From assembly GCF_003386865.1 (NCBI RefSeq), contig NZ_QTUA01000001.1:310001-374000 (forward strand): a DNA stretch of 64,000 bases, given 5' to 3'. How positions within the stretch are numbered: position 1 is the first letter of the stretch; the number at the start of each line of letters is the position of its first letter. This stretch comes from Calidifontibacter indicus. GTDB lineage: Bacteria; Actinomycetota; Actinomycetes; Actinomycetales; Dermatophilaceae. Positions 1-64,000 of this stretch are shown in pieces. The translations under genes were made by a program, and so were the position numbers. Under the pieces are notes generated by a model that was not told the origin of the DNA, did not search any database, and saw only the letters and a program-made list of their open reading frames with translations.

Positions 1-81
1 TGCGTGGCGGCGACACCGCCCGAGGGCGACTGAGTGCGACTGAGCCGGCGGTCGTACGGCCGAAGGGCCCCGCACCACACG

Positions 82-324
82 ACCATCGCGAAGGCGCACG
101 ACTGCACGCCCGGCCAGGTCGCACTCGCCTGAATCATCACCACGCGTCCGTACGCGTGCCCGATCCCCGGCACCAGCCGTCCGGAGCGGGCGACCGAGAA
201 CGCGAAGGCGGCTGAGGTCGAACTCACCGCCGACGACGTCCGCCTGCTCGACGAGACCTCGGCGCGGTTCCAGGTCGACCCGAAGCGCTACCCCGACCAC
301 ATGCAGCGCCTGATCAACCGCTGA
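82..324 (+). pseudogene. Aldo/keto reductase C-terminal remnant
   Basis: Read in the frame ending with the stop at 322-324, this stretch encodes the C-terminal part of an aldo/keto reductase. It contains the signature PIPGTSRPER followed by ENAKAAEVELTADDV, the usual end of the barrel and NADP-binding region. Just upstream, TPGQVALA is followed by a TGA at 130-132, exactly where the family has the Trp of ALAW, so a TGG has become a stop. Nothing recognisable as the N-terminal barrel lies in bases 1-81. The gene is dead, both truncated and nonsense-mutated. Confidence 0.7.
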
Positions 325-458
325 CGACCGCTACTACGCGTAGATCCTCAGTTCGTCGCGTGGCGCGATCGCCGGGGCGACCAGGTTTCGGTGCGCTGGT
401 TGGGCACGGTTGCCCCAAGCAGTGACCGATACACCCCGCCGGGCTTACGGTTGGGCGC

Positions 459-1052
459 ATGGCCACCCAGTCGGCGTACAGGATCGAATCGCTGAGCCCG
501 GACACCTGGCCCGCGTTCGACGCGATGGTGCAGCGCCACAACGGCATCTTCGGCGGCTGCTGGTGCATCTGGTTCCACCCCGACGGACCCGAGCGCGGCC
601 AGGGCGCCGAGGCCAACCGGGCGTTGAAGAAGTCGTACGTCGACAAGGGCGCCGCGCATGCCGCGCTGGTGATGGACGGCGACGAGGCGATCGCGTGGGC
701 GGAGTTCGGCACGCCCGCCGAACTGCCGACCCTGCACCACCGCAAGCAGTACGACGCCACCAAGACCGACGATCCCGACTACCGGATCACCTGTGTCTTC
801 GTCGACAAGCGCTACCGCCGACAGGGCATCACCGAACTCGCGATCACCGGCGCGCTCGACCTCATCGCCCGGGCCGGCGGCGGACTCGTCGAGAGCTACC
901 CGCACGACCTCACCGACCAGACCAAGAAGATGTCGTCGTCGTTCCTCTACAACGGCACTCGCCGGCTCTACGAACGGCTGGGATTCACGTACGACCGGCC
1001 GAAGGGTCTGAAGAACTGCGTGATGGTCAAGACCGTCGAGCCCGCGCGCTGA
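459..1052 (+). CDS. GNAT family N-acetyltransferase
   Basis: A 197-residue protein with the GNAT layout. The central VFVDKRYRRQGITELAI segment (about residues 110-127) matches motif A (R/Q-x-x-G-x-G/A), which binds the acetyl-CoA pyrophosphate, and the C-terminal YERLGF is the usual motif B ending. The N-terminal GGCWCIWFH is typical of a GNAT subgroup of unknown acceptor. It is a free-standing gene starting at ATG 459. The acetyl acceptor cannot be predicted from sequence. Confidence 0.75.
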   Translation: MATQSAYRIESLSPDTWPAFDAMVQRHNGIFGGCWCIWFHPDGPERGQGAEANRALKKSYVDKGAAHAALVMDGDEAIAWAEFGTPAELPTLHHRKQYDATKTDDPDYRITCVFVDKRYRRQGITELAITGALDLIARAGGGLVESYPHDLTDQTKKMSSSFLYNGTRRLYERLGFTYDRPKGLKNCVMVKTVEPAR

Positions 1053-1236
1053 CCGATGAAGGGCCCGGGCCCCGCGGGTCGCCGCGCGGGCGCGACCATG
1101 GACCCGCGCCGCCGTATGCACCATCTGCTTCGGCCTCGCCGGCCCTGGTCGCTGCCACGCCTGCTGCGCGGCGGACGTGTGCAGGCCGCCGTCCACGAGC
1201 CCGGACGGTACGCCCTGCACACCCGCGGTGGGCTCC

Positions 1237-1593
1237 CTACCGGCCGACCGAAAACACGCCGTCGAGCGCCTCGAGCCCACCGGGCACTGCCCAGTAGTAG
1301 ACCCACGTGCCGCGCCGTTCACAATCGATGAGGCCGGCCTCGCGCAGTTTGCGCAGGTGATGGGACACGGTCGGTTGTGACACCCCGACGTCCTGGATGT
1401 CGCACACGCAGGTCTGCCCCTCGCAGCCGGCGATGCGGGTGAACAACCGCAGCCGGACGGGGTCGGCCAGGGCCTTGAAGACCGCCGCCGCGCGCTCGGC
1501 ATCGGCCACGTCGAGCCCGGCGCCCGGGGCACAGGCCTCGCCGCACGCGTCGGTGGTGTTCGCGGCGGCGGTCGAGGTCTGCGTCGTGGTCAC
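1237..1593 (-). CDS. arsR: ArsR-type metalloregulator
   Basis: A 118-residue winged-helix repressor of the ArsR/SmtB family. The motif TCVCDI (about residues 62-67) is the alpha3 thiolate site that binds As(III) or Sb(III) in ArsR proteins. It is followed by SQPTVSHHLRKLREAGLI, the recognition helix. The N-terminus also has Cys residues (DACGEACAPG) that could add ligands. The start is GTG at 1593. It is divergent from the flavoprotein-arsC genes, so it probably represses both itself and that operon and is released by arsenite. The family is certain; arsenic as inducer is inferred from arsC nearby. Confidence 0.88.
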   Translation of the reverse strand: MTTTQTSTAAANTTDACGEACAPGAGLDVADAERAAAVFKALADPVRLRLFTRIAGCEGQTCVCDIQDVGVSQPTVSHHLRKLREAGLIDCERRGTWVYYWAVPGGLEALDGVFSVGR

Positions 1594-1601
1594 CTGCCCA
1601 T

Positions 1602-1627
1602 ATTGACAATCATCGATGTAACGCGCA
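1602..1627 (-). promoter_or_regulatory. arsR promoter and likely operator
   Basis: On the minus strand TTGCGC and CAATAT are separated by 17 bases, a plausible -35/-10 pair for arsR. Between them sits CATCGATG (1611-1618), a perfect palindrome inside the imperfect repeat TTGACAATCATCGATGTAAC, a likely ArsR binding site in the divergent intergenic region. This is read by eye only, with no consensus scan. Confidence 0.4.
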
Positions 1628-1673
1628 AGGCTGACTGCATCGACAGTTGTCTAATCACAGGGTGTGGTCACTG

Positions 1674-3020
1674 ATGGTCTCCGTTGCGCACAGCGAGCTT
1701 CCGGTCGCGGTGATCGGAGCCGGCCCGATCGGGTTGGCCGCCGCCGCCGAACTGGCCGGACGCGAGCAACGGGTCGTCGTCTTCGAGCAGGGCGACCGGC
1801 CCGCGGCCGCGGTGCGGTCGTGGGGCCACGTGCGACTGTTCTCGCCGTGGTCGGAGCTGACCTCGCCCGCCGCAATCGCGCTGCTCGAGCGGACCGGTTG
1901 GACGGCGCCGAACCGCAAGCGGTACCCGACCGGAAGCGACTGGATCGAGGGCTATCTCGCACCACTGGCCGACGCGCTCGGCGACCGCGTCCGGCTGAAC
2001 TCACGGGTGGTCGGAGTCGCCCGGCTCGACCGCGACCTGCTGGTCGATTCCGGCCGGGAGGAGCAGCCGTTCGTGCTGCACATCGAGGCCCCCGACGGAT
2101 CGGTCGAACGCGTGCCGGCCCGTGCGGTCATCGATGCCAGCGGCACTCTGGACCGCCCCAATCCCCTCGGCTCGGAGGGATATCCGGTGGCCGGGGAACG
2201 AGTCCACGCCGACCGGATCCACTACGGGATGCCGAACCCGGACGTCGCGGGAAACCCGTGCGCCGGCAAGGCTGTTGCGGTCGTCGGCTCGGGAGCCTCC
2301 GCGCTGACTTCGCTGATCGCGCTCACCTCCGACGCCGTGTACTCGCCCGGGTCCCGGGTGGTCTGGGTGTTGCGACGCGGTGTCGTCGGCAACTCCTACG
2401 GCGGCGGCGACCTCGACGAATTGCCCGCCCGCGGCGCCCTGGGCACCCGCGTCCGCAAGGCGGTCGAGGCAGGGCGCATCGAGATCGTCACCGGGTTCCG
2501 CACGGTCGCGGTCGACAGTGCCGGCGCCGGACGCGTGGCGCTCGTCGCGTCGGACGGACGGCGCGTCGACGAACTCGACCAGATCGTGTGCGTCACCGGC
2601 TTCCGCCCCGAGTTGTCGTTTCTGTCGGAGGTGCGCCTCGACCTCGACCAGCGTCTGCAAGCGCCGAGCAAGCTTGCGCCGGAGATCGACCCCAACTGGC
2701 ATTCCTGCGGATCGGTGCAGCCGCACGGCCACGACGTGCTCGCCCAACCCGAGACGGGCCTCTACCTGGCCGGAATGAAGTCGTACGGCCGGGCACCCTC
2801 CTTCCTCGCCATGACCGGCTTCGAGCAGGTGCGTTCGATCGCCGCCGCGCTGGCCGGCGATCTCGAGTCGGCGAACCGCGTGCAGTTGTCGCTGCCCGAC
2901 ACCGGGGTGTGCGGCGGGGCTGGGTTGTTCGACGGCGCGGAGGGTGGCGGCGGTTGCTGCGCGCCTGCGCCGTCCGGGCCGCAGCCGATCAGCCTCGGGT
3001 TGAGCCCGGCCACCCGCTGA
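1674..3020 (+). CDS. FAD/NAD(P)-binding oxidoreductase of arsenic cluster (ArsO-like)
   Basis: A 448-residue flavoprotein monooxygenase-like enzyme. The N-terminal VAVIGAGPIGLAAAAEL is the FAD Rossmann GxGxxG, and VAVVGSGASALTSL (about residues 205-218) is the second dinucleotide-binding motif. VCVTGFRPEL resembles the ATG-type C-terminal motif. I start it at ATG 1674; TTG 1647 is in frame upstream but has poorer context. It lies between arsR and arsC (25-bp gap to arsC), a pairing known in actinobacterial arsenic islands, where such proteins are called ArsO or thioredoxin-reductase-like. Its chemical role is not established by the sequence. The Gly/Cys-rich tail (GGGGCCAP) is unusual. Confidence 0.7.
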   Translation: MVSVAHSELPVAVIGAGPIGLAAAAELAGREQRVVVFEQGDRPAAAVRSWGHVRLFSPWSELTSPAAIALLERTGWTAPNRKRYPTGSDWIEGYLAPLADALGDRVRLNSRVVGVARLDRDLLVDSGREEQPFVLHIEAPDGSVERVPARAVIDASGTLDRPNPLGSEGYPVAGERVHADRIHYGMPNPDVAGNPCAGKAVAVVGSGASALTSLIALTSDAVYSPGSRVVWVLRRGVVGNSYGGGDLDELPARGALGTRVRKAVEAGRIEIVTGFRTVAVDSAGAGRVALVASDGRRVDELDQIVCVTGFRPELSFLSEVRLDLDQRLQAPSKLAPEIDPNWHSCGSVQPHGHDVLAQPETGLYLAGMKSYGRAPSFLAMTGFEQVRSIAAALAGDLESANRVQLSLPDTGVCGGAGLFDGAEGGGGCCAPAPSGPQPISLGLSPATR

Positions 3021-3045
3021 GTCGAATCAGAACTGAGGAATCACG

Positions 3046-3468
3046 ATGACTGACAACGAAACCCGACCCTCGGTGCTCTACGTCTGTGTGCACAACGCCG
3101 GACGCTCGCAGATGGCGGCCGCCTACACCCAGCACCTCTCCGGCGGCGGGGTCGAGGTGCGCTCGGCCGGCTCCGCACCCGCCGACTCGATCAATCCGGC
3201 CGTGCACGAAGCGATGCTCGAGGAAGGCATCGACCTGTCCGCCGAGAAGCCGAAGATCCTCACCACCGAGGCCGTCCAGGCGTCCGACGTCGTCATCACC
3301 ATGGGCTGCGGCGACACCTGCCCGATCTACCCGGGCAAGCGCTACGAAAACTGGGAACTCGACGACCCCGCCGGCCAAGGCGTCGACGCCGTCCGCCCGA
3401 TCCGCGACGACATCAAGGCGCGGGTTCGGGTGTTGCTCGACAGCCTCGGCGTCGAGCCTTCGGCCTGA
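3046..3468 (+). CDS. arsC: Arsenate reductase, LMW phosphatase fold (ArsC)
   Basis: A 140-residue arsenate reductase that turns As(V) into As(III). The P-loop CVHNAGRS (CX5R) near residue 15 is the anion-binding site of the low-molecular-weight tyrosine phosphatase fold. The MGCGDTCP-YPGKRYENWELDDPAGQG block is the hallmark of the actinobacterial branch, some members of which use mycothiol/mycoredoxin. It probably shares a transcript with the flavoprotein upstream. No Acr3 or ArsB arsenite pump is found next to it, which is unusual because reduction without export is of little use. Confidence 0.85.
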   Translation: MTDNETRPSVLYVCVHNAGRSQMAAAYTQHLSGGGVEVRSAGSAPADSINPAVHEAMLEEGIDLSAEKPKILTTEAVQASDVVITMGCGDTCPIYPGKRYENWELDDPAGQGVDAVRPIRDDIKARVRVLLDSLGVEPSA

Positions 3469-3510
3469 GCGGCCGCTCCGGCTTCATCGGCGACCCGACC
3501 TTTTTGGCCC

Positions 3511-3562
3511 GCTCCAGTGAAAGATCGCTGTTGTCAGAGCAGCAGTGATCTTTCACTGGAGC
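3511..3562. repeat. Palindromic repeat family, copy 1
   Basis: A 52-bp element with perfect 16-bp arms starting GCTCCAGTGAAAGATC (3511-3526), mirrored at 3547-3562, around a 20-base centre containing GTTGTCAGAGCA. Related elements lie at 6901-6951 and 7574-7622, with different arm sequence but a similar centre. There is no U-tract, so a simple rho-independent terminator is unlikely, although it lies 42 bp after arsC. Confidence 0.65.
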
Positions 3563-3779
3563 CGTCCGCAGTCGCTCGATCAAGCACCGCCATCCAGAGA
3601 GACCGCTCCACGAATCCACAGCCCCGCGAAAAGTCCCGGCGCTACCTGCGGCTGATCACGCGTCTGCTCGACGAGGGCTTCGTCGTGGTGGCGACGACCC
3701 GCTGACGAACTTCGGCGAAGGCGCTACGGGCCGGCACTCAGCCGACGAGTACCGTCGCTTCAAGTCAGCTCCGCAGCGC
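3563..3779. other. No intact gene; short coding-like remnant
   Basis: Between the palindrome and the MOSC gene I see no complete gene. The plus-strand stretch ending at the TGA at 3702-3704 reads SRRYLRLITRLLDEGFVVVATTR, which looks like the tail of a lost gene, but I cannot place it in a family. Confidence 0.35.
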
Positions 3780-4517
3780 TCACAGCACGCGGACGGCGTC
3801 CCCTCGCCGAACGATGCCGGGCCGAAACACCCGCGCACACATCCCGAACGGAATCTCGCCACGCACCGCCGGAATCCGTTGCAGCAGGAGGGTATTCGTC
3901 CGCTCACCGGTCGCCGGGTCGAGGTCGATCACCGCACATCGAGAGATCGGCCTGGTCACCTCGATCTCGAGGGCGCCGACGGACAGCCGGGCACCGGGTG
4001 CGGGGTCACTGTCGAGTTCGAGGGTCATGGTGGCCCGGAAGCGGACGTCGAGATCGCGTCCGGCATCCCCCGACGCCCGCGCGAGACGAGCCAGCGAGCC
4101 GGTGGTGACGAGCGAGACCGGGTCGTAGTAGACGACATTACCGCGGCCGGCGCGAGCGAATACGACGTCGCGCGAGAGGTATTCAGAGAAAAAGGCGCTG
4201 AGTTCGCTGTCCTGCAGGTGGATTCGTGCACCACGACCCCAATAGTCGCCCGCCTGAGCGCCGTCCGAGGAATCGCGGGTGGCCGCCTCGAGCGATCGCC
4301 CGTCCGGAGTCGTCACCACAAGGCCGACCCCGGTTGCGCGCACCTCGACGCCGACGAGCCGCGGGTTCTCGACGGTCTTGAGCACGCGCCCGCAGGCCCG
4401 GTCGACGAGGCAGAAGGTGCGGTCGCCGATCGGGCCCTGAGCGTCGAACTCGAGTTCCTCGTGGTCGAGGTGTCGGGTGCCCTTGACGAGGGCGAGCCCG
4501 AGCCTGGTGACGATCAC
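3780..4517 (-). CDS. MOSC domain protein
   Basis: A 245-residue MOSC (molybdenum cofactor sulfurase C-terminal) protein. It has an N-terminal beta-barrel (VTRLGLALVKGTRH, then GPIGDRTFCLVD) and the MOSC core ending in RCAVIDLDPATGER, where the Cys is the conserved MOSC cysteine. The FGMCARVFRPGIVRRGD tail is also typical. Such proteins bind molybdenum cofactor or act with oxidoreductases such as YcbX or mARC. I start at GTG 4517, which overlaps the stop of the osmC gene in GTGA, so translation is probably coupled. The substrate is unknown. Confidence 0.75.
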   Translation of the reverse strand: MIVTRLGLALVKGTRHLDHEELEFDAQGPIGDRTFCLVDRACGRVLKTVENPRLVGVEVRATGVGLVVTTPDGRSLEAATRDSSDGAQAGDYWGRGARIHLQDSELSAFFSEYLSRDVVFARAGRGNVVYYDPVSLVTTGSLARLARASGDAGRDLDVRFRATMTLELDSDPAPGARLSVGALEIEVTRPISRCAVIDLDPATGERTNTLLLQRIPAVRGEIPFGMCARVFRPGIVRRGDAVRVL

Positions 4518-4945
4518 TCCGCGAGGCTCGCCTCGAGGCTGATCGGCACTGCCTTGAGCGCCTGCGAGACAGGGCAATTCGCCTTGGCGTCCTCGGCTGC
4601 GGCCTTGAAGTCGTCCGCCGACATGCCGGGCACGGAGCCGACGACCTTCAGCACGATGCCGGTGATGCCGCTCCCGGGCACGAAGGTCACCTCAGCGGTG
4701 GTGTCGAGCGAGGTCGGCGGGGTGCCGGCTCCGGCAAGACCGTTGGAGAACGCCATGTTGAAGCAGGAGGAGTGGGCCGCCGCGATGAGTTCCTCGGGGC
4801 TGGTCTTGCCGTTGGCCTTCTCGGCGCGCGAGGGCCAGTTGACGTCGAACGTGCCGACGCCCGATGACTCGAGGGTGACCTGGCCACTGCCGTGGAGGAG
4901 GTCGCCTTCCCAGTGGTTCGTCGCGGTGCGGGTGGTGCCTGCCAT
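4514..4945 (-). CDS. OsmC family peroxiredoxin
   Basis: A 143-residue OsmC/Ohr-type thiol peroxidase that reduces organic hydroperoxides in the cytoplasm. Both redox cysteines are visible: AAHSSCFNM (about residue 59) and DAKANCPVSQAL (about residue 125). The start is ATG 4945 (MAGTTRTATNHW), preceded by AGGAGCT. The N-terminal ATNHWEGDLLHGSG is classic OsmC. It is translationally coupled to the MOSC gene. No regulator such as OhrR lies next to it. Confidence 0.85.
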   Translation of the reverse strand: MAGTTRTATNHWEGDLLHGSGQVTLESSGVGTFDVNWPSRAEKANGKTSPEELIAAAHSSCFNMAFSNGLAGAGTPPTSLDTTAEVTFVPGSGITGIVLKVVGSVPGMSADDFKAAAEDAKANCPVSQALKAVPISLEASLAE

Positions 4946-5079
4946 GAGAGCTCCTGACCGTCGAAGTGCGGGCGGGTCGATGTGCTCGCCCGACAAGCAC
5001 TCTTGCACGACTCGTCGGCTGGGGCATCCAGGCCCCAAACCCGACCCCCGAACCCGACTTCCGATCCCTGCAGACGCTT

Positions 5080-5376
5080 GCCGGCAGCACGTCGGGTTCC
5101 GCCGCGGCGCCGCGTTCTACGACGACGGCGCGCATTTCGCGGTCGACTGGACGAACGCGTCGGCTCTGCGTGCGGCGATCGCTCAGGGACCGGTCAAGAT
5201 CGGGGTCGCGGCCGACGCGCTGACCGACGCGGCCGTGCGGCGCTTCCAACAGAGCAACGGGCTCACGGTCGACGGCATCGTCGGCCCGACGGGCCCACGT
5301 ACCGACCATCGTCGCGGACGGTGTCTGTGGGGCGGTGACATGGCAGGCGCTGGTCAGCGGAGTGCTCGCCGGCTGA
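5080..5376 (+). pseudogene. Decayed copy of the papain-like/peptidoglycan-binding gene
   Basis: This stretch matches pieces of the gene at 22085-23254 in order: first AVDWTNASALR.AI.QGPVKIGVAAD, then LTDAAVRRFQQSNGLTVDGIVGP, then ADGVCG.VTWQALVSGVLAG and a stop at 5374-5376. The segments between are deleted, and the reading frame changes around 5295. It is an internally deleted remnant of a paralogue, and it overlaps the 3' end of the hydrolase on the other strand by 23 bp. Confidence 0.7.
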
Positions 5377-6212
5377 GGAACGCTCCGACAAGGTCGGTCA
5401 CCGGCTGCGCGAACTCGTCGAAGAACCCGTGCCGTCCCTCGGGGTGAACGTGCAGTTCGCTTCCCCGAAGGCGCTCGTGCAGGGCGGCCGCGTTCGCCAC
5501 CGGCGCCATCCGGTCGCCTTGGGCGTGCACGATCAGCGTCGACGCCTCGACGAGGTGAAGGCGGTCGGACGCGTCGTGCTCCCCGCTCATCCGCAGGTGC
5601 CGGTTGGCGTCGGACGGGGTCATCGTGCGGTCGCCGAGCAGGTGGCGCGGGGCGTGGTCGTACCCGCCTTGTGCCGCAACCCATTCCGGCGTGTTGAACA
5701 GGTCGACCATCGAGCGGTGCCGGCGGGCAGCGTCCGGGTCTGCGAGCGCCTTCCGCACCTCGTGGCTGCGTTCGCGGGCGAGCGCTCCGCCGGGTGACGT
5801 GCAGCAGAGCACGAGTCGCTCGACCAGGCGCGGGTGGTTGATCGCGAGTTCCTGCGCGACGCGTCCGCCCATCGACGTCCCGTAGACCAGCGCCCGGTCA
5901 ACGCCCAAAGCGGCGAGCACCGCGGCGGCGTCGTCGGCGAACAAGCGAGTGGTCCACGGCGTCGGGTCGACGCCGACCGACGACTGCCGACGCGCGGTCT
6001 CGCCGGTGCCGCGGTAGTCGAACGTGATCGTGCGGAAGTCGCCGGTGAGCAACGGTCTGACCCGCCGCCACCACTGGTGCGAGTTGGCCTGACCTTGCAG
6101 CAGGAGCAACGCCGGACGCCCGCGCTCGCTCCCCCTCGACCTGGTGCGCGACCCGAGTGCCCGCGACCGGGCTGGTGCTTGCAATCTCACCCCGTGTTCG
6201 TACCCGAGTCAT
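5354..6212 (-). CDS. Alpha/beta hydrolase, apparent N-terminal frameshift
   Basis: An alpha/beta-fold hydrolase. LLLLQGQANSHQWW is the oxyanion region, TFDYRGTGET follows, YGTSMGGRVAQE carries the nucleophile Ser, and HPEGRHGFFDEF the catalytic His; the acid is probably the Asp of HAQGDRM. The natural start seems to be ATG 6212 (MTRVRTRGEIASTSP, ending GTRVAHQVEG). Continuing into the body requires removing one base in the GGGGG run near 6130, so either the gene lost its N-terminus or the base is an error. The shorter frame from about 6190 lacks a proper N-terminus. The substrate is unknown. Confidence 0.6.
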
Positions 6213-6314
6213 GTGGCGGACGCGTCTCCGACCCCGATCTTGTTGCTGCGGCCTCCATGAACGCAGTCCCACCGTTACGACGTGTCGAAGGACCGGACAA
6301 CCCGTCCACGCGCC

Positions 6315-6848
6315 TCAGCCGTCGATGACCTCGCCGGCCGAGTGGACGGCGAGCAGGTCGACGTACACATCGGCGTTCAGCGCGATGGCCGCGCGCTCGT
6401 CGTCGGTCAGGCTGCGACGCACCTTGCCGGGCACTCCGGCCACCAACGAACCCTCGGGAATCTCGGCACCTTCGGGCACCACGGTGCCGGCGGCGATCAG
6501 CGAATTCGCCCCGACGACAGCGCCGTTCAACACGCGAGCGCCCATCCCGACGAGCACGTTGTCGCCGATCGTGCACCCGTGCACCGTCGCGTTGTGCCCG
6601 ACTGAGACACCTTCGCCGAGCCGTAACGGGCTGCCCGGGTCGGCGTGCAGGCTGCAGTTGTCCTGCACGTTCGAACGCGCACCGATCTCGACGCTGTCGA
6701 GGTCGGCCCGAATCGCCGCGCCGTACCAAATGCCCACCTGCGGGCCGAGCGTCACTGCTGCGACGACGGTCGCGCCGGGCGCCACCCACGCGGTGTCGTC
6801 GATGGTCGGGGTCTTGTCCTGAATCTTGATCACGGTCACGCGATGCAC
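6315..6848 (-). CDS. Gamma-class carbonic anhydrase-like hexapeptide protein
   Basis: A 177-residue left-handed beta-helix protein of the gamma carbonic anhydrase / YrdA-PaaY family. Hexapeptide repeats run through most of the length. The three metal-binding histidines are seen as SLHADPG and VGHNATVHGCTIG, matching the spacing of Cam/CamH-like zinc enzymes. The C-terminal part ends with helices that pack the trimer. The start is ATG 6848. The family is clear, but many members have no detectable CO2 hydratase activity, so the reaction stays open. Confidence 0.82.
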   Translation of the reverse strand: MHRVTVIKIQDKTPTIDDTAWVAPGATVVAAVTLGPQVGIWYGAAIRADLDSVEIGARSNVQDNCSLHADPGSPLRLGEGVSVGHNATVHGCTIGDNVLVGMGARVLNGAVVGANSLIAAGTVVPEGAEIPEGSLVAGVPGKVRRSLTDDERAAIALNADVYVDLLAVHSAGEVIDG

Positions 6849-6900
6849 GCTACGCGTCGCTGCGATCAGTCGCTCGGGTTCCTATCGCGTCGGCGCCGAC

Positions 6901-6951
6901 GCTCCAGAGGTGGATTGCCGTTGTCATAGCAACGACGATCCACCTCTGGGC
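6901..6951. repeat. Palindromic repeat family, copy 2
   Basis: Arms GCTCCAGAGGTGGAT (6901-6915) and ATCCACCTCTGGGC (6938-6951) surround GCCGTTGTCATAGCAAC. Compared with copy 1, both arms have changed together so pairing is kept, while the centre GTTGTCA.AGCA is conserved. Confidence 0.65.
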
Positions 6952-6974
6952 TGGCCAACCGTGCCCGCTCACGC

Positions 6975-7204
6975 TCAGGACGACGCGATCCACCCTGCGG
7001 TAACCCCGTGCACGCGGCTGCCGTCGAGGTCGGCGAGCGAGATTCCGGCGAAGCGCTCGGCCGCCTCGGAGGTCTGCCACCGGAAGCGGTAGTCGTCGGA
7101 AGTTGCCGCGTCGGCGATCGCCCGGCCCGCGTCGGCGGCTTGCTGCGCTGCGGCGAACGACACCTGCGTGCGGGCCAGGTAGGCGTCGAGCAGTGCCCCG
7201 CTGC
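6975..7204 (-). pseudogene. C-terminal remnant of an SDR oxidoreductase
   Basis: This encodes LLDAYLARTQVSFAAAQQAAD through to GVTAGWIASS and a stop. It is nearly the same as the last ~75 residues of the intact SDR at 23271-24104. The upstream two thirds, with the Rossmann and YxxxK motifs, are missing. Upstream sequence joins abruptly to an MFS transporter fragment on the opposite strand. It is a dead duplicate. Confidence 0.8.
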
Positions 7205-7467
7205 AAACCGTTGTGTTGGAACGGGCTTCGACTGCCCCGACACTGGCGTCGGCGATCAACATCGGCGCCTTCAACCTCGGCAATGCGATCGCGGCCTGGC
7301 TCGGCGGCCTCGCCATCAGTTCCGGGTTCGGCTACGCGTCGGTCAACTGGGTAAGAGCGCTCATGACGCTCGCCGGCTTGGGTCTCGCCGCGCTCTCGGT
7401 GGCGCTGGCCCGCCACAAGGCCACCTCCCCCGCCGATGTCGATCTGTACGAGCCGGCACACGTCTGA
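7205..7467 (+). pseudogene. C-terminal fragment of an MFS transporter
   Basis: The reading frame ending at 7467 carries PTLASAINIGAFNLGNAIAA and then WLGGLAISSGFGY..VNWV and ALMTLAGLGLAAL. This matches the last three membrane helices of DHA1-type drug exporters, whose usual motif is N-x-GNA-x-G-x-W-x-GG. The first nine or so helices are absent and the fragment abuts the SDR remnant, so it is a rearrangement junction rather than a gene. Confidence 0.7.
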
Positions 7468-7480
7468 TCCCCTTGGAACC

Positions 7481-7572
7481 AGGTGTTCACCGCCCACGTC
7501 GCCACCGACGGCCGCCTCGTCACTGGCAAGAACCCGCAGTTGGCGCGATCGGTCGCGCGGCTGATCGACACC
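7481..7572 (+). pseudogene. Possible tail of a DJ-1/PfpI-type protein
   Basis: Plus-strand codons read VFTAHVATDGRLVTGKNP.LARSVARLIDT, resembling the end of class I glutamine amidotransferase-like DJ-1/PfpI proteins (DGNLVTGQNP). It runs straight into palindrome copy 3 and has no start or core. Assignment rests on a short motif only. Confidence 0.35.
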
Positions 7573-7573
7573 C

Positions 7574-7622
7574 GCTCCAGAGGTGGATTGCTGTTGCTAT
7601 AGCAACGACGATCCGCCATTGA
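7574..7622. repeat. Palindromic repeat family, copy 3
   Basis: The left arm and centre match copy 2 almost base for base (GCTCCAGAGGTGGATTG, then CTGTTGCTATAGCAAC). The right arm has decayed to ATCCGCCATTGAAAGG, so only the inner part still pairs. Confidence 0.6.
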
Positions 7623-7717
7623 AAGGGACCACACCCGGGCAGTCGCGTTAGGACCGCCGGCGTGAGTTGATTTGCTGCGCCCTGGCCCCCGCACCCATTT
7701 CGTATTACGATTTATCG

Positions 7718-7966
7718 ATGGAGACGATCAACGGACAGCCGGTCACCGACGAGCAGCTCCAAGCATGGGCTGACGAAGCCGAAGCGGGGTACGACGTCGA
7801 GGTGCTGCGCAAGCGCGGCCGCAAGCCTATGGGTGATGGCGCGGCGAGAGTGGTCCCGGTCCGGCTCGATGACAGCCTGCTCAGCGCCCTCGATGAACGC
7901 GCCGAGCACGATCACGTGAGCCGCTCCGAAATCATCCGAGCAGCCCTGCGCGCCTACGTGGCGTGA
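7718..7966 (+). CDS. Ribbon-helix-helix antitoxin-like protein
   Basis: An 82-residue protein. The N-terminal half is acidic, with LQAWADEAEAGYDVEVLRKRGRK. The C-terminal half, VPVRLDDSLLSALDERAEHDHVSRSEIIRAALRAYV, is a ribbon-helix-helix DNA-binding domain of the CopG/MetJ type, which dimerises to bind an operator. Start ATG 7718. Its stop overlaps the next gene in GTGA. The pairing, sizes and overlap suggest the antitoxin of a type II system that represses its own operon. Confidence 0.75.
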   Translation: METINGQPVTDEQLQAWADEAEAGYDVEVLRKRGRKPMGDGAARVVPVRLDDSLLSALDERAEHDHVSRSEIIRAALRAYVA

Positions 7967-8202
7967 AGATCAATCAATCTGCACGCAAGCACGGAATCGC
8001 TGACGAAGACATCCTGCACGCGGCAACACACCGCGCTTACGAGAGCGAACCAGACGACGACGTCCCCGCGAAACAATTCGTTCTTGGCTTCGACAGTCAC
8101 GGCCGAATCCTTGAACTCGCCATCGTGACTTTCGACAGCGGCAACCAACTCGTCATCCACGCAATGAAGGCCAGGCGTTCGGTTCTCGGCCTGCTCGACT
8201 AG
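7963..8202 (+). CDS. Putative toxin partner (BrnT/DUF4258-like)
   Basis: A 79-residue protein starting at GTG 7963 inside the stop of the RHH gene. It begins KINQSARKHGIADEDILHA, continues with VLGFDSHGRILELAIV and ends VIHAMKARRSVLGLL. This is the pattern of small alpha/beta proteins in the BrnT/RelE-like toxin group (N-terminal helix, central sheet, final HAMKAR). Antitoxin-first order is the reverse of canonical BrnTA. An RNase function is inferred from family resemblance; catalytic residues are not certain. Confidence 0.55.
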   Translation: MKINQSARKHGIADEDILHAATHRAYESEPDDDVPAKQFVLGFDSHGRILELAIVTFDSGNQLVIHAMKARRSVLGLLD

Positions 8203-8277
8203 CTGCCAGGAAGTGTCCCAGTGCCGAATCCGCTTCCCCTACTGCGGCACGCGAGGCGCGCACTCTCGTCGCCCAGC

Positions 8278-9381
8278 TCAACTTCCCGCCAGCGAAGCAA
8301 GCGCCTCGGCCGCGATCGCCTTGACCACGTCGCGCATCGGGTCGAGCACCCCGTTGACGCTGCTCGTGATCGTGGCGGTGATGTCCGCGTTCGGCCAGCG
8401 GAAGCCCCAACACTCGAAGCCCGGGTCGAACCCGCCGTGCCCGAACCGCAGGACGGCCCGCCCCGAGCCGAGCCGGTCGTGGATGACCCACGCGCCGTAG
8501 CCGTACGCGACGTCGTCCTCGACCTCGGCATGCGGCGCGAGCAGTTCGGCTCGAAGTCCGGGCGCGATCTGATCGCGGTCGTATGCCTCGAGGAAGACCG
8601 CCATGTCGGCCGCGGTCATGTACGCCCCACCGTCCGGACCGCCCACCGGAGGAATGCAGAATACGTTGCGCCGCAGCCCTGTTGAGTGCTCGCCCACTAC
8701 ACCGGACGCGGGTAGGTAGCCCTCGGCGAGGTGCGGCTCGAGGCCGTCGAGCGCCGGGTAACCCGACCCGTGCAGACCCAACGGACGCAGCACGCGCTCC
8801 TCGACCGCTGCTGTGAACGCGAGTCCGGTGAGCTCCTCGACGACCAGCCCAGCAAGGATGAATCCCGTGCTGCTGTAGGCGAATTCGCGGGGCGGTGCCG
8901 GGAACGGCGCGAGGTCGGCGAGCGCCTCGAGCAGCGGGAGGAAGTCACGCGTCGTCCGAAGGTCGTAGATCGGTCGGCCGCCCATCACGGGGGTGAACAG
9001 GTCGGCCTCGCCCTCGTGCTCGTCTTCGCGCAGGTAGTCGGGGATGCCCGAGGTGTGCGACAGCAGATGGGTGAGACGGACGTCGTCGCGCAACCACGGC
9101 AGGTCGACGTCGGCGGGCAGCACCTCCCGCACCGGTGTCTCGAACGTCAGTCGGCCCTCGGCAACCAGCGAAGCGATCGTGACCGCCGTGAACATCTTGC
9201 AGAACGACGCGACCCCGAATCTCGTCTCCTGGGTCACCGGCACGCCGTGGGTTCGGTTGGCCAGCCCGTACGACCCGACCACCCGGTCGGTCCCGCCGGC
9301 CCGGATCACGACCTGCCCGTGGAAGCCGTCGGTTGCAGCCGCCCCGTCCACCGTCTCCTGCGGCCGCGCCCAGATCTCCAT
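8278..9381 (-). CDS. Serine hydrolase, class C beta-lactamase family
   Basis: A 367-residue penicillin-binding-like serine hydrolase. The motifs are in order: ASFCKMF (SxxK nucleophile, about residue 62), EFAYSSTGF (YxS) and RFGHGGFDPGF (the HGG equivalent of KTG). LTHLLSHTSGIPDY is the family's usual helix. I start at ATG 9381 (MEIWARPQE). No signal peptide is visible, so it is probably cytoplasmic and acts as an esterase or D-amino peptidase rather than a true beta-lactamase. Confidence 0.8.
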   Translation of the reverse strand: MEIWARPQETVDGAAATDGFHGQVVIRAGGTDRVVGSYGLANRTHGVPVTQETRFGVASFCKMFTAVTIASLVAEGRLTFETPVREVLPADVDLPWLRDDVRLTHLLSHTSGIPDYLREDEHEGEADLFTPVMGGRPIYDLRTTRDFLPLLEALADLAPFPAPPREFAYSSTGFILAGLVVEELTGLAFTAAVEERVLRPLGLHGSGYPALDGLEPHLAEGYLPASGVVGEHSTGLRRNVFCIPPVGGPDGGAYMTAADMAVFLEAYDRDQIAPGLRAELLAPHAEVEDDVAYGYGAWVIHDRLGSGRAVLRFGHGGFDPGFECWGFRWPNADITATITSSVNGVLDPMRDVVKAIAAEALASLAGS

Positions 9382-9454
9382 ACCCCTAGCGTGACGGCAG
9401 TCGCACCGCGCGGCAATGCGATTTTGCTCGGGCCGCGTGGCGAGCACCCGGTCG

Positions 9455-9919
9455 TCAGGTGAGGCGCGTCGGGCCGTCGTGCTCCACCGCGGTCACGATC
9501 CGCTCGACGAACAACGGCGCCATCGGCGGCAACCGGTCGATCGGGAACCAGCGCACCTCGAGCGACTCGTCGTCGGCGACGTACGGCTCGCCGTCCAGGT
9601 AGGTGCAGCGGAAGGCGTGGTCGAGGTACTGAGCGTGGTCGCCGTTCACGTGGGTGATCGGTGCGCTGACGTCGACCCAGACCAGCGCCTCCACGGAGCA
9701 TCGAATACCCTTCTCCTCCAACGCTTCCCGCACCGCGGCCTCGGCCGGATGTTCGCCCGGGTCGACGATGCCCGTCACCGGCGTCCAGTTGCCGTTGTCC
9801 GAGCGCCGCACGAGCAGCACCTCGGCGTCCTTGAGGATCACCGCCGTCACACCGGGCAGCCACAACGGGTCGTGCCCGATCTTGGCACGCAACTGGACGA
9901 CGAAGTCGGGGATCGGCAT
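9455..9919 (-). CDS. NUDIX hydrolase
   Basis: A 154-residue NUDIX enzyme that cleaves nucleoside-diphosphate derivatives. The box is complete: GIVDPGEHPAEAAVREALEEKGI (G5xE7xREuxEExGu), at about residues 56-78, with metal-binding glutamates. LLVRRSDNGNW precedes it and FRCTYLDGEPY follows. Start ATG 9919 (MPIPDFVVQLRAKIG); this N-terminus is typical of an actinobacterial group annotated only as NUDIX. The substrate is unknown. Confidence 0.85.
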   Translation of the reverse strand: MPIPDFVVQLRAKIGHDPLWLPGVTAVILKDAEVLLVRRSDNGNWTPVTGIVDPGEHPAEAAVREALEEKGIRCSVEALVWVDVSAPITHVNGDHAQYLDHAFRCTYLDGEPYVADDESLEVRWFPIDRLPPMAPLFVERIVTAVEHDGPTRLT

Positions 9920-9948
9920 GGCCCCCACGGTAGGCAAGCCCGCTCGGG

Positions 9949-10070
9949 TCAGTCCGCAACGTCCGCCGCGCTGGTGACGCGATCGGGTGTGAGCCGCACG
10001 AGCAGTTCCCCCGGCACCCCGTTGCGGCCTACCTGGGACCTGGCCGGGCTCCTCACACGGTCCAAGCGGC
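9949..10070 (-). pseudogene. Small coding remnant, perhaps PPOX-like
   Basis: On the minus strand ..RNGVPGELLVRLTPDRVTSAADVAD ends in a stop at 9949-9951. The pattern resembles the tail of pyridoxamine-phosphate-oxidase-like proteins (VRLTPDRVTSW). No start or core domain is present. This is a weak assignment. Confidence 0.3.
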
Positions 10071-10136
10071 CACCGCGCGGTGCCAGAACTAAGCCTGGCC
10101 GACCGCAGGGTTCGAATGGCCTCTGGTCCGCGAGAC

Positions 10137-11147
10137 CTAGTCACTGGGAGACAGGTGCGCGAGGATTAGGTCGCACATTGGGCAAATCTCCCTCGAATCT
10201 GGATCCTGCCTTGGTACGAACCATTTTCCGCAGACAGAACGAAGCGCATCTCCGTCGACCATGCAGTCCACCAACCGCTCGCGATGTGCGTAATGCGCGA
10301 CCGCGCCAGGGACAGACTGACCGGGCAGGTGCGCGGTCGCGTCGGTGTGCGATCCCTCTGCGGACGACTCAGTCGAACTGATCGTGGCCGAGTACGCCCG
10401 CCCCTTGCCCATGTAGGTCGTCTCCCATTGCTGTTCGGTCGGGTCGAGCGCACACAGCATCACGTGCTCAGCCCATTCCAGCTCATCCAATGCCGCGAAG
10501 TTGATAGGCACAACCTCCACGTACACGTCGTACTGGTCGCACCCCGCTGCTTCGGCCATCACCGAAACTCGAGCCAGTGGTTGCCCAAACGCGTCGTCCG
10601 CATTGAACTCTTGAACTTCTCTTGAGCGGAGAGAGGCGGACGCATGAGTCTGGATCCATACGACGAGCTGGGCCTCCCACTGATCAAAACGTGCGTCGTA
10701 GTGAGGGTCGAACGATGCCGCGTCGAGCATCGCCGCTAGGAGCAGGTGATCCTCGTCGCTGGGCAAGAAATGGTCAGCTCCACGAGCCTTTACCTCCGCC
10801 ATGAAGCGCTTGTAGAAGTCGGAACTCTCGCCCATCCTTCGGTAGCCCGCCGCACAAAGCCATGCTTGGCCGTTCTGATCCACGTAGACAGCCCCGCGCC
10901 AGCGAGCGCCGCTCCGAACCTTCCACCACATGGGGTCAGTAAGGCCAGAGATCCCTTCACGCTGCCGCTCGACGGCCGGTACCGGGAAGTCCTCGGCAGC
11001 CTTGCGCACGATTGGATGTTGCAAATCCTCCAGCGGACGCCCCAGCGTCTCAACCCGACTCACAGCCCGCTGATCTTCAACTGAGTCCCAGTCCGTATCC
11101 AGGTCTTCGCGAAGGCAGCGCAGCGTGGGTCGCGCGGGTGTCGTCAT
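10137..11147 (-). CDS. Unknown protein with DUF3039-like zinc tail
   Basis: A 336-residue protein (ATG 11147; a further in-frame ATG lies five codons upstream). Residues 1-240 match no family I know; they are rich in Trp and acidic residues (DPMWWKVRSGARWRGAVYVD, FDQWEAQLVVWIQ). The last ~60 residues, HYAHRERLVDCMVDGDALRSVCG and WFVPRQDP...CPMC, resemble the actinobacterial DUF3039 zinc-ribbon, which normally occurs as a short stand-alone protein. It lies 48 bp after an excisionase-type HTH gene and is probably its operon partner, so a toxin or defence role is possible but unproven. Confidence 0.5.
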   Translation of the reverse strand: MTTPARPTLRCLREDLDTDWDSVEDQRAVSRVETLGRPLEDLQHPIVRKAAEDFPVPAVERQREGISGLTDPMWWKVRSGARWRGAVYVDQNGQAWLCAAGYRRMGESSDFYKRFMAEVKARGADHFLPSDEDHLLLAAMLDAASFDPHYDARFDQWEAQLVVWIQTHASASLRSREVQEFNADDAFGQPLARVSVMAEAAGCDQYDVYVEVVPINFAALDELEWAEHVMLCALDPTEQQWETTYMGKGRAYSATISSTESSAEGSHTDATAHLPGQSVPGAVAHYAHRERLVDCMVDGDALRSVCGKWFVPRQDPDSREICPMCDLILAHLSPSD

Positions 11148-11195
11148 GGCACCAGTATTCAATGAGGTACTGACAACACCATGTCAAGACACGGC

Positions 11196-11621
11196 TCAGG
11201 CCTGTGCCCGGCCCCTCATGGTCACGCTACGGCGCGCGGCCGCACGAGTCCGGCCAGCGTGAGCGAAGCGCTCTGCGACCTGCTTACGCAATCGATCCTG
11301 ACGATCACGGAAGACCTTCAAGTCCCCCAGCGACACGCGCCTGTCACGCCCGACGTTCACGAACGGAAGCTCGCCAGCGTCCATCAGCTTGTAGAGGTGG
11401 GTCCGACTCACGCCAACAAGCTTGGCTGCGGCGGCCGGTGAAACCAGGTCGGCTTCCGACGCAATGACCAGGTCACGTCCGGACTGAACCGTTTCGGCGA
11501 CACTCTCGATGGCACCTCGAAGCTCACTGCCGGCCGGTAGCCGATCGATCATGCTGTCCAGTGCGGCCATGTCAGCGGAGGTGACAGACGATGCCGAGAT
11601 CGTGCGCACGTTGGTTCCCAT
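11196..11621 (-). CDS. Excisionase/antitoxin-type HTH protein
   Basis: A 141-residue protein. The N-terminal ~60 residues form a helical domain (SADMAALDSMIDRLPAGSELRGAIES). The middle, LVSPAAAAKLVGVSRTHLYKLMDAGELPFVNVGRDRRVSLGDL, is a MerR/excisionase-type winged helix that binds DNA. The C-terminus is basic (HAGRTRAAARRS). In actinobacteria this architecture is common as the first gene of toxin-antitoxin operons. Start ATG 11621; there is no strong ribosome site. An inverted repeat just upstream fits autoregulation. Confidence 0.65.
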   Translation of the reverse strand: MGTNVRTISASSVTSADMAALDSMIDRLPAGSELRGAIESVAETVQSGRDLVIASEADLVSPAAAAKLVGVSRTHLYKLMDAGELPFVNVGRDRRVSLGDLKVFRDRQDRLRKQVAERFAHAGRTRAAARRSVTMRGRAQA

Positions 11622-11633
11622 CAATAGTCACAG

Positions 11634-11649
11634 ATGACACACGTGTCAT
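11634..11649. promoter_or_regulatory. Inverted repeat upstream of the HTH gene
   Basis: ATGACAC and GTGTCAT are separated by AC, giving a 16-bp dyad 13 bp before the start codon of the excisionase-type gene. Position and symmetry suit an autorepression operator. Confidence 0.5.
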
Positions 11650-11938
11650 AGATGCAAGAATGATCTTGCCGTATAGAGCCGCTCGCTGTCGACTTGGCAA
11701 CGAAACTGTTACGTCTCACACATCGATGAGCGATGCCCGGTCCGCATGGTCTGAGACGGCCTTCATCTGGACGACGCCGAAGAGGCCGGATCCGCACAGA
11801 CGCTTGGCCAGCAAGCCGACCCCAACCCGCTGCCGCAGGACGTGGACGCTACACGTAGTCTCCGGCGACGCCGTAACCACTGTTGAAGACCGCCGACCGT
11901 ACCGAGGCACGCGGTGGGCGGCCCAATACTGTTGGAGA
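11650..11938. other. Intergenic, no recognisable gene
   Basis: This stretch contains short open frames on both strands but no motif, codon bias or ribosome site that supports a gene. It probably holds the promoters of the HTH gene and of the broken gene to the right. Confidence 0.4.
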
Positions 11939-12353
11939 GTGACACCTGCGGAACTACTCGCAATCGTGCGCGGCTTGCGCCCGCATCAGCCCTTGACCGA
12001 GGCCTACGAAGCGACCAGCCCACTCGGTTCCACCCAGCGCTCGTCCGGAAGCTGGACCAATCAACAGGAACACCTCATCGGCTGGCTGTCCGGACGGACC
12101 CGGTGCTTACGGGAGAGCCGGCATCAGTACGGATGCTGCCGACGTCTACAACCGGTTCCAATGCGCACCCGGGTTGCTCTGGTTGGCAGAGGCCTTAGGT
12201 GAGGACCGACAGGTCATCATCGACGCAATCACCGACGTCAAGAACTCCCCAGGACGCGGCGCAAGCCAGTGCGCCGCGGTCCGCCGCCGCATCCCATGGC
12301 AGCGAATCGCGCACCTCGCAGCCCACGCAACCCGGTCAGCAACGCACACCTAG
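11939..12353 (+). pseudogene. Frameshifted unknown gene
   Basis: A GTG at 11939, close behind GGAG, opens TPAELLAIVRGLRPHQPLTEAYEATSPLG and runs to about 12100. The sense continues in another frame with STDAADVYNRFQCAPGLLWLAEALG and AITDVKNSPGRGASQCAAVRRRIPW to the TAG at 12351. The two parts read as one ~138-residue protein split by one indel near 12090-12102. I do not recognise the family. It is next to, and divergent from, the HTH/DUF3039 pair and converges on the restriction genes. Confidence 0.45.
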
Positions 12354-12404
12354 CCGACAGGTGCTGGACCCGCGCGCAACACCTGCTGGGCAACAACCCG
12401 ACCC

Positions 12405-15400
12405 TCAGGCTCCGTTCGCCCCGTCGATCGCTGTCTCATAGAACGCGTCCGCCAACGCCAGGACAACCCCGGCGATGCCGGGCCCGTCGCTGAAGAAGTA
12501 GTCGGCCATCTTGTTGTGGGCGCCCTGGTTGTCGGCGACGGCTTCGATGACGGCCGCGTGGAAGTCCTGGGATTCGATGAACTGCTTCTTGGAGTTCACC
12601 TGGGTCTGCTGCACGAGGTCGGGGTCATCGAGCAGGCGGTTGACCAGGCCCTGGAGGAACTCCTCGATCTGCGACTGGGCGAACGACTCGGCCCCGAAGA
12701 GGTCGTTCATCCGGTCGATGACGACCTGGAGCGCGACGTACTTCGGTTCCTTCTTCGCTCCGGAGCCGGCCGCGCTAATGCCCTTCAGTTCGCCGTCGCC
12801 GGTCAGTGAGATGTCCACCTTCAGGCCCTTGGTGTGCTTGACCCCGACGAGCACGACGTCGGACAGGTCGACCTCGGCCGACCACGACTCGTCCTTGATG
12901 ACGCGTTCGAGCAGGCGCAGGTAGATGGACAGCATCTCCATGTACGGGTCGCCGTAGTCGACGATCTGGCTCATGAAGTCGTACAACCGGACGTAGGTGG
13001 AGACGTCCTTGCGGAACAGGTCGAGCTCGTTGAGCAGCACCTTGTCGTCGGTTTCGAGTGCCTTCTCGTACCGCTTCGCGAACACGGTTTTCGCCGGCGC
13101 GATCGCAGCGGACAAGGCGTTGTTGCCTTTGCGGAGCACCCACAGTTCTGCCGTCTTGCGGACCTCGTCCTCGCTGTAGATCCCGGCGTGCGTCAGCTTG
13201 TTCGCGAGGTGCACCACGACGTACGGGTCGGTCTCGGTCTCCAGGGTCGCGTTCGTGAAGTACGGCTCGAACGACTCCCGGATGTCATCGGGCTTGTTGA
13301 CGACGTCGATGACGAACGTCTTGCGTTTCTGCTCACCGCCCGCCGTCCGGTGGGTGCGGTTCAGGCGTGACAGGGTCTGGACGGCGGTCACGCCGGCCAG
13401 ACGTTTGTCGACGTACATCGCCGACAACAACGGCTGATCGAACCCGGTCTGGAACTTGTTCGCGACCGTCATGATCTTGTAGGTGTCGCCCTTGAACGCC
13501 GCGGCCAGATCGGTGCCGGCGCCGGGGTTCATGTTGGCCTCGGTGAACTCGTCGTCCTTGGTCGGGGCCGGCCCCCACTCGACTGTCCACACCTCGTTCT
13601 CGTCCATCGTCACCCCACCGGAGAACGCCACCAACGTCCGGTAGTTGTACGAGGGGTCCTGCGCGGCGCGTTTGGCGATGAAGGCGTCGATCGCCTTCTT
13701 GTACTTCACCGCCGACTTGCGCGAGTCGGTCACGACCATCGCCTTCGCTTTGCCCTCGAGCAGGTGCGCCACGTTGGAGTGGAAGTGCTCGACGATGATT
13801 TGCACCTTCTGGCTGATGTTCGTCGGATGCAGCTGCACCCACCGCATCAGCCCCTTGCGTGCCGCGCCTTCCTCGACCTCGCTGTCACCGGACGTCGCGT
13901 TGCCGGCGATCTGCAGGGCGGTGTCGTACGACTGGTACCCCTTGAGCACGTCAAGGATGTACCCCTCCTCGATGGCCTGCTTCATCGAGTACAGGTGGAA
14001 CTCGTGCGGTTTCCCGTCGGCGCCCTTGCGCCCGAACAACTCGAGCGTCTTGTTCTTCGGGGTGGCGGTGAACGCCAGGTAGGAGATGTTCGGTGACTCC
14101 GCCCGTTCGCCCATCTCCGCGGCGAGCACCGACTCGACGTCGACCTGCCCGCCCTCCTCGATGTCCTTGACCTCCTCCGCGGTCAGCACCGCCTTCAGCT
14201 TCGAGGAGACCTGGCCGGACTGGGAGGAGTGCGCCTCGTCAGCGATGACCGCGAACTTCTTGCCCTTCAACGCCGAGTCGGCACGGATCTCACCCAAGGC
14301 GAACGGGAAGGTCTGCACTGTGACAGCGATGATCAACTCGCCGTTCTTCAGTGCCTTGGCCAGCAGGCTCGACTTCGACTTCGCACCCGCTTTGCGCACG
14401 TCCTCGGGGCTGATCGTCGCCACGATCTTCCCGGAACCGTCGATCTGCCGGATCGCATCCTGCAACTGCCCGTCCAGCACCGTGCGGTCGACCACCACGA
14501 TGACCGAGTCGAAAACCTTCTGATCGTCGACATGCAACCGCGCCAACCGGTGCGCGGTCCACGCGATCGTGTTCGTCTTGCCCGAACCCGCCGAATGCTC
14601 GATGAGGTACCGCTGCCCGACCCCCTCCTCCTCGATCGCGGCCGTGACGTTGGTGACTGCCTCCCACTGGTGGAAGCGAGGGAACAGCATCGACGTGCGA
14701 CGGATAGAGGTTCCGGTCGCGACGTCCCACTCCTCCTTAGTCTCCACGATCATCAACCGGCCGATGATGTTCAACCAGGCGTGCTTCTCCCACACCCGCT
14801 CCCACAGATACGCCGTCGCCGACTTCCCATCCGCGGCGGGCGGGTTGCCTGCGCCCTCCTCGTAACCGACGTTGAACGGGAGGAAATGGGTCTTGTCGCC
14901 CTCGAGCTTCGTTGTCATCGCGGCCAGATCGTTCGAGACCGCGAAGTGCACCAACGCTCGGTGCCCGAACGACAGCAGCGGCTCCATCCGCCCGTTGGTC
15001 ATCGGGTTGCGGCTCTTCTTGTACTGGTTGACCGCCTCGTCCAGCGACTGCGTGAAGTCGGTCTTCAGCTCCACCGTCGCGACCGGCAGCCCGTTGACGA
15101 AGAACACCAAGTCGATGCTGCGCTGGTCGGCCGTCGAGAAGTGCACCTGCCGCATCACCCGCACCCGCATCGCTGCGTACTGCTCGACCGTGGTCGCGTT
15201 CAGGGAAGTCTCCGGACGGAACTGCGCCATCTTCAACCGGCCACCACCGATGTACTGGACCCCGCTGCGCAGGATGTTCAACATCCCGCCACCGTGCTCC
15301 AACGGCTTGTCCAACGCCGCGACGAGCACATCGAGGAACTTCGCCTGCGACCCCGCAGCCTTCAACGCCTTCGCGTAGGCGACCGGCTGCGTCTCCTCCA

Positions 15401-15722
15401 GCCAGGTGAACAGGTCGGCCGGGAACAACGCCCGCTCACGGTCGTAGCCGGCATCGTTCTTCGCGTACAACCACCCGTTCGCCTCCAAGTGCGCGCAGAT
15501 CTCCGCCTCGAAGACCACCTCGTTGGCAAGACGGCGCGCACGCGTGGGAGCGTCACCGAACTTCAACAAGGGCCGCCCCTCGAGGTTCATGGATCCTTGG
15601 CTCACGTTGCCGATGTCTATGTACGCGAACTCAAACTCCTCGTCAGTGGACTCTGGGAGCACTGCCGCGTTGACTTCAACGACATACTTCAAACGGGTTC
15701 GCTGCCATGGATGGTGGATCAC
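12405..15722 (-). CDS. hsdR: Type I restriction HsdS'-HsdR fusion
   Basis: One open frame of 1105 residues starting at GTG 15722, which overlaps the hsdM stop in GTGA. Residues 1-66 (WQRTRLKYVVEV, FAYIDIGNVSQG, APTRARRLA) are the start of a type I specificity subunit. From residue 67 (NEVVFEAEICAHLEANGWLYAKND) it is a whole HsdR: nuclease D204...VELK 217-220, Walker A SAGSGKT 377-383, a DEAHSSQ box, AFTATPK, then the helical C-domain to AIDGANGA. All target-recognition domains of HsdS are missing, apparently by an in-frame deletion near 15524. Without another HsdS the complex should not recognise DNA. Confidence 0.85.
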   Translation of the reverse strand: MIHHPWQRTRLKYVVEVNAAVLPESTDEEFEFAYIDIGNVSQGSMNLEGRPLLKFGDAPTRARRLANEVVFEAEICAHLEANGWLYAKNDAGYDRERALFPADLFTWLEETQPVAYAKALKAAGSQAKFLDVLVAALDKPLEHGGGMLNILRSGVQYIGGGRLKMAQFRPETSLNATTVEQYAAMRVRVMRQVHFSTADQRSIDLVFFVNGLPVATVELKTDFTQSLDEAVNQYKKSRNPMTNGRMEPLLSFGHRALVHFAVSNDLAAMTTKLEGDKTHFLPFNVGYEEGAGNPPAADGKSATAYLWERVWEKHAWLNIIGRLMIVETKEEWDVATGTSIRRTSMLFPRFHQWEAVTNVTAAIEEEGVGQRYLIEHSAGSGKTNTIAWTAHRLARLHVDDQKVFDSVIVVVDRTVLDGQLQDAIRQIDGSGKIVATISPEDVRKAGAKSKSSLLAKALKNGELIIAVTVQTFPFALGEIRADSALKGKKFAVIADEAHSSQSGQVSSKLKAVLTAEEVKDIEEGGQVDVESVLAAEMGERAESPNISYLAFTATPKNKTLELFGRKGADGKPHEFHLYSMKQAIEEGYILDVLKGYQSYDTALQIAGNATSGDSEVEEGAARKGLMRWVQLHPTNISQKVQIIVEHFHSNVAHLLEGKAKAMVVTDSRKSAVKYKKAIDAFIAKRAAQDPSYNYRTLVAFSGGVTMDENEVWTVEWGPAPTKDDEFTEANMNPGAGTDLAAAFKGDTYKIMTVANKFQTGFDQPLLSAMYVDKRLAGVTAVQTLSRLNRTHRTAGGEQKRKTFVIDVVNKPDDIRESFEPYFTNATLETETDPYVVVHLANKLTHAGIYSEDEVRKTAELWVLRKGNNALSAAIAPAKTVFAKRYEKALETDDKVLLNELDLFRKDVSTYVRLYDFMSQIVDYGDPYMEMLSIYLRLLERVIKDESWSAEVDLSDVVLVGVKHTKGLKVDISLTGDGELKGISAAGSGAKKEPKYVALQVVIDRMNDLFGAESFAQSQIEEFLQGLVNRLLDDPDLVQQTQVNSKKQFIESQDFHAAVIEAVADNQGAHNKMADYFFSDGPGIAGVVLALADAFYETAIDGANGA

Positions 15723-17464
15723 GCCTCCACCTCGCGCAGGAGTCCGAGGATCTTGGCAACTTGCTTCTCCAGGTCGGCGTCGATCTCGGCGAGTGGCCGG
15801 GGCGGCACGTACTTGTAGAAGTGGCGGGTGAAGGGGATCTCGTAGCCGACCTTGGTCTTGGTGTGGTCGATCCACGCGTCGGGGACGTGCGGTGCGACCT
15901 CGGCGTCAAAGTAGACTTGGATGACTTCGTTCTTGCCGAGGCGACCCGCTGTGGATCCGCCGTAGGCGAAGGGCACGTTCTCGGTGTCGCGCTTCTTACT
16001 ATCGGGCTTCGGCTTGCCCTTGCGATCGACGACCGGCTCGCCATTGTCGTCCAACAAGGGGCGCTCAACGGTGATGGTCCAGTAGCCGAACTCGTCATTG
16101 CGGAGCACCTTCGACTGGGCGGGGTCCGCGTCATCGAAGTCGGCGTAGAGCTTGACGACCTTGGCGCGATCCTCATCACTGATCTCACGATTCTTCGAGC
16201 CGAGGCTCTTGCGCATCTTCGTCCAGTAGGACGTGCCATCGATGAGCTGGACGGTGCCTTTACGCTCCGGCTGCTTGGCGTTGTCGAGGATCCAGATGTA
16301 CGTCGCGATCCCCGTGTTGAAGAACATGTTGGTCGGCAACGCGACGATCGCCTCGACGAGGTCGTTCTCCAGTAGGTGCCGGCGGATCTCCGACGGGCCC
16401 GACCCTGCACTGCCGTTGAACAGCGGGGAGCCGTTCATGACGATCCCGACCCGACCGCCGCCGTCCTGCGGGTCGCGCATCTTATGCGCAAGGTGGAGCA
16501 GGAAGAGCATCTGCCCGTCCGAGGTCGCCGGCAGACCCGGGGCGAAGCGTCCGTACGGTCCGGCGGAATCCTTCTCCTGCTTGATCGACTTGGCGTACTG
16601 CTTCCAGTCGACGCCGTAGGGCGGGTTGGACATGCAGAAGTCGAACTGACGGTTCACGAACGCATCGTCGGTGAGGGTGTTTCCGAAGGCGATGTTGCTC
16701 GGGTCGTTGCCCTTGGCGAGCATGTCCGACTTGCAGATCGCGTACGACTGCGGGTTGTACTCCTGCCCGAACAGGCTCAACCGGGCGTCGGGATTCTGCT
16801 GGAGCAGGTGCTCCTGGGCCAGGGAGAGCATGCCGCCCGTGCCCGCCGTGGGGTCGTAGAGGGTCCGCACGGCACCGGCCTCAGACAGGCCGGCGTCTTC
16901 CTCGGCGAAGAGCAGGTCGACGAGCAGCTTGATCGCGTCGCGGGGCGTGTAGTGGTCTCCGGAGGTCTCGTTCGCGGCCTCGTTGAACTTGCGGATGATG
17001 TACTCGAAGGCGTCACCCATGTCGGAGTTGGACACCAAGCTCGGGTGCAGGTCGATCGCCGCGAACGACTTCACGACCTCGCGCAGCAGCTCCGCCTTCT
17101 CGAGCGCGACGATCTCCTTCTTGACGTCGAAGTACTCGAACACGTCGACGTCCGGGGAGAACCGGTCGATGTAGTCATTGAGGTTGTCCGCCAGGCCGTC
17201 GGCATCCTTGAGCAGGTTCGCGAACGAGTAGTTCGAGGTGTTGTAGAACGATCGCCCGGTGGCCTTCTTGACCTCGATCTTGAGCCGGTTCGGGTTGTCG
17301 AACTTGGCCGCCAGCTCGCGCACCGTGTCCCGGTCCGGCTCGAGGATGCAGTCGAGGCGCCGCAGGATCGTCAGCGGAAGGATCACGTTGCCGTACTGGT
17401 TCGGGCGATACGGCCCCCGCAGCTGGTCAGCGATCGACCAAATGAAACTTCCGAGCGTGCTCAA
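15719..17464 (-). CDS. hsdM: Type I restriction methyltransferase HsdM
   Basis: A 581-residue N6-adenine methyltransferase subunit. The N-terminal helical HsdM_N domain runs to about residue 150. DPTAGTGGML (about 224-233) binds S-adenosylmethionine, and the catalytic NPPY is at about 285-288 (FCMSNPPYGVDW). The gene appears intact and starts at TTG 17464, giving STLGSFIWSIADQLRG, the normal family beginning. It needs an HsdS to bind DNA, and its own hsdS is reduced to a 66-codon stub fused to hsdR, so this copy may be an orphan. Confidence 0.88.
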   Translation of the reverse strand: MSTLGSFIWSIADQLRGPYRPNQYGNVILPLTILRRLDCILEPDRDTVRELAAKFDNPNRLKIEVKKATGRSFYNTSNYSFANLLKDADGLADNLNDYIDRFSPDVDVFEYFDVKKEIVALEKAELLREVVKSFAAIDLHPSLVSNSDMGDAFEYIIRKFNEAANETSGDHYTPRDAIKLLVDLLFAEEDAGLSEAGAVRTLYDPTAGTGGMLSLAQEHLLQQNPDARLSLFGQEYNPQSYAICKSDMLAKGNDPSNIAFGNTLTDDAFVNRQFDFCMSNPPYGVDWKQYAKSIKQEKDSAGPYGRFAPGLPATSDGQMLFLLHLAHKMRDPQDGGGRVGIVMNGSPLFNGSAGSGPSEIRRHLLENDLVEAIVALPTNMFFNTGIATYIWILDNAKQPERKGTVQLIDGTSYWTKMRKSLGSKNREISDEDRAKVVKLYADFDDADPAQSKVLRNDEFGYWTITVERPLLDDNGEPVVDRKGKPKPDSKKRDTENVPFAYGGSTAGRLGKNEVIQVYFDAEVAPHVPDAWIDHTKTKVGYEIPFTRHFYKYVPPRPLAEIDADLEKQVAKILGLLREVEA

Positions 17465-17484
17465 CGGGGACCCCTCGTGCCAGA

Positions 17485-17646
17485 CAACCGAACTATGGGG
17501 TCATCCTGCCGGAGCACCCGCGCGTGCTGGGGCCAGGGGTCATCGACGGTGCGGAGCCGTGGTACTGGCTCCGCACCGACAGCGTCATCGGCGGTCTAGC
17601 CCGCTATCACGATCGCCGCGGATACATGCTCGCCATGATGAAATGA
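17485..17646 (+). pseudogene. 3' fragment of an unknown gene
   Basis: The frame ending at TGA 17644-17646 reads PNYGVILPEHPRVLGPGVI, then AEPWYWLRTDSVIGGLARYHDRRGYMLAMMK. It looks like real protein sequence, but its 5' part is replaced by the hsdM start region. The family is not recognised. Confidence 0.4.
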
Positions 17647-17822
17647 GGCTCCGGAGGACTCGGAGGACAAAGCCATGGGGATGCGCGACTTTCTATACCT
17701 CGACAGCCGACTGGTCGACCAGTACCTCGCCCAGGTCGAGGGCGGCCTCTACGACGAGGAGCAAGAACGAAGTCTCGGCGGGAGCATCCATGGCACCGAG
17801 GGAGGTGTCCCTATGGTCTTCG

Positions 17823-19019
17823 TCAAGCGGCGGCTGGGGTTTTCTGTTGGTAGAGGGTTCCGTCGCGAAGCATCGCGTACAGCACGTCGCAGCGTCGTCG
17901 GGCGAGGCAGATGAGGGCGGCGTTGTGCTTCTTGCCTTGGCCGCGTTTGCGGTCGTAGTACGCCCGCGAGGTCGGGTCGTGCAGTGCGGCGAACGCGGCG
18001 AGGAACATCGCTCGTTTGAGGTGCTTGTTGCCGCCTCGGGCGGGGTGCTCACCGCGGATCGAGGTGCCGGATCGGCGGGTGACGGGTGCGAGGCCGGCGT
18101 ACGCGGCGAGGTGGCCGGAGGTGGGGAAGCTCGAACCGTCGCCGACTTCGAGCAGGATCCGTGCGCCGGTCCTGACGCCGATGCCGGGCATCGAGGTCAG
18201 GACCGCGGCAAGAGGGTGGGCATCGAGCATGTCCTCCAGTTGGGTTCCCAGCTCGTCCCGGTCGTGCAGCAGGCGCGCCAGTCCGGTCGCGAGTTTGGGC
18301 AGGACCAGCTCGGCGGCTCGGGTGCCAGGGACGGTGACGGTCTGCTCGGTGAGCGCTGTCTGGATGTCGTCGACGAGGCGTTGGTAGGAGCGGGGCGCGC
18401 GGGGTTTGGCGACGGCGAGCAGACGTCGCCGGCCGGCCGCGCGCAGGCCGGTCGGGCCACCGAAGCGGGTCAGGAGTTCGAGGACTGCCGGGTGTTGGAT
18501 GCGTGGGCCGAGGACACGTTCGAGGGCTGGGTTCACTTGTGTCAGAAGGCCTCTGATCCGGTTTGCTTGCGCGGTGACCTGCCCGGCCAGGTCGTCATCG
18601 AAGCCGACGATGACTTCCAGGTCGGCCAGGGTGTCGTCGCCGACATCAACCCGTCGCAGGGCGTGCGGCATCGACCGGGCGGCTTCGGCGATGACGTACG
18701 CGTCCCTTGCGTCGGTCTTGGCGTTGCCGGGGTGCAGGTCGGCGATACGGCGCATCGCCAGCCCGGGCAGATAGGCCACATCGATACCCATGGCTCGGGC
18801 GACCGCGACGGGCAGCGCGCCGATCGTTGCGGGTTGATCGACCACGACCAGCAGGCGACCGTGCGTGCCGAGTTCGGTCAGCAGGCCACGCAGCGACGAC
18901 TCGTCTTGGGGCAACGGTTTGTCGTGCAGCCGTGTGCCATCGACGTTCAGCGCGCAGGCGTGGTGCGCCTGTTTGCCGACATCGAGCCCGATGTACACCG
19001 CGTAGTCAGGTCGGGACAT
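17823..19019 (-). CDS. IS110 family transposase
   Basis: A 398-residue recombinase. The N-terminal DEDD RuvC-like domain shows YIGLDVGKQAHHA (first Asp) and DLHPGNAKTDARDAYVIAEAAR (last acidic pair). The C-terminal transposase_20 domain has LTSMPGIGVRTGARILLEVGD with the catalytic-Ser region AAYAGLAPVTRRSGTSI. The gene is complete, from ATG 19019 to TGA 17823. In IS621 and relatives this protein works with a bridge RNA that pairs with donor and target DNA. Confidence 0.9.
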   Translation of the reverse strand: MSRPDYAVYIGLDVGKQAHHACALNVDGTRLHDKPLPQDESSLRGLLTELGTHGRLLVVVDQPATIGALPVAVARAMGIDVAYLPGLAMRRIADLHPGNAKTDARDAYVIAEAARSMPHALRRVDVGDDTLADLEVIVGFDDDLAGQVTAQANRIRGLLTQVNPALERVLGPRIQHPAVLELLTRFGGPTGLRAAGRRRLLAVAKPRAPRSYQRLVDDIQTALTEQTVTVPGTRAAELVLPKLATGLARLLHDRDELGTQLEDMLDAHPLAAVLTSMPGIGVRTGARILLEVGDGSSFPTSGHLAAYAGLAPVTRRSGTSIRGEHPARGGNKHLKRAMFLAAFAALHDPTSRAYYDRKRGQGKKHNAALICLARRRCDVLYAMLRDGTLYQQKTPAAA

Positions 19020-19257
19020 GGTCCCCTCCTCGTGCGTCCGAGCGGCTGGTCACCAGATCAGGCGCAGGAAGCCGACATCCACGTTACGAAGAGACCTACC
19101 CAGGCGTTCGGGCGGCCCGGTCCCTATCAGCGGTCCACCAGCGCCACCAGCACCCGGTGACAACACCTCCCGGATCATGCAAGCGACAGGGGTGATCAGT
19201 CATGCCGGGGCCGGCGACCAGGGGCCTTGCTTCAAGGCCCATCAAAGACGGTAACGG
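19020..19257 (-). ncRNA. Probable IS110 bridge-RNA region
   Basis: This 238-bp non-coding stretch lies upstream of the IS110 transposase inside the element. In characterised IS110 elements the same place encodes the bridge RNA. I cannot fold it here, so loops and boundaries are unknown and the call rests on position and family. Confidence 0.35.
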
Positions 19258-19904
19258 GTGCGGATCGGGCCAGCTACAGCCGGTGGGTCTCGGAAGCGGG
19301 AAGCGTCGGAGGAGATCAGCCGAACACGCCGGCAGACACCCGAATCGCGATTCAATCGCCTCATCGGGCAGCTGACCGCGAAGACGGTTGACTCTCAAAC
19401 CCGAGGGACCTACGGCAGCGTTTCGAATCGTGACCTCGTAGAGGTGGAGTGCTACGTGGACGTGCCGAGTGCAGCGCGTGCCATTGCGCACGCTGGGGAA
19501 CTCGCCGGCATCGCTCACCTAGCCAGCGCCTTCGGGACCATGATCGACGGCGAAACACGGTCTGCCCTCGATGGGATGAGCGCTCTGTCGGAACGGGCCG
19601 GAGGATCCGTGGTCGCGACGGGTGAAACGAATGAGAACGAGGCGACGTTCGTCTTCAAACTGGATGCAGACAAGCTTCGCGTCGCTGTCGACGAACTTGA
19701 GGGCGACGCTGTAGTCGTCGGCCAGGTCATCAAGAAGTGGCCGGAGGGTGAATCCCATCCGATGATCACCATCCCCGGCATCAACCTGCTAAGTCGGGCC
19801 GAACGACGCAAGATGGCCAAGGAGCAGCGTGCGACATCCGACGGCACGGACGACGCAACGATTCCTGGGCCCGGGATCACGGTCAACGTGATCGCAATCT
19901 TCCG

Positions 19905-20342
19905 ATGAGTGGGCAAGTCCTATGGCATGGGGGCGCACCGGGACGCGACGTCGGCGGCCTTCTCCTCCCGCCATCCGTCACAGGCATCCCGAGCCTGCTG
20001 CATCAACAGTCGCTCCGCGACGGAATGACGCGCATCGGACAACGGCCAGATCGCGTATACCTGACGACCACGCGGGACTGGGCGTGGGCCTTCGCCTCGA
20101 TGTGGCGGCCGACGGAGCAGTCACCGATGGGTGGCGGGAGCCTGTATCGGGTCACAGTCCAGGACTTCGAACTAGATGACGACTTCAAGTCACTCAACGG
20201 CGTTGCCCTGCAGGCACCGCAAGCGCGCGTTGTGGAAGTGGCCATCAGAACCGTCGGTTTCGATCAGCAGCGCTGCCTGCGGATCATCAAGCACCACCTT
20301 GCGCAGCACGAAATAGCCAAGCGCAGGCGCATCCCGCGGTAG
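19905..20342 (+). CDS. ADP-ribosyltransferase-like protein
   Basis: A 145-residue protein whose ATG 19905 overlaps the stop of the DUF6414-like gene. It begins VLWHGGAPGRDVGG and continues with DRVYLTTTRDWAWAFASMW, GGGSLYRVTVQDFELDDD and APQARVVEVAIRTVGF. The H...Y...(Q/E) order matches the Arr/PARP-like ADP-ribosyltransferase core: His in HGG, Tyr in VYLTTT, a late sheet near the Gln/Glu. Tight coupling to the DUF6414-like gene suggests a two-gene toxin or defence unit; with the first gene destroyed it may now be silent. The call is by motif only. Confidence 0.5.
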   Translation: MSGQVLWHGGAPGRDVGGLLLPPSVTGIPSLLHQQSLRDGMTRIGQRPDRVYLTTTRDWAWAFASMWRPTEQSPMGGGSLYRVTVQDFELDDDFKSLNGVALQAPQARVVEVAIRTVGFDQQRCLRIIKHHLAQHEIAKRRRIPR

Positions 20343-20479
20343 CCGCTGGTCATCGAGACCGAGGGTCAAGCACACCGGATCAGCCTCGCTGGTCTCGCGC
20401 TCCCGAGCGAGCCGGCGTGGGCAGATCGAGCCCCGAACCGGGCAATCTGAAATGAAATGGCCAAAATTTCATTCTTAGC

Positions 20480-20495
20480 TGTCGAGATGCAGCGA
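20480..20495 (+). repeat. Copy of the copper-island terminal tip
   Basis: TGTCGAGATGCAGCGA here is identical to the outermost 16 bases of the inverted repeats at 31887 and 39433. It is followed by unrelated sequence and then, 65 bp on, by the ISL3 element. It may be a relic of a related transposon end. Confidence 0.45.
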
Positions 20496-20559
20496 GGACT
20501 GACGATGACACGCCTTGAAGATTGACCAAATTGCATCGTCTCACTCGGCCCAGCCAATC

Positions 20560-22045
20560 TGGCTCTTCGCCGTTGAGCGTGGGTCATAGGTTCAGCCCGC
20601 CGCCGATGAGGAGCATGCGCAGGCGGTAGTTGTCCCGGTTGCGGAAGCCGCGGGCGATACGGCGGTGGAGTTCGATGAGCCCGTTCATGGCTTCGGTGCC
20701 GCCGTTGCTCGCGCCATGGGTGTCGAAGTAGCCGAGGACTCGGTACGCCACTGCTTGAGGGTGCGGCCCAGGCGGGCGACCTCACCGATCGGGCAGGTGG
20801 TGAAGGTGTCCAGTACTTGTTCGGCGATCTTGCGGCCGGCCGCGTGCGTGGGCTGGTGGTACACGGATCGGACCTGCTGCGCGCACTGCCACGCGAGTTC
20901 AACCTCGACGTGCGCCTCGTGCGCGGTGAACGCCGCGGCGAGACGTGCGCGTTGCCGGTCGGTCAGGTTCTCCTGCCCGGCGCGCAGGATGTTCCGGATC
21001 CGGTACAACGGGTCGTCACGACGGCCTCGGTGCCCGTGGAGTTGCTGCTGAACCCGGCGGCGGACCTCATCGACCATGTGGGTGGGGAGCTTGACGACGT
21101 GGAACGCGTCCAGCACCGCGCGGGCGTCCTCGAGACGATCATCGATCGCGTTCTTGTACCCGTGGAACGGGTCCAACGTCGCGACCTGCACTCGGTCACG
21201 AAAGTCTTCGCCGCGGTCGGTGAGCCAGTCGGTGTACACCTTCCCGGACCGCCCCGGGACGAGGTCGAGCAGGCGAGTTCGGTTGTGCCCGTTGGCATCC
21301 GGGGTCAGGTCGACCATCCCGGTCAGTTCTTTCGGGCCACGGCCGCCGTGCTCGACTGGCTTGGTGCTGACGTGGTGCCAGACATGCTCGTCAACACCCA
21401 GGATCGTGACGCCGTCGAATCGGGCCGGGTCGTCGGCAGCTGCTTGCAGCAGGGGCCGGATCGATTCCCACACGGTGCGCCACCCCGTGCGCCACCCGGT
21501 GCCGAGCTGCCGGCGGATCCCGTTGACACTGGCGTGCTCACGTCGGATCTGAGCGATCGCCCACCAACACGCACGCGTGGTCAGCTTGGCCCGTGGCGCC
21601 GCAACCCGGTCGTCCTGTTCGACGAACACCGTGCGGGGACAGGAAGGTTCCAGGCATCGCCAGCGTCGCTTACGCCACCGCACCCGGACCGGTCGCCCGA
21701 AACAGGGTGCGTCGACCAAGGTCACCACGTCCCGGCCGTGCCCGATCGCGACCACCCCGCATGCCGGGAACCCGACCGGTCCTGGTGCTGACTCGACCGT
21801 CACGACCACCCGGCCGGCGGTGTCGTGCTCAACGCCGATCACGTGCAACCCGGGCAGATCAACGAGCAGGTCACACCGGTCGCAGTAGCCGCCGGCAGCG
21901 CCGCAGCAGAACGTAGGCTCATCCATGTCGAGGTCCTTGCGGTCAGGGAGGTAGAAGTCCTCTGATCCTCAAGGACCTCGACCCACACCCACCGCACCCC
22001 ACTCGGCGCGCCGCCTACTCACCCACGCTCAACGGCGAAGAGCCA
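20560..22045. mobile_element. ISL3 family insertion sequence
   Basis: A 1.49-kb element with perfect 25-bp terminal inverted repeats: 20560-20584 beginning TGGCTCTTCGCCGTTGAG, and its complement at 22021-22045. The flanks (AGCCAATC and GTTGTGCC) do not form the 8-bp duplication typical of ISL3, so neighbouring DNA may have been rearranged after insertion. It contains a single transposase gene with a frameshift. Confidence 0.88.
20584..21926 (-). pseudogene. ISL3 transposase, frameshifted near the C-terminus
   Basis: From ATG 21926 the protein has the ISL3 zinc finger (FCCGAAGGYCDRCDLL), the HTH region and the DDE domain (VTILGVDEHVWHH, LDPFHGYKNAID). Reading frame changes at about 20748: after GRTLKQWRTE the sense continues in another frame as LGYFDTHGASNGGTEAMNGL, IARGFRNRDNYRLRMLLIGGGL and a stop at 20584-20586. 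A missing G in GAG(G)TCC explains it. The last ~55 residues, including the final catalytic Glu region, are lost in the present frame, so the copy is probably inactive unless the base is a sequencing error. Confidence 0.75.
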
Positions 22046-22084
22046 GTTGTGCCTCGATCACGAGGCACCGAAAGGGGATTCACG

Positions 22085-23254
22085 ATGTCCGACCAGACCG
22101 CCGCACCCGCCCACCGACGCGGTGCTCTCCCGACCCCGCGGCACGTGCTCGCCGCCGCCCGGGCGTTCGCGCCGCCGGTGGCCGCGCCGCTGCAGTTCCT
22201 CACTGTGCCGGCCCAGATTTCCATGTGGGGCAACGATGTTCACGGCGACTGCGTGACCGCCGAGGAGGCGTTCGCCAAGGCATGCCACAACCCGGAGATC
22301 TTCATCACCGACGCCGAGGTGATCGGCTGGGCGACCTCGCACGGTGTGCTCGAGGGTGCGTACCTGCCCGACGTACTCACCTGGATGCAGCACGACGGTT
22401 TCCGTCGCGGCAGCACCGTCTACGACGACGGCGCTTACCTCGCGGTCGACTGGACGAACGCGTCAGCGCTGCGCGGCGCGATCACCCAGGGCCCGGTGAA
22501 GATCGGTGTCGCGGCCGACCAGCTCGACACCGCCTGGCTGACCACCGGCGGCAGCAACGGGTGGTTCGGCACGGGCTTCCAGCCCGACTCGAACGAGGAC
22601 CACTGCGTGTCGCTGTTCGGCTACGGCACGACCGGTTGGCTCGCGTCGCAGTTGCACGTGGCCGTGCCCGCAGGTGTCGACCCGAACGCACCCGCGTACG
22701 CGTTGTTCACCTAGAACTCGATCGGCATCATCGACCACCCGTCGATGGTCAACATCACCCACGAGGCGTGGGTGCGGCAGCCGACGACGGTGGTCGCGAG
22801 CAACCTGCAGCCGTGGCCCGTGCTGCGCCGCGGCGCGAACGGTCATCCTGTGCCGACGCTGCAGCATCTGCTCAACGCGCACGGTGCGACCTTGACCGCC
22901 GACGGCTCGTTCGGTGCGCTGACCGACGCAGCGGTGCGGCACTTCCAGCAGGGTGCCGGCCTCGCCGTCGACGGCATCGTCGGCCCGATCACCTGGTCGC
23001 ACGTGATCATCACGTGCCGGTCGGGCAGCCGCGGCTCGGCCGTCAAGGGAGTGCAGGTGGAGATCAACTTCCGCAACCTGTCGGGCAACCCGGCCACCGA
23101 ACTCGCGGTCGACGGGCAGTACGGCCCACTCACGCAGAGCGCGGTGCGGGCCTTCCAGCAGGCGGTGCACGCCGACGTCCCGAACATCACGGCGGACGGC
23201 GTGTGCGGCACCCTCACCTGGCAGGCGCTGGTCAGCGGAATGCTGGCGGGCTGA
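22085..23254 (+). pseudogene. Papain-like/peptidoglycan-binding gene with an amber stop
   Basis: One frame of 389 codons interrupted only by TAG at 22712-22714. Before it, MSDQTAAPAHRRGALPTPR leads into a papain-like region with GDCVTAEEAFA (Cys) and EDHCVSLFGYG (His). After it, NSIGIIDHPSMVNITHEAW follows, where a Trp (WNSIGI) is expected. Two peptidoglycan-binding_1 modules complete it (LTDAAVRHFQQGAGLAVDGIVGP and GPLTQSAVRAFQQ). A ribosome site AAAGGGG precedes ATG 22085. No signal peptide is seen. A single TGG-to-TAG change would account for the split, so loss is probably recent. Confidence 0.7.
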
Positions 23255-23270
23255 TCGCTTGTGCCGAGTG

Positions 23271-24104
23271 TCAGGCCGAGCCGCTCGGTGCGATCCACCC
23301 GGCGGTCACGCCCTGCACGCGGCTGCCGTCGAGGTCGGCGAGCGAGATGCCGGCGAACCGTTCGGCGGCCTCGGAGGTCTGCCAGCGGAAGCGGTAGGTG
23401 TCGGAGGTCGCGGCGTCGGCGATGGCGCGTCCGGCGTCGGCGGCCTGCTGTGCGGCGGCGAACGACACCTTGGTGCGGGCCAGGTAGGCGTCGAGCAGCG
23501 CGGCGTACGGCCCCTCGCTCGCGGTGCGGGCGGCGTTGTCGACGAACGAGCTGGCGACCGCGGCCGGTTCGACGACGCTCACCCAGACGCCGACCTCGCG
23601 GGCGACGACGGCGAGCGACTGCATGAAGCCCTCGACCGCGAACTTCGCCCCGCAGTAGGCGTCGGCGAACGGCTGACCCACCACGCCGCCGACGCTGGTG
23701 ACGGTGAGGATGCGCCCCTGTCCGCGCTCGCGCATGGCGGGCAGCACCGCCTTGGTGAGGCGCACCGGGCCGAGGTAGTTGACCGCGAGTTGGGCTTCGA
23801 TCTCGTCCATCGTGAGGTCTTCGGCGGTGCCGACGCAGCCGCGTCCGGCGTTGTTGATCAGCACGTCGATGCCGTCGTGTTCGGCGGCGATGGCCGCGAG
23901 GCGGTCGCCCGCGGCGGGGTCGGTGACCTCGAGTTCGGCGATGCTCACCGACACCCCGGCTTCGTCGGCGGCCTCGAGCAGAGCGCTCGCGCGGGCGGTG
24001 TCACGCACCGTGCCGACGACGTCGAGGCCGCGCTTGGCCAACTCGACAGCGGCGAACAGACCCATCCCGGACGACGCTCCGGTGACGACTGCGGTGGTGG
24101 TCAT
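23271..24104 (-). CDS. Short-chain dehydrogenase/reductase
   Basis: A 277-residue classical SDR, NAD(P)H-dependent. The motifs are TGASSGMGLFAA (cofactor), NNAGRGCVG, TVTSVGGVVG (catalytic Ser) and YCGAKFAVEGF (catalytic Tyr and Lys). A start at ATG 24104 gives MTTTAVVTGASSG. Its last third is duplicated as a remnant at 6975-7204, and its neighbour is duplicated at 5080-5376, so the two genes were once copied as a block. The substrate is unknown. Confidence 0.85.
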   Translation of the reverse strand: MTTTAVVTGASSGMGLFAAVELAKRGLDVVGTVRDTARASALLEAADEAGVSVSIAELEVTDPAAGDRLAAIAAEHDGIDVLINNAGRGCVGTAEDLTMDEIEAQLAVNYLGPVRLTKAVLPAMRERGQGRILTVTSVGGVVGQPFADAYCGAKFAVEGFMQSLAVVAREVGVWVSVVEPAAVASSFVDNAARTASEGPYAALLDAYLARTKVSFAAAQQAADAGRAIADAATSDTYRFRWQTSEAAERFAGISLADLDGSRVQGVTAGWIAPSGSA

Positions 24105-24144
24105 GCGAACTCCTCGAGCCGGGCGGGTGCGGACTCCGATCAAC

Positions 24145-26304
24145 CTAGTGCCGCGCGGCCGCCTCCGGCTGGTGCTTCTGGGGCGCCGTCGAGCCGGGGC
24201 GCAGGTCGAGCCTGCGCAGCAGCTGAGCGTTGAGCGCGACCACGACCGTCGAGGCCGACATCAGCAATGCCCCGACCGACATCGGCATCACGAAACCGAT
24301 GGGCGCGAGCACACCGGCCGCGAGCGGCACGGCGACCAGGTTGTAACCGGCGCCCCACGCGAGGTTCTGCACGCTCTTGCGGTACGTCGCACGCGACAGC
24401 TCGATCACCGACAGCACCGAGCGCGGATCGTCGGACGCCAGGATGATGCCCGCCGAACCGATCGCCACGTCGGTGCCGGCACCGATCGCGATGCCGACGT
24501 CGGCCGTGGCCAGTGCGGGCGCGTCGTTGACGCCGTCGCCGACCATGGCGACCTTCCGTCCCTCGCCCTGCAACTCGGCCACCTTCGACGCCTTGTCCTC
24601 GGGGCGGACGCCGGCGAAGACTCGGTCGATGCCGAGCTCGGCGCCCACGGAGTGCGCGACCGCCTCGGCGTCGCCGGTGATCATGACGACCTGCACACTG
24701 CGCTCGTGCAGCGCTTGCACCGCGGTGCGCGACTCTTCGCGGATCTCGTCGGCCAGGCGCAACGCACCGGCCACCGCACCGTCGACGACGACGTGCAGGA
24801 TGATCGCGCCCTCCTCGCGCCAGTCGTCCGCGACGGCGAGTTCGTCGCCGCCGATCTGATCGAGCAGGGCCGGCCCACCGACGCGGACGGTGCGTCCGTC
24901 GACGTCCGCCGACACTCCGACTGCGGGGTGGGAGGTGAAACCGTCGGCCTTCGGCACGGTGAGCTCGTGCTGCTCGGCGGCCCGCACGATCGCGTGGGCG
25001 AGTGGGTGTTCGGAGTCGGCCTCGGCCGCCGCAGCCAGCGCCAACAGGTCGTCGGCGGAGAGCGGTTGCAAGTCGGCGGGCTGCACAGCGGTGACCGTCG
25101 GCTGGCCCTTGGTGAGCGTGCCGGTCTTGTCGAAGAGGACGGTGTCGACCGAACGCATCGACTCCATCGCGAGGCGGTCCTTCACCAGCACGCCGGCGCG
25201 CGCGGCGCGCTCGGTGGCGATCGAGATCACCAACGGAATGGCCAGGCCGAGAGCGTGCGGGCAGGCGATGACGAGCACGGTGATCGTGCGCACGACGCCG
25301 TCTTCGGGCAGGCCGACGAGGGCCCACACCACGAAGGTGACCAGGGCCGAACCGAGCGCGAACCAGAACAACCATCCGGCAGCCGTGTCGGCCAGCCGCT
25401 GCGCGCGCGAACCCGACGCCTGCGCGTCGGCCACCAACTTCTGGATGCCGGCGAGCGTCGTCTGGTCGCCCGTCGCCGTCACCTCGACCCGCAGACCGGA
25501 GTCGGTCGCGATCGTGCCGGCCACCACCGCGTCGCCGACCTCGCGGCGCACGGTGCGCGACTCACCGGTGATCATCGCTTCATCCATCGCCGCCGAACCC
25601 TGCACGACGCGTCCGTCGGCCGGCACGCTGCCGCCCGGGCGGACGACGACGATGTCGCCGGCCCGCAGGTCGGACGGCGAAACGGTGGAGATCTCGTCGC
25701 CGTCGACACGCTCGGCCTCGTCGGGCAGCAACGCCGCGAGCGAGTCGAGAGCCGACGTCGTGCGGGCCAGCGACCGCATCTCGATCCAGTGACCCAGCAG
25801 CATGATCACGACCAGCAGCGCGAGCTCCCACCAGAAGTCGAGATGGTGCGGCAGCAGCCCGAGAGTCGCGCCCCACGACGCAACGAACGCGACCGTGATC
25901 GCCAGCGCGACGAGCAGCATCATGCCGGGCTGACGCGCCTTGACCTCGCCGACGGCACCGGTCAGGAACGGCCGCCCGAACCACACATAGAGGACGGTGC
26001 CGAGCACCGGCGGGGCGGCGTCGATCAGGACGTTGTGCGGCAGGTCGTAGCCGACGAGGTCGGCGAACATCCGCGACAGGAGAACGGTGGGAATCGCAAC
26101 GACGAGCGAGCCCCAGAAGAGCCTCCGGAACATCGCGACATGACCGCCGTGACCGCCGTGACCGCCGTGACCGCCGTGGCCGCCATGGCCGCCATGCCCA
26201 GCGTGGTCGGCATGCCCAGCGTGACCGGCGTGTTCTTGGCTCGACTGCTCGGCACTGACGGCGCCGTGGTGTTCATGGCCGGCGTTCTGCGGTTCCGTAC
26301 TCAT
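24145..26304 (-). CDS. copB: Copper-transporting P-type ATPase, CopB type
   Basis: A 719-residue P1B ATPase that exports copper across the membrane. The N-terminus is a His/Gly run (HAGHAGHADHAGHGGHGG and on) instead of an HMA domain. IACPHALGLAIP is the CPH transmembrane motif of the P1B-3 (CopB) group, DKTGTLT holds the phosphorylated Asp, and GDGVNDAPALA is the hinge. The start is ATG 26304 with AGAGGA ahead. A CsoR-type operator lies 16 bp upstream of the start, so copper induction is expected. CopB proteins are reported for Cu(I)/Cu(II) or silver; the metal is inferred. Confidence 0.87.
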   Translation of the reverse strand: MSTEPQNAGHEHHGAVSAEQSSQEHAGHAGHADHAGHGGHGGHGGHGGHGGHGGHVAMFRRLFWGSLVVAIPTVLLSRMFADLVGYDLPHNVLIDAAPPVLGTVLYVWFGRPFLTGAVGEVKARQPGMMLLVALAITVAFVASWGATLGLLPHHLDFWWELALLVVIMLLGHWIEMRSLARTTSALDSLAALLPDEAERVDGDEISTVSPSDLRAGDIVVVRPGGSVPADGRVVQGSAAMDEAMITGESRTVRREVGDAVVAGTIATDSGLRVEVTATGDQTTLAGIQKLVADAQASGSRAQRLADTAAGWLFWFALGSALVTFVVWALVGLPEDGVVRTITVLVIACPHALGLAIPLVISIATERAARAGVLVKDRLAMESMRSVDTVLFDKTGTLTKGQPTVTAVQPADLQPLSADDLLALAAAAEADSEHPLAHAIVRAAEQHELTVPKADGFTSHPAVGVSADVDGRTVRVGGPALLDQIGGDELAVADDWREEGAIILHVVVDGAVAGALRLADEIREESRTAVQALHERSVQVVMITGDAEAVAHSVGAELGIDRVFAGVRPEDKASKVAELQGEGRKVAMVGDGVNDAPALATADVGIAIGAGTDVAIGSAGIILASDDPRSVLSVIELSRATYRKSVQNLAWGAGYNLVAVPLAAGVLAPIGFVMPMSVGALLMSASTVVVALNAQLLRRLDLRPGSTAPQKHQPEAAARH

Positions 26305-26320
26305 GTCATCCTCTCGCATA

Positions 26321-26337
26321 ATACCCCCTGGGGGTAT
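26321..26337. promoter_or_regulatory. CsoR-type copper operator upstream of copB
   Basis: ATACCCCCTGGGGGTAT is a near-perfect dyad matching known CsoR boxes (GTATACCC..GGGTATAC type). It sits in front of the ATPase gene. No csoR gene occurs in this window, so the repressor must be encoded elsewhere. Confidence 0.75.
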
Positions 26338-26477
26338 TTGGTCATGCCTCGTGCAACCAACGACCGCTCGACACTATTCCCGAGAACCATGGAGATTTCA
26401 CGAAGATCGTGTGACGTGTCGATCGCTTCGGCACGGTCCTTCCCCCCACGGACCCGACCGTGGTCGAGACTAGCCCG

Positions 26478-27188
26478 ATGAAGGCGCCCCCGAATGACCA
26501 CCGGACGCGGGTTCTCGTCGTTGACGACGAAAAGGCCCTGGCCGGCATGATCGCCAATTACCTCGATCGCGCAGGGCATCGGGTGCGCGTGGAACACACC
26601 GGCACCGACGCCGTCTCGGCCGCGCGCGACTGGGTGCCCGATGTCATCGTTCTCGATCTCGGGCTGCCCGGCCTGGACGGCGTCGAGGTATGTCGTCGGG
26701 TGCGCACCTTCTCGGACTGCATGGTCTTGATGGTCACCGCTCGGGACGACGAGACCGACACCCTGATCGGCCTCTCGGTGGGCGCCGACGACTACATGAC
26801 CAAGCCTTTCAGCGTCCGCGAACTGGTCGCACGAGTGGGTGTGCTCCTGCGTCGTCCGCGCGGTGCATCCACACAAGTCGCGGCAACGCTGCGACTGGGC
26901 GACCTCACCGTCGACACTCACGCGCGCGAGGTACGCCTCGCCGACTCGCAGATCCAACTCACTCGCACCGAATTTGACTTGCTCGCAACGTTCTTGGGCC
27001 AACCACGACGTGCGTTCGACCGCCGAGCGCTCATCGAAGCCGTCTGGGGCGTGGACTGGGTGGGCGATGAGCACCTCGTCGACACCCACATCGCGCACCT
27101 GCGTCGAAAGCTGGGCGACGACGCGTCCAATCCACGCTTCATCGAAACGGTGCGCGGCGTCGGTTACCGAGCGGGCAGCGGATCATGA
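26478..27188 (+). CDS. OmpR/PhoB-type response regulator
   Basis: A 236-residue regulator. The receiver domain has VLVVDDE, the phospho-acceptor in VIVLDLGLPGLDG and the Lys in YMTKPFSVREL. The winged-helix domain ends LVDTHIAHLRRKLGDD and RGVGYRAGS. The start is uncertain: ATG 26478, or GTG 26460 six codons earlier. It overlaps the kinase gene by ATGA. It faces away from copB and is followed by a DUF305 copper-type lipoprotein, so a metal or envelope-stress role is likely. A close paralogue lies at 34199-34922. Confidence 0.85.
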   Translation: MKAPPNDHRTRVLVVDDEKALAGMIANYLDRAGHRVRVEHTGTDAVSAARDWVPDVIVLDLGLPGLDGVEVCRRVRTFSDCMVLMVTARDDETDTLIGLSVGADDYMTKPFSVRELVARVGVLLRRPRGASTQVAATLRLGDLTVDTHAREVRLADSQIQLTRTEFDLLATFLGQPRRAFDRRALIEAVWGVDWVGDEHLVDTHIAHLRRKLGDDASNPRFIETVRGVGYRAGSGS

Positions 27189-28288
27189 GGACTGTCGGCA
27201 GCCGATCTCGAAGCCTGGTGACCTGGCTGCTGATCGCTCAGGCCGTTGTCCTGTGTGTCACTGCGGTCGTCGCCACGGTGGCCGCCGCGGTGATCGGCCC
27301 GCCCCTGTTCCATGAACATCTGCATCTCGCCGGATCCGACACCTCGGGGTCCACCTTCGACCACGTCGAGGAGGCATTCCGGTCCGCGGGGCTCCTCACC
27401 TTGGGGGCCGCACTCCTCGCAGCCATCGCTGCCGCCGGCCTGGTCACCGTCGTCCTCGGCCGACGACTGACCGGCCCACTGCAGGACCTCGCCTCAGCCG
27501 CCACGCGTGTCGCGGACGGCCACTACGGGGCAACGGTCGCGAAGCCGACCCGCCTGAGCGAGCTTGCTGCGGTCGGCACAGCGTTCAATCGAATGTCGGC
27601 CCAGCTCGCCAGCACCGAGCAGGTGCGCCAGCAGATGCTCTCCGATCTCGGCCACGAGTTACGCACACCGCTCGCCACGATTCAGGTCTACCTCGACGCG
27701 GCCGACGACGACGTGACGAGCGGTCACGAACTCACGGCCGTGCTGCGCGAACAGGTGACCCGTCTCGACCGGCTCACGAGAGATATCAACGCAATCTCGC
27801 GGGCGGACGAATCCGCGATCACCCTCGAACGCAACCCGATCGACGTCGCCGAGCTGCTCGCTTCGGTCACTGGCCCTCGCCAAGACCACCTCAGAGCGCG
27901 CGGCCTCACGCTGGACGTGTCCGCGCCGTCCGGGACGACGCTACGCGGCGATCGCCTACGCCTGCAGCAGGTGCTGACGAACCTGCTCGACAACGCGGAG
28001 CGACACACAGCGGACGGCGGACGAATCCGGGTCACCGTCCGACCCGAGCCCCAGGCAGTGTCGATCGAGGTGGCCGACGACGGCGACGGCATCGGCGAGG
28101 AGCACCTGGCGCACGTTTTCGAACGGTTCTACCGCACCGACACCGCGCGCGACCGAGACCACGGAGGCGCGGGCATCGGCCTCGCGATCTGTCGTTCGGT
28201 GGTGCTCGCGCACGGCGGGTCGATCACGGCGCACAGCAACGGGTTCGGCACGGGCGCACGCTTTCGGATCACCCTGCCAACTCCATGA
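27185..28288 (+). CDS. Sensor histidine kinase
   Basis: A 367-residue membrane kinase. Two membrane helices (about residues 9-36 and 72-94) flank a short extracytoplasmic loop with HEHLHLAGSD. HAMP follows, then the H-box DLGHELRTPLATI, N-box LTNLLDNAERH, G1 VADDGDGIG, F-box VFERFYR and G2 GAGIGLAI, all intact. It is co-transcribed with the response regulator. The His-rich loop could bind metal, which is inference. Confidence 0.87.
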   Translation: MRTVGSRSRSLVTWLLIAQAVVLCVTAVVATVAAAVIGPPLFHEHLHLAGSDTSGSTFDHVEEAFRSAGLLTLGAALLAAIAAAGLVTVVLGRRLTGPLQDLASAATRVADGHYGATVAKPTRLSELAAVGTAFNRMSAQLASTEQVRQQMLSDLGHELRTPLATIQVYLDAADDDVTSGHELTAVLREQVTRLDRLTRDINAISRADESAITLERNPIDVAELLASVTGPRQDHLRARGLTLDVSAPSGTTLRGDRLRLQQVLTNLLDNAERHTADGGRIRVTVRPEPQAVSIEVADDGDGIGEEHLAHVFERFYRTDTARDRDHGGAGIGLAICRSVVLAHGGSITAHSNGFGTGARFRITLPTP

Positions 28289-28342
28289 AAGCTCCATAGA
28301 ACCTCGACCCGCACGTCAGATCGGTGGACGAGTCTTGTTGGT

Positions 28343-28984
28343 ATGAAACACCTTTCGACGATCACCCTCGCCGGCGCCGCCGTGCTCGCACTCACGCTCA
28401 CAGCATGCGGAAGCGACGACAGCAGCCACTCCGCGGGGCACGGATCGATGATGTCCTCGGCCGCGTCACCGGCGACTGCAGCCGGCAGGCAAGGTGACAT
28501 CAGGTTCGCGCAGCAGATGATCCCGCACCACCGCCAGGCGGTGCAGATGGCCGACATGGCGCTCAACCGGCAGGGCGTCTCGGCCGACGTCACCCGCCTC
28601 GCGGCCGCCATCAAGAAGGCACAGGATCCCGAGATCAACACGATGACCGGGTGGCTGAAGTCGTGGGGCGCGACCGTGCCGACCGGCGGCGATCACTCGG
28701 GCCACGACATGAGCAGCATGAGCGGCATGAGCGGCACGGGCGACATGACCGGAATGATGTCGCAGCAGGACATGGACATGCTCGGCAAGGCGACAGGCCC
28801 GGCGTTCGACCGGATGTGGCTGACGATGATGGTCAAGCACCACCAAGGCGCGGTCACGATGTCGTCCGACGTCAAGAAGACCACCGACAACCCGGAGGTC
28901 AGCAGCCTTGCCGACTCGATCATCAAGGCTCAGAACGCCGAGATCCGCACGATGCAGGACTTGCTGAAGACCCCCGCGGCCTGA
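28343..28984 (+). CDS. DUF305 lipoprotein, metal-associated
   Basis: A 213-residue lipoprotein. The signal peptide ends in LTLTACGSD, a lipobox with the Cys at residue 22. The mature part has two DUF305 units, each with a metal-ligand-like helix pair: IRFAQQMIPHHRQAVQMADMAL and LTMMVKHHQGAVTMSS. A linker rich in His and Met (HSGHDMSSMSGMSGTGDM) lies between them. DUF305 proteins often sit with copper-resistance genes, as here with copB and the two-component pair. It acts outside the membrane, perhaps as a copper buffer. Confidence 0.8.
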   Translation: MKHLSTITLAGAAVLALTLTACGSDDSSHSAGHGSMMSSAASPATAAGRQGDIRFAQQMIPHHRQAVQMADMALNRQGVSADVTRLAAAIKKAQDPEINTMTGWLKSWGATVPTGGDHSGHDMSSMSGMSGTGDMTGMMSQQDMDMLGKATGPAFDRMWLTMMVKHHQGAVTMSSDVKKTTDNPEVSSLADSIIKAQNAEIRTMQDLLKTPAA

Positions 28985-29028
28985 GCTCTTGCGGATGGAT
29001 CCGACCAGCAGGCAACCACCTTCGTGAC

Positions 29029-29997
29029 CTAGGCAGCCAGTCGCGCCTTGCGCTTGTCGTAGGCCCAGCCCGGCCCGCGCAGCAGGTACGACCAACGGTC
29101 GCCCCAGGTGTCAGCGCTCGCGACGTCCTTGAACATCTCGACCCATTCGTGGCTCGCGATGCGCAGCGGGTTGAAGGTGTCGATGTCGGTGGTGAGTCCG
29201 TAGACGGGCTGCGCGTTCTCGGCCTCGAAGGTGCCGAACAGCTTGTCCCAGACGATGAGGATGCTCCCGTGGTTGCGGTCGAGGTATTCGCTGTTGGTGC
29301 CGTGGTGCACGCGGTGGTGCGACGGGGTGTTGAGCACCCGTTCGAGCAGACCGATCGAACGCACCGCCTCGGTGTGGATCCAGAACTGGTAGATCAGGTT
29401 GATCGCGCGCGCGTTCATGATGTGGCTCGGGCGCACGCCCACCAGGGCGAGCAGGCTGTACGGCACCTAGAGGGTGATCGTCTCGCCCCAAGGCTGCCGT
29501 AGCGCGGTCGACAGGTTGTAGCGCTCGCTCGAGTGATGCACCTCGTGCATCGCCCACATCCACCGCACCTCGTGGTCGAAGCGGTGGTTTCAGTAGTAGA
29601 TGAAGTCCCACCCGAGCACGGCCAGCGTCGCGACGACGGCGCTGTCGCCGAGGTCGAGCGGGCTGACGTCGAACAGCTTCTGACCGGTCGTGCGCGCGCC
29701 CCATTCGGTGGCGACGACGAGTGCCGTCGATGCCACCGCAACGGCGCCGATCGCACCGGTGATGCGGTGCAGCACGGGTTTCACCGGAGGTGCGTCCGTC
29801 GTGGGTGCCGGCTGCTGGAGGGCACGGGTGTCCCAGTCGGCCACGCCGGCCTCGCCGAAGTCGTCGCTGCGCAGTTTGCGGACGACGTCGCCCGCGCGGG
29901 TGCCGGGCGCGACGGGATGCTTTCTCTGCCAGGCGTATTCGGCAGCCATCGCCCCGATGAAACCCGGGATGGCGAGCACGGTCAGGTCCAGCTTCAT
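29029..29997 (-). pseudogene. Fatty acid hydroxylase/sterol desaturase family, two stops
   Basis: The frame opens at ATG 29997 (MKLDLTVLAIPGFIGAM) and reads through to GWAYDKRKARLAA at 29029, except for TGA at 29590-29592 and TAG at 29467-29469. Around the first, DFIYY*NHRFDHEVRWMWAMHEVHHSS shows a lost Trp of the family's YYWNHR; around the second, GETITL*VPYSLLALVG also fits a Trp. The di-iron His motifs NHR..HE, HEVHHSS and HHRVHHG are all present. About 323 codons in total, so the gene is full length but nonsense-mutated twice. Confidence 0.75.
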
Positions 29998-30007
29998 GCG
30001 TCCGTCC

Positions 30008-30781
30008 TCAGTCGTTGGTTCGCAAGCCGGACACCCGCGGCAACGGGCGCAGCTTGAACATCAGGATGCCGAGGTACTTGGCCAGCACGGCCTGCTTGTG
30101 CGGGTAGCGCTGCGCGACCTCCGCGGACAGCTGCGGTTCGACGGTCGTTTCGATCCACAGCTCCGCGGCGCTGAACGTGTTGAGCAGGTCGGACATCGTG
30201 TACGGACGCTTGGTCAGCGTGACGTTCTCGTCCCAGTTCGCGTGTCGGTCGGCGAAGCTCTCGGTGGCGAAGTACTCCTGCCCGAGGGAGGTGCCGTTCT
30301 GTTCGGCCCGCTCGATCGCGTATCGGACGGGCTGGGTGCGAGTCAGCAGGATGAAGCCGGCGTCGGTGAGCATCGAGGCGGCCACCCGTAGCGCGTGCAC
30401 CGGATCGGTGGCGTAGCCGAACGACTGCAGGAACAGGACGCGATCGAATCGCCGGCCGGTCATGCCCGGCAGCACCGACAGGTCGGACAGGTCGCCCTGG
30501 ATGAACTCAACACCCGGCGGCGGCGCGATGAAGTTGCCGCTGATGTCTACGCCGACGCACGCGGCGGCGCCCTCGTCGGCCAGCTGCGCGACCTTCGCGC
30601 CGTTGCCGCAGCCGGCGTCGAGCACCGCCAGACCGGTCACGTCGCCGAGCAACTCGCGCTGCGCCGGCCACTCGACGAGTCGATCGAGCGAGTCCTCGCG
30701 GGCCCGGGCCTGCTCGAACCCGGTGGAGAGCTGCTCCCACGTCCGGCTCGAGTCGCCTGAATCGGCGGTGCTGTGAGTCAT
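30008..30781 (-). CDS. Class I SAM-dependent methyltransferase
   Basis: A 257-residue methyltransferase. GLAVLDAGCGNGAKVAQLADEG is motif I for S-adenosylmethionine binding, with acidic GVDISG and FIQGDLSDL following. FDRVLFLQSFGYATDP is the post-II region. The start is ATG 30781 (MTHSTADSGD). The substrate is not predictable; small-molecule methyltransferases of the Methyltransf_11 type are closest. It lies 10 bp from the broken hydroxylase and reads the same way, so the two may once have been an operon. Confidence 0.75.
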   Translation of the reverse strand: MTHSTADSGDSSRTWEQLSTGFEQARAREDSLDRLVEWPAQRELLGDVTGLAVLDAGCGNGAKVAQLADEGAAACVGVDISGNFIAPPPGVEFIQGDLSDLSVLPGMTGRRFDRVLFLQSFGYATDPVHALRVAASMLTDAGFILLTRTQPVRYAIERAEQNGTSLGQEYFATESFADRHANWDENVTLTKRPYTMSDLLNTFSAAELWIETTVEPQLSAEVAQRYPHKQAVLAKYLGILMFKLRPLPRVSGLRTND

Positions 30782-30829
30782 CGCCACATCATGTCGGACG
30801 CGGTTCAGCTGGCCGAGCCTCACGTTCGT

Positions 30830-31363
30830 TCAGGCTCCGACCTCGTCGAGGTCAGCCTTCGTCATGACCGAGATCGTGGTCAGTCCGATGTCGCCGAGCA
30901 CGTTCTGCGCGGGCTCGGAGCGGTCGATCGCGCAGACCACCGTGTGGACGGTTGCACCGAGCTCGCGCAGCGCAACTGCGGCGTTTCGAGCGGCTCCACC
31001 GGTGGTGACGATGTCCTCGATCAACGTGACGGTGCGGCCGCTGAAGTCGCCGCCCTCGGCCAGCTTGCAGGTGCCGTACGTCTTGGCCTCCTTCCGGACG
31101 AACACCGCGGGCAGCCCTGTCAGGGAGCTGATCATCGTCGCGATCGGAACTCCGCCCAACTCCAACCCGCCCAGCACCTGCGTGTCGGCGGGAAGGAGCG
31201 GCACCATCGCCTCGGCGACCCGACGCAGCAGGTGAGGGTCGCCCTCGAATCGGTACTTGTCGAAGTACTCGTCGGTGACGATTCCGCTGCGCAGGGTGAA
31301 GGTCCCACGAATTCGGCAGGTGGCGTCGATGTCGGCTGCGAGGGTTCGGACGTCGTTAGGCAT
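30830..31363 (-). CDS. pyrE: Orotate phosphoribosyltransferase-like enzyme (PyrE)
   Basis: A 177-residue type I phosphoribosyltransferase. The PRPP-binding motif is TVTLIEDIVTTGGAARNA, and GLELGGVPIATMIS and FVRKEAKTYGT are characteristic of orotate phosphoribosyltransferases, which make OMP from orotate and PRPP in pyrimidine synthesis. The start is ATG 31363 (MPNDVRTLAADID). It stands alone without other pyr genes and is slightly short, so another orotate-like substrate cannot be excluded. Confidence 0.75.
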   Translation of the reverse strand: MPNDVRTLAADIDATCRIRGTFTLRSGIVTDEYFDKYRFEGDPHLLRRVAEAMVPLLPADTQVLGGLELGGVPIATMISSLTGLPAVFVRKEAKTYGTCKLAEGGDFSGRTVTLIEDIVTTGGAARNAAVALRELGATVHTVVCAIDRSEPAQNVLGDIGLTTISVMTKADLDEVGA

Positions 31364-31438
31364 GTCTTGATCATCCGGCACGGCGCCTGGGCTCACGCTT
31401 TCCAGCGCCGGCTCGGCGGGCCTCGGCCGTTGGACGCG

Positions 31439-31741
31439 ATGACCACCACTCGTCCTGAGATCGTCTGCCTCTGCGGATCGGCGAGGTTCGCGAGCGAGAT
31501 GCGCGCCGCGAGTCGTGACCTGAGCCTCCGGGGAGCCATCGTGCTCGCGCCGGTCGAGATGGACGAGGTGCCTGGCCCGGAACAGAAGGATCTGCTGGAT
31601 GCCCTGCACCGGCACAAGATCGACCTGGCCGACAGGGTCTTGATCGTCAATCCCGGCGGGTATGTCGGCGAGTCGACTCGCGATGAGATTGCGTACGCCG
31701 AGGCCGCCGGCAAGCTTGTCAGCTACACGGAGCCGGACTGA
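31439..31741 (+). CDS. Nucleoside 2-deoxyribosyltransferase-like protein
   Basis: A 100-residue protein, ATG 31439. EIVCLCGSARFASEM at the start and DLADRVLIVNPGGYVGESTRDEIAYA later match the Rossmann-like fold of nucleoside 2-deoxyribosyltransferases and the DUF4406/DUF1937 group, with the conserved CGS and the VGESTR(x)E segment. It is divergent from pyrE by 75 bp, so a nucleotide salvage link is plausible, but short members like this have no proven activity. Confidence 0.55.
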   Translation: MTTTRPEIVCLCGSARFASEMRAASRDLSLRGAIVLAPVEMDEVPGPEQKDLLDALHRHKIDLADRVLIVNPGGYVGESTRDEIAYAEAAGKLVSYTEPD

Positions 31742-31886
31742 CGACGCCGGACGAGCGGACCGCGGGATGGGTACCTGCCCTGGTACCCAAGTGAGGGGCT
31801 GATCGCGCAGTTCTCGAGGGAATCAGCGCTCTGACCTGCACAAACGCCTTCGGACGGAGGCACGGTGAAGGCACTAAGGCCATTGA

Positions 31887-32073
31887 TGTCGAGATGCAGC
31901 GAACTTTGATCAAACGGCGATTCGATCAAAGTGGGGCCTCGTTTGGCTCTCATTGGGCATTGCGATTGCACAGATTGGACACTTGTCCGGTGTGAGAACT
32001 GTTCTCATCGTGGTCACGTTGCAGCATTCATGCAGGTCAACGAGTCGACGCATTCGCGTGGTCGAGTTATGTA
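31887..32073 (+). repeat. Left long inverted repeat of the island
   Basis: Begins TGTCGAGATGCAGCGAACTT. It contains a small hairpin (CTTTGATC...GATCAAAG), then TTGCACAGATTGGACACTTGT, then the palindrome TGAGAACTGTTCTCA, and ends AGTTATGTA, where the truncated IS3 begins. It aligns over its length with the complement of 39246-39433. Confidence 0.7.
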
Positions 32074-32670
32074 CCACGAGGTGTATTGGGCTCCTCTGTC
32101 CGAATGCACCGTGGTCCCAACGGGTTTGCGTTGCCATCGCGCCATGTCGAGGGCGTCGACGACCAGCTCGGTGCGCAGGTGGTCAGCGATGGACCAGCCC
32201 ACGCAGCGGCGGGAATGCACGTCGATCACCGCCGCGCAGTAGACCCATCCCTCGCTGGTGCGGTGCTGGGTGATGTCGGTGACCCACAACCTGTTCGGGG
32301 CGTCCGCGACGAACTTGCGTTGCACGTGGTCCTCGAACACCGCCTCGGAGCGTTTCGCGTGCCGCCACCTGCGGCGGTGCACACCCTGCAGCCCGTGGAC
32401 CCGCATGAGCCGTTCCACGCGTTGCCGGCCGCAGCGGCGGTCCTGACTGAGGGTGAGCTCAGCATGGACGCGACGGACCCCGTACGTGCCACGGGCATCA
32501 GCGTGGACGGCGATGATCGCGTCGAGCAGGTGCGCGTCCTCAAGGTCACGGCTGCTCGGGCCACGGGTACGCCACTCGTAGTAGCCCGAGGTGGAGACCT
32601 TCAACACCCGGCACGTCACCGCCACAGGCAAGCCCTGAGCGGCGAGTTCGTGGACGAACCGGAACCCCAT
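32074..32670 (-). pseudogene. IS3 family transposase OrfB, C-terminally truncated
   Basis: The frame from ATG 32670 (MGFRFVHELAAQGLPV) has the HTH_21 region (VLKVSTSGYYEW, GTYGVRRVHAEL) and the rve core (RKFVADAPNRLWVTDITQHRT with the first Asp, then HSDRGAQYTSW with the second). It stops at 32074, where island-end sequence starts, so the last ~70 residues including the catalytic Glu are missing. It is normally made by -1 frameshifting from OrfA. It is not functional. Confidence 0.82.
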
Positions 32671-32948
32671 TTTGGGAGCACGTTCTCCCGCGCGAAGTAC
32701 GCCGAGGCCCGCTTGAGGATCTCGATCTCCATCGCCTGGACTCGAGTCTCCCGGCGCAGCCGGACCAGCTCGGCCCGCTCGTCTTTGGTCAGGCCGTGGC
32801 CGGCGTCGATATCGGCTTGGTCCATCCACCGCCTCAGGCATGACTCACTGATCGAGAGGTCCTTGGCGATCTGGGCGATTGGCTTCTCCCTCAAACGCGC
32901 TAACTCCACGGCGCGCTGCCGGAACTCCGGCGACTTCGGTGCAGGCAT
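32616..32948 (-). CDS. IS3 family OrfA
   Basis: A 110-residue protein with the HTH of transposase_8 (PAPKSPEFRQRAVELARLRE, IAQIAKDLSISESCLRRWM). A leucine-zipper helix follows (RLRRETRVQAMEIEILKRA) and ends in the typical ASAYFARENVLPK; the frame runs on for ~18 residues past the usual end. Start ATG 32948 with GGAG before it. The IS outer end probably lies near 33015 (complement of CTCAGGACAGGTCA). Its partner OrfB is truncated. Confidence 0.8.
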   Translation of the reverse strand: MPAPKSPEFRQRAVELARLREKPIAQIAKDLSISESCLRRWMDQADIDAGHGLTKDERAELVRLRRETRVQAMEIEILKRASAYFARENVLPKWGSGSSTNSPLRACLWR

Positions 32949-33080
32949 CTCCTGTACTCCTTCCCGAGAGGATCATCCCCTCAAGATCGGTGCCCGGAAA
33001 CCTCAGGACAGGTCATTGCCGAGTCAGGCCGTGCGGCTGCGGAGGGGAGGCGATCCCCGGAGTCGAGTCTTGAATATTGG

Positions 33081-34202
33081 CTAACGCCCGGGGAGTGGGA
33101 GGGTGAGTATGAGGCGTGTGCCTTCTCCCTGGCCGTCACTGTTGGCGGAGATGCTTCCATGGTGGGCGTCGATGAGAGCTTTGCTGATGGTCAGCCCGAT
33201 GCCTGAACCTGTGCGGTCGCGGGTGCGGGCGGCGTCACCTCGATAGAACCGTTCGAAGGCGTGCTCGAGTTGTTCGGGGGTCATTCCGTCGCCGTCGTCG
33301 ATCACGGAGATTGCCGCTTCTTCACCTTGGCGGTTGGCCGCCAGGATGACGGTTCCTCCTGGGGGGGGTGTGGCGGAGTGCACTGGTGAGGAGATTGGTG
33401 AGGACCTGTCCGATGCGGTTTCGATCGACGTGGACATCGAGCCCTGTGGCGGTTGGTGGCTCGACGACGAGGTTGATCCCCTTGGCGGCAAAGGCGTCAG
33501 GCATGCCCTCGTGGGCCGGCCAGAGAAGATCCCTGACGTGGTGTGGGCGGAGGTCGAGCGCGAGTCGGCCCTCCTCGGCTGGCGCGCCTCGTCGATGTCG
33601 TCGGCGAGGCGCGCCAGCCGGCGGGTTTGCTCCTCCAGCGCCTCGCGAGATTCTGGCCCGAGGGCGGCCATGCCGTCGTGGAGCCCTTCGTGGTAAGCGC
33701 TCAGGGTCGCAATCGGTGTGCGGAGTTCATGGGCGAGGTCTGACAGCATCCGTCGACGGGTGTCCTCGATTCCTTCGAGCCTGCTGGCCATCGTGTTGAA
33801 CGCGGTTGCGAAGGTCTCCAGTTCGGTGCCTGAGGCGCTGGTCGGCACGCGCGTGGAGTAGTGCCCACGGGTGAGTTCCATTGCAGCAGTGGTCACCTGT
33901 TCGAGAGGGCGGCGGAGCCGTCGGGTGAGGAACCATGTCACCGCACCGGCAGCGAGCAGCGAGATCAGAAGACCGACCCCGACGGAGATCAAGGACGCTT
34001 CGCGGTAGGCCGTCTCGATATGGACGAGCTCAGGCGAGTTCTGTTGGTGGCCGGACTCGACGAGGTGCTGGTGGAAGATGGGTGGGCCGATCATGGCGGC
34101 GACCAGGCCGACAGTGAGGGCACCGGCGACCAGCACGATGGCCTGTCCAGCCAGGAGGCGGGTCGCCAGCCCAGCGCTGTTGGTGCGCGCTGGCGCCATC
34201 AC
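33081..34202 (-). pseudogene. Sensor histidine kinase with a mis-framed middle
   Basis: It starts at GTG 34202 (overlapping the regulator's stop) with two membrane helices, HAMP and a good H-box (LSDLAHELRTPIATL). From about 33590 the frame reads nonsense (DDIDEARQPRRADSRSTSAH). The true sense, AEEGRLALDLRPHH and NRIGQVLTNLLTSALRHTPP with the N-box, lies in another frame until a run of eight G at 33361-33368, after which the original frame gives VIDDGDGM, FERFYRGD and GSGIGLTI. Two opposite indels therefore destroy about 80 residues. Either the kinase is dead or the sequence has two errors. Its twin is at 27185-28288. Confidence 0.75.
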
Positions 34203-34922
34203 CCTTGTCCCATCCGATAGCCCACGCCTCGGACCGTGGTGATGTATCTGCCAGTTTCGGGGTCGTCGCCGAGTTTGCGGCGCAGGTGAGCAACGTGAAC
34301 ATCGACGAGGTGCTCGTCGCCAACCCAGTCCGGTCCCCAGATGTCGTCAATGAGCTGGCGCCGGGAGAACGCCATCGACGGACGGCGCGCCAGAGCCATG
34401 AGCAGGTCACCGTTCGGTGGGGGTGAGGGCCACCTCGACGTCGCCCAGGTGCACACGCTGGCCGTCCGCGTCGACACGTAGTGCACCGAACACCCTGGTC
34501 GGTTCACTACGGGCGGTCCCGGAGGCGGTGGTGGATCCGGTGCGGGGTCGTCGCAGTACCGCTTGGACTCGTGCGACCAGTTCGCGGACGCTGAACGGTT
34601 TGGTGATGTAGTCGTCCGCGCCGACGGACAACCCGATGAGGGTGTCGATCTCGTCCTTTCGGGCGGTGACGACGATGACGTAGCAGTCGGTGAAGGTGCG
34701 GAGCTGACGGCACACTTCGATGCCGTCCAGCCCGGGGAGGCCCAAGTCCAGGATCACGACATCGGGTGCTAGATCACGCGCGGCTTGGACGCCGTCTGGG
34801 CCGGTGTGGACCACACTGGAGTCGAAGCCAGCGCGGGAGACGTAGGCGGCGATCATTCCGGCCAGCGTTGTTTCGTCCTCGATGATCAGGACTCGAGCGC
34901 CCGGTGGTGGTGTCGTGCTCAC
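34199..34922 (-). pseudogene. OmpR-type response regulator, frameshifted
   Basis: From GTG 34922, STTPPPGARVLIIEDE, VVILDLGLPGLDG (phospho-Asp) and YITKPFSVREL form an intact receiver. At LTPTER (about 34407) a TGA follows, while the sense continues in another frame as DLLMALARRPSMAFSRRQLID to HLRRKLGDD and GVGYRMGQG, ending at 34199. A single indel near 34410 splits the DNA-binding domain. In this state it cannot bind DNA. It is closely related to the regulator at 26478-27188. Confidence 0.75.
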
Positions 34923-35085
34923 CCTGACAGTGTCCCTGCCCGCCGCCCACGCCACGACCTCTCTGACGGTGCCGGGGTAGATCTTCGTCAAACCTCAACC
35001 TCGCCGCGGTCCGGTCTTGAGGGTCGAGTTGCACTGTGGATCGTGACGGTGCAGCGCGCCACGACGACGGGAAGGGAGGGCGCTC

Positions 35086-35325
35086 ATGATGTGGGGCAAC
35101 GGGACCGGGATGGGCTGGTGGATGTGGCTCGTGATGGGCGGCGGCGCCCTCGCCTTCTGGGTCGTCATTGTGCTGGTGATCCGGGCCCTGCTCCCGGCCG
35201 CGCGCGTCAGGCAGGAATCGGCCCGACCGGATCCGCTCACTCTCCTCAAGGAGAGCCTGGCCCGCGGCGAGGTGAGCCTGGAGGAGTACGAACAACGCCG
35301 CCGCCTCATCGTCGATGGCCACTGA
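35086..35325 (+). CDS. Small membrane protein with SHOCT domain
   Basis: A 79-residue protein with a Trp/Met/Gly-rich start (MMWGNGTGMGWWMW), one membrane helix (LVMGGGALAFWVVIVLVIRALL), and a C-terminal SHOCT motif (DPLTLLKESLARGEVSLEEYEQRRRLI). Such proteins are common next to multicopper oxidases in actinobacterial copper islands. It lies 25 bp before the oxidase and is probably in its operon. The function is unknown. Confidence 0.75.
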   Translation: MMWGNGTGMGWWMWLVMGGGALAFWVVIVLVIRALLPAARVRQESARPDPLTLLKESLARGEVSLEEYEQRRRLIVDGH

Positions 35326-35350
35326 CAGCGACCACCCAATGAAAGGCATC

Positions 35351-36853
35351 ATGACTTCGCCCCTGCTCTCCCGCCGCAACGTCCTCCTCGGCGGGCTCGG
35401 CCTGGCCTCGACCGCAACGTTGGCCGCCTGCACCTCCAGTTCGTCAGGGACGGGGGTTATGCCGTCGCGCACCTTCGGCCCCCCGACGCCAGTCTCCCCC
35501 TCACCGGGACAGAAGGTGCTCGAGAAGACGTTGACCGCCCGACCGGTCAGCCTTGACCTGGGCGGGCGGACGGTGGCGACGTGGGCCTACGACGGTGCGC
35601 TTCCCGGCCCGTTGGTGCGAGCGACCGCAGGTGACTTCCTGCGCCTCACGCTCGACAACCAGCTCCCCGCAGACACCACGATCCACTGGCACGGCATCCG
35701 ACTGCCAAACGCCGCCGACGGCGTCCCCGGCCTCACCCAGGATCCGGTCAAGACCGGCGGCAAGTTCGTGTACGAGTTCACCGCCCCGGATCCGGGAACC
35801 TACTTCTTCCACCCCCACGTCGGGGTCCAACTCGACCGCGGCCTGTACGCCCCAATGATCATCGACGACCCCACCGACCCCGGCCGCTACGACGCCGAAT
35901 GGGTTGTGGTTCTGGACGACTGGATCGATGGCACCGGCACCACCCCCGACGAGGTGTTCAAGAAGCTGATCGCCGACGGTGGCCCCGCCAACGGAGGCGG
36001 CATGGGCGGAATGGGTGGCATGGACCACGGCTCGATGAGTCGGATGTCGATGGGGACCGGACCCTGGGGTGACGCCGGCGACGTCACCTATCCGCTGTTC
36101 TTGATCAACGGCAAACCCCCGACCGACCCGGACGTGCTGGCCGCCAAGCCGGGCCAGAAGGTGCGGCTGCGGGTCATCAACGCGGCTTCCGACACCATCT
36201 TCACCGTGGCCCTTGGTGGGCACCGGCTCACCATCACCCACAGTGACGGGCACGCGGTCGAGCCCACCGAGGTGGGCGCCTTCTACATCGGGATGGGCGA
36301 GCGGTACGACGCCATCGTCACCCTCGCTGACGGCGCCTTCCCCCTTGTGGCCCGACCGTTCGGCAAGACCAGCGGCGGCCAGGCCATGGCCGTGGTCCGT
36401 ACCGGCGCCGGCGCTGCTCCTCCGGTTGCCGCTGACCCCAGCGAGTTGGCTGGCCAGGTCCTCATCGGCTCACAGTTGCGCCCGACCGAAGCAGCCAAGC
36501 TGCCGGGCAAGGAGCCGGACGCCACCGTCGACCTGGCCCTGCAAGGCTCGATGAAGCCCTACCAGTGGGGCATGAACGGCGCCAAGTACGGCGAGAACGA
36601 GCCACTGACCGTCAGGGCTGGGCGACGGCTGCGGATCAACGCCACCAACATGACGATGATGACCCACCCGCTGCACCTGCACGGGCACACTTTCGCCCTG
36701 CCCTCGGGGCTGCGCAAGGACACCGTGCTGATGGCGCCCATGCAGTCCTTCGCGATCGACCTCGACGCCGACAACGCCGGCGACTGGATGATCCACTGCC
36801 ACAACATCTACCACGCAGAAGCGGGCATGATGATCGCCCTGGAGTACCGCTGA
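35351..36853 (+). CDS. Multicopper oxidase, Tat/lipoprotein-exported
   Basis: A 500-residue CopA/CueO-type oxidase. The signal has LSRRNVLLGG (Tat-like) and ends LAACTS, a lipobox. The copper ligands are visible: TTIHWHGIR (type 2/3), GTYFFHPHVG (type 3), HPLHLHGHTF and the C-terminal MIHCHNIYHAEAGMM, with the type 1 Cys and Met. A Met/Gly-rich loop (GGMGGMGGMDHGSMSRMSM) may bind Cu(I). It should oxidise Cu(I) to Cu(II) outside the membrane. I start at ATG 35351 with AAAGG ahead; ATG 35339 is possible. Confidence 0.88.
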   Translation: MTSPLLSRRNVLLGGLGLASTATLAACTSSSSGTGVMPSRTFGPPTPVSPSPGQKVLEKTLTARPVSLDLGGRTVATWAYDGALPGPLVRATAGDFLRLTLDNQLPADTTIHWHGIRLPNAADGVPGLTQDPVKTGGKFVYEFTAPDPGTYFFHPHVGVQLDRGLYAPMIIDDPTDPGRYDAEWVVVLDDWIDGTGTTPDEVFKKLIADGGPANGGGMGGMGGMDHGSMSRMSMGTGPWGDAGDVTYPLFLINGKPPTDPDVLAAKPGQKVRLRVINAASDTIFTVALGGHRLTITHSDGHAVEPTEVGAFYIGMGERYDAIVTLADGAFPLVARPFGKTSGGQAMAVVRTGAGAAPPVAADPSELAGQVLIGSQLRPTEAAKLPGKEPDATVDLALQGSMKPYQWGMNGAKYGENEPLTVRAGRRLRINATNMTMMTHPLHLHGHTFALPSGLRKDTVLMAPMQSFAIDLDADNAGDWMIHCHNIYHAEAGMMIALEYR

Positions 36854-37764
36854 TGATCACCACCACCCGACGCCGCGTCCTCGTCGCAGGGGGCGTACTC
36901 GTGACCACGACGATTCTGGCCGCGTGTGGCGCCACGACCACACCCACCGGCAATACGACGTCCATCGCGACCCCCACCGTGGCCGGAGGAGGGTCAACCT
37001 CCACCGCATCAGCAGCCAACCAACCGCCGGTCGCGATCACCCACATCCACGCTGTCGCCCGCGACCCCAAGACCGGTGACCTACTCCTGGCCACCCACGA
37101 GGGACTCTTCCGCCACGCCAACGGCGAACTCCTACAGAACGGACCGGTCATCGACCTGATGGGTTTCACCGTCGCCCCGGACGGCACCTACTACGCCTCA
37201 GGGCACCCCGGCGCAGGCGTCGACCTGCCCCAGCCGGTCGGGCTCATCACCTCCACCGACTCCGGTCGCACGTGGCGCGTCAGCTCTCGAGGCGGAGAGT
37301 CCGACTTCCACGCCCTCACCTCAAGCCCAACCAGCGTGGTCGGCTTCGATGGCACTCTTCGCAGCACCACCGACGGCGAGACCTGGACCACCCGCACCAT
37401 CCCGGCTGCCCCCCGCACCTTGGCCGCGTCACCGCAAACCGGAGCACTACTCGCCACCACCGAAACCGGGCTCCTCCACAGCACCGACGACGGCCGCTCC
37501 TGGAAGGGCCTGACCCCACCCGCGACGGCCCTGCTCGCTGCGTGGGCCGACGAGCAAACCATCGTGATCGCCACCACTAACGGCCAGATCGCGACCAGCA
37601 ACGACACCGGAGCGACCTGGACCCTGCAACCCAAGCGCATCGGAGCTCCACAGGCCCTGTTCGCCCAACGCGGCACCGACGGCCAGATCGAAACCATCCT
37701 CGTCGCCGACGGCGCAGTACTGCGCACCGCCGACGGGGGCGCCACCGTCGAGAAGCTCTTGTGA
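36853..37764 (+). CDS. Beta-propeller lipoprotein (F510_1955-type)
   Basis: A 303-residue exported protein whose ATG overlaps the oxidase stop (TGATG). The N-terminus TTRRRVLVAGG then ILAACG is Tat-like plus lipobox. The body has repeated BNR/sortilin-type blades (STDSGRTWRV, STTDGETWTT, STDDGRSWKG, SNDTGATWTL, TADGGATVEK) and a starting ITHIHAVARDP. It always seems to follow multicopper oxidases in such islands and is probably an accessory copper-site protein; no catalytic role is shown. Confidence 0.75.
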   Translation: MITTTRRRVLVAGGVLVTTTILAACGATTTPTGNTTSIATPTVAGGGSTSTASAANQPPVAITHIHAVARDPKTGDLLLATHEGLFRHANGELLQNGPVIDLMGFTVAPDGTYYASGHPGAGVDLPQPVGLITSTDSGRTWRVSSRGGESDFHALTSSPTSVVGFDGTLRSTTDGETWTTRTIPAAPRTLAASPQTGALLATTETGLLHSTDDGRSWKGLTPPATALLAAWADEQTIVIATTNGQIATSNDTGATWTLQPKRIGAPQALFAQRGTDGQIETILVADGAVLRTADGGATVEKLL

Positions 37765-37885
37765 AGCCCGCATAGACCTAGACCAGATCTTCACCGAACC
37801 ACGACCCGAGGGCCACATCGACCTCGCAGGCCGAAAGCACCCGGGGACAGCCCCGAGCACCGCAACCGAGACCAAGGGAGCAGCC

Positions 37886-38163
37886 ATGCAACAGCAGAAC
37901 ACCCCGAACCCGACCTACGCACCCCTCACCCCACCCGCCGAGCCGACCTCCACCGAGTCATCCCCCACTGAGCCCGGTCGCCGCAGCGGCCACCACTGGC
38001 TGATGTGGCTATGTGCGTGCCCATGCTGCTGCTCGTGGGCACCTTGATCACGACCGGCCGGCTCGGCGCCGGCGGCCTGCTCTACGCAATGGGCTGCCTG
38101 CTCATGATGGGCGTGATGATGGCCTGGATGAACCACGGCACCAACCACGAGCACAAGCCGTGA
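37886..38163 (+). pseudogene. Small membrane protein, frameshifted
   Basis: From ATG 37886 (AAGGGAG ahead) the frame reads QQQNTPNPTYAPLTPPAEP to HHWLMWL, then Cys-rich nonsense to a stop at 38046-38048. In another frame the sense continues as VPMLLLVGTLITTGRLGAGG, LYAMGCLLMMGVMMAWMNHGTNHEHKP, ending at 38163. One indel near 38012 separates the soluble start from two membrane helices. It is probably a DUF2933-like copper-island protein. Confidence 0.55.
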
Positions 38164-38197
38164 GAACCCCAACCGCCCCACGACCCAGCATCAGGGA

Positions 38198-38214
38198 ATA
38201 CCCCTAGGGGGTAT
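38198..38214. promoter_or_regulatory. CsoR-type copper operator before copZ
   Basis: ATACCCCTAGGGGGTAT is the same kind of dyad as at 26321-26337. It lies 41 bp before the CopZ start. This suggests the island's chaperone is controlled by the same CsoR as the chromosomal copB. Confidence 0.7.
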
Positions 38215-38255
38215 GTTTGTTGGGAGGGTGTCACCTACAGAAGAGGCCAGACCTG

Positions 38256-38466
38256 ATGAACTCCACCCAGACGTATGCCGTCACTGGAATGACCTGTGGC
38301 CACTGCGAGAGCAGCGTCCGCGACAAGGTCTCCGCACTGCCAGGCGTGCAAGCCTGACCGTCAGCGCCGCCACCGGCGAACTGATCATCACTACTAGTGG
38401 TCACGTCTCCGACGACGCTGTCGTCAGCGCCGTCGTCGAGGCGGCTACACCGCCCGCCGCAACTGA
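38256..38466 (+). pseudogene. copZ: CopZ-like heavy-metal chaperone, two frameshifts
   Basis: ATG 38256 opens NSTQTYAVTGMTCGHCESSVRDKVSALPGVQ, a clear HMA domain with the MTCGHC copper site. A TGA follows, but the sense resumes one frame over as LTVSAATGELIITTSGHVSDDAVVSAVVEA and must shift again near 38442 to end GYTARRN at 38464-38466. Both breaks fit loss of one base in runs of three A and three G. The gene would encode ~70 residues. It is either inactivated or mis-sequenced. Confidence 0.7.
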
Positions 38467-38473
38467 CCCACGC

Positions 38474-39245
38474 CTAGCTGTACTGACCCGCCAGGTTGGG
38501 TACGCGGTCTGCAGGTGTGGCGCCTTTGAGTGCGGTGTGGCCGCGGTCGTGATTGTAGGTGTGGAGGAAGTTGGGGAAGGCCGCGACGCGTTCGCTCTCG
38601 CTGGAGTAGGGGCGGGCGTAGGCCCATTCCTCTTGCAGGGTGCGGTTGAACCGCTCGACCTTGCCGTTGGTTTGCGGCCGGTAGGGGCGGGTCCACTTGT
38701 GCTTGATCCCGTGCTCGGCCAACAGGTCCCGGAACATCCGCGAGCGGTAGCAGGCCCCGTTGTCGGTCATCACCCGCTGGGTGGTGATGCCGACGGAGTT
38801 GAAGTGCTCTAGGGCGCGGGCCATGAACGCTGTCGCAGTCTCCCTCTTCTCATCGGTCAGGATCTCGGAGTAGGTGTAGCGCGAGTGGTCATCGACCGCA
38901 TGGTGCAAGAACGCGTACCCCAGGTTCGGGCGGCCGTGGACCTTGCGTGGCCGGCCTTGTTCCCGGTGAGCGCTGGAGTTGCGCCCGCCCTGTGCTCGTC
39001 CGTGGATGCGATGCCCTCCGCCGTCGGGGATGCGGCCCAGCTTCTTGATGTCGACGTGGACCAGGTCCCCGGGCGCTTCGCGTTCGTAGCGCACGATCTG
39101 CCGTCGCTTCGCGCGGACCGGGGCCCCGGTTGCCGGGTCGGTCCAGGACAGGCGCAGGCACCCGTAGCGGGACAGGATCCGCTGGACCGTAGAGACGTTC
39201 AAGCCCAGGTGGTACGCGATCCGTGCTTGTACGCACGAGTAACTT
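38474..39245 (-). pseudogene. IS481 family transposase, N-terminally truncated
   Basis: Readable from about 39225 (ARIAYHLGLNVSTVQRILSRYG) to TAG at 38474. The DDE catalytic core is complete: GDLVHVDIKKLG, DDHSRYTYSEIL, MTDNGACYRS and GKVERFNRTLQEEW. The N-terminal HTH is missing because island-end sequence begins at 39245. An ATG at 39202 would give 242 residues. Probably inactive. Confidence 0.82.
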
Positions 39246-39433
39246 TACATAACTGTTGCCGCGCCCATTGCCACTCCTCTGACCTGCAGCAACATCGAGA
39301 CCGTTTGTCAGTGAGAACAGTTCTCACGTCGAACAAGCGTCCAGATTGTGCAATTTCGATCCCGGAAGAGTGCTGAACACAGCCCCGACTTTGATCGAAC
39401 GGCAGTTTGACCAATGTTCGCTGCATCTCGACA
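39246..39433 (-). repeat. Right long inverted repeat of the island
   Basis: Read on the minus strand it begins TGTCGAGATGCAGCGAACAT and follows the left repeat: TTGGTCAAACTGCCGTTCGA, TTGCACAATCTGGACGCTTG, the palindrome TGAGAACTGTTCTCA and AGTTATGTA. It is followed outward by ATTGA and the end of dnaB. Confidence 0.7.
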
Positions 39434-39449
39434 ATTGAGCCAACTCAGG

Positions 39450-42077
39450 TCAGAAGTTCGTCGCCATGTCCTTGAACCGCGAGTAGTGCCCCTGGAACGC
39501 AACGGTGATGGTGTCGGTCGGGCCGTTACGGTGCTTGGCCACGATGATGTCGGCCTCACCGACGCGCTCCGACTCCTTGTTCTGCTGGTCTTCGCGGTGC
39601 AGCAGCATCACCATGTCGGCGTCCTGCTCGATTGATCCAGATTCGCGAAGGTCACTCATCTGCGGACGCTTGTCGGTGCGCTGCTCAGGACCACGGTTCA
39701 GCTGCGAGATCGCAATCACCGGCACCTCGAGTTCCTTCGCGAGCAGCTTCAGCGCACGCGAGAACTCGGACACCTCCTGCTGGCGCGACTCGACCTTCTT
39801 GCCCGACGTCATCAGCTGCAGATAGTCGATGACGACGAGCTTGAGGTTGTGGCGCTCCTTGAGCCGGCGGCACTTCGAGCGGATCTCCATCAGCGACATG
39901 TTCGGCGAGTCGTCGATGAACAGCGGTGCGTCGGAGATGCGGCCCATCGTCTTCGCCAGCTTGGCCCAGTCTTCGTCGCGCATCGTGCCCTTGCGCATGT
40001 GCTGCAACTGGATCTCGGCCTCCGCCGACAGCAGACGCATCGAGATCTCGACCTTGCTCATCTCCAGACTGAAGACGACCGAGGTCATGTTGTTCTTGAT
40101 CGACGCCGCGCGCGCGATGTCGAGTCCGATCGTCGAGTTGTGCGTCGGGATCATCGAGCGACTCGCGAGGTAGAGGTGCGATCCGTTGTCGACCTGCACG
40201 CAACGCACCGGCACCGATTCGACCGGGCGCACGTCGACGATGAACTGCGAGTCACGACGCTCGAAGGAGCGCTGACGAATCTCCTTGTGCAACAACCGCT
40301 TTCGATCGAGCCGGAACATGTCGTCGTTGCTCGAGAAGGTCAGAGTGTGAGCGATCGAGCTTGCCTCCGATCGACCGTGCACCGCCTTTCGCGACACCCC
40401 ACAGCGGTAGCCCAGCGACACCACGAGCTCGCGGACGTCGGCAGCCAGCCGCTCCGAGGTCGACGTGAACTGCACGCACCCGCCCGAGGTGACGGTGCCG
40501 TCGGTGTCGAGCAGGCCCGCCAGCAACTCGCGTCGCTGCCACTCACTCGCCCGCAGGTACGACCCGGGGATGTGCTTGTCGCCGAGCACGCCGAGGCCGC
40601 GAAGCAGGCCACGCACCGTGCCGTGCTCGAGATGGCAGGTCCGGCAACGCCGCATCCCCGACGACGGCCTTCCGCAATCGGGGCAGACCGGAGGAACGGT
40701 CTTCGCCGAGACAGTCTTCGCCCGGCCGCCGCAGCTGCGTCCACACGTCTTCACTTGCGCAGTCTGCGGGACGAACTCCGCACCGCACACGACGCAGACT
40801 CGCGCCGAGATCGGCTCGACCGGCAGCTTCAGCGAGTAACGCATCCTGCCGGACGTGGCCTCGACGACCAGCCCCTCACCGCGCAACAACTCCACCATCT
40901 GGTCGTCGGCTGTCGTTATCTGCGCCGCGGCCGACGAACCGTCACCGAGCCATGCACCGAGCACGTAGGGCGACAACGGAAGGTCGGCAAGCTCACCGGC
41001 CAGCGGTGCGCTCAACCGGACACTGTGATTGCGGCGGGCGTCAGCCGTGTCGCAGCGCTGGGTTTCGAAGATCTCGACGGTGGTGCGCACCTCGGGGCCG
41101 ACCTTCGCGGCCGCGCCACGCTTGCGGGCTTCCTGCTGCGCGCGGCGACTGGCGCGGGTGTCGGTGAGCCACTGGTGCTGCGCGTCGGCGGTGATGACGG
41201 TGCCGTCGGTGAACTCCACCTCGAAACACGGACGGTCGAGCATGACCCCGGTGGCCGCGACGACGCGCGTCGGCAGACCGTCTTCACCGATCAGCTCGTC
41301 GCCGACCTGCACCTCGCCCATCGTCGTCCAGCCGGTGGGCGTGGGCAGCGGGGTGTCGAGAGCGAGCGCCTTTCCGACGGCGGGCCTCGCCGCGATGACA
41401 ATCATCTGCCCCGGGTGCAGACCGTTGGTGAGCGTGTCGAGCTCCTGAAACCCGGTGGGCACACCGGTCATCTGGCCGCCGTGCGACGACGCCGCCTCGA
41501 TCTCGTCGGCGGTCATCTCGACCACCTCACCGAGACGCACGTAGTCTTCGGTGTCTTTGCCGGCGGTGACGCCGAAGATCTCGGCCTGGGCCGCATTGAT
41601 GACGTCGACGACGTCGCCCCCGCCGTCGGACTGCCCCATCTGGACGATGCGCGTGCCGGCCTCGACGAGGCGGCGCAGCACCGCACGCTCGGCGACGATC
41701 TGCGCGTAGTAACCGGCGTTGGCCGCGGTGGGCACCGACTGGATCAGCTCGTGCAGGTAGGGCTGGCCACCGATGCGCTGCAGTTCGCCACGCTTGGCGA
41801 GCTCGTCGGCGACGGTGATCGCGTCGGCCGGCTCACCGCGTCCGTAGAGGTCGATGACCGCTTCGTAGATCATCTCGTGGGCCGGGAAGTAGAAGTCGCG
41901 CCCGTTGACCGCCTCGGCGGCGTCGGCGATCGCGTCCTTGCTGATCAGCATGCCGCCGATCACCGACTGCTCGGCGTGCCGGTCTTGCGGGGGCACCAGC
42001 CCGGGCGCGGTCTCGCCGCCACCCCCGGAGTAACCGGAGTTGCCCTGCTCGCCGTACGCCGGATTCAGATCGTCCAC
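39450..42077 (-). CDS. dnaB: Replicative DNA helicase DnaB with intein
   Basis: An 875-residue precursor, GTG 42077. The extein halves total 464 residues, the normal DnaB length. Residues 1-236 contain the N-terminal helical domain and RecA-like start up to RPAVGK (Walker A). Residues 648-875 give STIGLDIARAA, VVIDYLQLM, ISQLNRGPEQR and KHRNGPTDTITV. The intein (residues 237-647) splits Walker A between GK and ST, so helicase activity depends on splicing. The protein unwinds DNA at the replication fork as a hexamer. It is reached from the rplI operon after an insert of cell-wall and MATE genes. Confidence 0.95.
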   Translation of the reverse strand: MDDLNPAYGEQGNSGYSGGGGETAPGLVPPQDRHAEQSVIGGMLISKDAIADAAEAVNGRDFYFPAHEMIYEAVIDLYGRGEPADAITVADELAKRGELQRIGGQPYLHELIQSVPTAANAGYYAQIVAERAVLRRLVEAGTRIVQMGQSDGGGDVVDVINAAQAEIFGVTAGKDTEDYVRLGEVVEMTADEIEAASSHGGQMTGVPTGFQELDTLTNGLHPGQMIVIAARPAVGKALALDTPLPTPTGWTTMGEVQVGDELIGEDGLPTRVVAATGVMLDRPCFEVEFTDGTVITADAQHQWLTDTRASRRAQQEARKRGAAAKVGPEVRTTVEIFETQRCDTADARRNHSVRLSAPLAGELADLPLSPYVLGAWLGDGSSAAAQITTADDQMVELLRGEGLVVEATSGRMRYSLKLPVEPISARVCVVCGAEFVPQTAQVKTCGRSCGGRAKTVSAKTVPPVCPDCGRPSSGMRRCRTCHLEHGTVRGLLRGLGVLGDKHIPGSYLRASEWQRRELLAGLLDTDGTVTSGGCVQFTSTSERLAADVRELVVSLGYRCGVSRKAVHGRSEASSIAHTLTFSSNDDMFRLDRKRLLHKEIRQRSFERRDSQFIVDVRPVESVPVRCVQVDNGSHLYLASRSMIPTHNSTIGLDIARAASIKNNMTSVVFSLEMSKVEISMRLLSAEAEIQLQHMRKGTMRDEDWAKLAKTMGRISDAPLFIDDSPNMSLMEIRSKCRRLKERHNLKLVVIDYLQLMTSGKKVESRQQEVSEFSRALKLLAKELEVPVIAISQLNRGPEQRTDKRPQMSDLRESGSIEQDADMVMLLHREDQQNKESERVGEADIIVAKHRNGPTDTITVAFQGHYSRFKDMATNF
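40137..41369 (-). other. DnaB intein, class 3 type, with homing endonuclease
   Basis: 411 residues (237-647). It starts with Ala (ALALDTPLPTPTGW) instead of Cys/Ser. It has the class 3 WCT set: Trp303 (AQHQWLT, block B), Cys626 (VPVRCVQVD, block F) and Thr645 in the final IPTHN before Ser648. Two LAGLIDADG motifs are seen, YVLGAWLGDG (371-380) and LLAGLLDTDG (518-527). Between them lie two zinc-ribbon-like clusters: Cys428/431/445/449 and Cys465/468/478/481. This places it with actinobacterial/phage class 3 DnaB inteins. Splicing is inferred, not seen. Confidence 0.88.
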
Positions 42078-42433
42078 AACCGCCCGCTTCCCCTGGCTCG
42101 ACCTTCGTGATCAACAGTTCAACAGCGACCACCGACAGCCTCGCCACTTGACTGACGAAGCACCGTACGACGCCCACGAGCGACGCGCCAAACAGGCCGC
42201 ATCCGACCATGTGAGCAACCTGGGGAGAATGTGTGCGGTCCGCTGTGGACCGTTCCTCACAGGCTGTGGAATGTGCTGTGGAAAAGCTGCAGGAAACGTC
42301 CTGACCTGCGGGAACAACCTTCGTTCACCCGTCCAAGATCCGAGACCCCGCCCGCCGACAGGTGAACCGCCGAGACGTCCGGCCCTCGCGACGTCCGGGA
42401 GATGGCACGTGCCTTAATCACAGAACCAGGTCA
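42078..42433. other. Intergenic region upstream of dnaB
   Basis: No gene is supported in this 356-bp stretch. It holds the dnaB promoter area. CTGTGGACCG, AGGCTGTGGA and GCTGTGGAAA at about 42241-42286 give a short series of CTGTGGA words, but these are not a recognised DnaA-box array. Confidence 0.4.
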
Positions 42434-42434
42434 C

Positions 42435-42482
42435 AAAAAAGTTTCGGCCCGCACGACCGGATAGCTGGTCGTGCGGGCCGAA
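42435..42482 (-). terminator. Rho-independent terminator after the M23 gene
   Basis: Perfect 16-bp arms, TTCGGCCCGCACGACC (42443-42458) and its complement (42467-42482), with an 8-base loop. On the minus strand the stem is followed by TTTTTT (42435-42440). Confidence 0.9.
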
Positions 42483-42498
42483 GCCGGATGGGCTGAGG

Positions 42499-43695
42499 TC
42501 AGCCGTTGGTGCTGGTCACCGAGACGCCGCTGACGTAGCTCGTGCCGCGCTCCACCGAGTTCGGCAGGGCCGCGGACAGCCAGGTGTTGCAGTTGAGCAG
42601 ACCGAAGTGCAGGTGCGGCCCGCTGGAGTTGCCGGTGTTGCCCGAGGTGGCGATGCGCTGCCCCTGGGCGACCGGCTGGCCGGCCGCCACCTGGTAGCCG
42701 GACAGGTGGAAGTACACCTGGCACAGCCCCGAGGCGTCCTTGATCAGCACGTAGTTGCCGCCGCCGGCATTGGTCCAGCCGGTGTCGACGACAGTGCCGC
42801 TACGGGACGCGACCACCGAGGTGCCGATCGGCATCCCGAAGTCGATGCCGTACCGGTTGTACGCGGTGTGATGCGAGTACACCCCGTTCGGTCCCTGAGT
42901 GATCCGGTAGGTCGAGCCCTTCGCGAACGGCATCCGGTACGGCGCGTTCGGGTCACCCACCGCGGGTTGGGTGGGGGTCGTACCACCAGTCGTGGTGCCA
43001 CCGGTCGTGGTGCCACCAGTTCCACCAGTGCCACCGACACCCACACAGGCCCCGCCGAGCGCGCGCCAGGTGGCGCTGTCGATCACACCGGTCGCGGGCA
43101 GACCCTTGCCGGCCTGGACGGTCTTCACCCGGGCCAACGTCGCCGGGCCGAAGTGACCGTCGACCGCCAGGCCACCGAGCTGCTGCTGGGCCGTGCGCAC
43201 CAGCGACCCGCTGCTGCCGTAACGCAGCGTGGTCACCTGGCAGGGCTGGGTGTTCGTCGACGGGAAGCCGCCGAGGGCCTGCCAGGTCGCCGGACCCACC
43301 TTGCCGTCGACGTACAACCGGTGGGAGGTCTGGAAGGCCTTCACCCGCGCCAGGGTCGCCGGGCCGAAGTGACCGTCGACCGCCAGGCCGCCGATGCGGG
43401 TCTGCATCGTCTTGACGAGGTCACCGGTCGACCCGTAGGTCAGCCAGACCACGTCCGCCGGGGCGGTGGTGGTCGCGGCCCGAACCGCCGTGGTGGTCGG
43501 GGCAGCAGACGGTGCCGCGGCCGGAGCAGCGGTCACCGTGGCGGCGTCCGCGGACGGCGCCAACGCGGTGGAGGCACCGGCCGGCACGGAGACGGCGACA
43601 CCCATCCCCGCCATCAGGCGAGGGGAGGTGACGACACCGGCGGCCGGGTTCGGACGACGCTTGAGGTGACGAGGCGCGGGGGAAGTGCGGAGCAA
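42499..43695 (-). CDS. Secreted M23 endopeptidase with two peptidoglycan-binding domains
   Basis: A 398-residue exported protein. A long Ala/Thr-rich N-terminal signal region is followed by two PG_binding_1 modules (LTYGSTGDLVKTMQ...LAVDGHFGPATLARVKAFQ and LRYGSSGSLVRTAQ...HFGPATLARVKTVQ). A Gly/Thr linker (GGTGGTGGTTTGGTTTGG) leads to an M23 lysostaphin-type zinc peptidase with HTAYNRYGIDFG and PHLHFGLL. It should cut peptide cross-bridges. A strong terminator lies downstream. It lies in a row with two NlpC/P60 enzymes of similar build. Confidence 0.88.
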   Translation of the reverse strand: MLRTSPAPRHLKRRPNPAAGVVTSPRLMAGMGVAVSVPAGASTALAPSADAATVTAAPAAAPSAAPTTTAVRAATTTAPADVVWLTYGSTGDLVKTMQTRIGGLAVDGHFGPATLARVKAFQTSHRLYVDGKVGPATWQALGGFPSTNTQPCQVTTLRYGSSGSLVRTAQQQLGGLAVDGHFGPATLARVKTVQAGKGLPATGVIDSATWRALGGACVGVGGTGGTGGTTTGGTTTGGTTPTQPAVGDPNAPYRMPFAKGSTYRITQGPNGVYSHHTAYNRYGIDFGMPIGTSVVASRSGTVVDTGWTNAGGGNYVLIKDASGLCQVYFHLSGYQVAAGQPVAQGQRIATSGNTGNSSGPHLHFGLLNCNTWLSAALPNSVERGTSYVSGVSVTSTNG

Positions 43696-43740
43696 CGTGG
43701 ACGACCTTTCGGGTACGCGCGTGGACGGAGAGAACCTGGG

Positions 43741-45090
43741 TCAGCCGGTGTACCGGCCGTAACCGGACGGCGTGTTGTAGATCGGCTGGATGCGGACGAC
43801 CTGGCCGGGGTATGGAGCGGCGAGCATCGTGCCCTCCGAGATCCAGATGCCCATGTGGTAGGCCGGGGTGCCGAAGAAGACGAGGTCACCCGGCTGCGGG
43901 GTGGTCACCGGGGTGAAGAAGCGCTGCTGCGCGCTGGCGACCCGCGGGATGGTGATGCCGAGCTTGGCGAACGTGTACTGGGTCAGACCCGAGCAGTCGA
44001 ACCCGCCGGCCGGGGTGGCCCCGCCCCAGACGTACGGCACGCCGAGGTACTGCTTCGCTTGTGCGATGATCCGCTGGCCGAGGGTGCCGTTGGTCGGCAC
44101 GTCCGGGGTGTCAGGCGTGTCGGGGGTCGTCGTCACGTCGCATGGGTAGCCGCCGGCGGCGGTCCAGGTGGCGGTGTCGACGACACCGGTGACCGGCAGG
44201 CCCTTGCTGCTCTGCAGGGCGCGGACGGCGGCGAGCGTCGCCGGGCCGAAGTCTCCGTCGGCGGCGACGTTGCCACCCAACCGGCGCTGCAGCGCAGTGA
44301 CCAGCGCGCCGTTCGAGCCGTACCGGAGGGTGGTCACCTCACAAGCCGGCGGACGCGTGGTCGGCGGCTCGGTGGTCGTGGTGCCGGTGCCCGGGTAGCC
44401 GCCGAGCGCCTGCCAGGTGGTCGGGCCGACCTGGCCGTCGACGGGCAGGCCCTTCTGGGTCTGGAACGCGCGCACGGCCGCGAGGGTCGCCGGGCCGAAG
44501 CTGCCGTCCTGGGTGATGCCGAGACGCTGCTGCAGCGTCTTGACCAGCGCACCGGTCGAGCCGTACCGCAGCCAGACGACGTTGGTGTCGGTCGTGGTGC
44601 CGCCCGTCGTCCCATCGGTCGTTCCACCCGTGGTGCCGCCGGTCGTTCCACCGGTCGTGGTGCCCGGGAAACCACCGAGGGCCTGCCAGGTCGCGGGGCC
44701 GACGACTCCGTCGACCAGCAGGCGCTTCTGCGCCTGGAACGTGCGCACGGCCGCGAGGGTCGCCGAGCCGAAGCTGCCGTCCTGGGCGATGCCCAGACGC
44801 TGCTGCAGCGTCTTCACCAGCGCACCCGTCGAGCCGTACTTCAAACTCACGACGGTCGGTGCCGGGGTGGTGCGGACGGTGCTCGCCACGCTGGTGGTCT
44901 GCACGGGCGTCGCTGCCTTGACCGGAGCGACAGCGGCACCCGCGGGAGCGGTGAGCGTGCTGGCCGCGGTCACCGGCAGGGTGAGCGCCGCACCGCCGAA
45001 GACGACCGCTTTACGTGCCGTGACCGCGGGAGCGATCTTGGCGACGAGGTTGGGGCGCTGCTTCTGGTGCCGAGGCGTGGTGATCCTCAT
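43741..45090 (-). CDS. Secreted NlpC/P60 hydrolase with three peptidoglycan-binding domains
   Basis: A 449-residue exported enzyme. The signal region ([18 protein letters not shown]) is followed by three PG_binding_1 modules, each [18 protein letters not shown]...DGSFGxATLAAVRxFQ, joined by Thr/Gly linkers. The NlpC/P60 domain has [20 protein letters not shown] (catalytic Cys), [15 protein letters not shown] and YHMGIWIS (His). It cleaves D-glutamyl-diaminopimelate or similar bonds in the stem peptide. ATG 45090. The modules within the gene are near copies and could recombine. Confidence 0.88.
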
Positions 45091-45717
45091 CGGTCCCTCT
45101 CGAAACGTCGTTCTCGTGGCGTGTCTCGGTCAGCCCCGACCCCGCTGTCACGGGGGCGGACGACGTCTCCGGACCGGGCCGAGGACGAGCTGCCGCAAGG
45201 ACTATGCCCGCTGTCGGTTCTCTGTGGTAGCCGTGAGTGGTGTAAATCGGCGTGTCAGTTCTTGCCCATGTGGCTTTTGTGGCGTATGTGACGAACGGGA
45301 CGAAGCGTGCCTTGCGGGTCAGAAGTACTGTTTGCCGCGGAATCGCGCGGGATTTCGGCGTGCCCGTAACACTCCGCTCGAAAATCGCTATCGAACGACA
45401 CGCCGAACCACGAATTTCTTGTAGTTTTCTCAAATTTTGAGATGAACCCTCATCCACCCCGTGGGCACGGGCTCGGCACAGCTGGCGCAACGGGCCACAG
45501 CAGCGCCCTCAGTGCGCCCTCCAACTGCACTGTCCGACACCAAGACTGGACACCAGACCGTCCGCAGGAAGGCCCAGGCGCCCCGCCGGAGCTCGGCGGG
45601 GCCCTTCGGTTGGTCAACCGTCCAGCTGAAACATTTCGGCGTGTCTGTTCCGATGCAGAACTCCTGGACCGCGACGCGTGTTAGCGGCCGCGGCACACTG
45701 CCACAGACAGCGACGAC
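45091..45717. other. Long intergenic region between two NlpC/P60 genes
   Basis: About 630 bp without a supported gene. It contains a perfect 15-bp dyad TCTCAAATTTTGAGA (45428-45442) about 340 bp before the start of the 45090 gene, and a GC hairpin GCCCCGCCG.TCGGCGGGGC near 45580-45604. A long leader for the NlpC/P60 gene could hold a c-di-AMP riboswitch as in other actinobacteria, but I do not see its conserved blocks. Confidence 0.4.
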
Positions 45718-45748
45718 CCGCCCCACACCGTCGAGCGGTGTGGGGCGG
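45718..45748. terminator. Hairpin terminator after the 45778 hydrolase gene
   Basis: Perfect 13-bp arms CCGCCCCACACCG and its complement with a TCGAG loop, 29 bp past the stop of the minus-strand hydrolase. No U-tract follows in either direction. Confidence 0.65.
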
Positions 45749-45777
45749 TTCGAGAGACTGCCGAAGGGCAGGACCGA

Positions 45778-46548
45778 TCAGAAGCGGCCGTAGCTCTTGT
45801 AGCCGTAGATCTTCTTGGTGACGATCACGGTGCCAGGCATGCGAGCCGAGACCTCGTAGCCGTTACCGGCGTAGATCGACACGTGGTAGGCCGGGAAGCC
45901 GGAGAAGACCAGGTCACCCGGCTGCGGGGTGTACACGCGGCGAGCAGCGGACTGCTGGGCGCTGGCGGTACGCGGGATGTTGATACCGGCCTTGCGGTAG
46001 ACGTACTGGGTGAAGCCCGAGCAGTCGAAGCCGCGGGGGGTGGTGCCACCCCAGACGTAGGGCACACCGTGGTACTGCTGCGCGATGCGCACGATCGACG
46101 AGCTGCTCGCGGTGCGGACGGTGCTGCGCGAGGTCGACGCGGCCGACATGCCCGGGACGCCGCCGAGGGCGCGCCAGGTGGCGTCGTTCGCCCACCCGGT
46201 GACGGCGAGGCCCTTGCGCCACTGGAACGAACGCAGGGTGGCCAGCGTCTTGGGACCGAACTGACGGTCCTTCGCGATGCTGTAGCCGGCGCGCTGCAGG
46301 CGGTACTGGAGCAGCTCAACGTAGTAGCCGGTGGACCCGTAGGCGACGTTCCAGCCCGCGGTCTTGACCGGGGCGGCCTTCACCGGGGCGGCAACGGCGG
46401 CCGGCGCCGGAGCGGCGGAAGCAGATTCGGCCAGAGCGACCGGGACAACAGTGGCGGTCGCGGCGGCGACAGCGAGACCACGGCGGCCCACGACGTTGGA
46501 GACGAGGCTGGGCTCGTGCTTGAGATGACGCGGCTTGTAGGAACCCAT
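45778..46548 (-). CDS. Secreted NlpC/P60 hydrolase, single binding domain
   Basis: A 256-residue exported enzyme. The signal region (GRRGLAVAAATATVVPVALAESASAAP) leads to one PG_binding_1-like module (VAYGSTGYYVELLQYRLQRAG, RQFGPKTLATLRSFQ). The NlpC/P60 domain has YVWGGTTPRGFDCSGFTQY (Cys), QPGDLVFSGFPAYHVSIYAG (His). It is a shorter relative of the 43741-45090 enzyme and starts at ATG 46548. Confidence 0.87.
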   Translation of the reverse strand: MGSYKPRHLKHEPSLVSNVVGRRGLAVAAATATVVPVALAESASAAPAPAAVAAPVKAAPVKTAGWNVAYGSTGYYVELLQYRLQRAGYSIAKDRQFGPKTLATLRSFQWRKGLAVTGWANDATWRALGGVPGMSAASTSRSTVRTASSSSIVRIAQQYHGVPYVWGGTTPRGFDCSGFTQYVYRKAGINIPRTASAQQSAARRVYTPQPGDLVFSGFPAYHVSIYAGNGYEVSARMPGTVIVTKKIYGYKSYGRF

Positions 46549-47106
46549 TGCGGGGATAACCCTTCGGCACTTGACGATGAGGACAATGCAACCGATCCGG
46601 ATGGATCGATTGCGGTACTGCTGGCTGCTCGGCTACCCCCAAGTGAGCGAACTGCCCGGACCAGAGTGCCCGAAAATCGCTTCGGTTCCGAACCGGAGGC
46701 AAAGTTTTCGCAAAGTGGCCCCACAGGTGGCCCTGCCCGCCACGGTTGTCGGGCTAGCCCCACCCCGGAGGAGGTGCCGTGACCATTCCGTGATTATCCG
46801 CGCCATTGCAGGGAAGAACGGACTTCGGCCAAACCCCGCGTGCGGAGTCTGTTGACGGGTTCACTACCCATCCACATTTCGAGATTTGCTAGGTCCGAAA
46901 TATGGACACCGGCGTGGCCGGAGCCCTCCTCGGGGGTCGATCGGGCCCTCGGACACCCCGTCTGATACCGGTCGGTAGGCCCCACCGGCCACCCATTTCA
47001 CTCCAGCCCATCCTGTCTGTCCGTCCGCGCACAGCGAGCTCCTCGGCAACGGCTCCCGACCGGAGGTCGCGCACCATCGTTCGACGGCCCTCCTACGGTG
47101 GTGCCC
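46549..47106. other. Intergenic region between hydrolase and MATE genes
   Basis: 558 bp with no supported gene. It is the divergent promoter area of the NlpC/P60 gene (minus) and MATE exporter (plus). I see no convincing operator or riboswitch. Confidence 0.4.
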
Positions 47107-48471
47107 ATGCCAGAACGCGGACCCGACACCACCTCCGACCAGGCGCCCGCCATGCCACACTCCGACGCGCGGCAGATCCTGCGCCTCGCCGTCCCCGCGT
47201 TCCTCACCCTCATCGCCGAGCCGCTCTTCCTGCTCACCGACAGCGCGATCGTCGGCCACCTCGGCACCACCTCACTCGCCGCGCTCGGTGTCGCCTCGGC
47301 CGTACTTCTCACTGCGGCAGGCGTGTTCGTGTTCCTTGCCTATGCGACCACGTCGGTCGTCGCCCGCCGGACGGGCGCCGGGCGACGCGCCGCCGCGCTC
47401 GAGGCCGGCGTCGACGGACTCTGGCTCTCACTGGTGCTCGGCCTTCCGACGGCCGGCCTCGTCGCCGCGTTCGCCGGCCCGCTCACCCGACTGATGGGCG
47501 CCACCGGCGAGGTCGTCGACCCCGCCACCACCTACTTGCGGATCGCGGCGGCCGGCATCCCGTCACTGCTCATGGTGTCGGCCGCGACCGGAGTGCTGCG
47601 CGGCCTCCAGGACACCCGCACCCCGCTGATCGTCGCGACCGCGGGCTTCGGCGCGAACGCGCTGCTCAACTACCTGCTGGTTTATCCCGCGGGCCTCGGC
47701 ATCGCCGGCTCCGCGATCGGAACCGTTGTCGCACAGACGGGTACGGCGCTGGTGCTCGCGGCGTTCGTCGTCCGGAAGGCCCGTGAGGCGGGCGCCCGAC
47801 TCGCCTTCCACCCCGGCGACGTGCTCGCCGCCGCACGCACCGGCGGCCCGCTGCTGGTGCGTACCATCGCCCTGCGCGCCGCGTTCCTGCTCACGACCTG
47901 GGTGGCGGCCTCGCTCGGGGTGGTCACCCTCGCCGCGCACCAGGTGGCGATGAACGTCTTCAGCCTGCTGGCCTTCGCGCTCGACGCCCTCGCGATCGCG
48001 GCACAGGCCCTCATCGGCACGGGCCTCGGCGCCGGCGACTCCCAATACGCCCGCCGCGCAACCGGTCTGATGACCCGCTGGGGCTGGATCGGCGGGCTGG
48101 TCCTCGGCATCATCACCGCGCTCACCGCCTGGATCCTGCCGCCGCTGTTCTCCCAGGACGACGCGGTGCGCTCGAGCCTCACCGTCGCACTGCTCGTGCT
48201 GGCCGTGACCCAACCGATCTCCGGTGCGGTGTTCGTGCTCGACGGCGTGCTCATGGGCGCCGGTGACAACAAGGCCCTCGCCTGGTTGAGCATCGGCACC
48301 CTGGTCGCCTATGCACCCGTGTTGCTGGTGCTGCGCGCCCACGGCGACGAGTTCAGCGAGCACGCCGCGATCGGGCTGCTCTGGGCCTCGCTCGGGTGGT
48401 TCATGGTGGCCCGCTGGATCGCGCTGCGCTGGCGCTCGCGCGGGGACGCCTGGCTGGTCACCGGCGCCTGA
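47107..48471 (+). CDS. MATE family efflux transporter, DinF branch
   Basis: A 454-residue membrane protein with twelve hydrophobic segments. The start is typical of DinF-like MATE carriers: ILRLAVPAFLTLIAEPLFLLTDSAIVGHLGTTSLAAL. IPSLLMVSAATGVLRGLQDTRTPL and LAAHQVAMNVFSLLAFALDALAIAAQALIG mark the two repeats. It exports drugs or metabolites against Na+ or H+. Start ATG 47107; GTG 47098 is in frame just upstream. The cargo is unknown. Confidence 0.85.
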   Translation: MPERGPDTTSDQAPAMPHSDARQILRLAVPAFLTLIAEPLFLLTDSAIVGHLGTTSLAALGVASAVLLTAAGVFVFLAYATTSVVARRTGAGRRAAALEAGVDGLWLSLVLGLPTAGLVAAFAGPLTRLMGATGEVVDPATTYLRIAAAGIPSLLMVSAATGVLRGLQDTRTPLIVATAGFGANALLNYLLVYPAGLGIAGSAIGTVVAQTGTALVLAAFVVRKAREAGARLAFHPGDVLAAARTGGPLLVRTIALRAAFLLTTWVAASLGVVTLAAHQVAMNVFSLLAFALDALAIAAQALIGTGLGAGDSQYARRATGLMTRWGWIGGLVLGIITALTAWILPPLFSQDDAVRSSLTVALLVLAVTQPISGAVFVLDGVLMGAGDNKALAWLSIGTLVAYAPVLLVLRAHGDEFSEHAAIGLLWASLGWFMVARWIALRWRSRGDAWLVTGA

Positions 48472-48525
48472 CCGCCGTCCGCAGGTTTTCGACGACGGGC
48501 TCGACCACCGGGTGCGGGCACGATG

Positions 48526-48559
48526 AAGCGCCCGCCTCCCCGGAGGGAGACGGGCGCTT
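48526..48559. terminator. Terminator between MATE and rplI (convergent)
   Basis: AAGCGCCCG and CGGGCGCTT enclose a second pairing (CCTCC/GGAGG), giving a 34-bp hairpin between the converging stops. It probably ends the ribosomal operon on the minus strand. There is no long U-tract. Confidence 0.65.
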
Positions 48560-48578
48560 GCGTGTGAAGCCCGGCGCC

Positions 48579-49028
48579 TTACTTGGCGGCGACGACGTTC
48601 AGCTTGAGGGTCGCGGCGACCTCCGGGTGGAGGCGGACCTGGACCTCGTGCTCGCCGAGCGAGCGGATCGGCTGCGCGACCTGGACGGTGCGGCGGTCGA
48701 TCGAACCGACACCGGCAGCCTTGACCGCGTCGGCGATCTCGGCGGTGGTGACGGCACCGAACAGGCGACCGGACTGGCCGGCGCGCGCCTGCAGGTTGAC
48801 CTTGCCGGCCTCCAGCTGACCCTTGAGCGACTTGGCGTCGTCGAGGGACTTCACCGCGCGCACCTCGCGGGCCTTGGTGATCGCCTCGACCTGCTTCTGT
48901 CCGCCCTTGGTCCACGGGGTGGCCAGGCTGCGGGGCAGCAGGTAGTTGCGGGCGTAGCCGTCCTTGACGTCGACGACGTCGCCGGCGGAGCCGAGACCGT
49001 GCACCTCGTGGGTGAGGATGATCTTCAT
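48579..49028 (-). CDS. rplI: 50S ribosomal protein L9
   Basis: 149 residues of usual length. [32 protein letters not shown] is the N-terminal RNA-binding domain, followed by the long connecting helix and the C-terminal domain ending LKLNVVAAK. It is the last gene of the rpsF-ssb-rpsR-rplI operon, 26 bp after rpsR. Confidence 0.97.
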
Positions 49029-49054
49029 TGGTGGGTGTCCTTTCCTACGCCGGA

Positions 49055-49291
49055 TCAGCGAGCGGAGCTCGAGTACGGCAGCAGGGCCATCTCACGCGCG
49101 TTCTTGACGGCGTTGGCGATGAGGCGCTGCTCCTGCACGGACACACCGGTCACGCGGCGGGCGCGGATCTTGCCGCGGTCGCTGATGAACTTGCGCAGCG
49201 TCGCGACGTCCTTGTAGTCGATCTTCTCGACCTTCGCCGCCTTCAGCGGGTTGGCCTTCTTCTTGGGCTTACGCACAACGGGCTTGGCCAT
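49055..49291 (-). CDS. rpsR: 30S ribosomal protein S18
   Basis: 78 residues: [20 protein letters not shown], then [50 protein letters not shown]. It lacks the zinc-binding cysteines of some S18 forms, i.e. the C-minus type usual in this operon. It binds 16S rRNA with S6. Confidence 0.97.
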
Positions 49292-49434
49292 CGTGGTGCT
49301 CTCCTTCTGGTTCAGGGAGCCCGAGCGAACTCGGGATGGTGAGTTTGTTCAGGTGGTGCGGAGCGGGTCCGCACCGGTGCGAGTCAGGACAGGACTCGGA
49401 GACGATCAGCGACGATCGAAAACGATCGGGTCGA

Positions 49435-50040
49435 TCAGAACGGGGGCTCGTCGTAGGACGGGCCGGTGCTCCAGCCGCCCTGACCGCCGCCGTTGTTGTT
49501 GCCGGACGGTGCGCTGGTCGCCCACGGGTCTTCCTGCGGCGCTCCGCCGCCGAAGTTGCCACCCTGGCCACCGCCCTGACCGCCGCCACCGAAGTTGCCG
49601 CCGCCCTGGCCACCGCCCTGGCCACCGCCGAAGTTTCCGCCGCCCTGGCCGCCACCGAAGTTGCCGCCGCCACGCTGGGTCTTGGCGACCTTCGCGGTGG
49701 CGTAACGCAACGACGGACCGACCTCGTCGACGTCGAGTTCGACGACGGTACGCTTCTCGCCTTCCTTGGTCTCGAACGAACGAGACTTCAGACGGCCCGA
49801 CACGATGACCCGGGAACCGCGGGTCAGCGACTCCGCGACGTTCTCGGCGGCGTCACGCCACACCGAGCACCGCATGAACAGCGTTTCGCCGTCCTTCCAC
49901 TCATTGGTCTGTCGGTCGAACTGGCGCGGCGTCGAGGCCACGGTGAAGTTCGCGACAGCTGCACCGGACGGCGTGAAACGCAGCTCCGGGTCTTGAGTGA
50001 GGTTGCCGATGATGGTGATGACGGTGTCGCCGGCGGCCAT
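49435..50040 (-). CDS. ssb: Single-stranded DNA-binding protein
   Basis: A 201-residue SSB. An N-terminal OB fold ([30 protein letters not shown], then [21 protein letters not shown]) is followed by a Gly/Gln/Asn-rich linker of repeated [11 protein letters not shown]. It ends in the acidic tip YDEPPF that recruits repair and replication proteins. Placed between rpsF and rpsR as in most actinobacteria. Confidence 0.96.
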
Positions 50041-50069
50041 GGTGTTGTCCTAACTCGTGACGATTGGAA

Positions 50070-50357
50070 TCAGGCGTCGGCGCGCAGCAGCTTGGTACGC
50101 AGAACGGACTCGTTGAGTCCGAGCTGACGGTCAAGCTCCTTGGCGGTTGCCGACTCCGCGGTCATGTTGACCACGGCGTAGATGCCCTCGGACTGCTTCT
50201 TGATGTCGTAGGCCAGGCGACGGCGGCCCCACAGGTCGACGTTGTCGACGGTGCCACCATCCTTGGTCACGACTGCAAGCCACTTGTCCAGCGACGGCTG
50301 AACGGTGCGCTCGTCAAGCTCGGGGTCGAGGATGATCATGAGTTCGTACTGACGCAT
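50070..50357 (-). CDS. rpsF: 30S ribosomal protein S6
   Basis: 95 residues from ATG 50357 ([19 protein letters not shown]), preceded by [39 protein letters not shown] is diagnostic for S6. First gene of the operon; an in-frame start nine codons upstream is less likely given the Shine-Dalgarno position. Confidence 0.97.
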
Positions 50358-50483
50358 GCGTAAACCCACCTCCTTTGGTCTCAAGCGGTCACGCCGATCT
50401 GACGTGACAGGAGGTTTACTGCGTGCTCACGCTCGGCCGGCGGCGTGGAAGCCGGCTGGGGTCGAACGGGAACGCAGGTCAGT

Positions 50484-51872
50484 CTAGGCCGGGCCGCCGA
50501 CAATCTCCGAATCGTCGCCGCCTGTGGAGAAATTGCCGTGGGCCAGATCGGCCACGAGTTGCCGGTCGGCCTCGGCGGCCGATTCGGGATCGTGGTGGTC
50601 CTGCAACTTCTCGGCGCTCTCCCAACTAATCCATGCCACCGACACCCAGGCGACGAGTCGGGTGACCACGAAGATCAGGTAGGTCTGCCACGCCACACCC
50701 TTGACGCCGCCGGTGCGGGTCGCGATGAACAGCATCGTGATGACGAAGGTGACGATCTCGACGCCGGCCCACACGAGGTGCTCGCGCCACCGGAACGCGG
50801 TGAGCGCCAGGAAGGGCAGGATCCACAGCGCCTGCTGCACCGGGAACGACTTGCCGGTGACGCACACGATGACCAGCATCGTCAGCGCCAGCGGCGCGAG
50901 CGGTGTCAGATGAGCCGGACGCCGCACCAGGTAGGCGCCCACGAGCAGCGCGAGCAACCAGCCGAAGACCGCCAGCCAGGTGGCCGCGGACGGGTCGACG
51001 TCGACCTTGAGCAGGGTGAGCAGGAACCACGGCGAGCCGTAGCCCGGACCCGCGGCGTTCCAGTTGCGGTAGACGGTGAACGGGTCGCCGCCGGCCAGGT
51101 AGGCGACCGCGAGGCAGGCGACGGCGGTGACCGTGCCGGCGCCCAGCATCCGGGCCAGCGCCTCGCTGCGACGGTCGCGCAGGGCGACCAGGGCGATCGC
51201 CGCGACGATGACCAGCGGGTAGGAGCGCGCCATCGTCGCGGCGCCGAGCGCGATGCCGGCCAGCGCGGGCCGTTCACGCACCCAGAACAGGAACCCGAAG
51301 GTCGCGAGCGCGACACCGAACATCTCCAGGGAGATCAGCGATGCGGTGATGAGCACCGGGCTGAGGGCGACGTGGGCCGCCAGCCACGGGGTGCCGCGCA
51401 GCAGGTGGGCGGTCGCGATGACCGTCGCAGCGACGAGCAGCGCGACGACCACTGCGCAGATGGCGAAGTAGTACTGCTGCACGGGAAGGCCCGATCCGCT
51501 CGGCACCACCTTGCGCAACACCCAGTGCAGGATCGCGGTGAGCACCGGTTGGTTCTCCCCCGGTCCACCCTTGGCCCAGGGTCCGCCGTCGACGTTGAGA
51601 CCGACGGCGACGTCGGAGTAGCAGGAGCGCCACAGCGAATCGGGCGCCGACCAACCGTTCTTGACGCAGTAGGTCTTCTGCCCGACACCGAGGGCGACCA
51701 TCACCGATGCCAGCGCACTCAGCACCGTCACCGCGTAGGAGATGCCGCGTCGTCCGACCGCGGCGTACCGGCCGGTCGGGCCGCCGATCACCTGGGTCGC
51801 CCAGCCGGCCACCTGCTCGCCGCGGCTCGGCACGGTGAGCCGGAGGTTGTCCTCGGGGCTGCTGGGGGTCAC
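50484..51872 (-). CDS. Polytopic glycosyltransferase, GT87/DUF2029-like
   Basis: A 462-residue membrane protein with about ten helices, GTG 51872. An extracytoplasmic loop after the first helix (CVKNGWSAPDSLWRSCYSDVAVGLN) carries acidic residues as in polyprenyl-phosphate-mannose-dependent GT-C enzymes. GATMARSYPLVIVAAIALV and GKSFPVQQALWILPFLAL are family-like. Actinobacteria keep it between rpsF and a ponA gene. A role in adding mannose to cell-envelope glycans is inferred from the family. Confidence 0.7.
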   Translation of the reverse strand: MTPSSPEDNLRLTVPSRGEQVAGWATQVIGGPTGRYAAVGRRGISYAVTVLSALASVMVALGVGQKTYCVKNGWSAPDSLWRSCYSDVAVGLNVDGGPWAKGGPGENQPVLTAILHWVLRKVVPSGSGLPVQQYYFAICAVVVALLVAATVIATAHLLRGTPWLAAHVALSPVLITASLISLEMFGVALATFGFLFWVRERPALAGIALGAATMARSYPLVIVAAIALVALRDRRSEALARMLGAGTVTAVACLAVAYLAGGDPFTVYRNWNAAGPGYGSPWFLLTLLKVDVDPSAATWLAVFGWLLALLVGAYLVRRPAHLTPLAPLALTMLVIVCVTGKSFPVQQALWILPFLALTAFRWREHLVWAGVEIVTFVITMLFIATRTGGVKGVAWQTYLIFVVTRLVAWVSVAWISWESAEKLQDHHDPESAAEADRQLVADLAHGNFSTGGDDSEIVGGPA

Positions 51873-51909
51873 GCTCCGCAGGATACGGCCAGAAGCGGTC
51901 GGACGCCGG

Positions 51910-54273
51910 TCACGGGTTCGGCGGCGCGGTGGCCGTCGGCGCCTGGGTGGCGGTTTGTGCTGCCCCGGTGCCCGGCGGCGGCGCGGTCGACGAGGGCGCA
52001 GCAGTGGTCGACGGCGGTTGGGTCACCGACGGCTGGGTCGACGTGCTCGACGGCGGGGCCGTCGTGGTCGAGGTGGTGCTGCTCGTCGTGCTGCTCGTCG
52101 AGGTGGTCGTCGACGTCGTGCTGCTCGTCGTGCTGCTCGTCGTGCTGCTCGTCGTGGCCGACGTGGTGGTGCTGGTCGACGTGCTGGTGCTCGACGGACG
52201 GGTCGAGGTGACCGGCGGCGGCACGTACTCGGTGGCCGGCTGCTTGCCCTGCACATTGCCCGGCTGCGGCAACTGGGCGACGGGCTGACCGCGCAGCGCG
52301 GCGTTCATGAAGTCGGCCCAGATGCTCGCCGGCACCTGTCCGCCGTAGAAGTCGGCCCCCTCCGAAGCGAGCGACTCGGTGCCGTCGCCGGCATACATGC
52401 CGACGGACGCCGTGAGCTGGCCGGGGGTGAAACCGGTGTACCAAGCGGCCTTGAACTCGTCGGTCGTGCCGGTCTTGCCGGCCGACGGACGGGTGAACCC
52501 GGCGCGTTGGAGGGAGTCGTATCCCGTGCCGCCGGCCTTGTTGACCCCGGCCAGCGCGGTGGTGACGTCGGCGGCGACGTCCTTGTCGATGACCTGCTCG
52601 GTCTTGGGCTTGGCCGTGTAGTCGTAGTCGCCCGACACGCTCGTCACCTTCGCGATGACGTAGGGGTCGGCGCGCTTGCCCTCGTTCGAGATCGTGCTGT
52701 AGGCGCGGGCCATGTCGATGACCTTGGTCGAGGCGGTGCCGAGGATGTTGGTCGTGTCGTCGCCGAGCCCCGGGCTGTTCTGCGGGATACCCGCCTTGAT
52801 CGCGGCCGCGCGGGTCTTCGCCGGACCCATCTCCAGGTTGAGCCGCAGGAACGCGGTGTTGACCGAGTGGGCCGTGGCGTACGACAGGTTGATGTCGCCG
52901 TACGACACGCCGCCGCTGTTGCCCAGCGGCTTGTCGAGACCGGGCAGCTTGAGCGGGCTGGCCCCGCTGAACCGGCTGCGCAGGCTGTATCCGTTCTCGA
53001 GCGCGGCGACCAGACCGAACGCCTTGAAGCTCGAACCGCCCTGCGGCGCCGCTTGGGTCGCCGCGTTGTAGTTGTTCTTCTGGTAGTCGCGTCCGCCGTA
53101 CATCGCCACGATCGCGCCGTCGGGCTTCTGCGCGATGAGACCGGCGTGCAGCGTCTTGGTCGAGGCGACGTTCGGGACGTTGTCGTCGACCGCGCGCACC
53201 GCGGCGTCCTGCGAGGTCTTGTCGATCGTCGTCGTGATCCGCAGACCACCGCGGTCGATGTCGGCGTCGCTCAGCTTCAGCGTGCTCTTGAGCTCGTTGC
53301 GCACCGAGGCGGTGATGTAGCCCGTCGGGCCGCTGCCGTACGTCGGCGCCTTGCGGTCGGCGACGTTCGGGTAGCGCTGCTGGTCACGGGTCGCCTGGTC
53401 CATCCAGCCCAGCTGCACCATGCCGTCGAGCACGTACGTCATCCGCGCCCGCACGGCCTCCTTGGCGCGCGCGCCGTTGGCTGGGTCGTAGAGGCCGGGG
53501 GCGTTGATCACCGACGCGAGGAACGCACCCTCGGACGGGTTGAGCCTCGAGACGTCCTTGTTGAAGTAGGCCTTGGACGCCGCCTGGATGCCGTAGGCGT
53601 TGCGGCCGAAGTAGGTGTTGTTGAGGTAGTTCTTGAGGATCTCGTCCTTGGAGTACTTCTGGTCGATCTTGATCGAGATCATCACTTCCTTCAGTTTCCG
53701 GCTGACCGTGCGGTCTTGGGTGAGGAAGTAGTTCTTCACGTACTGCTGGGTGATCGTCGAGCCGCCTTGTTGCTGGCCGCCGCGCAGGTTGGTCCAGAAG
53801 GCGCGCACGATGCCGGTGACGCTCACACCGTTGTTCTTGTAGAAGTTGCGGTCCTCGGCGGCGAGGAACTCCCGCTGCACGACGACGGGCACCTTCGCGA
53901 GTTCGACGTCTTCACGGTTGACCGTGCTGAAGCGGTCGAGCTCGGTCTTGCCGTCGCTGTAGTAGACGACCGACAACTGCTTGGCGGCATCGGCGTTCGG
54001 CTGCGGGATGTCGGTGCGCAGGTAGATGACGACCAGGGCGATGAACCCGATGAGACCGAGCACGAAGAATCCGAGCAGGGTGCGCAGCAGCACCTTCAGC
54101 CACAGCGGTCGCTGCTTGCGGCGCGGCTTGCCGCCCGATCGCTTGGCGGCGGAGCCCTTGCCGCCGGAGCCCTTGCCGCCGGAGCCCTTGCCGCCGGAGC
54201 CGGCCGGACGGCTGCTGCCGGCGGGGGTGCGCGCGGGCTTGCTGCCGCCCTTGGCGTTGCTGCTGTCGGTCAC
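51910..54273 (-). CDS. Bifunctional penicillin-binding protein 1A-type
   Basis: A 787-residue murein synthase, GTG 54273. It has a short basic/Gly/Lys cytoplasmic tail with a repeated GSGGKG, one membrane helix (LLRTLLGFFVLGLIGFIALVV), then a GT51 domain (AAEDRNFYKNNGVSVTGI, GGSTITQQYVKN). The transpeptidase follows: GGSSFKAFG (SxxK), HSVNTAF (SxN) and SAGKTGTTD (KTG). The last ~100 residues are a Ser/Thr/Pro tail (SSTTSSTTSSTT...), probably spanning the wall. It makes and cross-links glycan strands. It shares its upstream region with padR. Confidence 0.92.
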   Translation of the reverse strand: MTDSSNAKGGSKPARTPAGSSRPAGSGGKGSGGKGSGGKGSAAKRSGGKPRRKQRPLWLKVLLRTLLGFFVLGLIGFIALVVIYLRTDIPQPNADAAKQLSVVYYSDGKTELDRFSTVNREDVELAKVPVVVQREFLAAEDRNFYKNNGVSVTGIVRAFWTNLRGGQQQGGSTITQQYVKNYFLTQDRTVSRKLKEVMISIKIDQKYSKDEILKNYLNNTYFGRNAYGIQAASKAYFNKDVSRLNPSEGAFLASVINAPGLYDPANGARAKEAVRARMTYVLDGMVQLGWMDQATRDQQRYPNVADRKAPTYGSGPTGYITASVRNELKSTLKLSDADIDRGGLRITTTIDKTSQDAAVRAVDDNVPNVASTKTLHAGLIAQKPDGAIVAMYGGRDYQKNNYNAATQAAPQGGSSFKAFGLVAALENGYSLRSRFSGASPLKLPGLDKPLGNSGGVSYGDINLSYATAHSVNTAFLRLNLEMGPAKTRAAAIKAGIPQNSPGLGDDTTNILGTASTKVIDMARAYSTISNEGKRADPYVIAKVTSVSGDYDYTAKPKTEQVIDKDVAADVTTALAGVNKAGGTGYDSLQRAGFTRPSAGKTGTTDEFKAAWYTGFTPGQLTASVGMYAGDGTESLASEGADFYGGQVPASIWADFMNAALRGQPVAQLPQPGNVQGKQPATEYVPPPVTSTRPSSTSTSTSTTTSATTSSTTSSTTSSTTSTTTSTSSTTSSTTSTTTAPPSSTSTQPSVTQPPSTTAAPSSTAPPPGTGAAQTATQAPTATAPPNP

Positions 54274-54335
54274 CGGGAGAGCGTAACGCGGACATCTGTT
54301 CACCAGCTGTTCGTCGTTTTCAAATGCGCGACACG

Positions 54336-54360
54336 CCGATGTATCGCCCCGATACATCGG
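54336..54360. promoter_or_regulatory. PadR-type operator
   Basis: CCGATGTATCG (54336-54346), spacer CCC, CGATACATCGG (54350-54360): a perfect 11-bp-arm dyad in the divergent region between the penicillin-binding protein and padR. The ATGTATCG...CGATACAT shape is like operators of PadR regulators. It may control both directions. Confidence 0.65.
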
Positions 54361-54450
54361 ATGCCCTATGATCGACCAGACAAAGCATCACTTTGTCACC
54401 TGATCGATGCATTTGGCCCATTTGTCACCGCTACTCGAAGGAGGTCCACC

Positions 54451-55008
54451 GTGTCCCGACGCGGAGCCACCCTCGAACTCGCGGTGCTCGGGCTGCTGCA
54501 CGAGCAGCCGATGCACGGCTACGAGTTGCGCAAGCGACTCGCCGGCGTGCTCGGCGCCTTCCGTGCCGTGTCGTACGGCTCGCTCTACCCCTGCTTGAAG
54601 GGTCTGGTCGCGCGCGGCTGGATCACCGAGCACGCGGAGCAGATCGGCGGCAAGCGTCCGCGGATCAGTTACGAACTGACCGCGGAGGGCAAGGAGCAGT
54701 TCCAGACGCTGATGGAGCACACCGGCCCGATGACCTGGGAGGACGACACCTTCGACGTCCACTTCGCGTTCTTCGGCCGGGCCAGCAGCGACGTCCGGCT
54801 GCGCATCCTGGAGGGTCGCCGCTCGCGCCTGGAGGAGCGGCTCGACGCCGCCAGGGAGCAGGCGCGGGTGCGCCGCGAGCGCACCGACCGCTACACCGCC
54901 GAACTGCACCGGCACGGACTCGAGTCGACCGAGCGCGAGGTGCGCTGGCTGACCGAGCTCATCGAGACCGAACGCGGCGGTCCGCCGCGCGACGACCGGT
55001 CGACCTGA
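54451..55008 (+). CDS. PadR family transcriptional regulator
   Basis: 185 residues from GTG 54451, with an ideal GAAGGAGGT ahead. The N-terminal winged helix reads [23 protein letters not shown] and [18 protein letters not shown]. It is followed by a longer alpha-helical dimerisation tail ([21 protein letters not shown]) typical of the PadR-s2 type. It lies 67 bp before ino1 in the same direction, the standard actinobacterial pairing, so it probably regulates inositol synthesis. The ligand is unknown. Confidence 0.88.
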
Positions 55009-55075
55009 TCCGTCGACCCACAGACACCCCGCGCGTCATTTCATGAACAAGCCCGTAGAACAAGGAGATTCACTC

Positions 55076-56170
<1,095 letters not shown>

Positions 56171-56193
56171 GTTCTCTTACGGTCTCTGCGTTG

Positions 56194-56228
56194 ACCCCCG
56201 TGGCAGGCGCTTCGCTTGCCACGGGGGT
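56194..56228 (+). terminator. Terminator after ino1
   Basis: 12-bp perfect arms ACCCCCGTGGCA / TGCCACGGGGGT with an 11-base loop, immediately downstream of ino1. No U-tract. Confidence 0.8.
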
Positions 56229-56338
56229 CAGTCGTCCCGACCGCGTGAGCCTTCCGCTGTGGTCGTGCCCGTGGCGTAGACCCTGCGTAAGGCACGGTGA
56301 ACGTCCGATCCCGGAAGCCCTTCGGGCACCCTTGGATC

Positions 56339-57115
56339 ATGGACACCACCCGAACCATCGACCTCAACGCCGACCTCGGGGAGTCGTTCGGCCAGTGGCG
56401 CCTCGGCGACGACGCCGGGATGCTCGCGCTGGTGACCTCGGCCAATGTCGCCTGCGGTTTCCACGCCGGTGACCCGCGCACGCTGCTCGACACCTGCGAA
56501 GGGGCGGTGCGCCACGGCGTGAGCATCGGGGCGCAGGTGGGCTACCACGACCTGGCCGGGTTCGGACGCCGGTTCATCGACGTCGCGCCCGACGATCTGC
56601 TGGCCGACGTGCTCTACCAACTGGCCGCCCTCGACGGTCTGGCCCGCACCTGCGGTGGCCGGGTGTCGTACCTCAAGCCGCACGGCGCGCTCTACAACAC
56701 GGTGGTGCACCACGAGGAGCAGGCCGACGCCGTGGTGCAGGCGGTCGTCCGCTACAGCGGCGACACCCCGCTACCGGTGCTCGGCCTGCCGGGCTCGGTG
56801 TTCCTGGCCCGTGCCGAGGAGGCCGGGCTGCCGGTCGTCCGCGAGGCGTTCGCCGACCGCGCCTACACCCCGACGGGCACGCTGGTCAGTCGGCGGGAGC
56901 CGGATGCCGTGTTGCACGACCCGCAGCAGATCGCGGCCCGCGTGGTGCGGCTGGTGACCACCGGCGAGCTGGTCGCGGTCGACGGCAGCACCCTTGCGGT
57001 GCAAGCCGATTCGATCTGTCTGCACGGTGACACCCCGGGCGCGGTGGAGATGGCTCGCCAGGTGCGGGCGGCACTGGACGACGCGGGGGTCGCAGTGCGG
57101 GCGTTTACGCCGTGA
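56339..57115 (+). CDS. pxpA: 5-oxoprolinase subunit A
   Basis: 258 residues, a LamB/YcsF protein. [23 protein letters not shown] and [11 protein letters not shown] are the family start, with [16 protein letters not shown] and [10 protein letters not shown] further on. With PxpB and PxpC it hydrolyses 5-oxoproline to glutamate using ATP, removing a damaged metabolite. First of three overlapping genes; its stop overlaps the next start. Confidence 0.92.
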
Positions 57116-57723
57116 GGCTGCTGCCCTGCGGCGACGGCGCGATTCTGGTCGAACTGCCCGATGCCGACACCCGGCGCCGGCTCGACGCGACCCTGCGGCG
57201 CACCCCGATCGACGGCGTGTTGGAGCACGTGCCGGCGGCCACCACCGTGCTCGTGCGGGCCGAGCCCGGCGACCTCGTCCGGGTGGCCGGTGAACTGCGG
57301 CAGTTGCGGCTGCTCAACGCCGACTCCGGCAGATCGGTCGACGACCTCACCATCCCGGTGATCTACGACGGGGCCGACCTCGCCGAGGTCGCCGCGCTGC
57401 TCGACCTCACCGTCGCCGAGGTGATCGCCCGGCACACCGGCCAGATCTGGACGGTCGAATTCGCCGGTTTCGCACCGGGATTCGGCTACCTGATCGGTGA
57501 CGACGACAACCTGACGGTGCCCCGCCGCGAGACCCCGCGCACGCGCATCCCGGCCGGCTCGGTGGGCCTGGCCGATCAGTTCTCCGGGGTCTACCCGAAG
57601 GCCTCACCCGGCGGCTGGCAGTTGCTGGGCCACACCGAGTTGGCCATGTGGGACGTCGACCGCGACGACCCCGCGCTGCTGATCCCGGGCCGCCGCGTCC
57701 GCTTCGAGGCGGTGTCGGCGTGA
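57112..57723 (+). CDS. pxpB: 5-oxoprolinase subunit B
   Basis: 203 residues, AHS1/KipI family, starting at GTG 57112 inside the pxpA stop. [30 protein letters not shown] and [11 protein letters not shown] are diagnostic, and [27 protein letters not shown] closes the domain. Works with PxpA/PxpC. Confidence 0.92.
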
Positions 57724-58592
57724 CGCTCACCGTGCTGGCCGTCGGGGCGCAGGCCACCGTGCAGGATCTCGGCCGACCGGGGCACGCCGGCCTTGGGGTT
57801 CCGGTCGGCGGCGCGGCCGATCGCGAGGCGCTGCGCAGCGCGAACCGCGCGGTGGGCAACCCGGTCGACGCCGCCGCGCTCGAACTGCTCCTCGGCGGCC
57901 TGGAGGTGCAGACCGACAGCGCCGCGATCCTGGCGGTGACCGGCGCCCCGTCGTCCGTCTGGCGGAACGCCGTGCCGGTGCCCTTCGGTGAGTCGTTCGC
58001 CGTCCGCCCCGGCGACCGGGTGCGCATCGGCACCCCGGTGATCGGCCTGCGCAGCTACCTCGCCGTGCGCGGCGGGTTGCGTGCCGCGCAGCTCTACGGC
58101 AGCGCGAGCACGAACCCGACGGCCGATCTCGGCCCGGCGCCGCTGGCTCCCGGCGATCGGTGGGAGCTCGCCGACAGCGCGGACGACGAACCGACCCTCG
58201 GCTTCAGCCCGACGTCGACGGTGCACCCGCCCCAGCAGGAGTTGACCGTGCGCGTGGTGCTCGGGCCGCGCGACGACTGGTTCACCGGCCCGGCCCTGCA
58301 GCAGCTCACCTGGGCGTCGTGGGAGGTGAGCGCCGAGGCCGACCGGGTCGGCGTGCGGCTCACCGGCCCCACCATCGAGCGGGCCCGCACCGGCGAACTC
58401 GCCAGCGAAGGCATGGTGCGCGGCGCGATCCAGGTGCCCGCTTCAGGTCAGCCCATCGTCTTCGGACCCGACCACCCCACGACCGGTGGCTACCCGGTGA
58501 TCGGCGTCGTGGTCGATGCCGATCTCGACCAGCTGTGGCAGGCGCGGCCGGGCACCGGCGTACGATTCCGGACGGTGCCGCCGCCCTGGTGA
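57720..58592 (+). CDS. pxpC: 5-oxoprolinase subunit C
   Basis: 290 residues, AHS2/KipA family, starting at GTG 57720 in the pxpB stop. QATVQDLGRPGHAGLGVPVGGAADREALRSANRAVGN is the family start, and SEGMVRGAIQVPASGQPIVFGPDHPTTGGYPVIG the end. Completes the ATP-dependent 5-oxoprolinase. In many bacteria B and C are fused; here they are separate. Confidence 0.92.
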   Translation: MTLTVLAVGAQATVQDLGRPGHAGLGVPVGGAADREALRSANRAVGNPVDAAALELLLGGLEVQTDSAAILAVTGAPSSVWRNAVPVPFGESFAVRPGDRVRIGTPVIGLRSYLAVRGGLRAAQLYGSASTNPTADLGPAPLAPGDRWELADSADDEPTLGFSPTSTVHPPQQELTVRVVLGPRDDWFTGPALQQLTWASWEVSAEADRVGVRLTGPTIERARTGELASEGMVRGAIQVPASGQPIVFGPDHPTTGGYPVIGVVVDADLDQLWQARPGTGVRFRTVPPPW

Positions 58593-58599
58593 CGCGCGC

Positions 58600-58663
58600 C
58601 GTCCCAGGTTGTCGGCAGCGTCCCAGGCAATAACGTGGGACGCTGCCGATAACGGGGGACGCG
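58600..58663. terminator. Long hairpin between converging genes
   Basis: Inner perfect 14-bp arms TCGGCAGCGTCCCA (58612-58625) and complement (58636-58649), extended outward by further imperfect pairing (GTCCCAGGTTG with AACGGGGGAC). It lies between pxpC and the opposite gene and probably stops both. Confidence 0.6.
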
Positions 58664-58681
58664 GTCGCTGCGGGACCGCGG

Positions 58682-59566
58682 TTACAGCTTGAGGTCGCGG
58701 GCGCGCTGCCCGAACTTCTCCTGCACGAACAGGTGGCTGGTGAGGATCTGCTCGGCACCGAGCGCCTCTGCGCGGCCCTGCACGTCGTGCACACCCTCCG
58801 ACAGCAGGTCGAGTTGCTCGTTGAGCAGGTCTTGCCCGGTCTTTCCGTCGTGCAACACCGAGGTGTTGGCGGTGGTCGGCGGCAGCGCGAGGTAGGAGCG
58901 GATCGCCTCGCCGGCGAAGTCGGTGTGGATCTGCTCCAACTCGAAGCGCAGCTTCGCCGCGCCGGCGCCCCGCTCGTTCAGGTAGGCGAGCGTCTCGAAG
59001 CACTGCAGGTTGAGCGCCTTCGCCCGCTTGGCACTGTCGGCCGGCAGTCGGGGGTGCTGTGCGAGCACGGTGAGGCTCTGCGGCTGGGGCGTCTGCTGCT
59101 CGGCGGAAGGCGTGGGCTGCACCACCGGTGCCGGCGGCCAGGCATTGACCAGCTGGGTGCGCTTCGACTGCCACTCCCGCCGTCCGACCGACCGGCCTCG
59201 CCGTCCACGGTGAGAGTGGTGCGAGTAGTGCGAGCGGCCGCCCATGAGCGCGATCGCCGTGGCGACGGCGAGCGGGATGAACACCCACGCGGCGCCGAAC
59301 AGCCCGAACAGTGCGGTGCTGGCGAGCACCCGAAGCCCTTCGTTGGAGTGCCGCTTCACGATGTTGCCGCCGGCGAACACGAAGAACGCCGCGAGCGAGA
59401 TCGCGGCCGCCGGGTGCACCACCCAGCCGGCACCGAGCACGGACAGCACGAGCAACAGCGCCGTCAACACCAGCGCGCGCCGGTTGCCGTCGGCGCCCTT
59501 CACCCAGACGATGCCGGCGTACATCGCCAGCATCACCGCGGCCACGGGGTGCACGATCCACAACAT
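58682..59566 (-). CDS. Unknown membrane protein with helical C-terminus
   Basis: 294 residues from ATG 59566 (MLWIVHPVAAVMLAMYAGIVWVKGADGNRR). Four membrane helices fill the first ~115 residues, ending before a basic His-rich stretch (SHYSHHSHRGRRGRSVGRRE). The soluble remainder is helical: LQCFETLAYLNERGAGAAKLRFELEQIH and LLNEQLDLLSEGVHDVQGRAEALGAEQILTSHLF. I do not recognise the family; the tail looks like a 5-bromo-4-chloroindolyl-phosphate-hydrolysis or toxic-anion-resistance-type helical scaffold, but this is not certain. Confidence 0.6.
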   Translation of the reverse strand: MLWIVHPVAAVMLAMYAGIVWVKGADGNRRALVLTALLLVLSVLGAGWVVHPAAAISLAAFFVFAGGNIVKRHSNEGLRVLASTALFGLFGAAWVFIPLAVATAIALMGGRSHYSHHSHRGRRGRSVGRREWQSKRTQLVNAWPPAPVVQPTPSAEQQTPQPQSLTVLAQHPRLPADSAKRAKALNLQCFETLAYLNERGAGAAKLRFELEQIHTDFAGEAIRSYLALPPTTANTSVLHDGKTGQDLLNEQLDLLSEGVHDVQGRAEALGAEQILTSHLFVQEKFGQRARDLKL

Positions 59567-59833
59567 CGAGGATCCCTCCCGTCCCGTCGAAGTCCGTCGC
59601 GCCACCGTCACCGCATCGATGCCATACCGACACAGGCGGGCGCCTGGCTTTCAGGGTACGTCGGCGCCGCGCCCCTGCCCATGGGCCGAATGTCACGGAC
59701 GCCGGATTGTCGGGCGCCCTGCCGCCGCTTTGTCGGGCCTGCCCGACAAGGCCAGCACACGGACGCCCGCATCGCCCCGCCGACGCGTGACTAGGATCAC
59801 CGAAAAGACGCCGTCGAACGAACGAGGACCCCC

Positions 59834-60781
59834 GTGCGCACCGACTCCTTCCGGCTCGCGACCAGCGACGACACATCGATCTTCGTCAATCACTGGTCAC
59901 CCGACGATTCCCCGCGCGCGATCGTGCTCGTCGCGCACGGGATGGCCGAACACTCCGACCGGTACGAACGGTTCGCGCAGGCGCTGACGGCGTCCGGTTA
60001 CGAGGTCTACGCCCCCGACCACCGCGGCCACGGCCGCACCTCGGCCGAGACCGGGGTCGGTTACTTCGCCGACGAGGCCGGGTTCGACCGCGTCGTCGAC
60101 GACCTGCACGAAGTCTTCGTCCGGGCAACCACCGACCACCCCGACCTGCCGGTCTTCCTGTTCGGCCACTCGATGGGTTCGTTCCTGTCACGGGCCTATG
60201 CCGCGAAGTACGGCGCCGGGCTCACCGGGCTGGTGCTGTCCGGCACCGCCGGCTCGCCCGGCGCGCTCGGCAAGGTCGGCCGCGCGCTCGCCCTCGCGCA
60301 GGGACGCGTCCGCGGACGCAGGCACCGCTCGGGCCTGATGGACAAGCTCACGTTCGGGCAGTACAACGCCGCGTTCAAACCTAACCGCACCGACTTCGAC
60401 TGGCTCTCGCGCGACCCCGAGGAGGTCGACAAGTACGTCGCCGACCCCAAGTGCGGGGAACTGTTCACCGCCGGCTTCTTCGCCGACCTGCTCGACGGCC
60501 TCGAGCGGGTGAACGACGACGCGGAGGTGTCAGGCACACCGTCCGAGCTGCCGGTGCTGTTCGTCTCCGGCAGCGCAGACCCGGTTGGCGGCAAGGACGC
60601 CAAGGGCGTTCAGGCGGCCGCCGCCCAGTTGCGCAAGGTCGGCGTCCGCGACGTGACCACGACGATCTACCCCGAAGCGCGCCACGAACTGCTCAACGAA
60701 ACCAACCGCGACGAGGTGACGGCCGACGTGATCGCCTGGCTCGACGCACACCTGACCGACTCGACGAAGGGTGTCGCCTGA
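59834..60781 (+). CDS. Alpha/beta hydrolase, monoacylglycerol lipase-like
   Basis: 315 residues, GTG 59834. AIVLVAHGMAEHSDRYERFA holds the oxyanion HG, YAPDHRGHGRTSAE and FLFGHSMGSFLSRAYA (nucleophile Ser) are the classic hydrolase_4 blocks. VSGSADPVGG gives the Asp and PEARHELLNE the His. This is the serine aminopeptidase S33/monoglyceride lipase group. Its stop overlaps the start of the acyl-CoA synthetase in TGATG, so it probably releases a fatty acid that the next enzyme activates. Confidence 0.85.
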   Translation: MRTDSFRLATSDDTSIFVNHWSPDDSPRAIVLVAHGMAEHSDRYERFAQALTASGYEVYAPDHRGHGRTSAETGVGYFADEAGFDRVVDDLHEVFVRATTDHPDLPVFLFGHSMGSFLSRAYAAKYGAGLTGLVLSGTAGSPGALGKVGRALALAQGRVRGRRHRSGLMDKLTFGQYNAAFKPNRTDFDWLSRDPEEVDKYVADPKCGELFTAGFFADLLDGLERVNDDAEVSGTPSELPVLFVSGSADPVGGKDAKGVQAAAAQLRKVGVRDVTTTIYPEARHELLNETNRDEVTADVIAWLDAHLTDSTKGVA

Positions 60782-62304
60782 TGATCGACTCCACCGTGAC
60801 CCGCAGCAGCACCGTCTCCGACATCGTCCGTCGCAGCGGCGCCCGGTTCGGCGACAAGATCGCCGTCCGCTTCGCCGACCGCGAGTGGACCTACCGGCAG
60901 CTCGACGCCGCGGTCACCCGCGTCGCGCACCATCTGAGCGAGACGCTCGGCATCCCGCCGCGCGCCCGCATCGCCACGCTCGGCAAGAACTCCGACGCCT
61001 ACCTGATCACGTTCCTCGCGTGCGCCCGGGCCGGTTACATCCACGTGCCGCTCAACTACAACCTGCTCGGCCGCGAGCTCGATCACCTGATCCACAACTC
61101 CGGCAGCAAGGTCGTGCTCGCCGACCCCGATCTCGCGGGGCGCCTGGCCGACATCGAGCACGCACCCGAGCAGGTGCTGCCGCTGCGCGACGCCGACGAC
61201 TCGATTCTCGCTGTCGCCCAAGGCGATTCGACCCCCGAGTTCGAAGAGCGCGGCCGCGACACCGATACCGTCCAGTTGCTCTACACCTCGGGCACGACGT
61301 CGGCGCCGAAGGGCGCGATCATGTCGCACCGTGCGTTGGTGTCGGAGTACATGTCGTGCATTCACGCGCTCGACCTCGGCGCCGACGACAACCCGCTGCA
61401 CGTGATGCCGCTGTACCACTCGGCGCAGATGCACGTGTTCATCCTGCCGGGCCTGATGGTCGGTCAGACCAACACGATCCTGGAGGTGCCGGAGCCGGGC
61501 GACGTGCTGCGCCGCCTCGCCGCCGACGGTCACAAGTCGTTCTTCGCCGCGCCGACCCTGTGGGTGGGCATGGCGAACAACCCCGAGTTCGACCGGCTGT
61601 CGTTCGACGGCCTGGAGAAGGCGTACTACGGCGCGTCGATCATGCCGGTGCCGGTGCTCAAGAAGTGGCAGGCGAAGGCGCCGAACGTCGGCTTCTACAA
61701 CTGCTTCGGGCAGAGCGAGATCGCGCCGCTGGCGTGCGTGCTGCGACCGGAGGAGCACGAGGATCGCCCCGACAGCGCCGGTCGGCCGGTGCTGTTCGTC
61801 GAGGCGCGGGTCGTCGACGCCGCGGGCAACGATGTGCCGGTCGGTGAATCGGGCGAGATCATCTACCGCTCGCCGCAGCTGTGCGACGGCTACTGGGAGA
61901 ACTTCAAAGCCACCGAGGAGGCCTTCGCCGACGGCTGGTTCCACTCCGGCGACCTGGTGCGTCAGGACGAGGAGGGCTACATGTTCGTGGTCGACCGGAT
62001 CAAGGACGTCATCAACACCGGTGGCGTGCTGGTCGCCTCGCGCGAGGTCGAAGACGCGCTCTACACCCACCCGGGCGTCGCCGAGGTCGCCGTCGTCGGG
62101 GTGCCCGACGAGAAGTGGGTGGAGAAGATCGTGGCGTTCGTGGTGCGCCGTCCGGAGGCCACCGACCTCGATGTCGAGACGCTGACCGCCCACGCGCGCA
62201 CCCAGGTCGCGGCCTTCAAGGTGCCCAAGCGGATCGAGTTCCTCGACGACCTGCCACGCAACGCGTCGGGCAAGATCCTCAAGCGCGAGTTGCGCGACGC
62301 CTGA
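60781..62304 (+). CDS. Long-chain acyl-CoA synthetase (AMP-forming)
   Basis: 507 residues. LLYTSGTTSAPKGAIMSHRAL is the ATP-binding motif, YNCFGQSEIAPLA the A5 region, GDLVRQDEEGYMFVVDRIKDVINTGG the hinge, and PRNASGKILKR the catalytic Lys. It joins a carboxylic acid to CoA through an acyl-AMP. Fatty acid is the likely substrate from the lipase neighbour; the fadD-like assignment is by family. Confidence 0.88.
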   Translation: MIDSTVTRSSTVSDIVRRSGARFGDKIAVRFADREWTYRQLDAAVTRVAHHLSETLGIPPRARIATLGKNSDAYLITFLACARAGYIHVPLNYNLLGRELDHLIHNSGSKVVLADPDLAGRLADIEHAPEQVLPLRDADDSILAVAQGDSTPEFEERGRDTDTVQLLYTSGTTSAPKGAIMSHRALVSEYMSCIHALDLGADDNPLHVMPLYHSAQMHVFILPGLMVGQTNTILEVPEPGDVLRRLAADGHKSFFAAPTLWVGMANNPEFDRLSFDGLEKAYYGASIMPVPVLKKWQAKAPNVGFYNCFGQSEIAPLACVLRPEEHEDRPDSAGRPVLFVEARVVDAAGNDVPVGESGEIIYRSPQLCDGYWENFKATEEAFADGWFHSGDLVRQDEEGYMFVVDRIKDVINTGGVLVASREVEDALYTHPGVAEVAVVGVPDEKWVEKIVAFVVRRPEATDLDVETLTAHARTQVAAFKVPKRIEFLDDLPRNASGKILKRELRDA

Positions 62305-62359
62305 GCTGAGTCGGTCCACCGTCTCCGCCGGGTAGTGCAAGTCGGCCCCAGCGATGACG

Positions 62360-62391
62360 CCGGCCCCGTGCACCAGAGTGCACGGGGCCGG
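62360..62391 (+). terminator. Terminator after the acyl-CoA synthetase
   Basis: Perfect 14-bp arms CCGGCCCCGTGCAC and its complement around CAGA, followed on the plus strand by TGTTTGT. A good intrinsic terminator. Confidence 0.85.
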
Positions 62392-62548
62392 TGTTTGTCG
62401 GACCAGGCAGATCGGGGCGGCCGATCCGACGAGGTTTGTCAATGCCGCTGGTGGCACCTACCCAGCCACGCTGGGAGGCTCACGCGGCGGGAGGGCTCGG
62501 TCTGCGAGCGACGAAGCAGCCGCAGACCGAACGCCCCAGGAGCCGCAA

Positions 62549-63091
62549 TCAGTTCTGCTTGATCGCAGAGATGTCGAAGGTCAGGGTGACCTTGTCGGAG
62601 ACGAGCACGCCGCCGGCCTCGAGGGCGGCGTTCCAGGTGAGGCCGAAGTCCTTGCGGTTGACGACGGTCTTGCCCTCGAAACCGATGCGCTCGTTGCCGA
62701 ACGGGTCGACGGCGGCGCCGTTGTACTCGAACTCGACGGTGACGGGCTTGGTGGTCTCCATGATGGTGAGGTCACCGGTGACGACGAGGTCGCTGCCGTC
62801 GGCCTTGATGTCGGTCGACTTGAAGGTGATGCTCGGGTACTTCTCCACGTCGAAGAAGTCGGCGCTCTTGAGGTGACCGTCGCGGTCGGCGCTGCGGGTG
62901 TCGACCGAGGCGACGTTGATGGTCAGGTCGATGGTGGCGCCGGCGAGGTTCTCACCCGTGGTGGCGGTGCCCTCGAACTCCTTGAACGAGCCGCGGACCT
63001 TGGTCACCATCGCGTGGCGGGCCACGAAGCCGATCTCCGAGTGGGCCGGGTCGATGACGTAGGTACCGTTGAGAGCGTTCAGGTCGGACAT
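62549..63091 (-). CDS. YceI family protein
   Basis: 180 residues forming the YceI lipocalin-like barrel that binds a polyprenyl chain. GTYVIDPAHSEIGFVARHAMVTKVRGSF is the opening and TADRDGHLKSADFFDVEKYPSITF-type DGHLKSADFFD the core motif. There is no signal peptide, as in most actinobacterial members. ATG 63091 with AAGGAG ahead. It is divergent from a marR gene with two dyads between them, so MarR probably controls it. Confidence 0.9.
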   Translation of the reverse strand: MSDLNALNGTYVIDPAHSEIGFVARHAMVTKVRGSFKEFEGTATTGENLAGATIDLTINVASVDTRSADRDGHLKSADFFDVEKYPSITFKSTDIKADGSDLVVTGDLTIMETTKPVTVEFEYNGAAVDPFGNERIGFEGKTVVNRKDFGLTWNAALEAGGVLVSDKVTLTFDISAIKQN

Positions 63092-63140
63092 TCGAATCTC
63101 CTTCTGAGCAGCCGGGTGGCTTGTCCATCGCGGCCTTGTG

Positions 63141-63186
63141 GTTGATGCGTCAACTAGATCTTAGAGTGGTATTCTTGACATGTCAA
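63141..63186. promoter_or_regulatory. Two MarR-type dyads between yceI and marR
   Basis: TTGACATGTCAA (63175-63186) is a perfect palindrome, and GTTGATGCGTCAAC (63141-63154) a near copy 34 bp away (centre to centre). Both fit the TTGAC..GTCAA pattern of MarR operators. They flank TTAGAG/TATTCT-like promoter sequence. Confidence 0.7.
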
Positions 63187-63209
63187 CTACAGGGAAGGAA
63201 ACAATCGAA

Positions 63210-63692
63210 ATGGCCGACACACCGCGCTGGCTGGACGATCGCCAGCAGCAGGTCTGGCGCCAATGGCTACGTGCACAGACAGAGATGAACGCGGCGATCA
63301 CCCGCCAACTGCAGGCCGACGGCGGCCTGTCACTGCCCGACTTCGAGGTGCTGGTTTCGCTCGAGGAATCCCCCGACGGACGCCAGCGCGCGACCGTTCT
63401 CGCCGACACCATGTTGTGGGAGCGCAGCCGGCTCTCGCACCAGGTGCGCCGGATGGAAGCCCGCGGTCTGGTCGACCGTGTGGGGTGCAAGGACGACCGG
63501 CGTGGTGCCTGGGTGGGCATCACCGACGCCGGCCGCGCGGCCCTGGCGCAGGTCGCGCCGGGTCATGTCGAGACCGTGCGTGAGTGCATGTTCGACCGCA
63601 TCGACGACGCCGATCTCGAGGCCCTCGGCCGCGTGACCGGCACCATCCTGGCCGCCACCGACTGCGCGAGCCAGCGTCCGGCGACCGCCTGA
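63210..63692 (+). CDS. MarR family regulator
   Basis: 160 residues from ATG 63210 with GGGAAGGA nine bases before it. A second ATG at 63180 lies inside the operator palindrome and is unlikely. LSLPDFEVLVSLEES, RATVLADTMLWERSRLSHQVRRMEARGLVDR and DDRRGAWVGITDAGRAAL form the winged helix; DDRRG is the wing. It probably represses itself and yceI. The ligand is unknown. Confidence 0.88.
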   Translation: MADTPRWLDDRQQQVWRQWLRAQTEMNAAITRQLQADGGLSLPDFEVLVSLEESPDGRQRATVLADTMLWERSRLSHQVRRMEARGLVDRVGCKDDRRGAWVGITDAGRAALAQVAPGHVETVRECMFDRIDDADLEALGRVTGTILAATDCASQRPATA

Positions 63693-63702
63693 CGCCCCCA
63701 CC

Positions 63703-63754
63703 GCGAAAGTTCGCACAACACGCGACGGATGTGCTCGATGTTGCAAACTTTCGC
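63703..63754. repeat. Inverted repeat after marR
   Basis: GCGAAAGTT.GCACAACA (63703-63720) pairs with TGTTGCAAACTTTCGC (63739-63754) with one mismatch, and an 18-base centre. It is a possible terminator for marR but has no U-tract, and its sequence differs from the palindromes near 3.5-7.6 kb. Confidence 0.55.
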
Positions 63755-63838
63755 TGCCTCAGCCTGATGAGGACGAGCACCTGACAGTCGTCCCGAAGAC
63801 GGTCGCGGCACGTCCGGTGCAGTGGCACAGTGGGTGGT

Positions 63839-64000
63839 ATGGACTCGGTCATCGCGGTCGAAGGTCTGCGTGCTCGACGAGCCGACGTCCGGGCTCGACC
63901 CACTGATGGAGCGGGCCTTCACCGACGAGGTGCGCCGGTTGCGCGACGCCGGCCGCACGATCCTGCTGTCGAGCCACGTGTTGTCCGAGGTGGAAGCCGT
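63839..64000 (+). pseudogene. ABC-transporter ATPase with large internal deletion
   Basis: ATG 63839 begins MDSVIAVEGL, the usual ABC-ATPase start. Within ten codons the sequence jumps, in another frame, to VCVLDEPTSGLDP (Walker B) and RLRDAGRTILLSSHVLSEVEAV (H-loop region). Walker A, Q-loop and signature, about 130 codons, are missing. The gene runs past the window edge. It resembles a multidrug/daunorubicin-type exporter ATPase, now broken. Confidence 0.65.

Follow-up and report, generated by a model that had tools for sequence, protein, structure and literature searches.

The window analysed here, a 64,000-nucleotide stretch of DNA from Calidifontibacter indicus (G000), carries a copper-gene island which we read, with a probability of about 0.8, as a 7,547-bp non-autonomous Tn7-like unit with two right-type ends and a multicopper oxidase, mobilised in trans to the 3' end of dnaB. 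In the proposed course of events, TnsA and TnsB of an autonomous relative, similar to the one in the sister species G002, would have bound both right-type ends, TnsC and a TnsD-like TniQ would have guided this complex to the 3' end of dnaB, and joining of the unit 16 nt behind the dnaB stop codon would have duplicated ATTGA.

Element boundaries and target duplication

The element spans 31887-39433 (7,547 bp), and its borders are composed of the following features.

31785-31886, + strand: left half of the split target; the uninterrupted site of G017 (L181:8519-8620) matches it at 96% identity
31882-31886, unstranded: left copy of the target duplication, ATTGA (single ATTGA in the uninterrupted site L181)
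31887-32080, + strand: right-type transposon end in the left position, tip TGTCGAGATGCAGCGAAC, sharing 97% identity with the autonomous G002 element's right end over 187 bp
31993-32007: palindrome TGAGAACTGTTCTCA in the left-position end
39223-39433, - strand: right-type transposon end in the right position, adjoining dnaB, 82% identical over 206 bp to the dnaB-side right end of G001
39312-39326: palindrome in the right-position end
39434-39438, unstranded: right copy of the target duplication, ATTGA (single ATTGA in L181)
39434-39449, unstranded: dnaB-side half of the split target, 16 nt from tip to stop codon
39450-42077, - strand: dnaB, with a recurrent landing site at its 3' end

An earlier note on this DNA had described two repeats in opposite orientation with a common tip and inner motifs including a palindrome, both flanked by ATTGA, and each part of this description was recovered. 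The two ends start with the same 18-bp tip, at 31887 (+) and at 39433 (-), and TGAGAACTGTTCTCA lies about 107 bp inward, at equal depth in both ends. The alignment of the two repeats that the note had proposed gave 79% identity over about 122 bp; without the tip, 117 of 159 aligned bases were equal (z=25 against shuffles). ATTGA stands at 31882-31886 and at 39434-39438, a coincidence expected from base composition with a probability of 2.3e-4 for this 5-mer and 1.75e-3 for any two equal 5-mers. The left repeat extends about as far as described, since its homology to the G002 right end reaches 32073 and a few bases beyond, to about 32081, are also shared; the right repeat goes inward past 39246, where the note had ended it, to about 39222-39228. 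With 52% G+C against 66-69% around them, the two ends are comparatively AT-rich. The element thus has the TGT tip and the 5-bp target duplication expected of a Tn7-like transposon.

An uninterrupted copy of the target in another genus

The left flank of the window was searched against 186 genomes of the family. A 102-bp match (96% identity), ending at the last base of the query, was found in G017, a genome of another genus; other parts of the flank also matched in many genomes, as expected of ordinary genes. The G017 locus, L181, reads CACTAAGGCC-ATTGA-GCCAACTCAGG, that is, the left flank of the window joined to the dnaB-side flank with one ATTGA. Because L181 joins both flanks in this manner, 31887-39433 appears, from sequence comparison, to have been inserted as one unit, duplicating 5 bp. 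The empty site that the earlier note had suggested looking for, pyrE-side sequence joined to the dnaB 3' flank with one ATTGA, therefore exists, with exactly the predicted boundaries, but in another genus, where it is homologous to the target without standing at the orthologous dnaB locus. The same locus contradicts the view that an unrelated intergenic repeat is present here in two independent copies, with ATTGA beside both by chance. Tip-like sequences do occur many times in the family, but the same ends also bracket a complete tns operon with a target duplication in G002, and we consider this explanation scarcely credible.

The G017 site terminates a segment some 401 bp long that contains imperfect inverted repeats and sits between two 267-bp direct copies of a region of what we take, from sequence features, to be a relaxase gene, on a 135-kb contig that is probably plasmid-like. 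Long matches to the segment were found only in G000 and G017, with short ones of 21-38 bp in five others (7 of 186 genomes in all), and the flank segment had no match among plasmids at E 1e-5. The segment may formerly have stood behind dnaB in the lineage of the window, or may have brought dnaB-side sequence to G017; both origins yield an uninterrupted version of the target. The pyrE-side flank is not common to the genus, and the pyrE of the window was rejected as the ordinary chromosomal pyrE: it has only 35% identity with the other pyrE-like gene of G000 and with its best matches in the two genus mates.

An autonomous relative with Tn7-like machinery

The earlier note had classed the island as a passenger-carrying, non-autonomous element of the TnsB/TniA kind and had proposed a search for the same ends together with a DDE transposase. 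The search succeeded in G002, which carries a complete 18.4-kb element (C1:2975798-2994229) in the same place beside dnaB, with tips at 2975798 and 2994229 and GGCGT on both sides. Read inward from its right end, this element encodes a 327-aa protein without a family match, TnsA, TnsB, TniB (TnsC), two TniQ-type proteins and a type I restriction system. A related right end adjoins dnaB in each of the three genomes of the genus, and a G002-like transposase may well have done the work of moving the window unit.

Relatives of the G002 TnsB were found at E<=1e-20 in 41 of the 186 family genomes, and the clade set used below comprises 24 loci, namely G002 and 23 further loci at >=37% TnsB identity, a threshold that excluded G007 (34%, at a contig end). 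The G002 TnsB is a DDE transposase by its Mu-transpos_C match above the cut-off, with rve below it; a phmmer search of TnsB against the PDB gave no match at E 0.1. TniB (PF05621) stands beside TnsB, above the cut-off in G002 and L144 and matched in 24/24 clade loci. The second TniQ-type gene is above the cut-off for TniQ (PF06527) in G002 and is matched in 23/24 loci; the first has no match in G002, and of its positional counterparts, that of L138 exceeds the cut-off, with those of L144 and L147 falling short of it. Two other gene assignments were discarded: an 864-aa ORF as TnsB, the N-terminal part of which overlaps the real tnsA, and the 327-aa gene of G002, nuclease-like by eye, as TnsA, which has no Pfam match and, at E 1e-5, no relatives in the rest of the clade loci. 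Judged by gene content, the system is Tn7-like.

The dnaB 3' end as a landing site

In Tn7, tnsABC adjoins the right end, and the right end lies beside the attachment gene. The clade has the same arrangement with dnaB: dnaB is on the right-end side in 21/24 clade TnsB loci (18 directly, G011 and G136 by further sequence, G036 by tips paired through their target duplication) and in 0/3 distant TnsB loci. The remaining three are G062, which runs off its contig, and the second G105 copy and G104, without dnaB in the stretch examined. The right end beside the dnaB 3' end is also the arrangement of the window, where the tip is 16 nt past the stop codon.

A tip was called clear when 10 letters matched with <=1 mismatch within 60 nt of the dnaB stop. 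Such tips were found in 34 of 62 distinct dnaB 3' ends, 0-25 nt behind the stop, a proportion that is no frequency because many of the loci had been picked by tip or TnsB; 8 further dnaB 3' ends with only a loose match were left uncounted. As a control, 81 of 20,000 random 60-nt stretches of loci L129-L150 contained a clear tip. Among loci sampled by dnaB alone (n=30), clear tips occurred in 6/18 from the family and 0/12 from other families. The nearest clear tip in G136 is 65 nt behind the dnaB stop, and at the G007 locus L126, outside the clade set, a tip is 1 nt behind dnaB. Nested or stacked ends with common 5-bp flanks are frequent, and 9 of 17 listed genomes, G000 and G002 included, have at least one 5-bp pair, although single pairs in this listing can be due to chance.

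The tip pattern itself is present in 60/186 family genomes, versus 0/186 for the reversed pattern. Among named genomes, a scan turned up 90 stretches with the tip; 80 loci contained 84 tips, and 10 of these immediately follow dnaB, the hosts being Dermacoccus, Flexivirga, Nocardioides and mycobacteria. Since only 10/84 lie behind dnaB, the tip marks a broad family that has several target sites, dnaB among them. In the clade, TniQ probably reads dnaB. The findings also point to a landing site behind an essential replication gene at which defence, metal and other cargo accumulate in Actinomycetota.

TnsA and its catalytic-motif arginine

The gene assigned as tnsA is a conserved gene in front of tnsB that aligns with three outgroup TnsA sequences (translated E 3e-11 to 8e-16). 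Since profiles recognise it weakly, the assignment was made through homology and position: Pfam TnsA-like_N matched 1/10 dnaB-clade members (L138, below the cut-off) versus 3/3 outgroup sequences (one above the cut-off), from which the clade TnsA is judged to be divergent, and the TnsA profile search of the PDB returned a TnsA fusion at E 0.48 only. This sparse Pfam recognition, together with the TGT tip and 5-bp duplication that Tn402/Tn5053 have as well, is what could be expected if the element belonged to another TnsB-like group (Tn402/Tn5053, IS21) and not to the Tn7-like elements. The autonomous relatives, however, possess a TnsA homologue alignable with the three outgroup TnsA, one of which is above the Pfam cut-off, and two TniQ-type genes in a fixed order at a recurrent landing site, so that we regard such an affiliation as very improbable and keep the element among the Tn7-like ones.

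All 22 readable clade TnsA sequences have an arginine where the three outgroup sequences have the lysine of the DVKP motif. The comparison used an alignment of 13 proteins plus translated matches, and the count includes both identical-looking G105 copies and leaves out L135, unreadable at the DVKP position, and L146, which has no TnsA match. According to excerpts of PMC8649781, tnsA mutated in its catalytic site no longer allows cut-and-paste transposition, whereas replicative transposition persists, and by analogy the clade arginine might have such an effect; the Lys-to-Arg change makes the question of cut-and-paste versus replicative movement testable. Rather tentatively, and with the odds somewhat against it, the reading may be extended to an Actinomycetota clade of Tn7-like elements that would use the dnaB 3' end as attachment site, have the Lys-to-Arg change in TnsA and give rise to natural two-right-end cargo units; because the change lies in the catalytic motif, movement in this clade would be at least partly replicative.

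Two right-type ends

The ends were typed by alignment without the tip, scored as z against shuffles, with left and right defined from three genomes of one genus. The 31887 end matched the G002 right end in 161/166 positions (z=73) and the G001 right end with z=22, versus at most 1.2 for left ends; the 39433 end gave z=43 with the G001 right end and z=27 with the G002 right end, versus at most 1.7 for left ends. Since both ends score high with right ends and low with left ends, the unit is typed as right-right. Distinct left and right ends, as in Tn7-like elements, are present in G002 and not in the window unit, which is filed for this reason as a two-right-end derivative instead of a standard Tn7-like member. 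The window also contains a left-type end, located outside the unit.

20480-20669, + strand: left-type end of a separate element, assigned by alignment

It lies in a block (20477-29194) that is 98.8% identical to G001. An element reaching from this left-type end at 20480 to 39433 was considered and rejected: its flanks, TTAGC and ATTGA, are unequal, and L181 fixes the boundary at 31887.

The two ends of the unit also come from different lineages, the left one close to G002 and the right one close to G001, so that the present left end may have replaced an original one after insertion. On that account, an ordinary left-right element came first, and recombination through the 18-bp tip, or an insertion with deletion, swapped its left end for a G002-like right end. 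The different origins of the ends (97% to G002 at the left, 82% to G001 at the right) agree with such a replacement, as do the broken IS copies at both inner borders, a sign that rearrangement happened, and the stacked and nested ends common at the dnaB site. The exchange would, however, have to hit the tip exactly and leave the target duplication intact, and 31887-32080 has no similarity to the left ends tested; we hold it to be unlikely. In the preferred reading, the unit presumably moved in its two-right-end form, and the uninterrupted site supports insertion as a unit for this natural two-right-end case.

Cargo and decay inside the unit

The interior of the unit contains the following features.

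32081-32948, - strand: IS3-family remnant whose transposase lacks its C-terminal part at the end junction (NCBIfam transpos_IS3 above cut-off, profile 88-290 of 369)
33081-34202, - strand: sensor histidine kinase, middle part out of frame
34199-34991, - strand: response regulator, split into ORFs 34199-34507 and 34407-34991
35315-36853, + strand: multicopper oxidase (PF07732, PF07731, PF00394)
36853-37764, + strand: lipoprotein-like BNR/YCF48-like protein (matches below cut-off)
38474-39222, - strand: IS481-family remnant whose transposase lacks its N-terminal part at the end junction (NCBIfam transpos_IS481 above cut-off, profile 95-284 of 284)

Truncated IS3 and IS481 copies had been said to begin where each repeat stops, and the junctions are indeed at about 32081 and about 39222, respectively. 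The multicopper oxidase gene is intact. The two-component system looks decayed, and the out-of-frame middle of the kinase and the split response regulator could reflect decay through frameshift or a sequencing error. That the copper island lacks a matching transposase, as the earlier note held, agrees with the search of G000, in which no clade TnsB was found at E<=1e-20, and the unit therefore looks stranded. Within the window, the sole TnsB match was the IS481 remnant (E 1.6e-4), and TnsA, TniB and TniQ matched nothing better than E 0.02. The copper genes matched 307 plasmid records, none covering 80% of the query; the 12 matches listed are 65-68% identical, and 16 others have shorter stretches at 80-95%. 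These plasmid relatives identify a cargo of a common kind and are uninformative on the ends, neither of which had a match among plasmids at E 1e-5.

Comparison with known systems

No dnaB attachment site is named in the literature searched, which consisted of papers without their supplements and included few subscription journals. The word dnaB is absent from the main texts of Benler et al. 2021 (PMC8649781), of Faure 2023 and of the Tn7706 paper (PMC12915292), and, in excerpts of papers with both words 'Tn7-like' and 'dnaB', the passages are unrelated to an attachment site.

The nearest counterparts by description are actinobacterial. Clade 2 of Benler et al., likened here by description, resembles the present clade in its Actinomycetota hosts, tns genes and cargo of defence and metal-resistance genes, and excerpts of the paper call the Actinobacteria-dominated Tn7-like members of that clade experimentally uncharacterised (PMC8649781). 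Tn7706 of Rhodococcus erythropolis, likened by gene content, is, in excerpts of its description (PMC12915292), a 19.4-kb actinobacterial Tn7-like element with tnsA, tnsB, tniQ and tniB; unlike the window unit, it has copies on most contigs of its strain and on plasmids of related strains. Judging by its title, a copper Tn7-like transposon of Pseudomonas syringae (ref. 40 of PMC8649781) is alike in having copper resistance as cargo, in another host.

Tn7 of E. coli, in excerpts of PMC11406308 and PMC2918618, inserts at attTn7 behind glmS with a 5-bp target duplication. Tn7, which has TnsABC and TnsD, and the clade are alike in that both insert right after a conserved gene and duplicate 5 bp; the clade differs in using dnaB instead of glmS, a pair of TniQ proteins and a TnsA arginine for the DVKP lysine, and the window copy differs in being a natural two-right-end unit without tns genes. 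For synthetic Tn7, excerpts of PMC11406308 report that two right ends are functional and two left ends are not, and for a type I-F3 system, work cited in excerpts of the preprint PMC13370975 found that transposition dropped when both ends were right ends and was absent when both were left ends. Synthetic two-right-end Tn7 is thus already known to move, and the window unit is a natural Tn7-like case of the knowledge that two right ends suffice.

Gene blocks and dnaB in the window

The start of one block of copper-type genes coincides with a left-type end. Over its length, the block is 98.8% identical to G001:C1:243752-252505, in another genome of the genus, which exceeds the 83-93% identity found beside and within dnaB. 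The block looks like a recent transfer.

20477-29194: block with a copper-type P-type ATPase, a two-component system and DUF305
12416-17463: type I restriction genes
39450-42077: dnaB, interrupted by an intein-like insert (as in loci L004 and L005)

The type I restriction genes share 89-94% identity with cargo genes that the autonomous element carries in the sister species (G002), and lie about 22-27 kb from dnaB in the window versus about 10-16 kb in G002. The dnaB insert, recognised as intein-like by its motifs, occupies a different position in the window from that in G001 and G002.

Related loci in other genomes

The uninterrupted target locus of another genus (L181) contains an inverted-repeat segment, flanked by 267-bp direct copies of a putative relaxase-gene region.

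L181:7964-8897: segment of ~401 bp with inverted repeats CCTGASTTGGSTCA, plus the flanking copies

Within the family, G105 carries two tns operons (L139 and L140) with equal match coordinates and identities; one adjoins dnaB, and for the other dnaB was not found within the fetched stretch. In G112:C1:169821-225853, nested and back-to-back tips are densely stacked next to dnaB, with several 5-bp pairs among them.

TnsA sequences of the dnaB-homing clade were compared in a protein alignment and in translated matches.

L006:16810-17769, L129-L150, L154: clade TnsA, DVKP Lys replaced by Arg where readable

The lysine position of DVKP is Arg in all readable clade sequences (22/22), and Lys is retained in the three TnsA from other Tn7-like elements in the comparison set.
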